Positions 1 through 64,000 of a DNA stretch of 64,000 nt are shown here, one piece after another. Source of the stretch: Physcomitrium patens (taxonomy: Eukaryota; Streptophyta; Bryopsida; Funariales; Funariaceae); NCBI RefSeq assembly GCF_000002425.4, contig NC_037260.1:16667095-16731094 (forward strand). The letters are read 5' to 3'. The position numbers were made by a program, and so were the translations under genes. Each line of letters begins with the position of its first letter. Position 1 is the first letter of the stretch. The notes beneath the pieces were generated by a model, which saw only the letters and a list, made by a program, of their open reading frames with translations, was not told the DNA's origin and did not search any database.

Positions 1-1000
1 ATTTGAAAACAAGAATTTTGAGGGCTGTGGCTATGACAAGCGGCTACTTTTTTCCTTCATTTGACTCCCATTTTTTTAAAAAACTTATTTACTAACTTTA
101 AAAATTTAAAGTTCATAGCTTGAATAAAGTTCAATGAGCTAAATTTTGCCTAAATTGAGTTAGTAATAAGTAAATTATAGGTATTTTAATAAGAAGGGGT
201 TTAAATTTGAGATTATAATTAGAAATTGAGTACATCGTAGTATAAGAAAGGAATTAATTTATAAATTGTACTTAGTCTTTGGGCTCCTATTTTATATTTA
301 AGTTCATTTGAAATAATATTATGCCTTCTTATAACCTACTTATAATCAAGGACCCCGTGTTCTTGTAAGGACGCTTACAAATTTTGTTAAAAAGATTGAA
401 GGAGGTGATTTTTTGACTGAAATGGAAAAAGAGATGTTAGTAGAGATACTCTCCAAATATGATAAGGCTTTTGCCTTTGTATTCAAAGAAATTGGTTATT
501 TGGATCTTAATATAGTAGCATCTATGGTTATTTTTATTGTTCCACATGTACCTTAGAACTTCAAGTCATTCCAATGTCAAAGACTTTGCTTTCCACAATA
601 GTAGATTTGTTAAAGAAAAAGATTAAGATATGCATCTTTGAACCATCTATTGAACCTTATTCCAATTGATAGTTTAACATACCAAAGAAGTCTGAGGTAC
701 TTAGGTTCATTCAAGGCATGCAACAAGCCAATACAATAACTATTACGAATATGGGATTTAGATCAGTGATAGATAAAATAGCAGAAGCTTTTATAAAGTA
801 TGCCATTTTCTTTAGTGGAGATTTATACTTCGATTATGATCAATTTCAATCAATAGAAGAGAATAGGGACCTAACTACTATAAAGACTTCTTTGAATCTA
901 GTAGACATGTGTACCTTGCTATAAGATGCAACTAATTTAGTGGCTTGTATGCAAAATGCAATGAACCAAATTGTAGAATAGATATTAATTCGTTTTTGAA
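1..1000 (+). pseudogene. Divergent Ty3/Gypsy reverse transcriptase relic (copy E1)
   Basis: This is the N-terminal half of a reverse transcriptase, broken by stops. Recognisable stretches are EIGYLDLNIVASMVIF near 490-540, GDLYFDYDQFQ near 815-850 (RT motif A region, normally D-L-Y-S-G-Y-D-Q) and DATNLVACMQNAMNQ near 925-975 (normally Q-G-A-T-N). The same stretches recur at 60.4-60.9 kb, which shows that both copies belong to one family. The matching integrase of this copy lies at about 4260-5300, beyond two other insertions. The protein would copy element RNA into cDNA, but no intact frame remains. The first 300 bases are AT-rich, with nothing I can name. Confidence 0.7.
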
Positions 1001-1139
1001 AGATATTAGTAAAATATATTAATAGTCCATGTAATAGGAAATTCAGGAGGACAGATGAATGATTTAGTTATTAAAAGTGATTAATTACAAGATTACGGTT
1101 AGAATTTGGAGAATCAGGGGAAAGTATATAAGAATTGTA

Positions 1140-1783
1140 GAAGTTAATTAGGGTGCCTGACTGTGAGAGTTATAAGCCGAGGGCCAGACTGTGAGAATCG
1201 TGAGTCGAGGGCCATCACTATGATAGTGTGAGCCGGGATAACCTTGGTGCTACCTCTTTTCTTTTGTTTGTTATTTTCTTTGAATAAGAGGATTGAGAAT
1301 TTCTAAGTATTTTGAAATGAATTATAGAATGGAAATGTAATTGGTATTATTTGAGAAGAAGAAAGATTGAATGCTAAAATCTGATTGTAATTCAGTAGAG
1401 AGAATGAGTCTGTATTTGTGTGAAACACTGTAATGTAAATGGCAATTCTGTGTGAAGAATTCCAGTGATTGGAATGAGGGTAATTGTGTACTGAAAGCTG
1501 TGAGGGCGTAGTATTACAGATGGAGATTATGAGGGTGAATATATTGGTAGAAATAGCAGTTATTGGTATGACTAAATTGCTGTAAGGAAGAGATCGATAA
1601 GGTGAAGGAGGAGATTATAGTTTCCTTGTGTGTTCAGATATTGAAAATAGAGACGATACATTCAGGAGGTAATTGATTGTGTGACCCTAACGTGAACGCT
1701 TAAGCAACTAGTCATTCCCCGTATTTGAATCCCCCTATTCGGGTTTATGCTGGGAGGTTTCTTCCAGAATATGAGCAATCACA
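1140..1783 (+). repeat. LTR of a Ty3/Gypsy element (family H), plus copy
   Basis: The stretch ends in ACA at 1783 and is followed after three bases by TGGCGCC, a primer-site signature. It is repeated in inverted orientation at about 1843-2430: the string GGTGCTACCTCTTTTC at about 1240 reappears reverse-complemented near 2320-2340. The left end is uncertain because no intact TG terminus could be fixed. A short internal repeat, GGGCCAGACTGTGA-like, is present around 1150-1215. It is read as an LTR because of its end and the adjoining primer site. Confidence 0.6.
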
Positions 1784-1786
1784 TTT

Positions 1787-1804
1787 TGGCGCCACTACAG
1801 GGGA
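1787..1804 (+). other. Primer binding site of family H
   Basis: TGGCGCCACTACAGGGGA lies three bases after the LTR end at 1783. It resembles the TGGCGCC-initial, tRNA-Asp-type primer sites of plant Tat/Athila-like Gypsy elements. The assignment rests on that resemblance and on position. No gag or pol of this family follows, because the inverted LTR begins about 40 bases later. Confidence 0.5.
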
Positions 1805-1842
1805 GTGATAATAGCTTTGAGTGTTAGGAATTAATTACCAAA

Positions 1843-2430
1843 TGTGTGAAAAAATTACCTGTGATTGTCATTTTACTTACTCTAACTAATCTAATCAGAG
1901 TAAACCTGTATAGGGGAATTCGAACACAGGAAAAGAATACCGCATGAGCTTACACATTGGGGTCATACAATTAACTGTATTCCACACTACTTAAAACATA
2001 CAGGAAACACTACAATGCTTTCCACTTCCTAATAATACTCCACCATCATTGATAACAATAACGTGTAATCCCGCACTATCCTAAATGACAGGATATAATC
2101 ATACTATAATCCAAACGCTGGAGTTCTTCACCATTAACTGCCTTCACATTACAGTGTTTCATACAAACACAGACTCATTCTCTCTGCTGAACTACAATCA
2201 GATTTCAGCATTCAATCTTTCTTCTTTCCATTTAATAAGAATCATACTTCCATTCCATAATTCACTTTTACAATATTCAGAAACTCTTAATCTTCTTATT
2301 CAAAGAAAATAACAAACAAAAGAAAAGAGGTAGCACCAAGCTTACCCCGGCTCATACTATCACAGTCTGGCCCTTACTTCCTCTCTCCCATCCTCCTTAT
2401 GCTACCACGAGATACCAACTACTACATCTC
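1843..2430 (-). repeat. LTR of family H, inverted copy
   Basis: Read on the minus strand, this stretch parallels 1140-1783 over most of its length, with many substitutions. Shared landmarks are the GGTGCTACCTC block, the AAACACTGTAATGT block and the terminal region ending in CACACA at 1843. The two LTRs point at each other with only about 60 bases between their ends. They are different in age or subfamily rather than a recent duplication. Confidence 0.55.
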
Positions 2431-2559
2431 TAATAAAAACTACTTTTCCTAACTATTCATCCATTTTACCTACTGAACTACCTTTTCAACAGTCATCTAT
2501 CCCTGTTTACACTATAAACTAAGTATCTACAATTCAGCAAATAACTACTTATTCTACAT

Positions 2560-3082
2560 AGCTACATGTAACAATGAAGGCGCAGTTAAAAGAGGCTCAA
2601 GAACAACAAAAGATCAATGCGGATGTCTATCGAAAGGAACAACCACCATTCCACTTCGGTGATAAGATATGGCTACTTTGTCTCAATATCAAGACCACTC
2701 ATCTTTGTGATAAGTTGGACTATGAAAGGCTTGGACCATTTTCTATTTTTACATAAATCAATCCAGTTGCATATCGTTTATATCTACCGGAGTCAATGAA
2801 AATCCATCCAGTATTCCACGTGTCTCTTCTTGAACCATACAAGACAGTGGATATACCAAGAAGAAGACAAGCTCCACTTCCTCCTATAGAAGTGGACAAT
2901 AATGAAGAGTTTGAAGTAAAAGAAGTCTTAGATTCAAGGCGACGCCAAAATAAATTGAAATATCTTGTCCATTGGCGTTGATATGATATTAGTGAATGCA
3001 CATGGAAACCAACAAAGAATCTTGTAAATACAGCAAAGGTGGTGGAGGCTTTTCATCGACAACATCTATCAAAATTAAGATG
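2560..3082 (+). pseudogene. Chromovirus pol C-terminus relic (integrase tail and chromodomain)
   Basis: The relic begins abruptly inside the integrase at a stretch reading MKAQLKEAQEQQKINADVYR. It continues through LDYERLGPF (GPY/F module) and MKIHPVFHVSLLEPYK to a chromodomain (EEFEVKEVLDSRRRQNKLKY, LVHWR, TWKP). Two in-frame stops break it, one after FSIFT and one after LVHWR (TGA where A has a glycine codon). The closest relative in the window is the pol at 38219-41707. The chromodomain would direct integration to marked chromatin in an active copy. The 5' portion of the element is absent. Confidence 0.85.
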
Positions 3083-3177
3083 AAAACCTTCTTTATAAAA
3101 GAAACAACATTTAGACAAGATAACATTCTACTTTCAATCCTTATTTGTAGCTTCTTTGTAGTTGTAACGCTCACGAG

Positions 3178-3616
3178 ATGGAAAATCAACAACCAGAATA
3201 TTTGACTCAAGAGCCTTCATTTGCTGACCTACTAGATGAGATTAAGATTAAGATTGAGATTAAGATTGTCACAACCTTCAAGACCACATAATCGAGATGA
3301 AGATCTTCAAGAACGACATATTTTTCTTTGAATGGATGGCGAGTTACAAAGCATTTAGTATCATGATTTGGGAAGAAACTCTCGATGTTTGGTGATTTTG
3401 CTAGAGGTAAGAACAACTCTTGATGGTATTCCAAATGTTCTATTCGAAGGAAGTTGTGAAGATTTCAACAATGATCAAATAACTAGGTGGTTTTCTCACC
3501 TTGGTATGGGACACTACCGATTATTGAGAGGCCCTATCAATCATCTTCGAAGAAAATAAAGATCAGAGTATGTGGCAAATATAATTCGTCACATCATAGA
3601 TTTTTTCAACATATGA
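3178..3616 (+). pseudogene. Relic of the chromovirus 3' ORF
   Basis: This is a broken copy of the small ORF that follows pol in elements A and B. It starts MENQQPE and keeps TQEPSFADL, then an expanded GAGATTAAGATT repeat disturbs the frame. It resumes with SRCLVILLEV and GHYRLLRGPINHLRRK before a stop. The spacing from pol stop to ORF start and from ORF end to LTR is the same as in element A. Function is unknown. Confidence 0.8.
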
Positions 3617-3657
3617 TGACTGCTCTTTGTGGAACTCGTCCCTAGAAGAGAGGATAA

Positions 3658-4219
3658 TGTCACAGACATACTCATATAAGCCAGTAATTACATATACAAA
3701 CAGGTAGAAGTAAGTAAAAGTAGATAAAAGTAAGTAAATTCTATAGTATTTGATATAGAAGTTTTCTAGAAGCTTCATAGATGTTGCTTTGACTTCATAG
3801 GTGTCTTTAATTGACTTTTTGGATTAGAAATGTGGTCAACAAGTTAGCCATGTGCCATACATGTTGTTAGTTTGAAGACCAAGCTAAAAATGTGGCCTAC
3901 ACATAGAAAAACTTCCCTTGTAAGTCAAGGCATGTGTCCTACAAAGTCAACACATATTGGAGGTCCTATAGAACATCGCCACATAGTCCCTAGTTAGATA
4001 GTATATAAAGAGACAAGAGTGAAGCCTTCTTCACTCTTGTCAACTCCTTTCTTGCTTCTAGTCTAGTTTCAAGGGTCTCTACTTTTCTTGTCTTTTGGCA
4101 ATAGCCATTCCAATTTATCTTTTAATATACATTTTTATTTATTTATATTTTGTTATCTTTCTTTGAGTGAAGGCTCACTTGTCTGAATTGCTTTTTTCAA
4201 CAAATTCTTGTCCTTGACA
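3658..4219 (+). repeat. Chromovirus family A 3' LTR
   Basis: The LTR runs from TGTCACAGAC to TCCTTGACA and is preceded by a purine run (AAGAGAGGATAA). It contains a TATA box (TATATAAAG near 4000) and the inverted repeat GACAAGAGTGAA / TTCACTCTTGTC at 4012-4041, just upstream of and overlapping the predicted RNA start. It closes the relic that begins at 2560. Confidence 0.85.
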
Positions 4220-4259
4220 GGTATAAAAATGATTTATGTCCTACCTATTTATTTGTCAT

Positions 4260-5300
4260 TCATTTTTAATAGATGATTGATTTAGTTACAATGCCAATGG
4301 AGCTTTGAGGCATGAAGTATTTAATTTTAGTAAAAATAGAACTTTCCAATTATATAAAAAAGAGGCATTGAGAACAAAGTCTACAAAGGTAGTATGTTGA
4401 TTTTTTTTGAAAGATATTATATGTTACTATGGGAGCATTGGAAGAATGAAAGCAAACCAAAGTGAGCTTGATGTAGAAAAGGCACATGATTTCTTCAGAA
4501 GATATAGAATACAATTAAAATTGACTATCTCATATAATCTCAAAGCCAATGATAAGAATGAAAGAAGGCACCTTCCAAACATTCAAGCTTTGCTTAAGGT
4601 ATATAAGAATCAAATAAAGATTATGGCCTAGGCTTTTACCATTTTCTTTATAGGTAGATATGACAAATCATAGCACAATTGTTAGCTATATGCTAATCGA
4701 ATTGATATTAGACCAAAAGCCTTTAATATCTACAAAGAAGTCTATTTTTTCTTGGTTTTCTTTTATCTTAGAAGAATGGCATTGATAGGAAGAGATTATT
4801 AGAACTTTAAATTAACTATCTAGAGAGATTGTCTAAAGATCATCAACCTGCTATATAAAAGCTTAAAGCAATAAGGTTAAGCAATAAAGAAATATTTGAT
4901 AAAATTCATCAATTGAGGCCTAGGCCAAATAAAGAGGGTGATTGGATTTTAATTTATAATAGTAATTTGATGCACTACCATTCTACTCTTCATAAGTTTA
5001 CACGGTATTGATTTAGATCCTATGTAGTTGTTAAAGTGTATGATAATGGAACTTATTTTCTTTGAAAGTTAGATGGGACACCATGGAAGACTAGAATTGT
5101 AGGAAAGCAAATTAAAGTCTTTAAGCAACAAGATGAAATGAATTATATAAAGGATTTAGAGGCTTTTGAACTTCAACATTTTGATTAATGGTTCAAAAGT
5201 GATATAATTTACAATGATTCTAATTATGATGACAAAAGTGTTGTGGTTTAATTCTTTGGTACATACGAGAGTATGTGCACGATTGAAAGGGATGAATGTC
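4260..5300 (+). pseudogene. Divergent Ty3/Gypsy integrase relic (copy E1)
   Basis: An open stretch at 4407-4631 reads HDFFRRYRIQLKLTISYNLK followed by KNERRH. This fits the integrase core segment around the catalytic glutamate (normally N-P-x-A-N-G-x-x-E-R-G-H). Downstream, in shifting frames, come remnants equivalent to the integrase C-terminus, including a GTPWKTRI-like and a GKQIKVFKQ-like stretch near 5085-5140. The same order is seen at 62.4-63.07 kb. It is probably the continuation of the RT relic at 1-1000, with the middle lost. Confidence 0.65.
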
Positions 5301-5920
5301 TTAATGTACTTAATTTAAATACATCAAAGTTATTTAGAGGATAATTAATTATATTTATAAGATGTCTTATTCAGATATAATAGATCTTCAAAACTAAAAT
5401 CTTCTTTCATATATATATATTTTTTATCTAAATATTGATGAAAAAAATAGATTTATATTAAGTTTTTAAATAAGTTTATCTTCTTATGTGAAAATTACAA
5501 AAATAAAATGGATGGAATTGAATTTGACAATAGAAAAATAAATTTTATAAAAATTCATGTTGAATTTTTATGAGAAATATTTACATATATTTTGGATCAA
5601 TTAATAATATTATTTGGCTTTACTTTTAAAACATAAATCTACTTGTAATTTATTGCTTTAAGGCCAAAAGATAAATCAATTAATTTTTATGTATTATTAC
5701 AAATCAAGATTGATACTTATCTTACATGGCTTTCTTCTAATGTGATGAATAAAGAGAAGTAAGTACTTTAGAATATGACTATCAAACTTTAAGAGGAGAT
5801 AATATTAAAGAATATACAAGGGAACATAAATTGAAAGCAGATATCAAAGTGAGTTAAAAATTTATGAAAGAATATTATTAAATAGTTTGAGAGTTGTCAT
5901 ATCTATTTAATATCAAAGAT
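5300..5920 (+). other. AT-rich intergenic stretch
   Basis: I see no gene here. The sequence is strongly AT-rich with many stops in every frame. It probably represents decayed 3' parts of the E1 element, but no motif supports that directly. Confidence 0.3.
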
Positions 5921-6410
5921 ATGAATCTCAAAGAAAGAAAATCACTCAAAGATGATAGAATATTGAACTAGAATGGCTATTGCCAAAAATAAGAAGACTT
6001 AAAAGCCTTAAAATAAGACAAAAGACTAGAAAGACATTGATAAGAGTGAAGAAGGCTTCACTCTTGCCTCCATATATACTCTTAACTAGGACTTATGTGG
6101 CAATGTCCTATAGGACCTCCAAAACATGTTGACTTTATAAGACACATATCTTAACTTATAAGAGAAGTTTTCTATATGTATGATATATAATTAGCTTGTT
6201 CCAGAAGCTATCAATACATGGTTAACTTATTGACCAAGTTTCTAACCTACCAATCAACTAAAAATACATGTAAAGTCAAAGCATCATCTATGAAACTTCA
6301 AAGAATCTTCTCTAAAAGATATTATAAAATTAACTTACTTTTATCTACTTTTACTTACTTCTACTTAAATATATAGGTATTTATTAGAATACTTATGTAT
6401 GTTCATGACA
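5921..6410 (-). repeat. Chromovirus family A LTR, minus strand
   Basis: Read on the minus strand, the LTR starts TGTCATGAACATAC at 6410 and ends near 5921. It carries the family hairpin (AAGAGTGAAGAAGGCTTCAC around 6045) next to a TATATATAC box. The flank at 6411-6430 reads, on the minus strand, as a purine-rich tract (AGAAAGAGGGGTCA), so this is a 3' LTR. About 5% to 10% of positions differ from A by eye. Confidence 0.75.
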
Positions 6411-6580
6411 TGACCCCTCTTTCTAGGAATGAATTCTATAAAGAGCACTCTTCATATATTAAAGAAATCTTAGATATAACAAATTATATTTGCTACATAC
6501 TCTGATCTTTGTTCTCTTTGAAGTTGGTTGATACGTCCTCTCTACCATCCATAGTGTCTTATATTAAATGTGAGCCATTA
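6411..6580 (-). pseudogene. Fragment of chromovirus 3' ORF
   Basis: The minus strand matches the last third of the 3' ORF of element A (the GHYRWL-GP-NHL-REQ region), compare 37700-37810. It is truncated at about 6580. Together with the LTR at 5921-6410 it is the only remainder of this insertion. Confidence 0.65.
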
Positions 6581-6586
6581 AATTAA

Positions 6587-7200
6587 CTCACTTTGATATT
6601 TAGTATAAAAAATATACTTATTATGCTTAAAATATAAATTTTATGAGTTAGTATTAGAATTTTAGGAAAAAATAAAAAATAAATTGCTAGTAGCAAATAT
6701 GTAATCTAGAATAGAGTTTAGTAAGAAAAAACTATAAAGACTATATTTTTCTAGTTAGCTAGTCGTAGAGGAATTACAAAGGAAGTAATCTTGTTGTGAA
6801 AAAATAAATAAATAAATAAAATAAAATCTAATGAAGTTTAATTATGATGGATTTGAAGATTTTTTCCAAATTCAATAAATTTAAGCAGCAAAGTGATTCT
6901 TCTAATCTATGGAAGCCTTTCAAATGCAATGGAGGCATCGAATGCATCATGTGAAGTGAAGAAAATATGTTCAATATGCTTTCCTTCAAAGTACAAGTAA
7001 AGAAATGAAATTCTCATTTTTTGAAGAATTTTAAAATATTGCCTAAATCTTTATAAGTAAAAAACCTTCATAAAAGTTACAAAGGAACATAGACTGATGC
7101 ATATGTGTAACTAATATTAGTATAAAAACGTGTTTTAAATATAATGGTTAAGTTAAATTTATAAAAAAGTGTTTATTTTCTCACTTATAAGAGCCATTAG
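6587..7200. repeat. Unclassified dispersed repeat (F), copy 1
   Basis: Blocks here recur at 63640-63850: TTAGTATTAGAATTTTAGG (with small changes), CTAGTAGCA, and ACCTTCATAAAAGTT followed by CATAGA. A third trace, GAGGTTTATTTTAGCTCAC, is found at 8755 and 63831. No coding capacity was seen, and orientation and family are unknown. Confidence 0.45.
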
Positions 7201-8765
7201 CCTTGATCACGAAATTAGCTCTTGGATGAAGGAAGGCTATAGATCTACATTAGGGATCTAAGAGATCAAGGGTGAAGATGTGGCCATCTTTCTAGAAGCC
7301 ACCACTCAATTGTATAAGAGTGGTTTGGTTTCCCAAGCCTCTCTCTCTCTCTTTTCTTTTTGATGAGGGCAAAGCCATGCCAAAGTGTGGTTTCAATCCT
7401 AATCTTAATTTTTTGCTTCCTTCTTAATCTTAGATCTCATTGTGAACTTTCCAAATATATGAGCATTGATTTTGTGTCATTGGTGGTGCTTGTTGTGGTT
7501 TTAAAGGCGCCCCTTTACAATTAGTGAACACTAACTATTTCCATAGTCAAAAGGGTTTGAGGGGCCTCGGATTTTCCTCAATAAATCTATGGTTTTTTAT
7601 GATTTTTAATTGAGCATTTTTTTTCATCACATAGCTCTTTTTATTAGCTTTCCAACGCGCTAAGGGCTTCTTAATTTGGAGTTGAACCGAAATTTTGGTG
7701 AATTTTTGAGTGCAAGGGGTGGCTACCTTGGCAGTTTCAATAATCCAACATTTAAAAGGCATTCCTCAGTTTCTGTTAATGGAATCATTTTTAAATTTAG
7801 AAATTACAAGCGTCTTCAAGCTGAGCATCCATTGGCATAAATTTCATTAAATTTGAAATAATTGTGAATTTTTAACGAAGTTTTGAGTGAAGGGGGGTCG
7901 GCTGCAGCGGGAGGCCCAATGATCCAAGTTTGAAGAAGTACTGCTCGCAGCTCAGGTACCAGATTGCCAAACAATTTTTAGAGCAGAAGTGCCTTGAAGT
8001 TAAATTTTCAACACAAGAAAAATCATTAGATTTGGAGCTAATTTGGATTTTTGGCGAATTTTGGAGTAAAGAGGGTGCTTCCCTCAATCCTTGGGCGTTG
8101 TCAAGGTACTTCCGCTTGTACCTCTCTTTATTTATTTTTTCTTTGATTTTATTTTATGTTATTTTTTTTTCAGTAACTTGTAACTTTTACATTTATTTTT
8201 GTCTTTAATTTTTAGCTTTTAATCTTCTCTCTTTTACTTTTATTTTTTTATTTTTTAACCTTTACTTTACTTTTTCTTTTTACTTTACTTTACTTTTTAA
8301 ACTTTACTTTTAACTTTTGACTTTTAATTTTTAACTCAAAATTTAAAAAATTTATAATTAGTATAGATTAAGGATAATAACTTATTTAATTATTTTTACC
8401 ATTAGTTAATTATGAAGTAAAAATTTTAACATTTTTTAAAAAATGATAAAATAATAAAATAGTAAAAAGTAATAAAAACGACCTAATAATAATATAATAA
8501 TAACAATAATAATAATAACATTAAATAAAAAATTAAATCGAATTATCTAATTAGAAGTAGAAGAAGGAATTATTTTGCATGAAATTAAGGAGTGAATTAT
8601 CATTGTGAATGTGAGTAATGTTAGAGTATTTGATTAATAACTTTGTGTTTTAAGAAGGATAAGTAATAAGTGGATTAGAATTAAAATAATAGCTTTATGT
8701 TAAATTCATATAATTAATTCACTTATTGTAAGTTAGAATAAACTTCTAATTAGTGGAGGTTTATT
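7200..8765 (+). repeat. Leader-type repeat region G, plus copy, with three related modules of about 180 bp
   Basis: Three successive blocks of the kind GAATTTTGGAGTAAAGAGGG followed by a short GC-richer stretch occur near 7690-7750, 7855-7935 and 8045-8110. Related blocks occur on the opposite strand at 14450-14960, e.g. CTTGGCAGTTTCA in one and CTTGGCAGTTTTG in the other. The third block ends in a GTAC that could be a splice donor. A T-rich stretch (8110-8340) and an AT-rich stretch (8340-8765) follow. It is probably the untranslated leader of a long retroelement, and no protein is supported. Confidence 0.4.
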
Positions 8766-8769
8766 TTAG

Positions 8770-9081
8770 CTCACACCACGGCAAGAAGACCATCCTATTA
8801 TTTGGTCGTTATTGAGACCTTCATAACTTTGTTCAAATAAAATATTTAGAACATCCTCAAGAGTTGTTTCTACCTCTAATAAAATCACCAAATATTGAGA
8901 GTGTCTTTTAAGGTTGAGATATCAAATACATTGTATCTTGCCATCTATTCAAAGAAAGACATGTCATTCTTGAAGATCTTCATCTCAATTTTATTATCTT
9001 GAAGATTTTAACAATTGTTTAATCTAGTAAGTTTGTAAATGAAAGCTCTTTAGTTGAATCTGCTGGTTCTTGGTTCTCCAT
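8770..9081 (-). pseudogene. Relic of the chromovirus 3' ORF
   Basis: The minus strand starts with ATG at 9081 and aligns by eye with the 3' ORF of element A. It includes the central EV-x(n)-G-x(n)-F-x-G segment and is cut off at about 8770, before the GHYRWL motif. CpG positions of A are mostly TG or CA here, the signature of an old methylated copy. Confidence 0.7.
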
Positions 9082-9184
9082 CTTCTAACCATCACAAATA
9101 TATAAAAACTACAAAGAAGAATAGAAGGTATAGTATTATCTTCTTTTGATCTCCTTTCTTTTATAGTAAAGATTTTCTATTCTT

Positions 9185-11645
9185 TATCTTAGTTTTAATG
9201 GATATCATTAATAAAAAGTTTCAATTTTCTTTATTGCATTTGTACCATTCTTTGTTGGCTCCCATGTACATTTACTAATATCATATCCATACCAATGAAC
9301 AAGATATTTCAACCTATTTTGGCGCCACCTTGAATCTAAGACTTCTTCTACCTCACACTCTTGATTATTATCCACTTCTATAAGAGGAGGTAGTATTTGT
9401 CTTCTTCCTAAGATATCCACTGTCTTATATGACTCAAGAAGAGACATATAAAATATGAGATAGATTTTTATAGACTCCGATAGATATAATTGATAAGCAA
9501 GAAGATTGAGTTCTTGACTAATAGGATAAGGTCTAAGCCTATGATAGTCCAAATTATCACAAAGACAAGTAGTCTTGATATTGCAACAAAATAACCATAC
9601 CTAGTCACCTATATTGAATTATGGTTGTTTCTTGCAATATATATGTGCATGAATCTTTTGTTGTTCTTGAACTCCCTTTAATTGTGCCTTTATTGTTGCA
9701 TATAGCTCAAATAAACTATTTTCCAAATCTTTTAAGGCAAGATTATTAACTTTTGAAAAGTGAAAATTATTAAGTCATAAATAATAACTATAATTGATAA
9801 AGAAAGATGATCGTTGAGTAGAAGAATGTATTGAATTATTGTATGCAAACTCTCCCAATGATAAAAGAGTTGTCCAATCATCTTGATGATAGTTGATAGT
9901 ATATTTCAGATATTGCTTCAAAACTTGATTTATCCATTCTATTTGTCCATCAATTTGAGGATAAAAAGCCAAAGAGAGCTTTATATCCACTTTTAAAATC
10001 TTAAAAAAGATTTTCTAAAATCTTGATATAAATTGAGTCTCCCTATCTAATATAACATCTTTAGGCAATCTGTAATAGCCATAGATATTATTAAAAAAAA
10101 CTTAGCCGTTTCTTACTTGTGATAAATTTTGTACATGGTACAAAATAAACCATCTTAGTAAAAAAATCTACTACTACAAATATAAATTCATGTGAATCTG
10201 AAACTAGAAGATCCTTAATAAAATCCATAGTAACAAAAGACCATACTTATTTTGGAATAGGTAAAGGCTGAAGAAGTCCATAAAGTGGATGGCAAAGAGT
10301 TTTGGATCTTGAACAAATATCATATGATTGTACAAAGTCTTTGACTACCTTTCATATTTGAGGCCACCAAAAATCTCTCGATATTAACTCTAAAGTATTG
10401 TTGTATCCAAATTGTTTGGCTACTGAAAGTCATGATGAATTTGAAGAATAAGTAATCATGCCCTACCTTATGAAATGCATAATTTTTCTTTGAAATAGAG
10501 TACGTTTTTTTGAATTCAAACTTAAAAGTATCATGAGACTTAAAAGAATTATTCTTGATATTGTAGAAGAGAAGATCAAAGAACACATTTGATTGAATTT
10601 ACTTGACAAATATTGAATCAATGGTTAATATTGATTTTCTTATTCAAAGGTGAAAATATTTTGGCTTCAAGAGAATCATTTTTTTTATCAAAAGATACAT
10701 TTTTTTTCTTTTGGTACAAGATAAGAACGTCTAGAAAAGGTGTCTAATAAATCTCGTTATTTTTTGGATTGATAAGAGAATTTGAAATCAATTTTTAATA
10801 AGTACATGCTCCAATAAGCTTAGCAACAATTTAAAACAAGTACTATTGTGAAATACTTAAGATTCTTGTGATTTGTATATGCAATGATAGAATTTGAGGC
10901 ACCCTCTAAATAATGATGCTATTATTGATATGAATCCACAATTACAAGGAGCTCTTTGTTGTGGATCTAATAATTAATCTTAGTTGTTAAAAAAAATTTA
11001 GAATGAAAAGCTACTAGATGGAATTTTTCATTTGCTCCTATTTGTAATAATATTGCACTAAAGGTATCTATTATTGTATCTATTTTTATGAAAAATTCTT
11101 TCAAAAATTTAACATGATATAAAATTGATGCAAAAGTAAATACTTTATTTAAAGCATCAAATGATACTTTGGTTTTTTTATTCTACTAAAGTTTATCTTT
11201 ACAAGTCAAATGTATAAGTGGCATTGTAACTTGAGAAAAATTCTTGATGACAATCCGATAGTAATTGACAAAGCTCAAAAAGTATTGTACTTTTCTTACT
11301 CTTTTTAGAATCTTCCAATCCATGATAGTTCAGACATTCTTTGGATCCATTATTAGTCCTTCATTGGAAATGATGTATCTTAAGAAGTCAACTTGAGTAG
11401 TATAGAATACATACTTTTTTAACTTTATATATAATCTTATATCTCTATGATTTTATAATACATAACAAACATAAACTTCATGCTCATCTGTATTCTTAAA
11501 GTAGATAAAGATGTTGTCTAAATAATAGACGACAAAATCATCAAGAAACTTGCAAAAGACATCATTCATTAGATATTGAAAAGTAATTGGTGTATTGGTG
11601 AGTCTACAAGACATGATATTATATTCAAAATATCCAAATCTAGTC
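9185..11645 (-). pseudogene. Chromovirus family A pol relic (RT to chromodomain)
   Basis: On the minus strand the order is RT (about 11645 to 11250), RNase H (11200-10750), zinc-binding domain and integrase (10580-9770), GPY/F region and chromodomain (9552-9208). Readable pieces are FYPQIDGQIEWINQVLKQYL (integrase, catalytic E retained), SESIKIYLIFYMSLLESYK, ECEVEEVLDSRWRQNRLKYL and TWEPTKN. Frameshifts and stops are frequent. It is the same family as 38219-41707 but much older. The upstream RT, protease and gag are replaced by an unrelated gag at 11646. Confidence 0.85.
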
Positions 11646-12500
11646 CAAGCTATTTTTTTGGCCTCTTCTAAATTATGTGGTCTTCTTTTGATAATCTCTC
11701 AAATTTTTTCTTTACTATTAAATCCTTGAATAAAGAAATGGGTGAAAGTATCATTTGTGAGAAGAATTTCCACAAATCTAATTACTTCAAGTTCAAATTG
11801 TTAGATATATTCAGTGATTTCTTCCCCTTTTCCTTGTCTCAAAGAGTAAAGGACTGTAAAGGCATTCCTTTGCCTTACTACTAGCCTGAACTTTTCTAAA
11901 AATGCTTTCATGAGCATGTCCCAATTCTTAAAGGTTTGGAGAAGGTAGCTTCTATATCATTTACATGCTCCAACTTTTAGTGTACTTGAAAACCATATAA
12001 GATAATAATCCAGATTGGTTATTAAACATGTTATGAGAAGTTCCATAAATCTATCTACATGTGCCAATGAATCATCATCTCTAGTTCCTTTAAATATAAG
12101 GAGGTTGTAGGACATAGGAACTGCTTGTAAATCCCTAGGAATTACTATTGACAAGCCTCTTGGTTGAATGTAGGGATTGATGGATATAAGGGTTGATAAA
12201 GATTCTTCTTCATGTTTCATTGGAAGAAAAGGAGGTATTGATCCTTCTCTTTCTTGATTTACCTCTACAACTAGGTTAAGAGAGTTAAGATTCAATCCTT
12301 TCTCTTCTACTTCCTTCTCTAAAATTGATTTAATTGGATTTGAAACAAAAACATCTTCTAATATTGGAGGTGAGAATTACTTGTCCAATTGTTGAATCTC
12401 TACTTGTTTGAGCTTTAATTTGTTTTTTTGACCAATAGATGTAAGGTTTTCTATATTTGAAGATAGGTTGGATTGCTTAAATCTAGTAGAATGATGCATC
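11646..12500 (-). pseudogene. Gag relic of a third Ty3/Gypsy type (family G)
   Basis: The minus strand from 12295 encodes a 112-residue open stretch containing IVIPRDLQAVPMSYNLLIFK, then DDDSLAHVDRFMELL and NLDYYLIWFSSTLK. Broken frames continue with LMKAFLEKFR, YSLRQGKGEEITEYIQQFEL and HFFIQGFN. This is the retrotransposon gag core fold of plant-type Gypsy elements and unlike the gag of A, B and C. It ends at RRPHNLEEAKKIA and passes within about ten bases into chromovirus RT (FGYFEYN). The join is therefore a recombination or deletion product. Confidence 0.7.
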
Positions 12501-14440
12501 TACATGACTTTAGACATACCGTTTAACTTAGTATAATTTTTAATCTAACTAATTTATCAATAATTTAAATTTTTGACTCTTCCACCTACAATCTACTTAA
12601 GTATCTTCAGACAAGGAAGAAAAATAAAACAAAAAAAAGTAAAATAGGAATGCTTGTTTAAGTATCATCCCAAGTAAGACTATTTTTGACTTTAATTGCT
12701 ATACAAAACTACTATTGTATAGGAGGGACCCTAAGTAATCTTAGTTGTAAAAAAGAATTCCATATCAAGAGGGCAACGAGCCCAAATTCTCTTTTTTTCT
12801 TGCTGTTTCACAATAAGATAGTTAATGAATTACTTACTATAACAGTTAACAACAAAGGTTATATTACAAAAATAATTCTTTACAACTAAATCACACCTCA
12901 TTAATGAAGAACTCACCTAATTGCATCTCCAACTAACTTGTCACTTCTAAACGAACTTCCAAAATACGTGATTACTTTTTTAGCTGATCTTCAACTAAAG
13001 GTTCTAAATAAGGGTTTAAGGTTAAAGGTAATGGATTAAAGGTTCTATCTACCTTCTTCCATCCACACCTGTAAGAGAGATTGGAGACTTCTCTTTCTCA
13101 CGTCTTCATCCTAGATTCTATCATCCAATTCTTAGCTTCTACTCCTTATATTTAAGTAATTTTTGAAAATTTCAAAGAAAGAATAATTGACAAGATTCAA
13201 GGACTTACTTTGTTGCAAGCTATTAATGCTTTCTTTCTTTCTTCTTGTACTCTTTTGCCTCAACCATAATCTGTATTAGCAAAATAAATTTAAATTCAAT
13301 GAAGTTTGTTGAAAAGATACTCACCTTAGATTGTGATTTGAACTTGTTGGTCTTTTCTTTTATTATTTTTTTTCTTTTTTTCTTGTTTTTTTCCAAATTC
13401 CTTATAGTTAATTTTTCTATCTATCTCTTCTTCTTTTGTTGATAAAGAGTTCTCTTGGAGTTCTTGTTGAGTTCCTTCTATACTACTTTCTATAAATAGA
13501 AGGGATACAAGGAGTAGAGAGAGTGATTAAATCTCTCTACCATGAGAGGAAAATCCTCAACTAGAAGTTCATAAGGATGAAAAAGAAATGATATGAGGGG
13601 TGAAGGGAGTGATTAAATACTCCTACCACCAAAAAAAGACCCTCAACTAAAAAATAACAAAGAAGGGGAGTGATGAAATGTTGAGGGCGAGCTCCACCTT
13701 TTATGCTTGCAAGTGACAACCACCTAAATAAAACAACCAAACAATGTTAATACTAATATTTAACTACTCAAATTCTATTTAGGATTAGAAATAACACTAT
13801 TGCAAAGAAATAAATTAATGAATGAATAAAAAATATATTAACTTACTTCAATACATAAAATTATCATGTATGTAAAAAAAATTAATAAATAGAAATTAAA
13901 AAATTAAAAAATTAAAAAATTAAAAAATTAAAAATTAAAAAATTAAAAAATTAAAAATTAAAAATTAAAAATAATAATATTAGTAAATAAAAGTAAAAGT
14001 AAGAATTAACATAAAAAGATAAGTAAAACTCAAAATAAAAGTCAAAATAAAATAGAATAGAAGTTAAAACAAAAGTAAGAATTAAAATTAAAAATAAATT
14101 AAAATTAAAAAATAAATATAAAATTAAGAATTAAAAACCCAAATAATATTAATTCAAAATTAATGTGAAATTAAAAATTAAAAGTAAAATTAATATCAAT
14201 AGAGTTTTTTTTTATTAAAATAATTAATTTATTTTAATATTATTATTTTTACTTTTAATTTTAATTGATTTCAATATTTTTATTTTTATTTTTATTTTTA
14301 TTATTTATTTTGTTTATATTTTAAATTTAAATTTAAATTTTTTTTTATAGTTCAATACAATTAAGACAAAAATTTTAAAACACAAAGTTTACAAGTATAA
14401 CATAAAATCAATAATGTAAATGAGTGAAAAGATAGAAATC
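12500..14440. other. AT-rich region with A-rich low-complexity tract
   Basis: I found no gene here. 13895-13985 is a run of AAATTAAAA-like units, and 14215-14340 mirrors it with T-rich runs. 13020-13240 and 13440-13700 are slightly GC-richer and could be upstream untranslated parts of the family G element on the minus strand, whose gag lies to the left. That is inference from order only. Confidence 0.35.
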
Positions 14441-14449
14441 ACTTACCTC

Positions 14450-14960
14450 AATTGTATTCCGCTTAAGGCAGCAACCCTTCTCTACTCCAAAAATTGCCAA
14501 AATTTTAATTTTGATTCAATAGCACCAAATTTTGTACCACTAAAATCTCAACTCGAAGATTCTTGTACGTAGAATTTCCCAATATTAAATTGCCACCAGG
14601 CACTAAGAAATGCCTTTCTAAACATGAGGTAAATGAAACTGCCAAGGCACTGAACTCCTTTCTATTCTAAAACTCACTATGAATTTGTATCTATTCCAAT
14701 TTGAGCTTACAATAGCTTTTTGAAAAGCTAACATCAACATACACAACTTCAAAACGTTTCACTATCAAATATGCAACACATAAAAACTGATTGATAAAAA
14801 CCTGGGAGCAACTCGGAGTCCACAAAACTGCCAAGGCAATGAACCCTCTTCTAATCAAAAATCCGCTAAAAATTCAATTTTAGTCCAATTCAAACCTGTA
14901 ATAGCTTTTTAGAAAGCTCACATTAAGATACCAAATCTCAAAAAATTTCAAGTTCAAATG
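14450..14960 (-). repeat. Leader-type repeat region G, minus copy, three modules
   Basis: Three blocks with spacing of about 180 bp (near 14470, 14640 and 14830 on the plus strand) contain CTGCCAAGGCA-type and TTCTCTACTCCAAAAATTGC-type stretches. They are related to the blocks at 7690-8110 on the opposite strand. The rightmost part on the minus strand would be transcribed first. Beyond 14960, to 15366, lies AT-rich sequence with a TATATAAAGG box near 15340 and no gene. Confidence 0.4.
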
Positions 14961-15366
14961 CAATCAAATTAATAGTTTCTTGTAATTGATTGTGTGAAGT
15001 GAAGTAGGCAAATAACAAGAACAAAAGAAGAACAACCACAAAGCAATTGAAATAAATGACATGAATTAGTTACAACACCCAAAACTACGTTACAATCTAT
15101 TCACTGTATTTTCATCTAATAAAAAGTAAAATTAAAAATTAAAAATTATATTTTTAGATAGTTAATTTTATCATCTTTCCAATGACATTAGAAACATAGC
15201 AAATCCGAATTACTATAACTAAGTAATGACGTTTTAAAGATATGAAGTAAAGATTTGAATATTGAAGTGAAAATATTTTACTTCAAAGGTAACTTGCTTA
15301 TAGATCAAGGCTTCGAACCTCACTAAGGCTCACATATAGTATATAAAGGTCTGTTGGAGAAGCTAC

Positions 15367-15640
15367 TATTGAGATCATTAAATGTAGCCGACGCTCTCTA
15401 TAATATTTACTGTAGACTACAGTAATTATTGTAGCTACAGTATTTAGAGTCTAGTAGAGAAGTACTGTTCATCCTCTCATCTTTTCTCTTCTTGTATACG
15501 AGACACAACCAGATCAATAGATTTTTGTGTGTGTGTGAAGCTCTCTCTCCTTAAAAACCCTCTTGTGTGTATGACTTACTACTACTCTTGTATATGTATG
15601 ACTTACTATTACTCTTGTATCTTTCTAAACATTTTCAACA
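15367..15640 (+). repeat. Copia 5' LTR
   Basis: The LTR is 274 bp and runs from TATTGAGATC to TTTTCAACA. It contains a nested palindromic stretch, TACTGTAGACTACAGTA, near 15408 followed by TGTAGCTACAGTA. It also contains short repeats of TATGACTTACTA in its last third. The sequence just inside (CGTTATCAATACG) would be the primer site. It is not the usual TGGTATCAGAGC. Confidence 0.9.
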
Positions 15641-15674
15641 CGTTATCAATACGATTCTCTTCTATACACTATCA

Positions 15675-15677
<3 letters not shown>

Positions 15678-15709
<32 letters not shown>

Positions 15710-16130
15710 CTAATCTTTGACTCTTCTAACCTGTTGCTACCCTTGCTTAGTGTCTGGGTCATGATCTTGTTCTTCTTGCTGGCCCCTCATACATTAGCTG
15801 CTTGCTTAGAGCACTTGTTCCACTCTTTGCCTTGCTTACTCTGAATACTTGATCTAGCCCAACTCCACCTTCTGCTTGTTCCCTGCTCCCTATTGTGTGC
15901 CCCAAACTGTCGTCAAATAGATGCCAAATTGCTGCCGAATAGATGCCAAATAGATGCCAAATCCGCCGCTGCCATCCTATCGTCGCTGCTGCTACCGCCC
16001 ACCGCCGTTGCCGCTGTCCACTGCTGCCTGCCACTGCCGCCCACCATTGCTCGCCATTGCCAGTCGTTGCTCGCCGCTAGCCGCCGCTACCACCTTGCCG
16101 CCCTACCGCTACCTGCTACTTCCATTTTAT
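15678..16130 (+). other. Copia leader: poly-T run and GCC/GCT-rich stretch
   Basis: Between the LTR and gag lie a pure T run (15678-15706) and a GC-rich stretch at 15955-16120 dominated by CCG, GCC and GCT triplets. Just before it is a small tandem repeat, GATGCCAAAT, near 15920-15960. Open frames cross this region in several registers because the triplets avoid stops. Nothing suggests a real protein. It is probably untranslated leader. Confidence 0.5.
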
Positions 16131-16316
16131 TGTTGTTCTGCTGCCTTAATCTACAATTTTTTCTCCTTAAAAAAAATAAAAAAATAAAAAAATAAAAATT
16201 ATATATTTTAGTTTTTTTAAGTTCAAGTTTATCATTTTATTTGACTTTATATTTTAAGGTACGTTTTACTCAACTTTTCTACTTGATCTTGTATTTTCTT
16301 TACAGATTTATTTATA

Positions 16317-17129
16317 ATGAGTGCTTCAACATCTTCAATTGCTTCTACTATGGTTCCTACTATTACCAGTGCATTCCAATATTTTCAAGCTCTTTTATTT
16401 CTACCATTGACTATGGATGGAAATAATTATCTATTATAGGTAAAAATAGCAAAAGCAAATTTATTTACAGAACAACTCTCAGATGCCATTATGTTTGAAG
16501 AATCTCCTACAAGAAGTATTTTTATATCTCTTGCTATTCGTTGGAAAGCACTTCTTCTCCTTCGTCGTCATCTTGTACCCGCATTACAACATCAATATTT
16601 GGAAATGGAAGATCCTGCAGAACTTTGGAAGAATCTTAAATCTAGGTTTGATCATCAAAAGACCATTTTTCTTCCACGTGTACGTCATAATTGGACACAT
16701 TTACGTATCTTGGATTTTCCAAATTTAAATGCTTTCAATAGTGAAATGTATAGTATTGTCTCACAATTACGATTATGTGGACAAAGCATTTCTGAAGAAG
16801 AAATGATTGAAAAAACTCTCTCTATATTTCCTCTTGCATCTGCTGTGCTTGCACAACAATATAGGAACATGAAATTTCAGAGTCATTCTGAACTCATGTC
16901 CTATCTACTTCTTGCAGAAAAGCAAAATGAGCTATTCTTGTGTAATGCAGAAGCTCATCCTATTGGAACTACAATTCTTGAATCTCATGCATTTAATATT
17001 TCAGAGTCTAAAAAGAAATTATATAAACATGGGAAACGTGCTCATAAGTATCAGAGTAGTCATAGTCAAGTCCATTTCTACCCTTATGGAAAGAATAAAC
17101 ATTCTACTATTAATTATAGTAGAAAATAA
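16317..17129 (+). pseudogene. Copia gag
   Basis: The frame starts at ATG 16317 (MSASTSSIASTM) and reaches MDGNNYLL before a TAG at 16437-16439, where Copia gags normally have a tryptophan. It then stays open to 17129. Typical gag stretches are DPAELWKNLKSRFDHQKT and YRNMKFQSHSELMSYLLLAE (the UBN2-type core). Gag would form the particle that packages element RNA. A degenerate zinc knuckle (HKCGMIGYLIHAC, first cysteine lost) follows at about 17145-17200 in another frame. Confidence 0.85.
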
Positions 17130-17139
17130 AAATCAAAGA

Positions 17140-18602
17140 TGCGTTCTTATCATAAGTGTGGAATGATTGGATATTTAATACATGCGTGCCGTACTTCAGA
17201 ATATTTTATTAAAATATTCTAAAAAAATAAGAAATTATGAGCTGAGGCTCGTGAAGTTCATACCATAGATGTGTCCATGGATTCAATTCGTGTTGATGAC
17301 TTAGAGGCTTATATGACTGATAGAACCTCTAATGATGAAACAAATGATGTGCTCATTGATTCTCCAACAATACATACTATCTTGTGAGATAGATGATTTT
17401 TTATTAAAAAATCTTCAACTCGACAAACTAAAAATATGATGACCATGGCTGGAGCAAATGCGTTTTGTTTCCAAGTGGCCAAAGCGATGGTAAAATTACC
17501 TGCGAGTTCTATCATAAAATATAAACATGCGATGTTTGTAACCTCAGCACCTCGAAGTCTGATCAACTCCCAAGATAAACTTATTAATGGTTATCACTTC
17601 TCGACTGCCACTTTAAGTTGAAAAGAAGTTTTGGTTCTTATGAAGAATCATAAAGTTGTTGAAAAAGCTTTTGCTACAGTAAATGGTTTATACCGAATTG
17701 TGATTCGGCCTCCCATTATATTTAATTTTGCATCATCTATCTCACAGAGTTGTGTTTCTCTCTGGCATGGACGATTAGGACATCCAGGATCCACATTATT
17801 TAAAAAGATCATTCCATGTATAACTGGGCACAATTTAAAGCTAGCAGATGTAGACTCTATGGAATTATGTCGTGCATGCGTGTAAGATAAAATGATTATT
17901 CGACCTTCAATTTCGAAACTTCCACAAGAATTACCACGAATGCTTGAAAGATTGCATGGTGATATTTGTGATCCTATTAATTCAATATCAAGACTATTTC
18001 GTTATTTTTTAGTCCTTGTTGATGCATCAGGTAAACAATCACATGTTTCATTATTATCAACTCGAAACATGATGTTTGCTAATCTTATATCTATGCTTAT
18101 TCGCTTTCAAGCATATTTTCCTGATTATCCTATAAAAACATTGCGTATGGATAATGCAAAAGAATTTGCATCAAAGTCTTTTGAAGACTATTGTACTGCA
18201 ATAGGAATCGAGTTGACATATTGTATTCCATATGAACATGCTCAAAATGGACTTACAGAGTCATTTATAAAGCATATACAACTCATTACGCGGCAACTCT
18301 TCCTTCACACAAATCTACCTACATCTATGTGGGGTCATGTAATTTTACATGTTGCAGCATTAATATGCCTCCGCCCTTCTTCTCCTAAAATTTTTTCACC
18401 ATATGAACTCATTTCGGGTCATATTCCAAATATATCTCACTTACGAGTATTTGGTTGCCGTGCTTGGATTCTAGTACCAAAACCTCGATGGCGTACCATT
18501 GGAGCTCATCGACAAGAAGGCATATATGTTGGTTTTGATTCACCAAGCATTATTCGTATTGTTGATCCATCAACTGGCACATTATTACGTGCACATTTGT
18601 AA
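17140..18602 (+). pseudogene. Copia protease and integrase
   Basis: Protease remnants lie at 17340-17620. The active-site region reads DSPTIHTIL, with proline where the D-S/T-G triad has glycine, and a stop follows. The GAG-pre-integrase region contains HGRLGHPGSTLFKKI (17765-17815). The integrase core at 17892-18602 keeps the catalytic set: LVDASGK (Asp), LRMDNAKEF (Asp) and NGLTESF (Glu), followed by FGCRAWI and YVGFD. Integrase inserts the cDNA. Stops at 17383 and 17883 and frame changes make the product non-functional. Confidence 0.85.
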
Positions 18603-20250
18603 AATTATCGTTTTAAAGAAACTGTATTCTCATCTCTTCAAGGAAGAGTATCTAATCAACAAAGAAATAAAGTACTCATATTTGAAGTATCAAAAACGTT
18701 TACAATGAATTCCAATCTTATGACATCTTTGGCAGAAACTGAAGTTGCTAAGATTTTGCATTTAAAACGGATCGCGGATGAAACACGTGATGGTTTCAAT
18801 GATGCACCTAGAATTACAAGAGTTCTTATTAATGAGGCTCAGAATGCACTTGCTCAGATTGCAGTGCCATTGACTACAATACCTCAAGTTATAACAACAA
18901 CAATTAAACGAACTCGTGGACCAGATAAGCAACCACGTAAAAAGAAAGCTATAAAATTAATTAATCCTGGTATTATTTCTCAAGAAATTGCCACTCATCT
19001 TGCAGGACTACCAATTCATGATGATATATCCATGCATAATGTACCTTCAATTCCTATGAAAAACAATCTTGGAATTGGAAGGAATAAGATCAAGTTGAAT
19101 AAAAAATTATCTATTATATATTGTACTACAGATGATATTTGGGACAGACCATCTATTGCGGTAGATAAATCATTTGCATATATGATTATAGAAGCCCTTT
19201 CTTGCAAAAAAGATGATCCTGAACTTCAAACCATCGAAGAGGCAATGCGTCGCTCTGATTGGTCAAAATGGAAAACTGCTATTGAGGAAGAATATGCCTC
19301 TTTGCGTTAGAAGAAAGTCTTTGGTCCAATTATAGACACTCTTACATCTCGCCCTGTGGAATATAAAATGGTATTAATATGCAAGCGAGATGCTCAAGGC
19401 CAAATAACCCGCTATAAAGCTTGTCTTATTACTCAAGGATTTACTCAACAATTTGGCATTGATTATGAATCCACATATTCTCCAGTCATGGATTCAATTA
19501 CATTTCGATATATTATTGGAATGGCAATTCATGCCACCCTTGAGATGCATCTAATGGATGTAGTTACTGCATATCTATATGGTTCTCTTGATACAAATAT
19601 TTATATGAAAGTTCTACCTGGCTTAGAAACAGGAACTCCAAATCAACCCGCTCTAAGAAAATATCATGGTATTAAATTATGTAAGGCCTTGTATGGTTTA
19701 AAATAATCTAGACGAATGTGGTATCAACGTCTTTGACATTATTTAATTAAAAATAATTTTATAAGTGATCCACTAATCCCTTGTATATTTATCAAACGAG
19801 ATAAAACTGGTTTTGTGATCATCGCTATGTATGTTGATGATCTTAACCTAGTGGGCACTACATCTACATGTGTTACACCTACAAACCTACTTATATGTGA
19901 ATTTGAGATGAAAATGTTAGAAAAAACAACTTTCTGCATTGGTCTTCAGATTATGCATCTTACAGATGGTAGCATTTTTCTCTACCAACTAACGTGTATT
20001 AGACGAATTTTGCAAAGATTTAATATGAATGATGCTTATCCATTGTCCACACCAATGGTTGGATGTGGTCATGATGGTCTTGATCCATACCGTCCATGTG
20101 AGGAAGAGGAGGAAATATTGGGAGACCAATATCCATACCTCGCAACGGTTGGAGCACTTTTGTATTTAGCTACATCTACAAGACCAGATATTGTATTTGT
20201 AGTTAGTATTCTTACAAGACATAGTGCACGTCCAATACTACGACATTGAA
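18603..20250 (+). pseudogene. Copia reverse transcriptase
   Basis: After a linker (18705-19250), the RT begins near WSKWKTAIEEEYASLR, with a TAG at 19308. It continues through YKACLITQGFTQQFGIDY, MDVVTAYLYGSLD (motif A, catalytic Asp kept), LCKALYGLK with a stop, and MYVDDLNLVGT (motif C, Y-V-D-D at about 19830). A thumb-like region ends in YLATSTRPDIVFVVSILTR. The catalytic residues survive although three stops interrupt the frame. Confidence 0.88.
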
Positions 20251-20830
20251 ATGGTATCAAATATTTATTACGTTATTTAAAAGGTAATGAAGACTTGAGA
20301 TTATATTATACAAAATCTGCAGATCCAAAATTGGTTGGATATTGTGATGCAGGATATAAATCTGATATTGCAACAACTAAATCTCAAACAAGATATGTAT
20401 TTTTAAGACATGAAGCTACAATATCATGGAAATTAGTGAAACAAACAATAACTGCAACTTCATCCAACCATGCAGAAATTATTGCCTTACATGAAGCATC
20501 CCGAGAATGTATTTGGTTGCGATTAATTGATAAATTCATTCAAACAACCTCTGGATTTTTATATGATGATTCTCCAACTATCTTGTATGAAGATAATAGT
20601 GCTTGTATTGTACAGATGCAAGTTGGTTTCATTAAAGGCGACAAGACAAAGCATATTGATCCAAAGTTTTTAGTTATACTCATGACTTGATTATTGATCA
20701 AGCACTTATAATGAAGAAAATTGAATCTACAAATAACCTTGCTGATCTCTTCACCAAAGCTCTCCCATTAAGCAAATATTGTCGACTTACTTATCGCATT
20801 GGTATGCGGCAACTTGCTTTTCTTGAATAA
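20251..20830 (+). pseudogene. Copia RNase H and pol C-terminus
   Basis: The domain begins at GYCDAGYKSD (Asp) and continues with SSNHAEIIALHEASRECIWL (Glu) and ILYEDNSACI (Asp), then KTKHIDPKF. A TGA at 20688-20690 interrupts it. The remaining C-terminus reads LFTKALPLSKYCRLTYRIGM to a TAA at 20828-20830. This would be the natural end of the Copia polyprotein. Confidence 0.87.
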
Positions 20831-21040
20831 GAAAGTTAATGAGCTCTTTAAATAATTAAAAAAAATAATGTTGTACTCTTTTTCCTTCATCTATGGTTTT
20901 GTCCTTAAATAAAATAAGATTTTCCTAGATAAGGTTTTAATGAGGCAACGATTCTTGATCTTACAAGATCACAAAAAAGTATAGATCATAAATCTATATA
21001 AATTTTATATTATGTAAATATTATGATGAGCGAGGAGGAG

Positions 21041-21337
21041 TGTTGAGATCATTAAATGTAGCCGACACTGTCCATAATATTTACTGTAGACTACAGTAAT
21101 TACTATAGCTACAGTATTTAGAGTCTAGTGGAGAAGTACTGTTCATCCTCTTATCTTCTCACTTCTTGTGTATGAGATACAACCAGATCAATAGATTTTT
21201 TTGTGTGTGAGGCTCTCTCTCCTTAAAAACCCTCTTGTGTGTATGACTTACTACTACTCTTGTGTGTATGACTTACTACTATTCGTGTGTGTGTATGACT
21301 TACTATTACTCTTGTGTCTTTCTAAACATTCTCAACA
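21041..21337 (+). repeat. Copia 3' LTR
   Basis: The LTR is 297 bp and runs from TGTTGAGATC to TTCTCAACA. A purine tract GAGCGAGGAGGAG lies immediately before it. It is longer than the 5' LTR mainly because of an extra TATGACTTACTA-type repeat unit and TGTG runs. The palindromic TACTGTAGACTACAGTA is kept. Confidence 0.92.
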
Positions 21338-22100
21338 GCCACGAAGCCTTAGTCTTATCTTCCTAACTACTCTCAAGGTGCTACAACCCACATGAGACTT
21401 GTGCATTCTCCTTCCTATAAGGACTATTGTAGCTACTGGCGCTCCTATTTTCTACTAGAAGGACCAAACTTTTTTCAATTTTGACCTCACCATGGTGTTC
21501 AAAAATACTCAATTAGCTTGGGAACCTTGCCTGGCCTTCAAATCTTGCTCCATTTTTTCATAAAGGCTCCCAAAGTGATAAAACTCAGTTTTACCAAGAT
21601 CTTAAAAATTGCTCTAAAAATTCCTAAAAAATTCTAAATAAATTCTAAATAAATTCTGAAAAAATTATAATATTTTTTTAATTTTAATATTCATCTAAGG
21701 CTATATTCTTCTATGTTGGTGATTTTTGATAATAAAAAACATCAATTTAAATCCATCATAAATCTTATTTGTTTTATACCAATAACTAAAATCACATGAC
21801 GTTCTTTCTCATGCTTCTTCTAACTACTAACATTTATAGTTTTTATAAGTAGTATATATAGATAGAAGATCAATATAAATATTGGTCTTAATAAATAAAT
21901 CTTACTATTCAACAATGAATAAAAATACTAAACTAACAAGGATAATTGCCTCCAAGACTTATTAAGATTCCATTTCTACCAATGATATTTTACTTACTAT
22001 ATATTGTGATTTAAAGTATTTTAAATGCATATTTAATAGTAATACAATTAGTGAGGTAATTTGATGACTCTCATGCAACCAACTTATTTTTTTGATAGGC
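21338..22100. other. AT-rich flank without a recognisable gene
   Basis: The first 270 bases after the Copia element have a more balanced composition and may be the continuation of the sequence at 15050-15366 that the Copia element split. The rest is AT-rich with stops in all frames. No gene is supported. Confidence 0.3.
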
Positions 22101-22807
22101 CTATTGTTTGGTCCAAATGGTGGTTGAGCTCATTTGTGAAGTTTGATGAAAGTATACTGAGGACAATGCCCTATTATAATATCTATGTTCTTCTTTTTAA
22201 AAACATCTAGAAAATCTTGATATTGGCTAAAAAAATTACTTGACATCTTTTCACCATTAAAAACAAGCATGGCATATAAAATAAAAGATAATTCTTCTTT
22301 TGCGGCATATATAAAAGCTCTCACACCTATTAGTAAGGATTTGGATATATTAGACTTATGTATTTTTACTTGACTAACAAGATTTTTGAATAAAATATCA
22401 AAAAAATTGAAGTTATAAGAAATCCATTCTATTTGAGGATTATACTTTTTCAAAGAAGATAATTCTAAAATAACCAAATTGAACAAAGATCTTATTACAT
22501 TAAATATTACTATGCTATTATGAACTTTAATTGCTACATCTAAAGGAACAATTTCATATATAATATCTCCAACAGATAGCAAACAACTATCTATGACTTC
22601 TACATGTATAGATTTAGTTTTTTCAACTAACCATATTTCTTATTTTTTGACAAAATCTTCATCTATAAAATAGACTAAGGCTCTTTAATCTAACAAAACT
22701 AAGACTTTGTGATTTTTTGGTCCTAAATAAACTTTTATTATAAAATGAGATGAGGGATCTAAAGAGAAAATAAGACCTTTACTAAGAGTTATGCAAGATT
22801 CTAACTG
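22100..22807 (-). pseudogene. Chromovirus pol N-terminus relic (protease region)
   Basis: The minus strand has an open stretch at 22582-22130 matching the segment between protease and RT of element A: EISYN-like residues, KKYNPQIEW, IGVRAFIYAAKEE, SQYQDFLDVFKKKN. The start codon equivalent to that of A is GTG here. The relic is cut at about 22100, before the RT proper. Confidence 0.8.
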
Positions 22808-23860
22808 CACGGTCTCCATTGTAGTTTAAGAAACTTGTTTTTTGACACCTCATCTTCTTTGGCAACTATGCTTCTCATTTTGTGATTGAGTTGTTTCTTT
22901 GGACAATGTTGAGTAGTATATTTAGCTTCTCCATAATATAAGCATAATTCTTCTTCATGTCATAAAGTTTTTTCTTACTCTGTGAGGGATTTGAAACATA
23001 CCATATCAATTTGCATTGGTTTTGACCTCAATGAATAAGTTTTTGAAAACTTAGGAGTTACCATTAATATTTGATTTCTTTCTCTCTAGCCAAATCTTTC
23101 TTCTTGATGTCTTTTAAATAATCAATTGTTGTATGCAATGGTTTGAATGATAATTTATTTCAAAGATTTTACTTTTGAAATTTTTAATAACAAATCTTTG
23201 ATATTATCTTTCAACCCATATTGAAATTGATTGATAAGGACCTTTCATTGCAGTCCATGTCGCAAACTAGATTTTGATATTTGGCATCATATATGGTAGT
23301 TGATCGTGATTCTTGTTGTAAAGATAAGAGCTTGGTCTTTGCTACTTTGCCTCGATCACTTTCTCCAAATGTGGCCATAAATACTTTTAGAAATGAACAC
23401 AAATCATAAAGAAGTTGTAAATTATTTTCCATTAAAAATATTAATCAAGAAAGAATACTTCTTGATAGAAGTGCACCTATGAATCCGATTTGAATAAATC
23501 TATCTAGATATTAGAAAGCATGCAATCTTAGATAGAGCTTGACTTATTTCAAAACCCTCAAAATTTTGATCTTTTTCCATCAAACTTCTCAAGCATACTA
23601 ATCCTTATCCTTGTCATACTTGTAGAAGAAAAATTCCTTAGATTTGGTTACAATGTTGATCTACATGCTTCCTTCAATTGCACAACTTCTTGCCGCAGAG
23701 TCTAAACTTCTTCTATAGGCGTAGGCATAGTACTTCCATAATTCTCGTTGGAAATATATGAGACTTCTACTCTTAGAGTATTAACAAGTTCATGAAGATC
23801 TAAAATCTTTGTAAATCTATTCTTACTTCTCCTAAGAGTATTATCCATAATCTTTCTTTT
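22808..23860 (-). pseudogene. Chromovirus gag relic
   Basis: The minus strand matches gag of A and B in broken frames. An open piece at 23432-23211 reads DLCSFLKVFMATFGESDRGK, then LLSLQQESRSTTIYDAKYQN and LVCDMDCNERSLS. This is the region corresponding to RQGSRSAAIYAAEFQQL of element B. A CCHC remnant lies near 22900-22950. Many stops are present. Confidence 0.75.
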
Positions 23861-24096
23861 CATAGACAATTCAAAAAATTAAAAAAGTTAGATTTAAGGA
23901 AGATAATCTGCAACATCTAATATCAAATGAAAATTTCCACAAAGATGGATAATCCACTCTCTTTGAAAAAAATATCAGTGTTTAAAAAATAAGATTTTTT
24001 TGTTAAAAGGTGGATAGTATGCAACCTTTGAAACCCAACAATAGAAGTGAGATAATCTATTCACTTCTAAAATAAGATAGAAATAATAACTTAGTA

Positions 24097-24107
24097 CTCT
24101 TTTCAAA
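24097..24107 (-). other. Self-priming type primer site, relic
   Basis: On the minus strand the 11 bases TTGAAAAGAGT follow the LTR end after two bases. They are complementary, with one mismatch, to the predicted RNA start inside the same LTR (ACTCTTATCAA, about 24236-24246). Position and spacing equal those of elements A, B and C. Confidence 0.55.
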
Positions 24108-24109
24108 TT

Positions 24110-24455
24110 GTCAAAGACATGAATCTCAAAGAAAAAAAATCACTCAAAGATGATATAATATTAAACTAGAATGGCTATTTCCAAAAACAAGAAGACTTAA
24201 AAGTCTTGAAAGAAGACTAAATACTAAAAAAGCATTGATAAGAGTGAAGAGCACTTCACTCTTGCCTCTATATATATTCTTAACTAGGAGCTATGTGGCA
24301 ATATCCTATAGGACCTCCAAAACATATTGACTTTATAAGACACATATCTTAACTTGCAAGCCAAGTTTTCTATATGTACACTACTTAGTTAGCTTGTTTT
24401 ACAAGCTATCAACATGTGGTTAACTTATTGACTAAGTTTCTAACCTACCAATCAA
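24110..24455 (-). repeat. Chromovirus 5' LTR, truncated
   Basis: The 3' end of the LTR on the minus strand (at 24110) is intact, but the outer part is lost beyond about 24455. It contains the hairpin with AAGAGTGAA and TTCACTCTT arms and a TATATAT box near 24275. It belongs with the gag and pol relics to its left. Confidence 0.75.
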
Positions 24456-25182
24456 CTAGAGTTTGATAGAAGTTGTTGAATATTGTTTCTTGTCATACTA
24501 TGTATATTATCAAATTGTGCATTAATAATAGTATTGATTATAGAATCATCAATAGAAGATAGATGTTATATTTTGAGTGTAGGCATGATATTAGACTATT
24601 ATCAAAATCAGAAAAATTTGAAGAAAAAGTCTATAGTAGATAAAAAAAAATTGGACAAATTAGAATTAAAATCGTGTTATATTAAATCCATTTGTGCCAA
24701 AAAAGAATATTGTCAAATTTTGAAAGAAACTTTTATTCATACAATGTTCAAAGATTTAGCAACAATAGATGGTTTTCTATGAATATAGTCATGTTTATCA
24801 AAGAAAATATTATAGCTAATAATAACTTCTTTTTAAGTTAGATTTTATATGTGTTAGTCCTTAGATTAATCAAAATAGCCAAGAAATAGTCCAATTTAAG
24901 TCTTGGCATCAAGCTTCTTACAAATTTAATCTAAAATATATATGTGAATACTTTACAATCAAAAAATCACATATGAGCAAGAAAAGATATTTTATTTGTA
25001 TAAGCTTTAAAGAGAGTGATAATAAGAAGTCAAAAATAAGTTGCATAAGAAATAATGGCTAAAAGAAGCATAACAATAAAGTCAAGAATATAAGAACCTT
25101 AGCACATATAGCTGATCATAATAAGTTGGTTGTCTTAAATGGGCCCACATGTATAGTCTTTATAAAGAGTAAAAATTTTGTA

Positions 25183-25440
25183 TTATCTTACCACCTTTAT
25201 AAGACTGAATAAATTTTGGTCAAAATTTGAAATATAAAGAATTTGTTGCAAAAGATGAACTTTGATTTCAGAGGATAATTGTATTAAGATTTTAATATCA
25301 ATGGTACTTATATCATAGCAAGTATAATTAATTATGATTTCAACTGACCAAATAACATAAGTTGATAATAGTTTATAATTATTGAACCATTGTAATTGAT
25401 ATGTCATGTATTTTGTAGCTCTATTTTTGATAATTTATTT
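25183..25440 (-). pseudogene. Copia protease relic
   Basis: The minus strand reads HMTYQLQWFNNYKLL, then WSVEIIINYTCYDISTIDIK and LLQQILYISNFDQNLFSLIK. This is the segment after the D-S-G active site of Copia proteases (usual form: hydrophobic-G-x-G-x-I ... L-x-D-V-L-Y-x-P ... N-L-x-S). It marks a second, minus-strand Copia relic distinct from the element at 15.4-21.3 kb. The 24456-25180 stretch to the left is AT-rich. It holds a 99-codon open frame at 24483-24782 (plus) that I do not recognise and do not trust. Confidence 0.65.
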
Positions 25441-25449
25441 ATTAATGAA

Positions 25450-26640
25450 AATATTAGAAGTTAAAGCATTATATGCATAAGGTTGTAAGGAAAATTAAAG
25501 CAACGTGTTTTTTTTATCATAAGAACAAAACTTGTGAGGATGAACATATGAAGAATCATGAAAAGAATTCAAGGACTAAAACTCATCATTTTAATATTAA
25601 GTCTTTGTTGGTAGGTATAACATAGTAGAATCAATGAAATCAATAAAAGAAGCTTCAGTAGAAAGATCAAAATATATAGTCGATAGCTAAGAGTGAAATT
25701 TATTATGAAAACACTCCTACTACAAGTGATTGAGAAGCTTGCAACTATTGCAATATATATCTTGCTTAAATTTAGCAAGTTCATAACTTTACAAATTTTA
25801 TGGACAAATAAAAGAATAAGGAGGGAAATTTCTTGGTAATAAAAATAAACAAGAAAATGGTACAAAGTACAATGGAATAGGAAAGTACAGAGCAAAATGT
25901 GAAAAAATAATTATTATATGACAAATTAGAACAAAAAAAATGAGACATACCACAATTGAAGTTGCATAAAAAAAATGCTCCTATTAAATGATAAACCTTT
26001 GTTATTTCTGTTTGTTGATAAACATCCACAATTGGCCTAAAAAGCTATAGTTTCAAAAATAGTCTTTTGGCAAATTTGATGATTTGTTTTTTTTTTTTTT
26101 TATAAACTAAGTTAAAGGTTGGTTAATTTTCAATCTCCTCTTGAAATACTCTCCCAAGTACTTATAAAACCATTGAAACCAGCAAGAAGATTTGCAATAA
26201 TCTTGGATAGCATGAAATTATCAAAAAGTAAAATATTACCTAGTTTGCTTAATTCACTGATAATGAGCAAGTTGTATAATAAAACTCGATGTTGTTTATC
26301 CATTTTAAAGCTTAGCATCAAAAAATTGATTTTATAATTCAACAATATTTTTGTTGTTCTTGTGTACATGTTCTTGAAGAAGTCAATCCTAGACTTCTTG
26401 TGCGGTAGTACAAGAAGTAAGAGAAGCTAAGAACTTTTGCTCAATTGAAGTGGTAAGTAATGCTTATATGTTGTAATCTTGTTCTATCCACTCTTTATAA
26501 TGGGAATCATACTCAACAATACCATCTATATGTCGTATATAATCATTAGCACAAAATAGATTGTGAATCTGCCATTTTCATATATGAAATTTTATTTTGT
26601 TGAAGCGTTGAATTCCAATCAAGTCTTTCTCAACTGACAT
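25450..26640 (-). pseudogene. Copia gag relic
   Basis: The frame starts MSVEKDLIGIQRF at 26640 on the minus strand. In broken frames it contains WIEQDYN, ALLTTSIEQKFLASLTSCTT, VHKNNKN and IANLLAGFNGFISTWESIS (about 26210-26140), all typical of the Copia gag UBN2 region. The zinc-knuckle part toward 25450 is not readable. The LTR expected to the right, near 26650-27030, could not be delimited. Confidence 0.65.
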
Positions 26641-27029
26641 GCTTACGGAATTGTAAAGAGATAAAAAGTGAAGAGAAGAAAAAGAGAATGGGATAATACA
26701 AATTAAGAAAATCAAAAAAGCATAAAATTGAGCAATAAACTTCTATTGCAAAATTTAAACTCAATGTATATTTCTATGATTACTACATTAAGAAAAGAAA
26801 TTGAAAAAACTTATCAATCATGTGCACCTTCTTAGCAATGGGCCCAAAATCTTTTGTCTCACAACACTCTACACCGTTTATAACAATTCATAGTCTTCAT
26901 TCAAAATGAAAATTACAAAATGTACAAAACGACAGACATAACAAATTCCTATCTCTCTCACTATTACATTCAAGAGAGAAGTTATTCTTTCTCACTACAA
27001 ACTCACTAGTTAATAAAACAGCAAATTCA

Positions 27030-28090
27030 CAAAAAGCCACGGCCTGTCGCGACAAAAGGCAGTAAATCTCCACCAGCCCACATTCCAGCATCAACCTTTT
27101 GAACCCAGATGGAGCCTCGTAACCGGAGCCGGGACTGCACCACTTGTGACGGGAGATCCATGGCGACGCGGTTCTGGGTCATACCGACTCCAATCCCAGG
27201 GGTTGTCAGCAGGCGAGCTTGACTGAGAACCCCCCTGGAGGTCAAAACCCGGAGCTGCCCCGCAGCCCCAGTGCGCCCGACGCCCCTCCTATAAGGGGAG
27301 CTCGCACTGGCCTCATTCCACCACCTCAAGCACTCGCAATCAATTCTCCCCCCTCACAATCCATCTCATCTCGCCAGCGACGCCTTGACAAATCCCCTCG
27401 TTCCTGCGCAAAACCCAGGCTGCGGCGCCTGTTCAGCCGACTCGATCATCGGCTTTGAAACGCGGCTCGGAGGACGACGTCCGCCTCCTCCTCCCTTCCT
27501 GCTTTTGGAGCGCCCAATTGATAGCCACTGATCGCAGCCTTGCCCGCTGTCGCCCCTGGCGGACAAAAAGATAATAACCGCCCTCTCCTCGACAATCGAT
27601 ACGTGATCTCGCACACCCAAATGGCAGCTTGGGAAGACGATGGTGGCTCTTCCAAGTGGAGACCCGGCAACTCACACAGCTGCGATCATGACTACGAAGG
27701 CGATGGTGGCTCCTCCAAGTGGAGGCCCGGGAACTCACACAGCTGTGGCTGGTCCAATGGCTCAGAAGGAGACGGTGGCTCGTCGAAGTGGCGGCCATGA
27801 AAAAGGATTGTGCAAGCTACGCAGTACGCAGCACACTCCCAAGGCATTTGCCACGGCTTTGTAAACATCTGTACAGCAATACTCGACATCAATGGCAGCG
27901 TCTTGGTCAAGCGGAAGCGACCGAGTTTTGGGAAGGCGCGATCTTCGTCGCCGACAGACGCTGCGGCAGTCGGATTAGAGTAGACACAACCATTATTTTG
28001 GACCCCGCCAGTGGAGGACGTCACATAGACTAGTCATCATTCTTGGGTCGGAGCCAACTCACATTGAGTTGAGCGGATGTACACAGACCC
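27030..28090. other. GC-richer island 1 without recognisable gene
   Basis: Composition changes abruptly near 27030 from AT-rich to clearly GC-richer sequence with many CpG, and back again near 28090. Several open frames of 70-120 codons overlap on both strands, which is expected at this composition. None shows a domain or motif I know. It may be host single-copy sequence or a younger, less decayed mobile element. Confidence 0.5.
27639..27798 (+). repeat. Minisatellite with GATGGTGGCTCCTCCAAGTG core, three units
   Basis: Three units start at 27639, 27702 and 27771 and are spaced about 63 and 69 bp. In one frame the core reads GDGGSSKWRP and the second half GNSHSC. Related units lie on the minus strand at about 32297-32443, and a single core lies at 34539-34559. 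Conservation is visible at DNA level; a coding role is possible but unsupported. Confidence 0.7.
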
Positions 28091-31000
28091 CAAATTGGAA
28101 GAAGAAATATTAAAACATCTCACAACCAAGGCTTTGTACAATTTGCTCTTGCAAAAAATATGTCTTTTTGTTAATCTTAGTCCGCCTTTCTTTTAATACT
28201 TTTCTATAATATTTGACCTTTCTATGTCTAATATTTAATGATTTGTTTTGTTTGTTTGTTTGCATAATATGTAATGTTTTTGTTTGTTTGTTTTTGTTTT
28301 ATTTTTCTCCAAATTAAGGTGTTCCTAATGTGTTATAGATTGGAGCATGGTACGATGAATTGACATCTTATCTACTAATGCTACAATGATGGAGTTAACA
28401 TTGTTAGAGAAGTATCTACTTATTAAGCTTTACATCTTTAAATATAATTATTCTACTTTGAAATATTTTATTATTCTATTTGATTGTGTAATTTGTTTAA
28501 TATCAAGAAGTTATTTTGCCATCTAGCATCTGTCTCATCTTTGAAGGTAGATGGCTTTTTTATGCAAATGCTTGACAAATCTCTGTTGAGTTGTTGACCA
28601 ACTAATGGATCCATACTCTATTAAGCTTTTTTATATCATGTTTTTCACATGGAGTTCATTTTATATTTTTTGTTCAAAAATAATGTGGTTTCTTTGAATA
28701 TATATGGTACACAAATTTAAACCAAATATAATCAGATAACATATCCAATCATTAGAATTTAAGAATATAATGAAATATATACTATAGCAAATTATTTAGC
28801 ATCATGTTAAATAGAATTTTTTTATGTTTGGTTTTTATTCCACAAGAAGTGTTCTAAATTTTAGTCTATTTTTTTTCCATCTTTAAACTTCACTTAATCA
28901 AAGTATGCAATATCGGCTAATGCCTTCTACTACTAGTATCTTTGCCATTTTAGCAATGCCAATGCAAATGCTTACAATGTGTTGAAGTATTGGCTAAATC
29001 AAAGCCTTTGTAAATATAAGCTATGCACAAATTTAGTTTCAAATATTTCATTGACAACATCTCTATGCTTCAACTACTACTTTGATTGATACTCGTGCAG
29101 CAAACCACACAATTGGCACTATTATTGATGAGTATTGAAGTTACTATTGAACTAAATTATATATCTAATCATTTTTTAATCCCTTAGAATTGAAGTTGAA
29201 TCTAAATATGTAATCTTTGGCAATAGAGATTATTTGCAATAATTAGTATTAAATGAAGTTGCACATGTTGATATGGATAGATTAATATATTATGGCTATA
29301 AAGTTAGAACTAAATTATATATCTAATCATTTTGTAATTCCTTAGAATTGAAGTTGAATCTAAATATATAATCTTTGGCAATAGAGATTATTTGCAATAA
29401 TTAGTATTAAACGAAGTTGCACTTGTTGATATGGATAGATTAATATATTATGGCTATAAAGTTAGAAGCTATTGCAAACTATATAAGTGATGATGTTCTG
29501 ATTTTTCTACTCAACCGTATCCTTGTGATTTACTTTTGAAATCAAATGGTGTCAAAAGTTGTTGATTGGTCTCTTCAAGACAAGTTAATACCATTAATCC
29601 TCAACTTCTTTGATTTGGTTGTTGGTCTATCAACCTAATCAATAAGTAATGCTCATAGCTATAGCAATCTCCAATTGAAAGCACCTTTTATCACTTGCAA
29701 CTTCTATTAGTGATTTTTATTTTTATTATGTCTTTATAGATTGCTTGAGTTCATATCATACAAATGTCCAATCTACTTTCTTTCATCAATAAGTCATTCA
29801 AATGTCTTATAGATATTAAAATGTATGGAGTTCTTTTTTATTCGACATCTTAAAGTTGTTTACTTGCATAGAATTGGTATTTTTTTTTTTTCTTTTTATT
29901 TGTTATACTTGCCAATACTCAAAAGGTTTTATGTGATAGCTTCTAAAATACAAGAATTTGACTACCACATCTAATATCTTTTTACTAAGCTATTTTGAAA
30001 CTTGATTTGATTAACATGGTTTCCTTCAAATGCTGTAGAATTGTAAACTTGTGACTATAGTATGCAAAAATATGTGTTGTAGGCTTGTTGAGGCCTTTCA
30101 TACAAATATTTCATAACTATATTTTGTTTATTTAATTGTATTGGCTTATTTTCTACTATCTCAATTATTACCTCAATGTTTACTTAGTACTAAAAAATTT
30201 ACTTTTAAAATTAGTTTAGATCTTCTTGAAGCTTGAATTTAAGTTAAAAAACTAATTATAGTAATATTTTTCAAAAGTGATCTTAAATCAAAGATAGGTT
30301 TCTACAAAATCTTTAATTAAAGATCACTCAAACAAAAAAAATCACATTTCTATTGGATAACTAAGTACTTGAATTTGAAGCTTTAACAACAATATTCATG
30401 AGGATTTTATACAATAAATTATTAGCAAAATTATATGACAAAGAGCTACCAATTACAACAAGATGAGATCCAAAAAAAAAATCCACAAGCCAAACAAAGT
30501 ATTTTTCATGCAAATTTTCTATTTTACTTCTAGAAAATAGTGGTTCGATACTTTATAGGTGATAACATCCATCCAAGAATATTTTTTCAATGTGGAGAGT
30601 CATTTGTACATTCTTTATTGAATTTAACTAAATTCTAAGACCAAAGTTTTTAGAAATCAAGGATATTGGTAACTATGGAATAAACTAAGAAATCCTTATC
30701 AAGTGCTTGCTCAAGAAGCAAATGGTTTTTCTAAGCTTGGCACCCAAGCCATCCATCGAGTAGTTGAATTTTTAAGATCAAGAATGGAAGCATGAGCTTG
30801 TGCTTGACAATTAATAAACCTAGTAAAGAAAATAATATGTGTATTGGAAGCCTTTTTAGATCCACCCACTACATGCTTTGCCTTCTAAGCCATAAGATCA
30901 CATATTTGTTACAAGACTTTATATCTCCCAAAAGCTTTGCTTAAGATATTTATTACTAATTTACTTTGATTTCTCAAGTATTATTGAGAATTGTGGTTGG

Positions 31001-31150
31001 TAGATTTGAAATAATTTGCTCCTTCTTTTTATGTTTCAAAAAATAAAATAAAATAAAATAAAAATGCTCATAAAGTTGCAAGACATGAAAGCACAATTGG
31101 AATGAGATGATTTTAAATTTTGGTTAATAATATTTAAAAATAAAAAATAT
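28090..31150. other. AT-rich stretch between the two GC-richer islands
   Basis: I see no gene. The sequence has stops in all frames and is much more AT-rich than both neighbours. It could be a decayed insertion separating one original GC-richer region, because both islands share a minisatellite. No terminal repeats were found. Confidence 0.35.
29149..29464 (+). repeat. Tandem duplication, two units of 158 bp
   Basis: GAACTAAATTATATATCTAA begins at 29149 and again at 29307. The two units agree at all but a handful of positions by eye. The second copy ends where TTAGAA is followed by GCTATTGC. It is a simple local duplication in non-coding sequence. Confidence 0.85.
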
Positions 31151-34100
31151 CCCAAAAATATTTGTTGCATTTGAGATTGCTCCATTGGCAGCGGAGATCG
31201 ACTGGTAGGAATGAGGTCTCATCGAACACTTAACAATTAACAATGACAAGCTCCAAGTCTTCGTAGAGGAATTCAACACATTCTTTGCGATTGCACCATC
31301 AAAACCTCAAGTCCTTCACTATTTGACAATAGAGGATTGTGATGCTGGAAAGGTCAATTTTGCTCCCAAAAGATATTGAGACCTAGGCATTTTTGTTGTA
31401 TCCTCTTGTTTTAATTTATGTGCCGGGTGTACCCCAGTTGTGTCAAAAATAAAATAAAACAAAATAAAAGCTTGATTCTACATGATCGAAAGAACAAGAA
31501 CACTAACATGGTTGTGATCAATTTTTAGTAATTTTTAATTGCGCGGATATAGAAAATGCCAACAACATTCAATAAACACAGAACCGAGAAAGAAACAACG
31601 GTGAGGACCTGAGAGAAGCGCATTCCACCGAAGACTCTCAATTCTCAACCAGGGAGAGTTCTCCTATTCTATGTGTTCCGACTTAGAGATGCCCTTGTTG
31701 CAATCATCCCACATTTGATTCGTAATCAACAAAAAGCCCTCCGATTGACGGCTGCCTCAAGAGGTAGCTGTTTGAGCGATTCAAATTAACAAGAAGTGCA
31801 TTTTAATGGCATAACTCAAAATTTGGAACGGCACAGATTTGCGGCAACAAAGAGTAAGAATTCGACAACTTCAGCTAATGCGTGGAAAAGAATCATTGTC
31901 ACCTACAATATGTACAAGTCTCTGTTGCTGAATCTCACTATCCAAGGGAAATTCAAGCGCAATGGCGCTCTTGTTTATCTTCATTGGATAAACAACTAAA
32001 TTAGAAAAGAATGCTACTTCGGAGCCAATTGATGGTGAAAAAATGTGAAGTCATCTCGTCGGCCAGTGAGAAAACTGGCTACTCTCGGTCCGAACTCCAT
32101 CAACTAGGAGTATGTCATTGGTCCCCGGTAAGTCGTCCTGATTCTTGCAGTTAAAGTGAACATCAGATTCATTCAATTGACACGATTGATGGGGTTGGCC
32201 TTCAGCAGCGGAGAAGTTCGAGTTGAAGGTGATCGCAACGACATAGTCTGATTTCCTTTCGAGACAAATCCCGATTCAATTGTCCTCCCAAGCCATCTGC
32301 CGCTTCGACGGAGGTCGCCACTTCGACGAGCCTCCGTCGCCCATTGGTGTCTTGCTTGGAGGTCTCCATTTGGAGGATCCACCATCGCCCATCTGGCACT
32401 TGGATGGAGGCCTCCACTTCGATGATCCACCATCACCTCTTATTGCCATTCTATGTGCTTTGTGAAGCTTGATTATAACTCTTGAATTTCCCAACTTCGA
32501 CAAAGGCTCTAAAAACTTGCGGTAAGCAGTTAACTGATCACTGCACAATCTGTTGATTACTTGGAGCAAGCGGTGTTCAAGTTGTATAGCTTGATTGCTT
32601 TGTGCTCAAGTAAGCTCAAACACCGAGATAGAATGATTTCATTCACTGCGAGTTGTCCAATATATAAGTTCGATGAAGTGGACTTCGGCGATTCCAAGTC
32701 GTTGGGAAGAATTGGATGAAGGCAGTTGGGGGACGCGGAGCAGTTGCTCGTGCGCTCAGCAAGCCTTGCCAGACAATTTTCCACTTACCAAAACGAAGCT
32801 CGAGAGATGGAACCTTGGAGCTGAGTAATTTGACGATCTAAATTATCGTGTTGAACGAAACGCGAAGTTGGGTGACGCCACAACGACCACTGGCGTAGGG
32901 TTGACAGAATTGATCCGCCAAATCATCGCTGTCTTCAGCTGCCAATCGACGTGCTTTGATCGCCCTGCAGCTTCAAGAGAGATTGCACAATGGAGGCGTG
33001 GAAGGTGAGGTGAAGGTGAAGGTGGCCGTCGGTCCAACGGTTCAACTGCTTCAAGGTTCATCGACAACCAGAATTTCCTGCACGACTTTGAACAGTATAC
33101 ATTAGCATGTGTCGCGCTTCGTGTTTTTCGGGGACCCACTCCGGGTCTCTCATGCGCAGCTGCCGACGAAAGTGTACAAACAGTCTTTTCATCACCAGCA
33201 AAGTCTCCCCTCAAGAAGCGGTCACTGAAGAGCTTCTGGTCTCGGAATTTATTACTTTTTAGTAATTCTGATACTAATGCTACAGTGGAATTTCCTGCGA
33301 AGCACGTCCGATCATAAAGGCTTGTTCAAGTCTCTAGCTGTCTCTCTTAAGGCAAGATCGAAGAGTACTGCAACCAATTCAATGACCTCATAATCTTGGA
33401 CTAGGTTGGGATACATGTAAATTTCCCACCTTTGGGTGTTTCATGTCTTGGTTTTAATTCTCGTTGGAAATGTAGGTATAATTTTAGCTTCCTTCACCTT
33501 AATAACTAGCAATATGACGTTTACGCCAATTTTTACTTATAGCGTATGATAATCAAACAGAAAATATTCTGTACAGAATGCTTGGAATGAACATACTTTA
33601 TTAAGACTGCAAATAACGCTCTGTTTCATCTGATAAGTTAACTGATTGATTTCTGAAGTGAAGTTCTAGCTAGTTTCTCAAAAATGTGACACTATGTCAA
33701 CTTATAAATTACAAAGCTTTGGTACGATGGATGGTTTGATCAATGTCGACATATTTATATTTTGATAAGATTGACCACTGGCTTGTTTTCAGATCGCAGT
33801 CGATAGAGAACGAATGTGAGTTGGAGTCTCGAGTATTTTAATACAAATTTGCTGCCAGAATCTAGGACTACTGGCAGTAGGGTCAACTTCACTGGTCTCG
33901 TGCAGAGAGTGGGGCCATTCAGCCTTTTTGTCAGTCATCTTCGCATGGAATGGCACACCTGCCAATCCCAGCATGCCAATACAGCACATCCTCCAAGATT
34001 CCCGACAAAGTGCATCTTCTTAACATAGCTCTAAGCGAATACACAGCAATTTCCTGATGAGAAATTTGGAAGAAGGAAGTTCTTCTCCAATTGCGCATTC

Positions 34101-34760
34101 AAGTTCCTTGTTGTTCAAGAATGTTGCACAGCTGGATTTGTGATCAATTGTTAGTTATTTCAGGAGTGTGGATTGCGGTGCGAGAATGTAGAAATGCGAG
34201 CCCCTTGTCTGACAAAGACTGCCGACACTACCGCCAGACTTGGGCTTCAAGCTTCTTCTATGCTGGAGCTGCCATAGAGATTTCGATAAATACCGAAGCT
34301 CAGTGGTTACATGACACATGTTCGTTCTGGTTGAAATCCGATTTCGGTGATAAAGACTGCAATAGAATCGCCTTCAGCCCCCCAGCAGATTTGCAGATAC
34401 TTCTTCAGGTCTCAATTCGTGCTGTTAGAAAATTTCGAAGTGAATTGTCTTTAGAGGGATTGGTGGGGTGCTGTGAGTCGAACTCATTTGAACTTGAGGC
34501 TTCGAAGGTGCGGAATGGGTGGAATGAGCTTGGAAGGTGACGGAGGTAGCTCGAAGTGGAACGCTCCCCGTATCAGGTGCTGATGCCGCTGCTTCTTGCT
34601 CAGGGCAAGATATTGGTTTTCGAATCTCGTCAACAGTCGAACCTGAGCTTGAGAATCCTGCACTGCGCTTTCTGTCTGGACGTAAAGTAGTTAATGCAAC
34701 TCTCTGGTGTGAACACCAGCTTCAGTTCAAGAGATTTCTAAACCGCTAATCCGTGTTTGC
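31150..34760. other. GC-richer island 2 without recognisable gene
   Basis: This region is richer in GC and CpG than its surroundings. It contains open frames up to 149 codons (34091-34540, plus strand; begins MRIQVPCCSRM), none with a recognisable domain. Exon-like stretches bounded by GT and AG may exist but could not be joined with any support. Treat it as unassigned, possibly host sequence. Confidence 0.4.
32297..32443 (-). repeat. Minisatellite related to 27639-27798, three units
   Basis: On the minus strand three units of 48 bp encode, in one frame, GDGGSSKWRPPSK followed by three variable residues. The core is the same as at 27.6 kb, but the second half of the unit differs (PPSK in place of GNSHSC). 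The two arrays therefore share the core and not the whole unit. Confidence 0.7.
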
Positions 34761-35339
34761 TACAGTCAATGAACTGCTAAGCAAGGCACAAGCTAAAATT
34801 ACCATGTTTGCTAATCTAATCACAGTATCAATGTTTTGGACTAACAGCACATGAAAGGAATATGTGCTAGTGTGTCTAAATACTACGTAAGAGACCCGAA
34901 TCCTTGGAGATAATATTGTAACTAACAAACAAAGAATGGTACTAGTAGACAGAAAGAATGGTACTAGTAGAGAGAGTGAGATTAGAGTTTTCAACATTAA
35001 AAAATCATAAATTCCATTAGTGGGTGATTAGAAAGTACAAGGTCTAAAGGTCACTAATTGGACTGCAAAGATTTTTTCCATTCTATGTACTCTTCTTTGC
35101 AAGCAAATCGCAAGCAGCCCTACTAATCCAATGCATAAAACCACAATAAAGACATTGGCTTGTAAGTGCCAGGGTTTCAATGATGATGATCCTACCTTTG
35201 CAAAATTGGTGAATGATACCATATTGTTTATATCACAAGCTAGGACTTACCTAGCATATAATAAGTTCTTTGAAGTGTTGCCTTCTTTATTTTGGTACAT
35301 TCATGTTTCCAATTAGAATGAAGTTTCATTTGTATAACA

Positions 35340-35352
35340 TGGTATTAGAGGC
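35340..35352 (+). other. Candidate tRNA-Met type primer site
   Basis: TGGTATTAGAGGC directly follows TATAACA. It differs slightly from TGGTATCAGAGC, the initiator-tRNA primer site of many plant retrotransposons. It would mark the end of an LTR at 35339, but its left end and a coding region were not found. 34760-35780 otherwise contains no gene I can support. Confidence 0.35.
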
Positions 35353-35782
35353 TTAGATGAAAAAGTATCGTGGATAAAATTTCTTGAATAAAAAAGTAGA
35401 TAAATATTGTAGATGAAGTCTTTTGGATTAATTTTTTTTGCAAATGAATTACATATGTCTTCCTTCTATTGCTTTTGATTGCTATTAGAATTGATCTACT
35501 CTTAGTGTTAAAGAAAAGATGTTTGTTCCATCATAGCTTAGTACCACCATCTTCTATCTTTTCATTTTGTACAACATTCGTTAATTGCTCTTTTATGACT
35601 ATTATAAGATCTATTATTGTTAAACAATCTTGTTGTTTATTGCTATTATATTTGTTGTTTTGGCAATGGCATTATTTTCTATTGACCATCACATTGATGA
35701 ATGAAATGAAAAGAACTATGGTACACAGGCATTTTTTATAAAACATTTGATGTACATTTGTAAATTCTACTGACATATAAAC

Positions 35783-36311
35783 TATCTAAAATATGAATCT
35801 TAAAGAACTAAAAGATCAATATACTCTTGTGTTACTTAAAAAGACTAAAAAATCACTCTAAGATGGTATTATATTAAATTAGAATGGCTATTGTTAAAGA
35901 GAAGAAGACCTAAAAATCTTGAAATAAGAGTAAAGATTAGAAAGATATTGGAAAGAGTGAGAAAGGCTTCACTCTTGCCTCCATACATACTATCTAACTA
36001 GAAGCTTTGTAGCAATGTTCTATAGGACCTCCAACACATGTCTAATTTGTAAGATATGTGTTTTAACTTGCAAGACAAGTTTTCTATATGTATACCATAT
36101 TATTAGCTAGTATCTCAAGCTATCGACACATGCAACACATGGCTAACTTATTGACCAAGTTTTTAACCTACAAATCACTTATAGACACAAATAAAGATGA
36201 ACTTGCATCTATGAAGCTTTTAAGAAGCTTCTATATAAGATATTATGAAATTAATCTACTTTTATTTATTCATAATATCCAAATAAGTATTGAAATAAAT
36301 ATGTATATCTA
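35783..36311 (-). repeat. Chromovirus LTR, minus strand
   Basis: This is a diverged family A LTR with the hairpin region (AAGAGTGAGAAAGGCTTCAC, near 35955) and a TACATACTAT degenerate TATA. It abuts the next LTR at 36312 directly, the TGTCA being shared. It may be a solo LTR into whose end element D inserted. Confidence 0.6.
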
Positions 36312-36837
36312 TGTCAGGAATAAAAACTTGATGAAAGTAAATAAATAAGTATAAAAAAATCAAAATAAATAAGTATGTATATTAAAAAAAAACTAGAATA
36401 GCTATTGGCAAAAGACAAAGGAACTAGAGATTCTTAAATTTAGACTAGAAGCAAGAAAGAAATTGATAAGAGTGAAGAGGGCTTTGTTCTTGCCTCTATA
36501 TACACTATCTAACTAGGATCTACATGGTGATGTTCTAAAGGACCTCTAATATGTGTTGACTTTGCAGGACACATGCCTTAGCTTACAATACAAGTTTTTT
36601 ATGTATGGACCACATAGTTAGCTTTTTCTTTAAGTTACCAACATGTGTGGCACATGGCTAACTTATTAACCATATTTTTCATCTAAAAAGTCAATTATAG
36701 ACATGTATGAAGTCAAAGTAGCATCTATAAAGCTTTTATAAAGCTTCTACAAAAGATATTATAGAATTAACTTATTTTTAATTATTTTTATTTAATTGTA
36801 TAGATAATTATTGATTTACATGTATATATCTGTGACA
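36312..36837 (-). repeat. 3' LTR of nested host element D
   Basis: On the minus strand the LTR runs from TGTCACAGATATATAC (36837) to the TCCTGACA end at 36312. It is followed on the right by a degenerate purine tract and the 3' ORF, so it is the 3' LTR of D. Element A inserted 271 bp further on. Confidence 0.75.
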
Positions 36838-37108
36838 TTATTTTTTCTTCTAGGAATAAGTTCTACAAAGAGCAATCATCATATATTAAAAATATTTAAG
36901 ATGCGATGAATTATATTTGTCACATACTCTGCTCTTTGTTCTCTTCAAAGATGGTTGATAAGGCCTCTCAACCACCGATATTATTTCATACTAAGGCGAG
37001 AAGACCATCCAATTATTTGATCATTATTGAGGCCTTTATAACTTCTTTCATATAAAATATTTAAAATACCATTAAAAGTTGTTCCTATATCTAGTAAATA
37101 CACCAAAC

Positions 37109-37660
37109 TGTCAAGGACAAGAACTCGATGAAAGCTAAAGAGTAAGTGAGACTTTTCTCAAAAAGAAATAGGACAAAATAGAAATATGTATATTAAGAAA
37201 GAAACTGGAATGGCTATTGCCAAAATTCAAGAAAACTAGAGACCCTTGAAACTAGACTAGAAGCAAGAAAGGAGTTGACAAGAGTGAAGAAGCCTTCACT
37301 CTTGTCTCTATATATACTATCTAACTAGGGGCTACGTGGCGACGTTCTATAGGACCTCCAATATGTGTTGACTTTGTAGGATACATGCCTTGACTTACAA
37401 GGCAAGTTTTTCTACGTGTGGGCCACATAGTTAGCTTGATCTTCAAGCTAACAACATGTGTGGCACATGGCCAACTTGTTGACCACGTTTCTAATCCAGA
37501 AAGTCAATTAAAGACACCTATGAAGTCAAAGCAGCATCTAGGAAGTTTCTAAGAAGCTTCTATATTAAATATTATAGAATTAACTTACTTTTATCTACTT
37601 TTACTTACTTCTACCTATTTCTATATGTAATTATTAGCTTACAAGATTATGGCCATGACA
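37109..37660 (-). repeat. Element A 3' LTR
   Basis: The LTR is 552 bp. On the minus strand it begins TGTCATGGCC at 37660 and ends TCCTTGACA at 37109. Its TATA box and hairpin correspond to those at 43098-43137 of the 5' copy. Confidence 0.95.
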
Positions 37661-37670
37661 TTACCCCCCC
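37661..37670 (-). other. Element A polypurine tract
   Basis: GGGGGGGTAA on the minus strand lies directly before the 3' LTR. This is the RNase H-resistant primer for plus-strand cDNA synthesis in LTR retrotransposons. Confidence 0.85.
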
Positions 37671-37701
37671 TTCTAGAGACGAGTTCCACGAGGAGCGGTC
37701 A

Positions 37702-38124
37702 TCATATGTTGAGGAAATCTATGATGCGACGAATTATATTCGCCACATACTCTGATCTCTGTTCTCTTCGAAGATGATTGATAGGGCCTCTCAACCATCG
37801 GTAGTGTCTCATACCAGGGCGGGAAGACCACCCTGTTATTTGATCATTATTGATCCCATCATAACTTCCTTCGAATAAAATATTTGAAATACCATCAGGA
37901 GTTGTTCCTACCTCTAGCAAAATCACCAAACATCGGGAGTCCCTTCCCAAATCGTGATACCAAACGCGTTGTATCTCACCATCTATTCGAGGAAGAACAT
38001 GTCGTTCTTGAAGATCTTCATCTCGATTGCGTCGTCTTGAAGGTTGTGACAATCGTAATGTCTCATCCGGCAGGTCAGCAAACGAAGGTTCTTGAGTTGA
38101 ATCCGCTGGTTGTTGGCTCTCCAT
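37702..38124 (-). CDS. Element A 3' ORF, conserved protein of unknown function
   Basis: This is an intact 140-codon frame between pol and the 3' LTR, starting MESQQPAD 94 bases after the pol stop. The N-terminal third is polar (TQEPSFADLPDE) and followed by a basic patch (RRRNRDEDLQERH). The C-terminal two thirds contain SRCLVILLEV, an FEG motif, and HYRWLRGPINHLRREQ near residue 107, then an amphipathic end (ANIIRRIIDFL). No signal peptide, membrane segment or cysteine pattern is seen. Element B has a homologue at 50114-50461 and relics exist at 3178, 6411, 8770 and 36838/43482. It occupies the place of env-like ORFs but does not look like an envelope. I do not recognise the family. Confidence 0.8.
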   Translation of the reverse strand: MESQQPADSTQEPSFADLPDETLRLSQPSRRRNRDEDLQERHVLPRIDGEIQRVWYHDLGRDSRCLVILLEVGTTPDGISNILFEGSYDGINNDQITGWSSRPGMRHYRWLRGPINHLRREQRSEYVANIIRRIIDFLNI

Positions 38125-38218
38125 CTAATTAGCGTCACAAATGCAAAGAAGTTACAAACAAGGATAGGAAATTGAATGTTATCTTGCCTCAATCTTGTCT
38201 CTTTTATAAGAGAGATTT

Positions 38219-41200
38219 TCATCTTGGTTTTGATGGATGTCGTTGATGAAAAACTTTGACTTTAGCTGATGCATTTGCTAGATTCCTGGATGGCTCCCAT
38301 GTGCGTTCACTAATATCATATCCGCGCCAATGAACAAGATATTCCAGCTTATTTCGGCGCCGCCTTGAGTCTAATATCTCTTCCACCTCAAATTCTTCAT
38401 TATTATCTACTTCTATAGGAGGCGGTGGCATTTGTCTTCTTCCTTGTATATCCACTGTCTTATATGGTTCAAGAAGAGATACGTGGAATACAGGATGGAT
38501 TTTCATTGACTCCAGTAGATGTAACCGATATGCAACTGGGTTGATCTGTTCAGAAACAGAAAAGGGGCCAAGCCTACGATAGTCCAACTTGTCACAAGGT
38601 CGAGTAGTCTTGATATTGCGACGAAGTAGCCATACCTTATCATCCACATTGATTTGTGGTTGCTCCTTACGATATAGATCTACATTTATCTTTTGTCGTT
38701 CTTGAGCTTCCTTCAATTGTGTCTTCATTATTGCATGTAACTCTGACAACCGATTTGTCATATCTTCTGCTGCAGGATTATCAACTTTTGAAAAATCAAA
38801 AGTATCAAGTCGTGGATGATAACCATAATTGGCAAAGAAAGGTGTTTGTTGCGTGGAAGAATGTACCGTATTATTATAAGCAAACTCTGCCAATGGCAGA
38901 AGGGTTGTCCAATCATCTTGTTGGTAGTTGATAGTACACCTTAAATATTGCTCCAAGACTTGGTTTACGCGCTCTGTTTGTCCATCAGTTTGAGGATGGA
39001 AAGCCGAAGATAGCTTTATGTCCACTTTTAAAATCTTGAAAAGGGTCCTCCAAAATCTTGACACAAATTGAGTTCCCCTATCCGATATGATATCTTTAGG
39101 TAATCCATGATAGCGATAGATATTATCAATGAAAAGCTTAGCTGTTTCTTCACCTGTGATAGATTTTGTACATGGCACAAAATGTGCCATCTTGGTGAAA
39201 CGATCTACTATCACAAATATAGAATCATAAGATCTTGAGCTTGGAAGATCTGTGATGAAATCCATAGAAACAGAAGACCATGGTTGTTCTGGTATAGGTA
39301 ATGGCTGAAGAAGTCCGTAAGGTCGATGACGAGGAATTTTTGATCTTGAACAAATATCACATGATTGTACAAAGTCTTTGACTGACTTCCACATTTGTGG
39401 CCACCAAAAATCTCTTGATATGAGTTCCAAAGTCTTATTATATCCAAAGTGCCCTGCTGCTGGAAAGTCATGACGTGCTTGAAGAACACGTAAACGTGCT
39501 TCTCCTTCTGGAACATATAGGCGTCCTTCAAAATATAATAGATTATTCTTGAACTCAAACTTAGAAGGATCATGAGACTTGGAAGAATTATTCTCGATAT
39601 CATAAACAAGAGGGTCTGAGGACATACTGGACTGGATTTGCTTGAGAAAAGTTGAATCAACAGTCAATGTTGATTTCATTGCTCGGAGATGAAATTGCTC
39701 CGGTTTCAAGAGGACCGTTCTTTGTTGCTCAAAAGCTGCATCTCCTTCTTTTGGTGCAAAATAAGAACGTCTAGATAGGGCATCGGATAAACCTTGTTGT
39801 TTTCCTGACCGATAAGTGATAATGAACTCGAATCTTGACAAAGACATACTCCAACGAGCTTGACGACGATTCAACACGCGTGCTGACATGAAATACTCGA
39901 GGTTCTTGTGATTTGTATACACTGTGACTGGACTAGAAGCGCCTTCTAGATAATGACGCCATTCTTGAAAGGAATCCACGATCACAAGAAGTTCTTTATC
40001 GTGGATCTCATAATTGATCTCGGCTGTTGAGAATTTTCTTGAATGAAAAGCTATCGGATGGAGTTTGTCATCTGTTCCCATTTGTGATAAAACTGCACCC
40101 AAGGCAAAATCTGGTGCATCCGTTTCCATAAAAAATGCCTTGGAAAAGTCAATACGATATAAGACTGGTGCAGAGACAAACGATGTCTTCAAGGCTTCAA
40201 ATGCTGCTTCCGCTTCTTGATTCCATTGAAATTTATCTTTACTAGTCAAGCGTGTAAGTGGAGCTGCAACTCGTGAAAAATCTTTGATGAAGATCCAATA
40301 GTAATTGGCAAATCCCAAAAAACATTGGACATCTCTTACCGTCCTTGGAATCTTCCAATCCACGATTGTTTGGACTTTCTTAGAATCCATCATGAGGCCA
40401 TCATTTGAAATGATGTATCCTATAAAGTCAACTTGAGTAGTGTGAAATACACACTTTTCCATCTTGGCGTACAATCCTACGTCTCTAAGTTTTTGTAATA
40501 CTTGACGAACATGTATTTCATGTTCTTCGACGTTCTTGGAATAGATCAGGATATCGTCTAGATAGCAGACGACAAAATTGTCTAAGAATTCACAAAATAC
40601 ATCATTCATGAGATGTTGAAAAGCAGCTGGTGCATTCGTGAGTCCAAAGGGCATGACATTATATTCGAAATGTCCATACCTGGTTCGAAACGCAGTCTTC
40701 CATTCATCTCCTTCTTTGATCCGTACTAGATTATATGCTCCTCTTAGATCTATTTTTGTATAGATCTTAGCTTGATTCAACTGGTCAAGGAGTCCTGATA
40801 TCAAAGGTAATGGATACCTGTTCTTGATTGTGATCTTGTTGAGTCCTCGATAATCAACACACATTCGTAAAGATCCATCTTTTTTCTTTACGAATAGAAT
40901 TGGAGCTCCTGCTGGAGATTTTGAATGGCATATGAAATTCTTTGCTAAATTCTCGTCAATATATGTCTTGAGTTCAGCCATCTCATCTTGCGATAAACTG
41001 TAAATTGGTCCAAATGGTGGCTGAGTTCCTTCCTTGAGGTTGATTGAACAATCATATGGACGATGCTCAGGAAGAATATCTGCATTTTTTTTCTCAAAAA
41101 CGTCTTGATACTCCTGATATTGACTTGGAATGCCACTTGAAGTCTTTACGTTTTCAGAAATAGGTGCAGCATAAATAGCAAAAGTTGATCCTTCTTTTGC

Positions 41201-41707
41201 TGCATGTATAAATGCTTTTGCACCTATCAGTACGCGTTTTACTCTACTAGACTTATAATTTTTTACTTGGTTTGTAGAACTATTAATAACGCTTTTGGAA
41301 AAGTCAAGTTTACGCGAATTCCAATCTATTTGAGGGTTATATTTTTCTAGCCAGGATAAACCTAAAATAACTCGATTGGACGGGGATTTAATTATGTTAA
41401 AAGCTATGTAGATATCATGACCGTCTATTGTTACTTTTATAGGATGAGTTTCATGAGTGACATCTCCAGAAGACAAGGGACGACCATCTATGACTTCTAC
41501 ATGTACTGGTTTAGGTTTCTGTACAAAGGGTATTTTACGACTTTTAACAAATTGTTCATCTAAAAAACATGCTGAGGCTCCCGAATCTAATAAAGCAGAG
41601 GCTTTGTAATTCTTAGGTCCTAAATATAAGTCTATTATAAAACAAGGAGAGGGTTCTGAGGAGAGGATAGGACCTTCATTAGGAGTTGTACAAGGTTCCA
41701 GCTGCAT
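38219..41707 (-). CDS. pol: Element A pol: protease, RT, RNase H, integrase, chromodomain
   Basis: This is an open frame of 1162 codons. Protease: DSGAS at residues 41-45 and ILGLSW at 114. [22 protein letters not shown] from 271, and YLDD at 382-385. RNase H: METD with Asp 530, KELL with Glu 572, then YTNH at 597-600, where the usual Asp is Asn, and SDALSRR at 641. Integrase: zinc-binding H746, H753, C783, C786, and core Asp 816, Asp 876, Glu 912 (35 residues between the last two). GPF is at 1047-1049. The chromodomain (about 1104-1155) has FEVEEILDSR, LVHWRGY and TWEP. The conserved frame upstream of the ATG (RPATIGTMQLE) suggests synthesis by -1 frameshifting from gag. The RNase H change probably makes it enzymatically defective. 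Confidence 0.93.
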   Translation of the reverse strand: MQLEPCTTPNEGPILSSEPSPCFIIDLYLGPKNYKASALLDSGASACFLDEQFVKSRKIPFVQKPKPVHVEVIDGRPLSSGDVTHETHPIKVTIDGHDIYIAFNIIKSPSNRVILGLSWLEKYNPQIDWNSRKLDFSKSVINSSTNQVKNYKSSRVKRVLIGAKAFIHAAKEGSTFAIYAAPISENVKTSSGIPSQYQEYQDVFEKKNADILPEHRPYDCSINLKEGTQPPFGPIYSLSQDEMAELKTYIDENLAKNFICHSKSPAGAPILFVKKKDGSLRMCVDYRGLNKITIKNRYPLPLISGLLDQLNQAKIYTKIDLRGAYNLVRIKEGDEWKTAFRTRYGHFEYNVMPFGLTNAPAAFQHLMNDVFCEFLDNFVVCYLDDILIYSKNVEEHEIHVRQVLQKLRDVGLYAKMEKCVFHTTQVDFIGYIISNDGLMMDSKKVQTIVDWKIPRTVRDVQCFLGFANYYWIFIKDFSRVAAPLTRLTSKDKFQWNQEAEAAFEALKTSFVSAPVLYRIDFSKAFFMETDAPDFALGAVLSQMGTDDKLHPIAFHSRKFSTAEINYEIHDKELLVIVDSFQEWRHYLEGASSPVTVYTNHKNLEYFMSARVLNRRQARWSMSLSRFEFIITYRSGKQQGLSDALSRRSYFAPKEGDAAFEQQRTVLLKPEQFHLRAMKSTLTVDSTFLKQIQSSMSSDPLVYDIENNSSKSHDPSKFEFKNNLLYFEGRLYVPEGEARLRVLQARHDFPAAGHFGYNKTLELISRDFWWPQMWKSVKDFVQSCDICSRSKIPRHRPYGLLQPLPIPEQPWSSVSMDFITDLPSSRSYDSIFVIVDRFTKMAHFVPCTKSITGEETAKLFIDNIYRYHGLPKDIISDRGTQFVSRFWRTLFKILKVDIKLSSAFHPQTDGQTERVNQVLEQYLRCTINYQQDDWTTLLPLAEFAYNNTVHSSTQQTPFFANYGYHPRLDTFDFSKVDNPAAEDMTNRLSELHAIMKTQLKEAQERQKINVDLYRKEQPQINVDDKVWLLRRNIKTTRPCDKLDYRRLGPFSVSEQINPVAYRLHLLESMKIHPVFHVSLLEPYKTVDIQGRRQMPPPPIEVDNNEEFEVEEILDSRRRRNKLEYLVHWRGYDISERTWEPSRNLANASAKVKVFHQRHPSKPR

Positions 41708-41712
41708 GGTCC

Positions 41713-42717
41713 CTATTGTAGCTGGACGAATCCGTTTTCCGACATGTTGTCTTCTTTGACCGTCGTACCCCTCATTTTATAGTTGCGTCGTTTCTTTGGA
41801 CAATGTTGAGCAGTGTGCTTAGGTTCTCTGCAATATAAACATAATCCTTCTTGACGACGACGAATCTTTTCTTGCTCTGTTAAAGGTTTAAAACGTACCG
41901 CGTCAATTTACATGTCTTCTACTTCCGAATGTACGTTTGGCAAAGATGTTGATGTTGCCATTGAGTAATAACGTTGAGGTTCCCGTGAATGATTCTCAGA
42001 TCGAAATTCAAAAAGTCGATTATCACATTTTACCGCAAAATTGATTGCTTGACTCAAAGTTTGAGGATCAGGTAAGTTGAGCATCAATTTCTTTACTTCG
42101 TATTGCAATCCATAAAGAAATTGACTGATGAGTGCAGCATCATTCCACTTGATGTCAATTGCAAGTTGTCGAAATTGTGAAGCATATACTGTTACTAAGC
42201 AATTTCTTTGTCGCAGAATTCGGATCTTATTTGTTACAACACGAGTTGCATCGTGTTCACCATACATAGATCGAAACTGCGCCAAAAAAGCTTCCAAATT
42301 GTCCAATATTGGATTTCATTGTTCAAGAAAAGACGAAAACCACGATAATGCAGAACCAGAAAGTAGAGTGCCAATAAACCTGACTTGTGATCCTGGAGTT
42401 GGATAGCTTTGCGGTTGAAGTTCAATTGCCAATTGTACTTGATTGATGAACCCTCGAAACTTTGATCTCGTACCATCAAATTTCTCAGGTAAGGCAATTC
42501 TTGGTTCTCTAGTGCTTATAGGGTGTTGTATAATTGGAGAAGGAACGTGATTTGTTGTAGATGTTGAAGCAGCTCCGATCATCTCTATATCTCCACTTTC
42601 TGCTATTCTTGTTCTTTCCTATGTTGGTGAATTGAGTTGATGCATCGCAAGCATTAACTCCCTCATTTGCTCTTGCATTTGTGCCATTGCACTCTTCATT
42701 TCAACAAGCTCTGCCAT
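41713..42717 (-). pseudogene. gag: Element A gag with three nonsense codons
   Basis: From ATG 42717 (MAELVEMKSAMAQMQ, coiled-coil-like) the frame has exactly 335 codons to TAG at 41715-41713. It contains FIGTLLSGSALSWFSSFLEQ, VYASQFRQLAIDIKWNDAAL, FLYGLQYEVKKLMLNLPD and VKCDNRLFE. The zinc knuckle is C-LY-C-REPK-H-TAQH-C. Stops lie at 42621-42619 (TAG), 42318-42316 (TGA where C has CGA) and 41910-41908 (TAA where C has CAA). At least the last two are C-to-T changes. Gag would build the particle; this copy cannot. Confidence 0.9.
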
Positions 42718-42808
42718 AATGACACTAAGAAGAAAAATTTGTTTGATATTGCTCAAGACAAAAGAAAAGAAAGACTTGATAACAAAGAAGATACTAAGAA
42801 CAATATCA

Positions 42809-42916
42809 GTTTAGAAGTGGGTAATCCGCAAACTTCTAATACGCTTATGTCTTGTCAAGAGAAAGGGGTAATCCACTCTTACTCAAGAAAAAACAAAGCT
42901 CTGATATTGTAAGTGT
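42809..42916 (-). other. Element A leader module with GCGGATTACCC, single copy
   Basis: Between primer site and gag the minus strand carries one copy of the leader module. It begins AATATCAGAGCTTTG, contains GGATTACCCCTTTC and, about 40 bases later, GCGGATTACCCACTTC, and ends AACTGATATTG. Element C has one copy and element B three. Repeated GGATTACCC halves within one module suggest a structured or protein-bound RNA region. Confidence 0.65.
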
Positions 42917-42927
42917 ACTCTTGTCAA
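42917..42927 (-). other. Element A self-priming primer site
   Basis: TTGACAAGAGT on the minus strand lies two bases inside the 5' LTR. It is perfectly complementary to ACTCTTGTCAA (43106-43096), which lies about 31 bases after the TATA box and is the expected mRNA start. This is the layout of Tf1, whose first 11 mRNA bases prime its own reverse transcription. Confidence 0.75.
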
Positions 42928-42929
42928 TC

Positions 42930-43481
42930 TGTCAAGGACAAGAACTCGATGAAAGCTAAAGAGTAAGTGAAACTTTTTTCAAAAAGAAATAGGACAAAAT
43001 AGAAATATGTATATTAAGAAAGAAACTGGAATGGCTATTGCCAAAATACAAGAAAACTAGAGACCCTTGAAACTAGACTAGAAGCAAGAAAGGAGTTGAC
43101 AAGAGTGAAGAAGCCTTCACTCTTGTCTCTATATATACTATCTAACTAGGGGCTACGTGGCGACGTTCTATAGGACCTCCAATATGTGTTGACTTTGTAG
43201 GACACATGCCTTGACTTACAAGGCAAGTTTTTCTACGTGTGGGCCACATAGTTAGCTTGATCTTCAAGCTAACAACATGTGTGGCACATGGCCAACTTGT
43301 TGACCACGTTTCTAATCCAAAAAGTCAATTAAAGATACCTATGAAGTCAAAGCAGCGTCTAGGAAGTTTCTAGGAAGCTTCTATATTAAATATTATAGAA
43401 TTAACTTACTTTTATCTACTTTTACTTACTTCTACCTATTTCTATATGTAATTATTAGCTTACATGATTATGGCCGTGAGA
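42930..43481 (-). repeat. Element A 5' LTR
   Basis: The LTR is 552 bp, the same length as its partner, with about eleven substitutions and no gaps seen. The outer end on the minus strand is TCTCACGGCC instead of TGTCATGGCC. The promoter region is described separately. Confidence 0.95.
43096..43137 (-). promoter_or_regulatory. Element A core promoter with hairpin at the start site
   Basis: On the minus strand TATATATA (43137-43130) is followed by GACAAGAGTGAA (43127-43116), a 6-base loop and its perfect complement TTCACTCTTGTC (43109-43098). The predicted mRNA start, ACTCTTGTCAA, lies in the right arm. The left arm lies between TATA and start, so it is present in RNA only in the copy transcribed from the 3' LTR. 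Confidence 0.7.
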
Positions 43482-44836
43482 CAAACATTGAGAGTTTCTT
43501 TTAAGGTCATGATACCAAATGTGTTATATCTTGCCATCTATTTGAAAAAGAGCATGTTATTTTTGAGGATTTTTATTTCGATTCTAATATCTTGAAAGTT
43601 GTCACAATTGCAACGTCTTGTTTGGCAGGTCAATAAACAAAGGCCTTTGAATTAGATCTACTTATTATTGATTGTCTATCTCTCTAGTGTCACAAATACA
43701 AAGAAGCTATAACAAGGATAGAAAGTAGAATGTTATCTTGTTTAGATCTTGTTTCTTTTATAGGGAAGCTTTTTATCTTGGTTTTAATGGATGTCGTTGA
43801 TGAAAAGCTTCTATCTTCTTTGTTGTATTTGTAAGATTCTTTGCTAGCTCCCATATTTGTTCACTAATATCATATCCATGCCAATAAATAAGATATTCTA
43901 AATATTTTGGCTCTAATTTGAAATTGACACTTCTCCCACTTTAAATTCTTTATTATTATTTATTTTTATAAAAAGAAGTCGTATTTGTCTTCTTCTTGAT
44001 ATTTTCACTATCTTATATAGTTTAAAAAGAGACATGTGAAATATAAGATGGATCTTCATTAATTCCCATAGGTATAATTGATATGCAATTAGATTGATTT
44101 GTTTAGAAATAAAAAAAAGGTCCAAACCTAAAATAGTGCAACTTGTGACAAGGATAAGTAGGCTTAATATTTCAATAAAATAACTATATCTTGTCACCAA
44201 TATTGAATTGTGGTTGTTGTTTTTGATAGATATCTGCAATGATCTTTTGTTATTCTTGAGCTTCTTTTAATTGTACCTTTATTGTTGCATGTAGCTTTGA
44301 CAAATCATTTGTCAAATCTTTTGCCACAAGATTTTTAACTATTGAAAAGTCAAAAGTATCAAGTTATGGATGATAACCATAATTAGCAAAGAAAGGTATT
44401 TGTTGCATAGAAAAATGTACCTTATTATTATAAGCAAATTCTATCGATGGTAAAAAAAATTTCCTATTGTCTTATTGGTAATTAATCATACACTTTAAAT
44501 ACTACTCCAAAATTTGATTTACAAATTCTATTTGTCTATCAATTTAAAGATTAAAGGTAAAGATAGCTTTATATCTATCTTTAGAATCTTAAAAAGAATT
44601 CTTTAATATCTTCATATGAATTGTGTCCTCTTATTTAATATAATATCTTTGAGAATTCCATAATATTGATAGATATTTTCAAGAAAAAGTTTGGTTGTTT
44701 TTTTATTTATAATAGATTTTGTACATGGTATAAAATATTCTATCTTCATAAAATAATCTATTATTATACATATAGATTCATACGAACTTGAGATTGGAAG
44801 ATCCATAATAAAATCTATAGAATCAGAAAACCATGG
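43482..44836 (-). pseudogene. Element D: 3' ORF start, chromodomain and integrase remnants
   Basis: The minus strand carries the first part of the 3' ORF (43482-43690, start codon degraded) and pol C-terminal pieces. These include LILVTSCTILGLDLFFISKQ at the GPY/F region, INLIAYQLYLWELMKIHLIF, and an integrase core stretch WFSDSIDFIMDLPISSSYES (44848-44760, catalytic Asp kept). B inserted within the codons just before that core, at 44836. Confidence 0.8.
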
Positions 44837-45308
44837 TGTTAGGGACATAGTCCTTAGACCTTTCTAGAGACAAGTTTCTAGAACCTTCTAGAAAGAAGTC
44901 TCAAGAAACTTCCAAAAGATTTCTTCAATATTCTCTTAGAATATTCTTCAAAGATTCCCTAAAGATTCTTTGAAGATTTCCTAAAGATTCCCTTAGAAGG
45001 CTCAAGAAGATTCTTAGAATATTCTAGTAGATTCTAGGAAGTTACTTGAGAAGCTTCCTAGCTCTTGGGTAGTTGCTCAAGAAGCTTCACAGTTCTTGGG
45101 AAGCTTCTTGATGCGCTTTCTTAGAACCATAGGCCAGTAGTATATATAGGAGTCGAGGCTGAAGAGTTCTTCAGTCTCGACAACACATCTCTTGGAGTTC
45201 TAGCTCACCTTTCTGGTGTTGTTCTTGTACTCATCTGTTTAATCTAGTTCTGCCACTTCTTCTTGAACTTCTTATTAGATTTCAAGTCTGTATTTTGTGT
45301 CCGTGACA
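44837..45308 (+). repeat. Element B 5' LTR
   Basis: The LTR is 472 bp, from TGTTAGGGAC to GTCCGTGACA. The first 250 bases are dense in TTCTAGAA, AGATTC and GAAGCTTC-like short palindromes, which may serve as heat-shock-type (nGAAn) elements; that is inference from pattern only. The core promoter follows at 45141. Confidence 0.96.
45141..45183 (+). promoter_or_regulatory. Element B core promoter with hairpin at the start site
   Basis: TATATATAGG at 45141 is followed by GTCGAGGCTGAA (45152-45163), a 6-base loop and TTCAGTCTCGAC (45170-45181). The arms pair at 11 of 12 positions, the twelfth being G-T. The predicted mRNA start, AGTCTCGACAA (45173-45183), lies in the right arm about 32 bases from TATA. 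Geometry equals that of element A although the bases differ. Confidence 0.7.
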
Positions 45309-45310
45309 GT

Positions 45311-45321
45311 TTGTCGAGACT
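45311..45321 (+). other. Element B self-priming primer site
   Basis: TTGTCGAGACT lies two bases after the LTR end and is perfectly complementary to AGTCTCGACAA at 45173-45183. No tRNA-type TGG start is present at this position. The 2-base gap and 11-base length are identical to elements A and C and the LTR at 63 kb. Confidence 0.78.
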
Positions 45322-45332
45322 ACCTTTATCTT

Positions 45333-45706
45333 AATATCAAAGTTGAATCCTTCTTGTTTGAGAGCGGATTACCCTTCTTCTTAAAGGTATTCTAGCGCTT
45401 TAGGGGTTGCAGATTATCTTCCTCTAAACTGATATTTTTTCAATCACAATATCAGAGCTTAGTTCTTTGAGGCAGAGAGTGGACTACCCCTTTCCTTGGA
45501 GATACTTGAGCGTTCTAAGGGTTGCGGATTACCCTCTCTTGGACTGATATTAATTCCTTCTTTTTGTTTAGCATAGCTAGTAGAAAAGACTGTTAACATC
45601 GATTTCAGAGCTTTGCCTTCTTGATAGAGTGCGGATTACCCCTCTTCTCGAAAGCATTGAGGCATTTTTAGAGGTTGCGGATTACCCTCCTCTAAAACTG
45701 AAATCG
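45333..45706 (+). repeat. Element B leader: three tandem GGATTACCC modules
   Basis: Three modules of about 104-108 bp lie at 45333-45436, 45448-45551 and 45599-45706. Each begins with an ATATCAGAGC-like string, has GGATTACCC or GGACTACCC near its start and GCGGATTACCC-like sequence in its second half, and ends ACTGATATT or similar. Elements A and C have only one module. No open frame is kept across them, so they are likely untranslated RNA. Confidence 0.8.
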
Positions 45707-45839
45707 TTTAGTGTTTTTTTTTTCCTTTTCTCCGAGTAGGTTTTAGTGACAGGTAGTGCTACAATTTTCTCTAAAACTGCTTTACCTACGCCTATACCCT
45801 TCTCGTTATCCGAATGGATTTACCTAGGTTGCTTTCATA

Positions 45840-46490
45840 GGTAATCTTCTATCAGGAAATGCTCGCTCTTGGTTTGCTCCACTATTGGAGAAGGATTCTC
45901 CAATATTGTACGATCTAGAGGCTTTCATAGAGAGACTTACTGCTGCGTTTGGAGATAGCGATCGAGAAAGAGTGACTAAAAGAAAGATACAAAATCTGCG
46001 ACAAGGATCACGTTCTGCTGCAATCTATGCTGCAGAATTTCAACAGCTTACATGTGATCTTGATTGGAATGATAAGGCGTTCATAACACGATTTCGATAT
46101 GGACTGAGAGATGATGTCAAGAACTTATTGATCACCATGCCTAAGGCGGATACTTTAGAAGAACTTATATCTCAGGCAATTATTTGTGACAACCGCCTCT
46201 TTGAATTACGACAAGAAAGACGATCAGGCTGGACAAATGATGGAGCATTTGCTACATTTTCAAAAGGTCTAGAGAATCACTCCACAGATCTTGAACCCAT
46301 GCAAATTGATGCGGTACGTTTCAAACCCCTCACAGCTGAAGAAAGGAAGCGACGGTTTGAACAAAACTTGTGTTTATACTGCGGAGAAGCGGGCCATAAA
46401 GCTGTAGATTGTCGGAAGAAACAGAAGCCTCAAACAACAAGACTCAGGAGTACAAGCATGCAGGAAAACAAGGACGCCCAGCCACAATAG
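45840..46490 (+). pseudogene. gag: Element B gag, N-terminally truncated
   Basis: The frame is recognisable from GNLLSGNARSWFAPLLEKDS (45840) and open to TAG 46488-46490. It contains LEAFIERLTAAFGDSDRE, QGSRSAAIYAAEFQQL, FRYGLRDDVKNLLI and ICDNRLFELR. The zinc knuckle is C-LY-C-GEAG-H-KAVD-C near residue 165 of the open part. The first about 110 residues found in A (MAELVEMKS...) are absent; the leader runs into gag in mid-domain. A stop at 45825-45827 lies just upstream. Gag and pol overlap with a GGAAAAC heptamer at 46463-46469. Confidence 0.9.
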
Positions 46491-49400
46491 GGACCGTGCG
46501 GCTGGACATCTCAACATCCAAAATTAATCAAGGTCCCTTTCTCTTAGCTCAACCTTCAGATTGTTTTATGGTACCTTTACATCTGGGTATTCAAGAACTA
46601 CAAGTCGATGCTTTATTAGACTCGGGTGCATCCGCTTGCTTTATAGATGAAGAGTTTGCCAAGCTTCACAATATTTCTCTTGTAAAGAAACTTAAGCCAG
46701 TCCATGTAGAAGTCATAGATGGACGACCATTGTCTTCGGGCAATGTTATCCATGAAACTAAACCATTGAAGGTACGTCTTGAAAACCATGAGAGCAATAT
46801 TGTATTTAATGTTATCAAGACCCCTTCATGTCCTATCATTTTGGGACTATCTTGACTTGATAGATATAATCCATTGATAGATTGGAAGTTGCGGAAAGTG
46901 ACATTTCCAACAAACTCCTTGAAGGTGGAATCTGCCAAGACAATGTCTAGAAACAAATCCTTGTTTATAGGTGCAAGGGCTTTCATGAAGGAAGCCAAGC
47001 AAAATACACCTCTTGTCATCTTCGCAACTCCGACTCGAGAAGATGCAACTCCGACTTTAGTTATTCCAAAGCAGTATGAAGAATTCAAAGATGTCTTTGA
47101 AAAGAAGAATGCTGATATGCTGCCAGAGCATCGACCCTATGACTGTGCCATTGAACTGCAAGAAGGAGCACAACCACCTTTTGGACCAATCTACAATTTG
47201 TCGCAGACAGAGTTGACTGAGTTGCGGAAGTACATTGACGAGAATCTAGCCAAGAACTTCATCCATCATTCGAAGTCGCCAGCTGGGGCACCAATCTTAT
47301 TTGTGAAGAAGAAGGATGGCTCACTACGGATGTGCGTGGACTATCGAGGTCTCAACAAGGTGACAAAAAAGAATCGCTATCCACTGCCTTTGATCTCTGG
47401 TCTTCTAGAACAACTTGGGCGTGCAAGGATCTTTACAAAGATTGACCTAAGGGGAGCTTACAACTTTGTGCGAATCAAGGAAGGAGATGAATAGAAGACA
47501 GCTTTTTGAAGAAGGTATGGCATTTTGAATACAATGTCATGCCATTTGGCCTTACTAATGCTCCAGCGGTCTTTTAACACATGATGAATGACATCTTTCG
47601 AGAGCATCTAGACGATTTTGTTGTCATCTATCTAGATGATATTTTGATATTTTCTAAGAACGAGGAAGAACATGAGAAGCACGTTCGTCTGGTACTCAAA
47701 AAACTACGGGAGCGAGGACTCTATGCCAAATTGGAGAAGTGCTTATTTCACCCAACTGAGATGGAGTTTTTGGGATTCATCGCAACTACGGAAGGATTGA
47801 AGATGGATCCAAAGAAGGTGGAAGCAATCATGTCTTGGGAAGTTCCGAAGACGGTTAGGGACGTACAATGTTTTCTTGGATTTGCTAACTACTATCGGAT
47901 CTTCATCAAGAATTATTCTCAAGTTGCTGCCCCCCTCACTCGGTTAACGTGCAAGGACAAGCTCGAATGGGGACCTATTGCAGAAAAAGCATTCCAAGAT
48001 TTGAAGATGGTATTTACTACAGCTCCAATCTTGGTACATCCGGACTTTACAAAGGCCTTTTATTTGGAGACAGATGCTTCGGATTTTGCTTTGGGAGCTG
48101 TACTGTCACAGATGGGCGTAGATGAGAAGCTCCATCTAGTTGCGTTCTATTCTCAAAAATTCTCTACTGCTGAGATCAACTATGAGATCCACGATAAGGA
48201 ACTCCTTGCTATAGTAGATTCTTTCCAAGAGTGGCGCCACTTTCTCGAAGGAACTGCACATTCAGTGACCATATATACGGATCACAAGAATTTGGAGTAT
48301 TTTATGTCGGCTCGGGTTTTGAATCGGCGTCCAGCTCGGTGGAGTATGTCGCTATCCAGGTTCGACTTTGTTATTACTTATCGGCCTGGGAAGCAACAAG
48401 GGTTGTCCGATGCATTATCAAGGAGATCATATCTCACGCCAAAGGTTGGAGATGCAGCATTTGATCAACAGTGCACGACATTGTTGAAGCCAGAGAAATT
48501 TTGACTCAACGCAGCTATTGTACCAATTGATGCTGACTTCCTCGACCAGGTACGAGCCGCAACCATTGAAGATTCTCTAGCCCTTGATATCAAGCAACAT
48601 GCTAGTGATGATAAATTCAAGATGAAAGGAGATCTAGTATATTTCGAAGAGCGGTTGTATATCCCAAAAGGGCCAACACGACTCCGAGTTCTTCAATCTC
48701 ATCATGACTTTCCAGTTGCGGGACATTATGGATTCAATAAGACCTTGGAACTTATTTCCCATGATTTCTGGTGGCCTCAAATGTGGAAGGATGTGAAAGA
48801 TTTTGTTGTATCTTGTGACATTTGTTCAAGATCCAAAAACCCTCGACATCAGCCTTATGGACTTCTACAGCCATTGCCTATTCCGCGCCAACCATGGTCT
48901 TCGGTTTCCATGGACTTTATTACGGATCTACCACCATCGAATTCATTTGACAGCATTTTTGTTGTCGTAGATCGGCTTACAAAGATGGCACATTTTGTCC
49001 CTTGCAAGAAGACATCGTCAAGCAAAGACACAGTAAGACTCTTTCTTGATAATGTGTATCGATATTATGGTCTACCAGATGATATCGTATCGGATCGAGG
49101 AACCCAGTTTGTGTCAAAGTTTTGGAAATCTCTTTTTGAAATATTGAAGGTGGATATCAAGCTTTCTTCGGCATTTCATCCTCAAACGGACGGCCAAACA
49201 GAACGAGTGAATCAAGTTTTAGAGCAATATTTATGTGGCACCATCAACTATCAACAAGATGATTGGGTCGCATATCTACTGCTAGCCGAGTTCGCATATA
49301 ACAACACCCTTCATGCGTCAACTCAACAAACGCCATTCTTTTCTAATTATGGATACCATCCGAAGCTTGACTTATGGAGTTCGTCAACGATTAACAATCC

Positions 49401-49968
49401 GGCAGCTGAAGGATTGGTGAAGGAGCTTTCGCAACTTCAAACTACATTGAAGCTTCAATTGCAAACTGCCCAAGAATCTTACAAGGCGTCCGCGGATAAA
49501 TTTCGGAATCAGGCACCTAAATTCACGATTGGAGACAAAATTTGGCTGCTTCGACGAAATATTAAGACCAAGTGGCCATGTGATAAATTGGACTATCGGA
49601 GATTGGGACCATTTGTTATCCAGAAGCAGATCAATCCTGTAGCGTATCGTCTGGAGTTACCAGCTACTATGAAGGTACATCCTGTCTTTCATGTTTCTTT
49701 CTTGGAGCCTTATCGAGAATCGTCTTTTCTTGGAAGAGTACAATGTCCACCACCTAGCATAGAAATAGAGAACCACGAAGAATACGAGGTGGAAAAGGTC
49801 TTGGATTCACGGCAAAGATGGGGTAAATTAGAATACTTTGTGCATTGGAGCAGTTACGATATTAATGAACGAACATGGGAGCCGGCCGAAAATCTCGCGA
49901 ACGTGCCACAAAAGGTACAGGAGTTTCATCGACGATATCCTGAGAAACCCAAGCCGGTTCGACGATAG
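46409..49968 (+). pseudogene. pol: Element B pol: protease, RT, RNase H, integrase, chromodomain
   Basis: Protease: LLDSGASACFID near 46610. [22 protein letters not shown] (47297-47356), VIYLDDILIFS (about 47625). RNase H: LETDASDFALG, DKELLAIVD, YTDHKN and SDALSRR, all four acidic positions kept. Integrase: HDFPVAGHYGFNKT and CDICSRSK, VSMDFITD, DRGTQFVSKFW, FHPQTDGQTERVNQ. Then LGPF and a chromodomain (EEYEVEKVLDSR, YFVHWSSYD, TWEP). Stops: TGA 46853 and TAG 47492 (both Trp in A), TGA 47507 (Arg in A), TAA 47575 (Gln in A), TGA 48502. A one-base deletion lies near 47517-47521. The protein cannot be made as one chain. Confidence 0.93.
46463..46469 (+). promoter_or_regulatory. Candidate -1 frameshift heptamer between gag and pol
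   Basis: GGAAAAC is read G GAA AAC in gag and GGA AAA C in pol. The same heptamer occurs at the equivalent place in elements A and C, always 18-25 bases before the gag stop. It is not a canonical X-XXY-YYZ site because the first triplet is not uniform. The role is therefore tentative. Confidence 0.45.
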
Positions 49969-50113
49969 CTTCTTACTGAAGCTTGCTCATCCAGAAAACA
50001 GAAAAGAGGAGAGAGTACTACCAAAATCCATAGTTGATGTAGTCATTCTCTCCAAGATAGCGTAGAACTTTGTTAGTAGGCCAAGTTTGTTCTTATTGTT
50101 TTAGCCTTTGAAT

Positions 50114-50461
50114 ATGGATAGCCAAGATACTACACTTGTCATGTCATCTCAAGCAACTAGCTCACGAAGACGACCGCGAGATGAAGAACTGCCTGCACCA
50201 CGACGACGTCGAAGGATTCCGAGCAACAGATCGCTGGTGATTGTATTTGAGGTCGAGCCTGCCTACAATGGTCAGCCAGAAGGAGTGTTTGTAGGACAAT
50301 TTCATAATGAAGACACGGAGGTTCATGCTTGGTCAGAAGTTGAAGGCGTGGGCCACTATCGTTGGCTTCAAGGACCATTGAATCACTTGCCTCGTGAACA
50401 ACAATTGGAGTTCATAGCAGAGGTTATGCGACAGATCTTCATTTTCTTGCGTTGTTATTGA
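50114..50461 (+). CDS. Element B 3' ORF, conserved protein of unknown function
   Basis: This is an intact frame of 115 codons from ATG 50114 (MDSQDTTLVMSSQ); TTG 50108 upstream is in frame but a less likely start. A basic stretch (SRRRPRDEELPAPRRRRR) resembles a nuclear localisation signal. Then come NRSLVIVFEVEPAYNGQPEG and GVGHYRWLQGPLNHLPREQ, and an end like that of A (AEVMRQIFIFL). Pol is ruined but this frame is open. The pol-to-ORF gap (about 145 bases) and the distance to the purine tract parallel element A. Function is unknown; DNA, RNA or chromatin binding is only suggested by the basic patch. Confidence 0.8.
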   Translation: MDSQDTTLVMSSQATSSRRRPRDEELPAPRRRRRIPSNRSLVIVFEVEPAYNGQPEGVFVGQFHNEDTEVHAWSEVEGVGHYRWLQGPLNHLPREQQLEFIAEVMRQIFIFLRCY

Positions 50462-50497
50462 TTGACGATAACATTGCTTCTCGAAGACCTCGAAGCT

Positions 50498-50511
50498 AAA
50501 GGAGGAGGTGA
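50498..50511 (+). other. Element B polypurine tract
   Basis: AAAGGAGGAGGTGA lies directly before the 3' LTR and would prime plus-strand synthesis. Its T near the end is unusual but similar to the GTAA end of the tract in element A. Confidence 0.8.
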
Positions 50512-50983
50512 TGTTAGGGACATAGTCCTTAGACCTTTCTAGAGACAAGTTTCTAGAACCTTCTAGAAAGAAGTCTCAAGAAACTTCCAAAAGATTTCTT
50601 CAATATTCTCTTAGAATATTCTTCAAAGATTCCCTAAAGATTCTTTGAAGATTTCCTAAAGATTCCCTTAGAAGGCTCAAGAAGATTCTTAGAATATTCT
50701 AGTAGATTCTAGGAAGTTACTTGAGAAGCTTCCTAGCTCTTGGGTAGTTGCTCAAGAAGCTTCACAGTTCTTGGGAAGCTTCTTGATGCGCTTTCTTAGA
50801 ACCATAGGCCAGTAGTATATATAGGAGTCGAGGCTGAAGAGTTCTTCAGTCTCGACAACACATCTCTTGGAGTTCTAGCTCACCTTTCTGGTGTTGTTCT
50901 TGTACTCATCTGTTTAATCTAGTTCTGCCACTTCTTCTTGAACTTCTTATTAGATATCAAGTCTGTATTTTGTGTCCGTGACA
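50512..50983 (+). repeat. Element B 3' LTR
   Basis: The LTR is 472 bp and matches 44837-45308 except for one T-to-A difference near its end. The flank CATAG is the second copy of the target duplication. Confidence 0.97.
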
Positions 50984-51712
50984 CATAGTTGTTCTAGAAT
51001 AGATAATGGTTGAAGAAGTTCGTAATATCAATGACAGGAAGTTTTTAATCTTGAGCAAATATCACATGATTAAACAAAATCTTTGACCGCCTTCTAGAGT
51101 TGTAGCCACCAGAAATCTCTAAATATCAGCTCTAAAGTCTTGTTGTATCCAAAATGTCCAACTACTAGAAAATCATGGCGTACTTGAGTAACACATAAAC
51201 ATGCTTCCCCTTTTGGAACATATATGCATCCTTCAAAATAATATAAGTTGTTTTAGAATTCAAATTTGGAAGCATCATAAAACTTAGAAGAAAGATTTTT
51301 AATATCATAAATAAAAAGATCTGAAGACATACTTGATTGAATTTTTTTGACAAAGGTTGAATCAATAGTCAATATTGATTTCATTATTTAAAGATGAAAA
51401 TACTTAGATTTCAAGAGAATTGTTCTTTCTTGATTAAAGGTGCATCTCCTTCTTTTGGTACAAGATAAGAACATCAAGAAAGGACATCTGATAAACCTTG
51501 TTGTTTTCCAAGTTAATATGTCATCATGAAATCAAATCTTGATAAAGACATGTTCTAATGGGCTTGGCAAAAATTAAAACACATATTGACATAAAGTATT
51601 CGAGATTCTTTTGATCTTTATACATGGTGATTAGATTGGAAGTGCCTTCTAAATAATGATGCCATTCTTGAAACACATCCACAACTATAAAAAGTTCTTT
51701 ATTCTGGATCTC
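50984..51712 (-). pseudogene. Element D: zinc-binding region and RNase H remnants
   Basis: The minus strand continues D after element B with the HHCC region of integrase (near 51060-51190). Further up is an RNase H stretch reading QNKELFIVVDVFQEWHHYLE and then MYKDQKNLEYFMS. Here the third RNase H acidic residue is Asp (K-D-Q), unlike the Asn of elements A and C. The piece stops at the first base of the LTR of C. Confidence 0.8.
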
Positions 51713-52261
51713 TGTCACAGACATATATTTATTGTAATTATTACGTAGGTGATAGGAATAGGTAGAAGTAGGTAAAAATAGATTAATTTCATAATATCTT
51801 CTATAGAAGCTTCATAGAAGCTTCATAGATGCTGCTTTGACTTTACATGTATTTATAGTTGATTGGTAGGTTAGAAACTTGGTCAACAAGTTAACTATGT
51901 ACCACACAAGTTGGTAGCTTGCGGAACAAGCTAACTATGTGGCATCCACGTAGAAAACTTACCTTGTAAGTTAAGATACATGTTGTGCAAAGTCAAAACA
52001 TTTTTGGAGGTCTTTTAGAATGTCGCCAAGTAGCTCCTAGATAGATAGTATATATAGAGGCAAGAGTGAAGAAAGCTTCACTGTTGTCAACTCCTTTCTT
52101 GCTTCTAATCTAATTTCAAGGGTCTCTAATTTTCTAGTCTTTTACAATAGCTATTTTAATTTCTTTCTTAATATATATATTTAGTTATTTATATTTTGTC
52201 ATCTTTCTTTGATAAAAGTATCACTTTTTTATTTGTTTTTATCAAGTTCTTATCTTTGATA
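51713..52261 (+). repeat. Element C 5' LTR
   Basis: The LTR is 549 bp, from TGTCACAGAC to TCTTTGATA (CA end changed to TA). It has a TATATATA box at 52049 and the hairpin GGCAAGAGTGAA / TTCACTGTTGTC at 52059-52088 with a 6-base loop and two non-Watson-Crick positions. Confidence 0.88.
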
Positions 52262-52263
52262 GA

Positions 52264-52274
52264 TTGACAAGAGT
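52264..52274 (+). other. Element C self-priming primer site
   Basis: TTGACAAGAGT lies two bases after the LTR end. Its partner at 52079-52089 reads ACTGTTGTCAA and pairs at 10 of 11 positions. The sequence downstream (GTACTTACAATATCAAAGC) is shared with A. Confidence 0.7.
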
Positions 52275-52473
52275 GTACTTACAATATCAAAGCTTTGTTT
52301 AATCTTGATTAAGAGTAGATTACTCCTTTTGCTTGATAAGACATAAGCATATTAAAAGTTGCGGATTACCCTCTTCTAAATTGATATTATTCTTAATATT
52401 TTCTTTGTTCTAGAGTCCTCTCTTCTATTTATCTTGAGCAATATTAGCTATCTTATCATTTTTAAGTGTTATC

Positions 52474-53479
52474 ATGGCAGAACTTCCTAAAATGAAGAGT
52501 GCAATGGTATAAATGTAAGAGCAATAGGAGGAGTTAATACTTGCAATGCATCAACTCAATTTACCATGACAAGGAATAACAAGATTGGCAGGAAGTAAAG
52601 ATATAGAAATGATTGGAGCTGCTTCAATATCTATACCAAATCATATCTCTTCTTCTATGGTAGAACACCCTTCCAATATTAGAGAACCAAGAATTATCCT
52701 ATTTGAGAAGTTTGATGGTACCAGATCAAAGTTTAGAGGATTTATCAATCAAGTAAAACTTATGATTGAACTTCAATTCCAAAATTATCCAACTCTATGA
52801 TCGTAAGTTAGATTCATTGGTACTCTTCTTTAAGTTCAGTATTATCATGGTTTTTATGCTTTTTTGAACAACGAGATCCAATATTAGATAATCTGGAGGC
52901 TTTTTTGGCAGAGTTTTGATCCATGTATGGAAAACATAATGTAATTTGTGTCGCAACGAACAAGATCCATATTTTTTGAGAAGGCAATTGATTAGTAATG
53001 TTGTATGTTTCACTGCTTTGACAACTTACAACTGATATTAAGTGGAATGATGTTGCATTTTTTAGCCAATTTTTTTATGGATTATAATATGAGGTAAAGA
53101 AATTAATACTCAACTTACTAGATCCTCAAACATTGAGACAAGCAATTGAATTTGTTGTGAAGTATGACAATCATCTTTTTAAATTTTGATCTAAGAAACA
53201 TACAAGTGGACCTCAATGTTACTATAATTCAATGGTAATACCAACATTTCTTCAACACATACATTTAGAAGTAGAGGATATGCAAATTAATGCGGTACAT
53301 TTCAATCCTCTTATTGAGCAAAAAAAGACTCATTGTCGTCAAGAAAGATGTACTTATATTATAGAAAACCTAAGCACAATACTCAACATTATGCAAAGAA
53401 GTGACAAAACTATAAAATAATGAGTAAGACTATTAAAGAAGATAATATGTTGGAAAACAAATTTTTCCAACTACAATAG
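52474..53479 (+). pseudogene. gag: Element C gag
   Basis: The frame starts MAELPKMKSAM at ATG 52474, as in A. It includes IREPRIILFEKFDGTRSKF and RGFINQVKLMIELQ, then EQRDPILDN, which shows the unmutated Arg codon where A has a stop. The total length to the stop is 1006 nt, so at least one indel is present. A degenerate zinc knuckle precedes the stop. There are several nonsense codons. Confidence 0.85.
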
Positions 53480-53484
53480 AAACC

Positions 53485-56400
53485 ATGCAATTGAAACCTT
53501 GTACAACACTTAATGAAGGTCCTATTCTCTCCTTAAAACCTTCTCCTTGTTTTATGATAAATATTATTTTAGGACCTAAACATCACAAAGCCTCTACCTT
53601 GTTAAATTCAGGAGCCTCAGCGTGTTTCTTAAATGAAGAATTTACTAAAATACATAGCATACTTTTAGTGAAGAAAACTAAATCTATTCATGAAGAAGTC
53701 ATAGATGGTCGTCCATTGTCTATAGGAGATGTTATCCATGAAATTCTTTCTATAGAAGTAGCAACTAATGGTCATAGTATCTTTGTAATATTTAATATCA
53801 TTAGATCTATCTCTCATCCAGTCATTTTAGGTTTATCATGGCTAGAAAAATATAATCGTAAAATAGATTGGACTTTTCGTAGTCTTAACTTTTTTGAAAG
53901 TATAACAAAGAGCATACTTAATCAAGTAAAAAGTCATAAGTCTAGTACAATTAAATCTGTATTTGTAGGTGCAAGAGCTTTCTTGCATGCTGCAAAAAAA
54001 GAATCACCTTGTGGCATTTATGTCGTACCTATTTCTACTGGTTTAAAGACTTCAAGTGACATTCCAAGCCAATATCCAGATTTTCAAGATGCATATGAGA
54101 AGAAAAATATAGATACTCTTCCAAAACATTGTTACTATGACTGCTCAATTGACCTTCAAGAAGGAGCATGATCGCCATTTGGACAAATCTATAGTTTATC
54201 ACAAAACGAGTTGGCTAAATTCAACAAGTATATTGAAGAGAATCTGACCAAGAACTTCATATGCCATTCCAAATCTCTATCAAGAGCTCCAATTTTATTT
54301 GTGAAGAAAAAAGATGGATCATTGTGGATGTATATCGATTATCGAGGACTCAATAAAATCACCATCAAGAATAGGTACCCGTTACTTTTGATATCTAGAG
54401 TCTTTGATCAGTTGAATCAAACTAAGTTCTATACAAAAATAGATCTACAAGGAGCATACAATATGGTATGCATCAAAAAAAGAGATGAATTTTAGACTAT
54501 ATTTCGAATAAGATATGGACATTTTGAATACAATGTCATGCCTTTTGGACTTACAAATGCACTTGCAGCATTCCAACATCTAATGAATGATGTCTTTTGG
54601 GAGTTTTTAGATGATTTTATTTTTTGTTACCTAAATGACATCTTAATCTATTCTAAAAACACATAAGAATATGAATTTCATATTTTTCATGTGTTACAAA
54701 AACTAAGAGATGTGGGACTCTATGCCAAGATAGAAAAGTGTGTATTTTACATTACTCAAGTCAACTTCTTAGGATACATCATTTCAAATGATGAACTTAT
54801 GATGGATCCTAAGAAAATTCAAACTATTATAGATTGGAAGCTCCCAAAAACGGTAAGAGATGTCCAATGTTTTTTGGAATTTTCTAACTACTATCATATC
54901 TTCATCAAAGACTTCTTTTAAGTTGCACCTCCACTTACACGTTTGACTTGTTAAGACAAACTTCAATCGAATCAAGAAGCGGAAGTAGCATTTCAAGCTT
55001 TGAAGATAATCTTTGTTTTTGCACCAATTTTGTATCACGTTGATTTTTCTAAGCCATTTTTTATGGAAACAAATGCATCAAACTTTGCTTTAGATATTCT
55101 AATGTCACAAATGGGAATAGATGGTAAACTTCACCTAGTAGCTTTTCATTCCAAAAACTTTTCAGCAGCCAAGATCAACTACAAAATTTATAATAAAGAA
55201 CTTCTTGCAATCGTGGATTTGTTTCAAGAATGGCACTATTATCTAGAAGGTGCTCTTAGTCCAATCACCATATATACGAATCACAAGAATCTTGAATATT
55301 TTATGTTAGCACATATTTTGAATCATTGTCAAGCCCGTTGGAATATGTCTTTGTCAAGATTTGAATTCAAGATCACTTTTTGATTAAAAAAAATAACAAG
55401 ATTTATCAGATGTACTCTCTAAACGATCTTACCTTGTATTAAAAGAAAGAAATGTTGCTTTTGATCAGCAACAGACAATTCTCTTCAAGCAAGAGCATCT
55501 TCATCTTCAAACAATGAAATCAAAATTAACTATTGATTCAACTTTCATTAAGCAAGTTCAGTCAAGTATGTCTTCTGATCCTCTTATTCATGATATTAAG
55601 GAAACCCTTCAAAGTCTCATGATACTTCTAAGTTTGAATTTAAGAAGAATCTACTATATTTTGAGGGACGCCTATATGTTCTAGAAGGTGAAGCTCGATT
55701 ACGTGTTCTTCAAACTTATCATGACTTTCCAGTAGCAAGACATTTTAGATGCAATAAAACTTTGGAACTAATATCTAAAGATTTTTGGTGGCCCTAAATG
55801 TGGAAGGGAGTTAAAGATTTTGTACAAACTTGTGATGTTTGCTCAAAATCAAAAACTCCTTGTCATCAACCTTACAGACTTCTTCAGCCATTATCCATTT
55901 CAAAACAACCATGGTCTTCTGTTTGTATGGATTTCATCATGAATCTTTCAATCTCAGATTCTTATGATTCTATATTCGTGATAGTAGATCATTTTATCAA
56001 AATGGCATATTTTGTACTATGTAAAAAATTTATCACAAGTGAAGAAACAACTAAGTTCTTTCTTGACAATATATATTGCTATCATGGATTACTCAAGGAT
56101 ATTATATCAAATAGGAGAACTCAATTTGTATCAAGATTTTAGTGGATGCTTTTTAAGATTCTAAAAATAGATATAAAACTATCTTCGACATTCCATCCTC
56201 AAATTGATGGACAAATGGAGTGTGTTAATTAAGTTCTGGAGTAATATTTAACATGTACCATCAACTATCAATAAAATGATTGGACAACTTCTTTGTCATT
56301 GGCAGAGTTTGCTTATAATAACACGATACATACTTTTAGAAAATAAATACCTTTCTTTGCCAATTATAGTTATTATCCACAACTTGATATTTTTGACTTT

Positions 56401-56726
56401 TAAAAAGCTAATAATCTTGTGACAAAAGATTTGATAAACCATTTATTAGAGCTACATGCAACAATGAAGGTAGAATTAAAAGAAGCTCAAGAATAACAAA
56501 AAATCAATGCGGATGTCTATCGAAAGGAACAACTACCATTCTACATGGATGACAAGGTATGGTTACTTCGTCACAATATCAAGATCACTCATCTTTGTGA
56601 CAAGTTGGACTATTGAAGGCTTAAACCATTTTCTATTTCTATACAAATCAATTCAGTTGTATATTATTTACATCTATCAGAGACAATGAAAATCCATCCA
56701 GTATTCCATGTATTCCATATTAATTG
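53485..56726 (+). pseudogene. pol: Element C pol
   Basis: From ATG 53485 (MQLKPCTTLNEGPI) the protease reads LLNSGASACFLNEE, with Asn for the catalytic Asp of [25 protein letters not shown], then [10 protein letters not shown], where Y-L-D-D has become Y-L-N-D. RNase H: METNASNFALD, YTNHKN. Integrase: VCMDFIMNLSISDSYDSIF, and NRRTQFVSRF with Asp lost. Nearly all catalytic changes are Asp to Asn (G to A). It has at least ten stops and ends at 56726. Confidence 0.9.
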
Positions 56727-57410
56727 AATAGTCATAGGAAGGATGTTCTAAAAAAATATTCGTATTTTTTTTTCTCAAATATATCTTGAAATTTTTGATA
56801 TTGGCTTAGAATGCCACTTGAAGTCTTTGCATTATCAAAAATGGATGTGGCATAAATGACACAAGATGATCTTTCTTTTGTAGCATGCAAGAAAGCTCTT
56901 GCATCTACAAAAATAAGTTTAATTGTACTAGATTTGTGATATTTTACTTAATAATCAACACTCTTAGTTATACTTTTAGAAAATTCAAGAGTACAAGAAA
57001 TCTAATCTATTCGAGGGTTGTATTTTTCTTACCATGATAAGTCTAAAATAATAAAACAAGAGAAAGATTTAATTGTATTAAATACTACAAAGCTATTATG
57101 ATCATCGGTTATTACTTTTATATAAAGAATTTTGCAAATAACATCTCCAGAAGATAATAGACGACCATCTATGATTTTTACATGAATCAATTTAGTTTTC
57201 CTCACTAAAAATATACTAAGTCTTTTAAAAAATTCTTCACTTAAGAAAACATACTGAGGCTCATAAGTCTAATAAGGTAGACAATTTGTAATGTTTAGGT
57301 CCTAAAATAATATTTAATATAAAACATGAAGAGGATTCTGAGGAGAGAATAGGACCTTCATTAGGTATTGTATAAGGTTCCAACCACATAATGTCGTATT
57401 GTAGTTGCTT
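56727..57410 (-). pseudogene. Element D: protease and pol start
   Basis: The minus strand matches element A from about 41044 to 41707 in broken frames. It includes the region before RT (KKNTNIFL-like), IGKY-like residues and the DSGAS area (near 57260). It ends where the pol start would be. It lies on the opposite strand from C and in line with the other D pieces. Confidence 0.75.
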
Positions 57411-57679
57411 ATAATATGTAAAAATTAATTAAAACATATATTATGTTTGTAAGTCTTAATGTGGATTAGAATGATTAATAAATAAATTTAAAGAGAATTG
57501 ATATAAGAAAATTTATTTGGAGGTTTATCTATTTTTATTATAGTGTCTATATTATGTAAGATTTAGATATTTAGTATAAAGTACCTGAGCACTATTTTCT
57601 TAATATCTCAAAAATCCAATATTCAAATATCATCAAACTTACGTACAAAGTTTACTAACATGAATTTACACATTTACTG

Positions 57680-58060
57680 AAATTTTGAGTCAAAACCTTA
57701 TCAAACTGCTCAAGATATAGCTCAAGACACAATCACTAGTAAACCGGGTCACTTACTACCCTTAGATTGCATATACTAACTTCAAAATCCAATAACTCCT
57801 TCATCCCAACTTAGAATCCAGCAAGTAGTATACAAAAAATATAGCCGCAAAAGTATTCTCTCCAATCCCAGTTGTTGATCCTCAATTGCCCTCTATATGC
57901 ATGCATTATATCAAAAAGAGTGACAGTAGCTCCTAAATCAACACCTTAACTTTGAGCAACTATATCTCCTTCATATAAACTCCAAATCATACAAGATGTA
58001 CACCAAAACCATAGCAAAAATCCAAACTTGCTGATCCTAGCCTTCAAAGCTCAAATGGGG
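57680..58060 (+). repeat. Two related modules of about 180 bp
   Basis: CTCCTTCAT near 57796 and again near 57969 each begin a stretch with AATC-x(3)-CAAG-x(2)-GTA and ATAGC, ending in TGATCCT. The units are diverged. They resemble in style the leader modules of family G but share no long string with them. No coding frame was seen. Confidence 0.45.
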
Positions 58061-58111
58061 CCGAAAAACTAAGCCAAATCTCTAATATGGCCTCGAGCAG
58101 CCTCCTCAAAG

Positions 58112-58140
58112 CCTATTGGTCATAATTTTTGACCAATAGG
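58112..58140. other. Short perfect hairpin
   Basis: CCTATTGGTCA (58112-58122) and TGACCAATAGG (58130-58140) form an 11-bp stem with a 7-base loop. There is no T-run or neighbouring gene that would make it a terminator. It may be a remnant of a transposon end. 58150-59100 is otherwise AT-rich with no gene. Confidence 0.5.
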
Positions 58141-59099
58141 AATGGAGTTTTTTTATCATCTATCTCCATTCATCTATATTAGTGCCCTAAATTATATTCT
58201 AAATACCAAATTAAAGAATCAAAATAAGACTTTAAGGGTCACCAATGTCTAGTGAAGGTGACTGTCAATATTTAAAGTTATTACCAATAAAAATCAATCT
58301 CAAAAGCTACTATCAAAAAAAAATAAAGTTATACAAATTCCAATAGTAATCCTTTTAAACAACCTCTTTTTAAAGTAGTAATTAAACTACATTCAACAAA
58401 CAACTAAAATCCAATAATACGGCTCTCACCATGTTGTTAAGTAAATTGTACATTAAATACATAATCAAATTATTTTTACATAGTATCCGAACCACAATAC
58501 GACAACACTTTTTCAACTACACTTTTTATGTACTGTTTAATGAATTCTAAGTCTATATGAAGGACTTATAGGACGTTGAAGACAATACATATAATTCAAA
58601 GGTAGTGAGTGAGTCATTTTGTTGATAGTAATAGTTGGAGCCATATCTCAAGTTTTTGGACAAATTTTTAGTTCAAAATTTCCACAAATGTGTGTTATTA
58701 AGTTAATAAGCTATAGATTAAAGTTTCATGGTATTTGAGTACTTAATTTGTGAAACATAAAAAAAATTACATGCAAGTAAATATAAGTAAGGATTTGAAG
58801 CTACTGTTAGGATTTTGACAATATCTCAAGATTTGTAACAAATTTGCAAATGAAATTTGTTTTGGTAAATTTTAAAATTATATCAATACTTCATGTAAAA
58901 TTTTAGTTTCTTTGGATGGTCCGATCATGAGATATAAACTGTTGAAGTTTAAGAAAAATTTTCCATAAGAATATATAAGGTTTTAAGATGTTTTATCATA
59001 TATTTGGATGTTGTTTTTTGTACCTAAGCTTATGTATTGATGTATTTGCCTTAAAAAGAAAAATAATATATATATAAACTTGGAACTTTAATATCTTAG

Positions 59100-59800
59100 A
59101 CTTCATTGAGCATTTAGTGGTAGCTAGAAGTCCAACGCTTTTTGGAAGAAAACTCTCTCTATCCCAATAATGCTCAATATTAAAGCTTATCTTATGCATT
59201 GTGAAATCAAAGAAGTTGTTGCAATTGATAGTTCATCTAGTTTAGATTGTATATTTATTCAATAGCATCAAACATTAGCACATGCTAAAATAAATATAAT
59301 ATAAGAAGCATAGGAAATGAAGCGTTTCGATGATTAAAGATCAAGGGTGAAAAGGATGACATATCTTTAAGAAAATTGTACATTATTAATAAGGCCCATA
59401 GGCAAATTTTTTTGCACAAGCATTTCAATATTATTTTAGATGTAATAGTATCTAAACTTGGTTTTTTAATTACAACTAATTTTGGTGGCACCAAATGGTT
59501 AATTGTATGGATTGATGAATATTCTAGTTACTATAACCTTACATTTCTTCAAATTAAAAACCACTCACATATGACTTATAAGACTTGAAAAGCAGAGGCA
59601 CTAAAAAAAATCAAAAGATAGGTGAAATTTCTTCTCTTTAATCAAGGCATTGAACTCTTAAATTATAAGTTTGGTTCGTATTTTAAGTCTCAAGGAAAAT
59701 AATATAATATCTAAGTGTGCCTCTTAATTATGAATAAAATTAAAATAGATTGAATTAGAAGCTATTGCTAAGAAATATTAAAGAATTTAAGGATTTTAGA
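59100..59800 (+). pseudogene. Copia integrase relic
   Basis: An open piece at 59376-59588 reads INKAHRQIFLHKHFNIILDV, then FGGTKWLIVWIDEYSSYYNL and TFLQIKNHS. This fits the K-x-H-R-x-x-F motif before the Copia integrase and the segment around its first catalytic Asp (normally F-I-D-D/E-Y-S-R). Further remnants (GIELLNYKFGSYFKSQGK) follow in another frame. No LTRs were found. Confidence 0.5.
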
Positions 59801-59926
59801 GAAATACCACTATAAAGTGAAATTATGAAGGTACAAAAGAAGTATTCTTGTAAGATATAAGTACCTTTGATATAAGTTTTATTGGTATTTTTTAAAATAA
59901 AAGAATAATATATAAGAAAGTTAAAG

Positions 59927-59933
<7 letters not shown>

Positions 59934-59969
<36 letters not shown>
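59934..59969. repeat. AT dinucleotide microsatellite
   Basis: About 18 uninterrupted AT units lie in AT-rich sequence between the Copia integrase relic and the Gypsy relic E2. Confidence 0.95.
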
Positions 59970-59976
<7 letters not shown>

Positions 59977-59999
59977 AAAAAATTATGTAAGTTAAGAAC

Positions 60000-62900
60000 A
60001 TTAAAAGATGATAAGAGGATTTTTGATGTTTATGAAGAAAATAGATTAAAAGATTATTTGGGATTAATTGCATCTATTGAATTAGGATATGATGATAAGA
60101 TTGTAAAAATTTATTTAAGGGAGGTTTATTCAATATTTGAATCTTTTCAAGTTCTTGAAGTTATTATATAAATAATATATAAAAAAAATAGATAAGAAGA
60201 TAAAATCAATTACCAAACCTCTATTAGAAGTTTTTATAGAATAAATAAAAGAAGTATCAAAATGAAGAGAGTTTAAGGAGTCTAAAGAATATTGGATATC
60301 AATTTATAAAAGAAACTTTTGAAGAATTAAAGATTAGATGCAATAGTTCTTTGTTTCAAGAAAAATTTGATTATTTTAAAGAAATGTTTACAAAATGTGG
60401 TAAATCAATTGCCTTTGGACCTCATGAAATAAGATGTGTTGATTTTAATATTATTGCATCTATGGTTATCTTCACAATACTTCATGTGACTTAGAACTTA
60501 TGGCTAATTTTTGTACCAAGGACACACTTGTCTAAATTGATGGAGTTATTGAAAGAAAAGATGCAAACAAAGATTTTGGAGCCTTTTTAATTTTATATTC
60601 TAATTGTTGGTTTATAGTGCCTAAGAAAAATTTATCATTATATTTTATTTAAGATATGTGGCCAATAAATATAGTAATTATTAGAAATAAAGGTACTAGA
60701 CCTTTAGTAGATGAGTTTACTAAAGCATTTGCAAGAAGGACAATTTGTTTGATAAGTGATTTATATTTGAGCTATTATCAGTTTCAACTTGCACATAGAA
60801 GTAGAAATTTAACTACAATTTGAATACCACTTGAGCTATTTATAATGTATATTCTTTCACAAGGTGCTACTAATTTAGTTGCATATATGATGAATGAAAT
60901 GAACAAGGTATTGAGAGACTTCATTCTTAAAAAAACTATACCTATTCAAGATAATGTTCCTATTAAAAGATGTAAAGAAGAAAAAAAAAATTATACTATA
61001 GATAAGAATGGATGTTGCAAGTATGTTGTTGATTATATTTTAGATTGTGAAAGGGTTTTATCTTGACTAAAAAAAAAATTATCTTACACTTTTGGAAGCA
61101 AAATCTACTTTTGAAGTACAAAAAGTAGTCATTATTAGATATTTATATGGATTTTATGGAAGAAAATCAGATTCAAGCAAAGTTCATACAATTGGAAGGA
61201 TAAAATATATATGTGACTCTTTATCAAAAGTACATAGGTTTTTAGGAGCTTGTGTATTTGTATTGTATATGGATTCTTCATTATGCTCATATAGCATATC
61301 CATTGCATAAATTATTATGTAAGGATTTTTAGATTAAATAGAAAAAAAAAATATATATATATTAAAGCAATGCAAAAGCTGAAGGTGTTATTATTGATGC
61401 CTCTAATTTTAAGAAGAATTAATTATGATTGTAATATATAAGTAATACTTATTGTAGATACTACTTCAATTATTATTAGATGGATTGCAGATCAAGGTGA
61501 TTTAAGTGGAAAAAAATTTGCAGTTCAATTTGGAGCTAATGTTTTAAAATACTCATCAACATGCATATTTGTAAATCAAAAGAGAAATATAAGAGGTTGT
61601 TTTGGCTATGAAAGCTAAAAAAAGATTATTTGATTGATATAGTGGTAGTAATTGAAATAAATTGCTTTCCATTGCTTGTAATGATTAGTAATTATTCAAC
61701 ACCAAATATTGCAATGTTAAAATAAATTTCTTATATTAAATTATTAAATCTAGAATTTAGGTTTGTTATTGAGAAAGACAATTCTATGGCATACATGTTG
61801 TCTTGAGTAAGATATAGAAGAGAAGATGAGATGGTTGAAGACATTAATGATATAAAATCAAAATTCTATTTAATATCAAATCTTAGCAAAGAAGTCAAGT
61901 TATTAATTTTAAAAGCTTTGTGAAAGAAAATTATTGTATATTGGTTATTATTTGAGTACTTTGACTAAACAAAAAAATTAATTTATAGAAAAATTTAAAC
62001 AAATAAGAAAAAAATCATCTAGTTTATTAATTCACAAAAGTTTTTTTTATAGAAGAGACCAAAAAAAGTAAATGAGGTGTTATAATAAGTAATTAGTAAT
62101 AAAAAAGAGAAAAAAAATCTGTTAAAAAGTTTTCATAATAGTTTATGAATAACTCAAAAGAAAATTTGGACTACTTTTGCTAAAATTAAAGAATAATATT
62201 GATAGAAAAATATATATCAAGATGTATTTTTATTTATAGAATCATATAAAATTGTCAAGCATATTATAATATACAACATTAACATGGCTTAGATTCAATA
62301 TATCTTTTGGCTATTTATTTTAAATAGGTTGTTGATTTGGTTATTATTGCACTTGGATTATAGCAAATGAGATATTTGATCTAGGCTCATGAAGATTTAT
62401 CAAACAAAGTAGAAGGTAGAGTATTGAGAATAAAGTCTAAAAAAGAAATTTATAGATTTTTTCTTAAAAAAATTTATACCATTATAGATGTGTAGAAAAA
62501 ATCATTGAAAATTTTGAAAATTTAAATATACAAGAAGCTCATGATTTCTTTGCAAGATAGAGAATTAAATAGAAAAGAAGCTTGTAAATTCTCTAAAAGA
62601 TGTGGAATTAAGTTGTCATTAATAATTACTAATAATCTTAAAGGAAATACAAAAAGTAAATGTAATCATTGACGAATTATAAAGAAATTAGTTAAATCTT
62701 ATAATAGAAAGGTAAGAAAGTGGTCTTGATTTTTACCATTTGTATGTAGATTGATTGAAAAATTCTAAGGTCAATAATAAGATATATGCCTATTGAGCTC
62801 AAAATAGGTCAAAAACCTATTATGCCAATTGAAGATAAAGTACTTACTTGAAGTGTGTTACATAGGAAGATGAATTGACAAAAAAGAAACTTTTAGCTAT

Positions 62901-63075
62901 TAAAATTCAATAAATTGATTAAAAATAAATAAATAAATAAATAATATTAGAAAAGCTAAAAAAAATATGGTTATAAAATAAAGCATAATTTTATTAGTAA
63001 AATTAATTGAGACCTAGGTAATTAAAGAAGGTGATTAAATTTTGGTCTATAATTGTTACAAATATACATATATAT
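60000..63075 (+). pseudogene. Divergent Ty3/Gypsy relic (copy E2): RT, RNase H, integrase
   Basis: Stretches in changing frames are FEELKIRCNSSLFQEKFDYF (60300), HEIRCVDFNIIASMVIF (60420-60470), SQGATNLVAYMMNEMNKVLR (60857-60915, motif B), QDNVPIKRC (decayed motif C), FYGRKSDSSKVHTIG and VHRFLGACVF (61150-61260). At 62490-62700 lies an integrase core in fragments. The same order occurs at 1-1000 and 4260-5300. The family is not the chromovirus of A, B and C. The relic is cut by the LTR at 63076. Confidence 0.7.
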
Positions 63076-63593
63076 TGTAGTAAATATCTATATGATTAGA
63101 TAGAAGTAGATGAAAGTAGATAAAAGTAGATTAATTTCATAATACCTTCTAAAAAAGCTCCTTAGAAGCTTCATAGATACTACTTTAATTTAATATGTGT
63201 TTGTAGTTGATTAATAGGTTAGAAACTTGATCAACAAGTTTATCATGTGTTGGTAGCTTGCGGAACAAGCTAACTATATAGTGCACATATAGAAAACTTA
63301 CCTTGCTAATTAAGATATGTGTCTTGTAAAGTCAATATATTTTAGAAGTCCTATAGGACATTGCTATGCAGTTCCTAGTTAAAAAGTATATATGGAGGCA
63401 AGAGTGAAGCCTTCTTCACTCTTGTCAATGTCTTTTTAGTCTTTAGTCTTGTTTTAAGATTTTTTAGTCTTCTTGTTTTTGTCAATAGCCATTCTAGTTC
63501 AATATTATATCATCTTTGAGTGACTTTCTAGTTCTTTTCGATGACACATGAGTGTATTGAGGATTTCTTTTTTTAAGATTTATATCTTTGATA
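63076..63593 (+). repeat. Chromovirus family A 5' LTR inserted in E2
   Basis: The LTR starts near TGTAGTAAATATC and ends TCTTTGATA. A TATATATGG box (63388) and the arms GGCAAGAGTGAA / TTCACTCTTGTC (63396-63426) are present. The sequence inside it is lost after the primer site; repeat F follows at about 63640. Confidence 0.75.
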
Positions 63594-63595
63594 CT

Positions 63596-63606
63596 TTGAC
63601 AAGAGT
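63596..63606 (+). other. Self-priming primer site of the 63 kb LTR
   Basis: TTGACAAGAGT lies two bases after the LTR end and is perfectly complementary to ACTCTTGTCAA at 63418-63428, 30 bases after TATA. The complementarity is retained in an otherwise degraded copy. Confidence 0.65.
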
Positions 63607-63639
63607 GCTAACTTATTCTTTTTTTCTTATTTTAAAAAT

Positions 63640-64000
63640 GAATAGAATGCACTTATTGTGCTTAAAACACAAATTTTATGAATTAATATTAGAATTTTAG
63701 GAAAAAATAGAAAATAGATTACTAGTAGCAGATAAGTAAAACAAACCTTCATAAAAGTTGCAAATGAGCATAGATTGAAGCATGTGAATAGTCAATCTTA
63801 GCATGAAAAGGTTTTTTGAAGACAATGTAGAGGTTTATTTTAGCTCACAACAACTATCTGTAATGCTTTATTTGTCATACCTTCTTTACACTCTTAAATC
63901 TGTTGTTATTGCATCAATAAAGAAAAAGCTTCAAACATGCTTGCCAAGTTGAGATCAAAATACATACCTTGTGTTCCACCAATATTTCCACTTGTAGCTC
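63640..64000. repeat. Unclassified dispersed repeat (F), copy 2
   Basis: 63640-63850 shares blocks with 6587-7200, including TTAGTATTAGAATTTTAGG-like and ACCTTCATAAAAGTT strings, and shares GAGGTTTATTTTAGCTCAC with 8755. The rest, to the window end, has no readable gene. Confidence 0.4.

Follow-up and report, generated by a model that had tools for sequence, protein, structure and literature searches.

The closest described mechanism is that of Tf1, in which RNA nucleotides 1-11 are complementary to the primer-binding site (PBS) by the 5' LTR and RNase H cuts between nucleotides 11 and 12 (PMC7175516; here and below, papers are cited for their accessible parts). Tf1/Tf2 of S. pombe and their relatives (Tj1, Tosmo1-3, and Tcry1) combine a chromodomain with self-priming (PMC10085805), and Tj1 is another proposed self-priming case (PMC4600332). 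Among plant elements, most members of the Tcn1 clade from mosses and clubmosses were described by Neumann et al. (2019) as having no tRNA-type PBS and were predicted to self-prime (PMC6317226), while neither tRNA- nor self-priming was found in SM-Tcn1 of spikemoss by Novikova et al. (2010) (PMC2864245). Self-priming itself is thus of a known kind: the Tf1 mechanism, already predicted for the moss Tcn1 clade. It poses a puzzle, since the primer sequence is present at both RNA ends, yet cleavage and use should be restricted to the 5' copy.

We analyzed a stretch of 64,000 nucleotides from Physcomitrium patens (referred to as the window; GC content, 32%) containing elements A to E. Similar to the Tf1/sushi group, A and B had an integrase with a C-terminal chromodomain, and the elements had a PBS complementary to approximately the first 11 nt of the RNA (here judged by sequence). 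The predicted self-priming was shared with the Tcn1 clade, for which the accessible part of PMC6317226 mentions no U3/R hairpin, and distinguished them from SM-Tcn1. A palindrome near the PBS position in elements without a usual PBS is also known as the "conserved hairpin site" of the fungal copia element GalEa (PMC5445492), to which the hairpin described below bears a likeness. RLG1, the most abundant transposable element of P. patens, is of the gypsy type with a chromodomain integrase and is transcribed in protonema (PMC7466625); A, B, or D may be identical with RLG1. A search of the literature outside four primary Tf1/Tf2 papers found no self-primer linked to a U3/R hairpin, and such a hairpin may be in print. 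The conserved hairpin is less expected than self-priming, and is the part worth following.

Element B and the match between primer and PBS

Element B (44837-50983, plus strand) was a whole copy of a Ty3/gypsy chromovirus LTR retrotransposon with a broken coding region. The 5' LTR of 472 bp (44837-45308; TGTT...GACA) and the 3' LTR (50512-50983) differed at one of 472 bases. The coding frame was in pieces, and Integrase_H2C2, rve, SH3_Tf2-1, and Chromo domains (Pfam) were assigned to the second frame. The host site was a minus-strand relative of element A (see below). The flanking five bases were CATGG and CATAG. Because CATGG stands at this site in a relative that lacks the insertion, the insertion likely made a 5-bp target duplication, one base of which changed afterwards. 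In spite of the near-identical LTRs, the window copy was shorter by approximately 390 bp at the start of gag (45775); the BLAST spacing indicated approximately 390 bp more DNA at this point in 29 of 29 other copies read.

An earlier note on this DNA had claimed that an 11-base site just inside the 5' LTR is the exact reverse complement of a site downstream of a TATA box, and the sequences and positions in this claim were confirmed. The PBS TTGTCGAGACT (45311-45321) was the exact reverse complement of the self-primer AGTCTCGACAA (45173-45183), which corresponds to predicted RNA nucleotides 1-11; the LTR ended at 45308, with a two-base spacer, GT (45309-45310), between it and the PBS; and the TATATATA box (45141-45148) began with its first T 32 bases upstream of the predicted RNA start. 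The second primer copy was located in the 3' LTR (50848-50858), with nucleotides 1-9 within the hairpin. All of these features were on the plus strand.

Only these three sites (primer, PBS, and 3' copy) matched the 11-mer of element B in the window with at most one mismatch, and the same search in shuffled sequences gave a mean of 0.67 matches; since 3 of 100 shuffles also reached three, the 11-mer alone was not overwhelming. When the PBS was tied to the LTR end, the probability of a chance match was approximately 7e-4 (equal base frequencies, six offsets), and a single copy was therefore suggestive only. A scan for primer/PBS pairs identified 12 distinct matches of at least 11 bases, leaving out four loci that repeated others; ten were at LTR ends, and two, at 6486 and 60335 in the window, were away from them. 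Equally sized controls yielded 6 matches (reversed sequence) and 0, 3, 4, 3, and 3 (block shuffles). Scanning for 11-mers as stand-alone proof was rejected; an A+T-rich 11-mer pair without LTR context was also found at 35714/35567. A chance match in element B was unlikely because the match was replicated in element A and in seven external contigs, and this explanation was rejected on the basis of A, D, and the external contigs.

Element A (37109-43483, minus strand) was a relative of element B with the same layout. Its Pol of 1162 amino acids (38219-41707, minus strand) was encoded by a single frame with protease, reverse transcriptase (RT), RNase H, integrase, a Tf2-1-like SH3 domain, and a chromodomain (Pfam: Chromo, SH3_Tf2-1, RVT_1, RNase H, and rve). 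The self-primer ACTCTTGTCAA (43096-43106, with the predicted RNA start at 43106) and the PBS TTGACAAGAGT (42917-42927), both on the minus strand, followed a two-base spacer rule as in B, with TATA 31 bases before the predicted start. Element D carried the same primer ACTCTTGTCAA (63418-63428) and a PBS at 63596-63606 on the plus strand. Elements C (primer, 52080-52090; PBS, 52264-52274; plus strand) and E (primer, 24235-24245; PBS, 24096-24106; minus strand) were decayed old copies, each with one mismatch between primer and PBS.

Probable self-priming across elements and genome copies

The external set comprised 18 loci in contigs resembling eukaryotic contaminants of bacterial assemblies. In seven of them (L003, L004, L005, L006, L008, L009, and L017), a primer/PBS pair of 11 or 12 bases was present at the same place, and the same scan found no pair in the other 11, some of which may not include a 5' LTR junction. 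The primer was AAGGCGAACAA in L003, L004, L009, and L017, AAGGTGAACAA in L008, and the 12-mer ACTCTTGATCAA in L005, while that of L006 was identical to the primer of element B. L001-L005, L008, L009, and L017 belonged to a cyanobacterial metagenome-assembled genome (MAG) labeled Trichormus (G001), with 91 matches to the chromovirus alignment, which appears to be contaminated by its fern host; the comparison was extended by a moss and probably a fern, the latter host being our interpretation. L006 was a contig in the cyanobacterial MAG AVDCRST_MAG81 that shared its 11-mer, TATA, and hairpin with B and had a Pol 75% identical to that of A over 609 residues.

Among the 12 elements of the window and the external set, the pairing of primer with PBS was exact in ten, with one mismatch each in the decayed C and E. 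The spacer was 2 nt and the PBS started with TTG in 12/12, and TATA was located 31-33 bases before the predicted start in the ten exact elements. The base beyond the 3' end of the primer was unpaired with the PBS side in all 12, and the base before its 5' end in nine, C, D, and L006 pairing one base more (L005 was counted as a 12-mer). Such abrupt ends would be expected if an RNA start and an RNase H cut delimited the primer. The comparison of copies that the earlier note had suggested as a check on co-variation bore out its reading: the primers of A and B differed at three of 11 positions, each followed by the PBS, and five types of site followed their own R.

The genome (470,438,890 bases in 101 contigs) gave 1855 candidates with the B query and 1112 with the A query, and 40 candidates were scored and 30 read for each family. 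Including the window copy, the match was exact in 30/30 of the best B-family copies read and in 27/30 of the best A-family copies, the other three matching at 10/11. These copies were the best hits to queries containing primer and PBS, and therefore show family uniformity rather than independent proof. For the D family, 40 of 6906 candidates were scored and none was readable.

Taken together, the matched changes in primer and PBS, the constant spacer of 2 nt, the abrupt ends of pairing, and the position of TATA supported the self-priming claimed earlier, and priming of the Tf1 type is very probably the best explanation for element B and its relatives. Transcription of element B would start at or next to 45173, RNA nucleotides 1-11 would fold back onto the PBS that lies two bases downstream of the 5' LTR end, and, by analogy with Tf1, RNase H would cut after nucleotide 11 and the freed 11-mer would prime minus-strand DNA; both the start at 45173 and priming by the 11-mer are predictions from the sequence. 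The earlier note had also set this family against plant elements that use a tRNA; self-priming was already predicted for the Tcn1 clade in mosses (PMC6317226), and the surprise is thus smaller than had been thought.

When RNA was folded from nucleotide 1, the primer:PBS duplex had a mean probability of 0.92-0.97 in nine elements (A, B, D, L003, L004, L006, L008, L009, and L017). For the decayed C and E, the values fell to 0.13 and 0.51, respectively. All 12 primer:PBS pairs were formed in the drawn fold of L005. Folds of the whole leader were not better than those of shuffles (z = -1.26 in B and -0.11 in A). A "pretzel" of three duplexes has been reported for the RNA of Tf1, Tf2, and their relatives, and was found only in part here. 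The second stem (U5-IR), which joins the LTR end to the part of R directly downstream of the primer, was compared with shuffles in ten elements. Fewer than 5% of shuffles were as good in L003, L005, and L008, and L004 was borderline (56/1000). No such stem was found in B or L006, where 990 and 958 of 1000 shuffles, respectively, did equally well, and it was not significant in A, D, L009, or L017. The letters of the stem differed among L004, L005, and L008. The third duplex was supported at best in L008 (14/300).

A primer consisting of a tRNA, entire or halved, with a merely coincidental match to R, is extremely improbable. An annealed tRNA leaves its mark in the PBS as TGG, the complement of the CCA end, and no TGG occurred within the first 13 bases past the LTR in A, B, or D; furthermore, the five different sites in A, B, L003, L005, and L008 each matched their own R. 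What speaks for a tRNA is its use as a primer in other plant chromovirus clades (PMC6317226). ARAGORN (bacterial mode) detected 0 tRNA genes in the window, and neither Rfam on 36000-64000 nor searches of viral contigs and plasmids gave anything useful.

The phylogenetic position was estimated with FastTree from RT to integrase, in a tree that included A (but not B) and no named Tf1 or sushi sequence. A, L001, L003, L004, L005, L006, L008, and L009 joined Cunninghamella (0.897) and then Batrachochytrium together with a fish protein (0.927); L109, L110, L112, L114, L115, and Closterium were separate from these (1.000). Contigs of the fern and biocrust types grouped with A in this tree, while other chromoviruses of the same metagenome were separate. 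L005 was placed beside the A clade (0.912).

A hairpin across the predicted RNA start

Eleven of the 12 elements had a hairpin of 12-13 bp, with a loop of mostly 4 bases, across the predicted RNA start. Its spacing relative to TATA and the start, between which it lay, was near-constant, and one arm included R nucleotides 1-9. In element B, the upstream (U3) arm (45152-45164), which would be missing from RNA starting at 45173, faced a downstream arm (45169-45181) composed of CTTC of U3 and predicted RNA nucleotides 1-9, and the complete hairpin, as it would be placed near the RNA 3' end, was located at 50827-50856 (all plus strand). The corresponding hairpin of element A was at 43098-43127 (minus strand). 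The hairpin was perfect in eight elements (A, B, D, L003, L004, L006, L009, and L017), in each of which a free-end scan stopped at nucleotide 9 with a 4-base loop; C, E, and L008 had one mismatch each, and their end at nucleotide 9 was imposed by the script. When the upstream 25 bases were shuffled, the hairpin score was reached in 0-2 of 5000 shuffles for each of the 11 elements. No hairpin was detected in L005 (4819/5000 shuffles as good), although its primer and PBS were of the self-priming type; since L005 adjoins the A clade, the hairpin probably either disappeared in L005 or arose repeatedly.

A same-place scan for perfect hairpins of at least 10 pairs in the window, L001-L018, and L079-L136 found, outside these families, only A+T-rich runs and two A+T-rich cases of 10 bp (window 21852 and L108).

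Thirteen sequences (the 11 elements, the LTR at 4012, and the 3' LTR of L001) were aligned over the hairpin. Of 157 cells, 98.1% were paired, in contrast to 36-46% in slid controls. Both sides had changed in 44 cells vs. 18.7 in shuffles (0/500), counts that represent fewer events than cells because the rows are related and show approximately four kinds of arm. Neither the number of pairs with a double change (75/500) nor that of further pair types (397/500) was above shuffles.

These results suggested a role for the hairpin in choosing between the two primer copies, to which we assign a probability of approximately 0.4. The last U3 bases and R nucleotides 1-9 would form the hairpin, and the placing of the RNA start exactly inside the palindrome would make a switch between a free and a locked state. 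Because RNA starting at 45173 is without the U3 arm, the 5' primer would be free for the PBS; because the 3' LTR of the RNA has both arms, the second copy would be locked and would not compete for the PBS. The same 11 letters would thus be free at the 5' end and inert at the 3' end, while R from nucleotide 12 onward would be left free for minus-strand transfer (annealing of strong-stop DNA). The RNA of the 3' LTR folded into a hairpin of 13 pairs (z = -2.78). If this is true, a hairpin confined to the 3' end would resolve the two-copy puzzle by sequence alone, with a single-base prediction of the RNA start, and matched changes in three places would provide a signature for finding self-priming elements in assemblies that have no RNA data.

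We consider a promoter role and a relic of copying to be the main rivals of this locking role. In the former, which is possible and somewhat less likely, the hairpin acts as a signal in DNA or transcription: a palindrome that places the start and is bound by protein or melted by the polymerase. Its near-constant placement with respect to TATA and the start is in line with such a signal, and LTR promoters often involve hairpin structure, according to the accessible part of PMC3601003. However, the letters varied between families while the pairing was kept, an unusual pattern for a site bound by protein. The kinds of change in the arms pointed both ways. Odd pairs between families were G.U on the RNA-like strand (in B, L006, C, D, E, L004, and L009), which argues weakly for RNA because the events are few; the mismatches were A-A in L008, G-G in the decayed C, and C-A in the decayed E. 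Within the genome, arm changes in the 60 single copies read were mostly A.C or C.A, not G.U, as decay would give, which fits a signal in DNA better than a structure in RNA.

The palindrome may instead be a relic of copying, in which minus-strand DNA snaps back at the RNA end and leaves, with occasional renewal, an inverted repeat where U3 meets R; the match between arm and primer would then arise without selection. We regard this as unlikely, since recurrent snap-back should vary in length, and the eight perfect hairpins all ended at nucleotide 9 with a 4-base loop. Moreover, the U3 pair outside the primer was A-U in ten rows (including L017), G.U in L004 and L009, and G-C in L003, and the difference between L003 and L017 also speaks against a relic.

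Finally, RNA may start upstream of the palindrome and carry a 5' hairpin that has to be opened or cut for priming to begin. In that case, the palindrome would be a normal hairpin of the 5' RNA, with which the fold of 45150-45200 (z = -4.17) is compatible. It is very unlikely, in that the start would fall at most 11 bases from the first T of TATA, and the complementarity to the PBS ended at 45173 in B and at the corresponding position in A.

Other features of the window

Diverged A-type LTRs were arranged head to tail beside element A (35779-37660, minus strand). An extra open frame was present between pol and the 3' LTR in both A (37705-38124, minus strand) and B (50105-50458, plus strand), and their C-terminal parts were alike (HYRWLRGPINHL and HYRWLQGPLNHL, respectively). 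The leaders of A, B, and C, from the PBS to gag, contained repeated small hairpins with varying stems around the motif GGATTACC, at 45366, 45526, 45633, and 45679 (plus strand) in B, 52363 (plus strand) in C, and 42874 and 42827 (minus strand) in A; these hairpins are a possible packaging or dimer signal. A further match to GGATTACC lay within pol (39106, minus strand). A one-strand search of eight external contigs gave a single match, at L003:4034, outside the leader. The region 15369-21337 was interpreted as an element of the copia type whose LTRs had diverged (85%) and which contained several broken frames.
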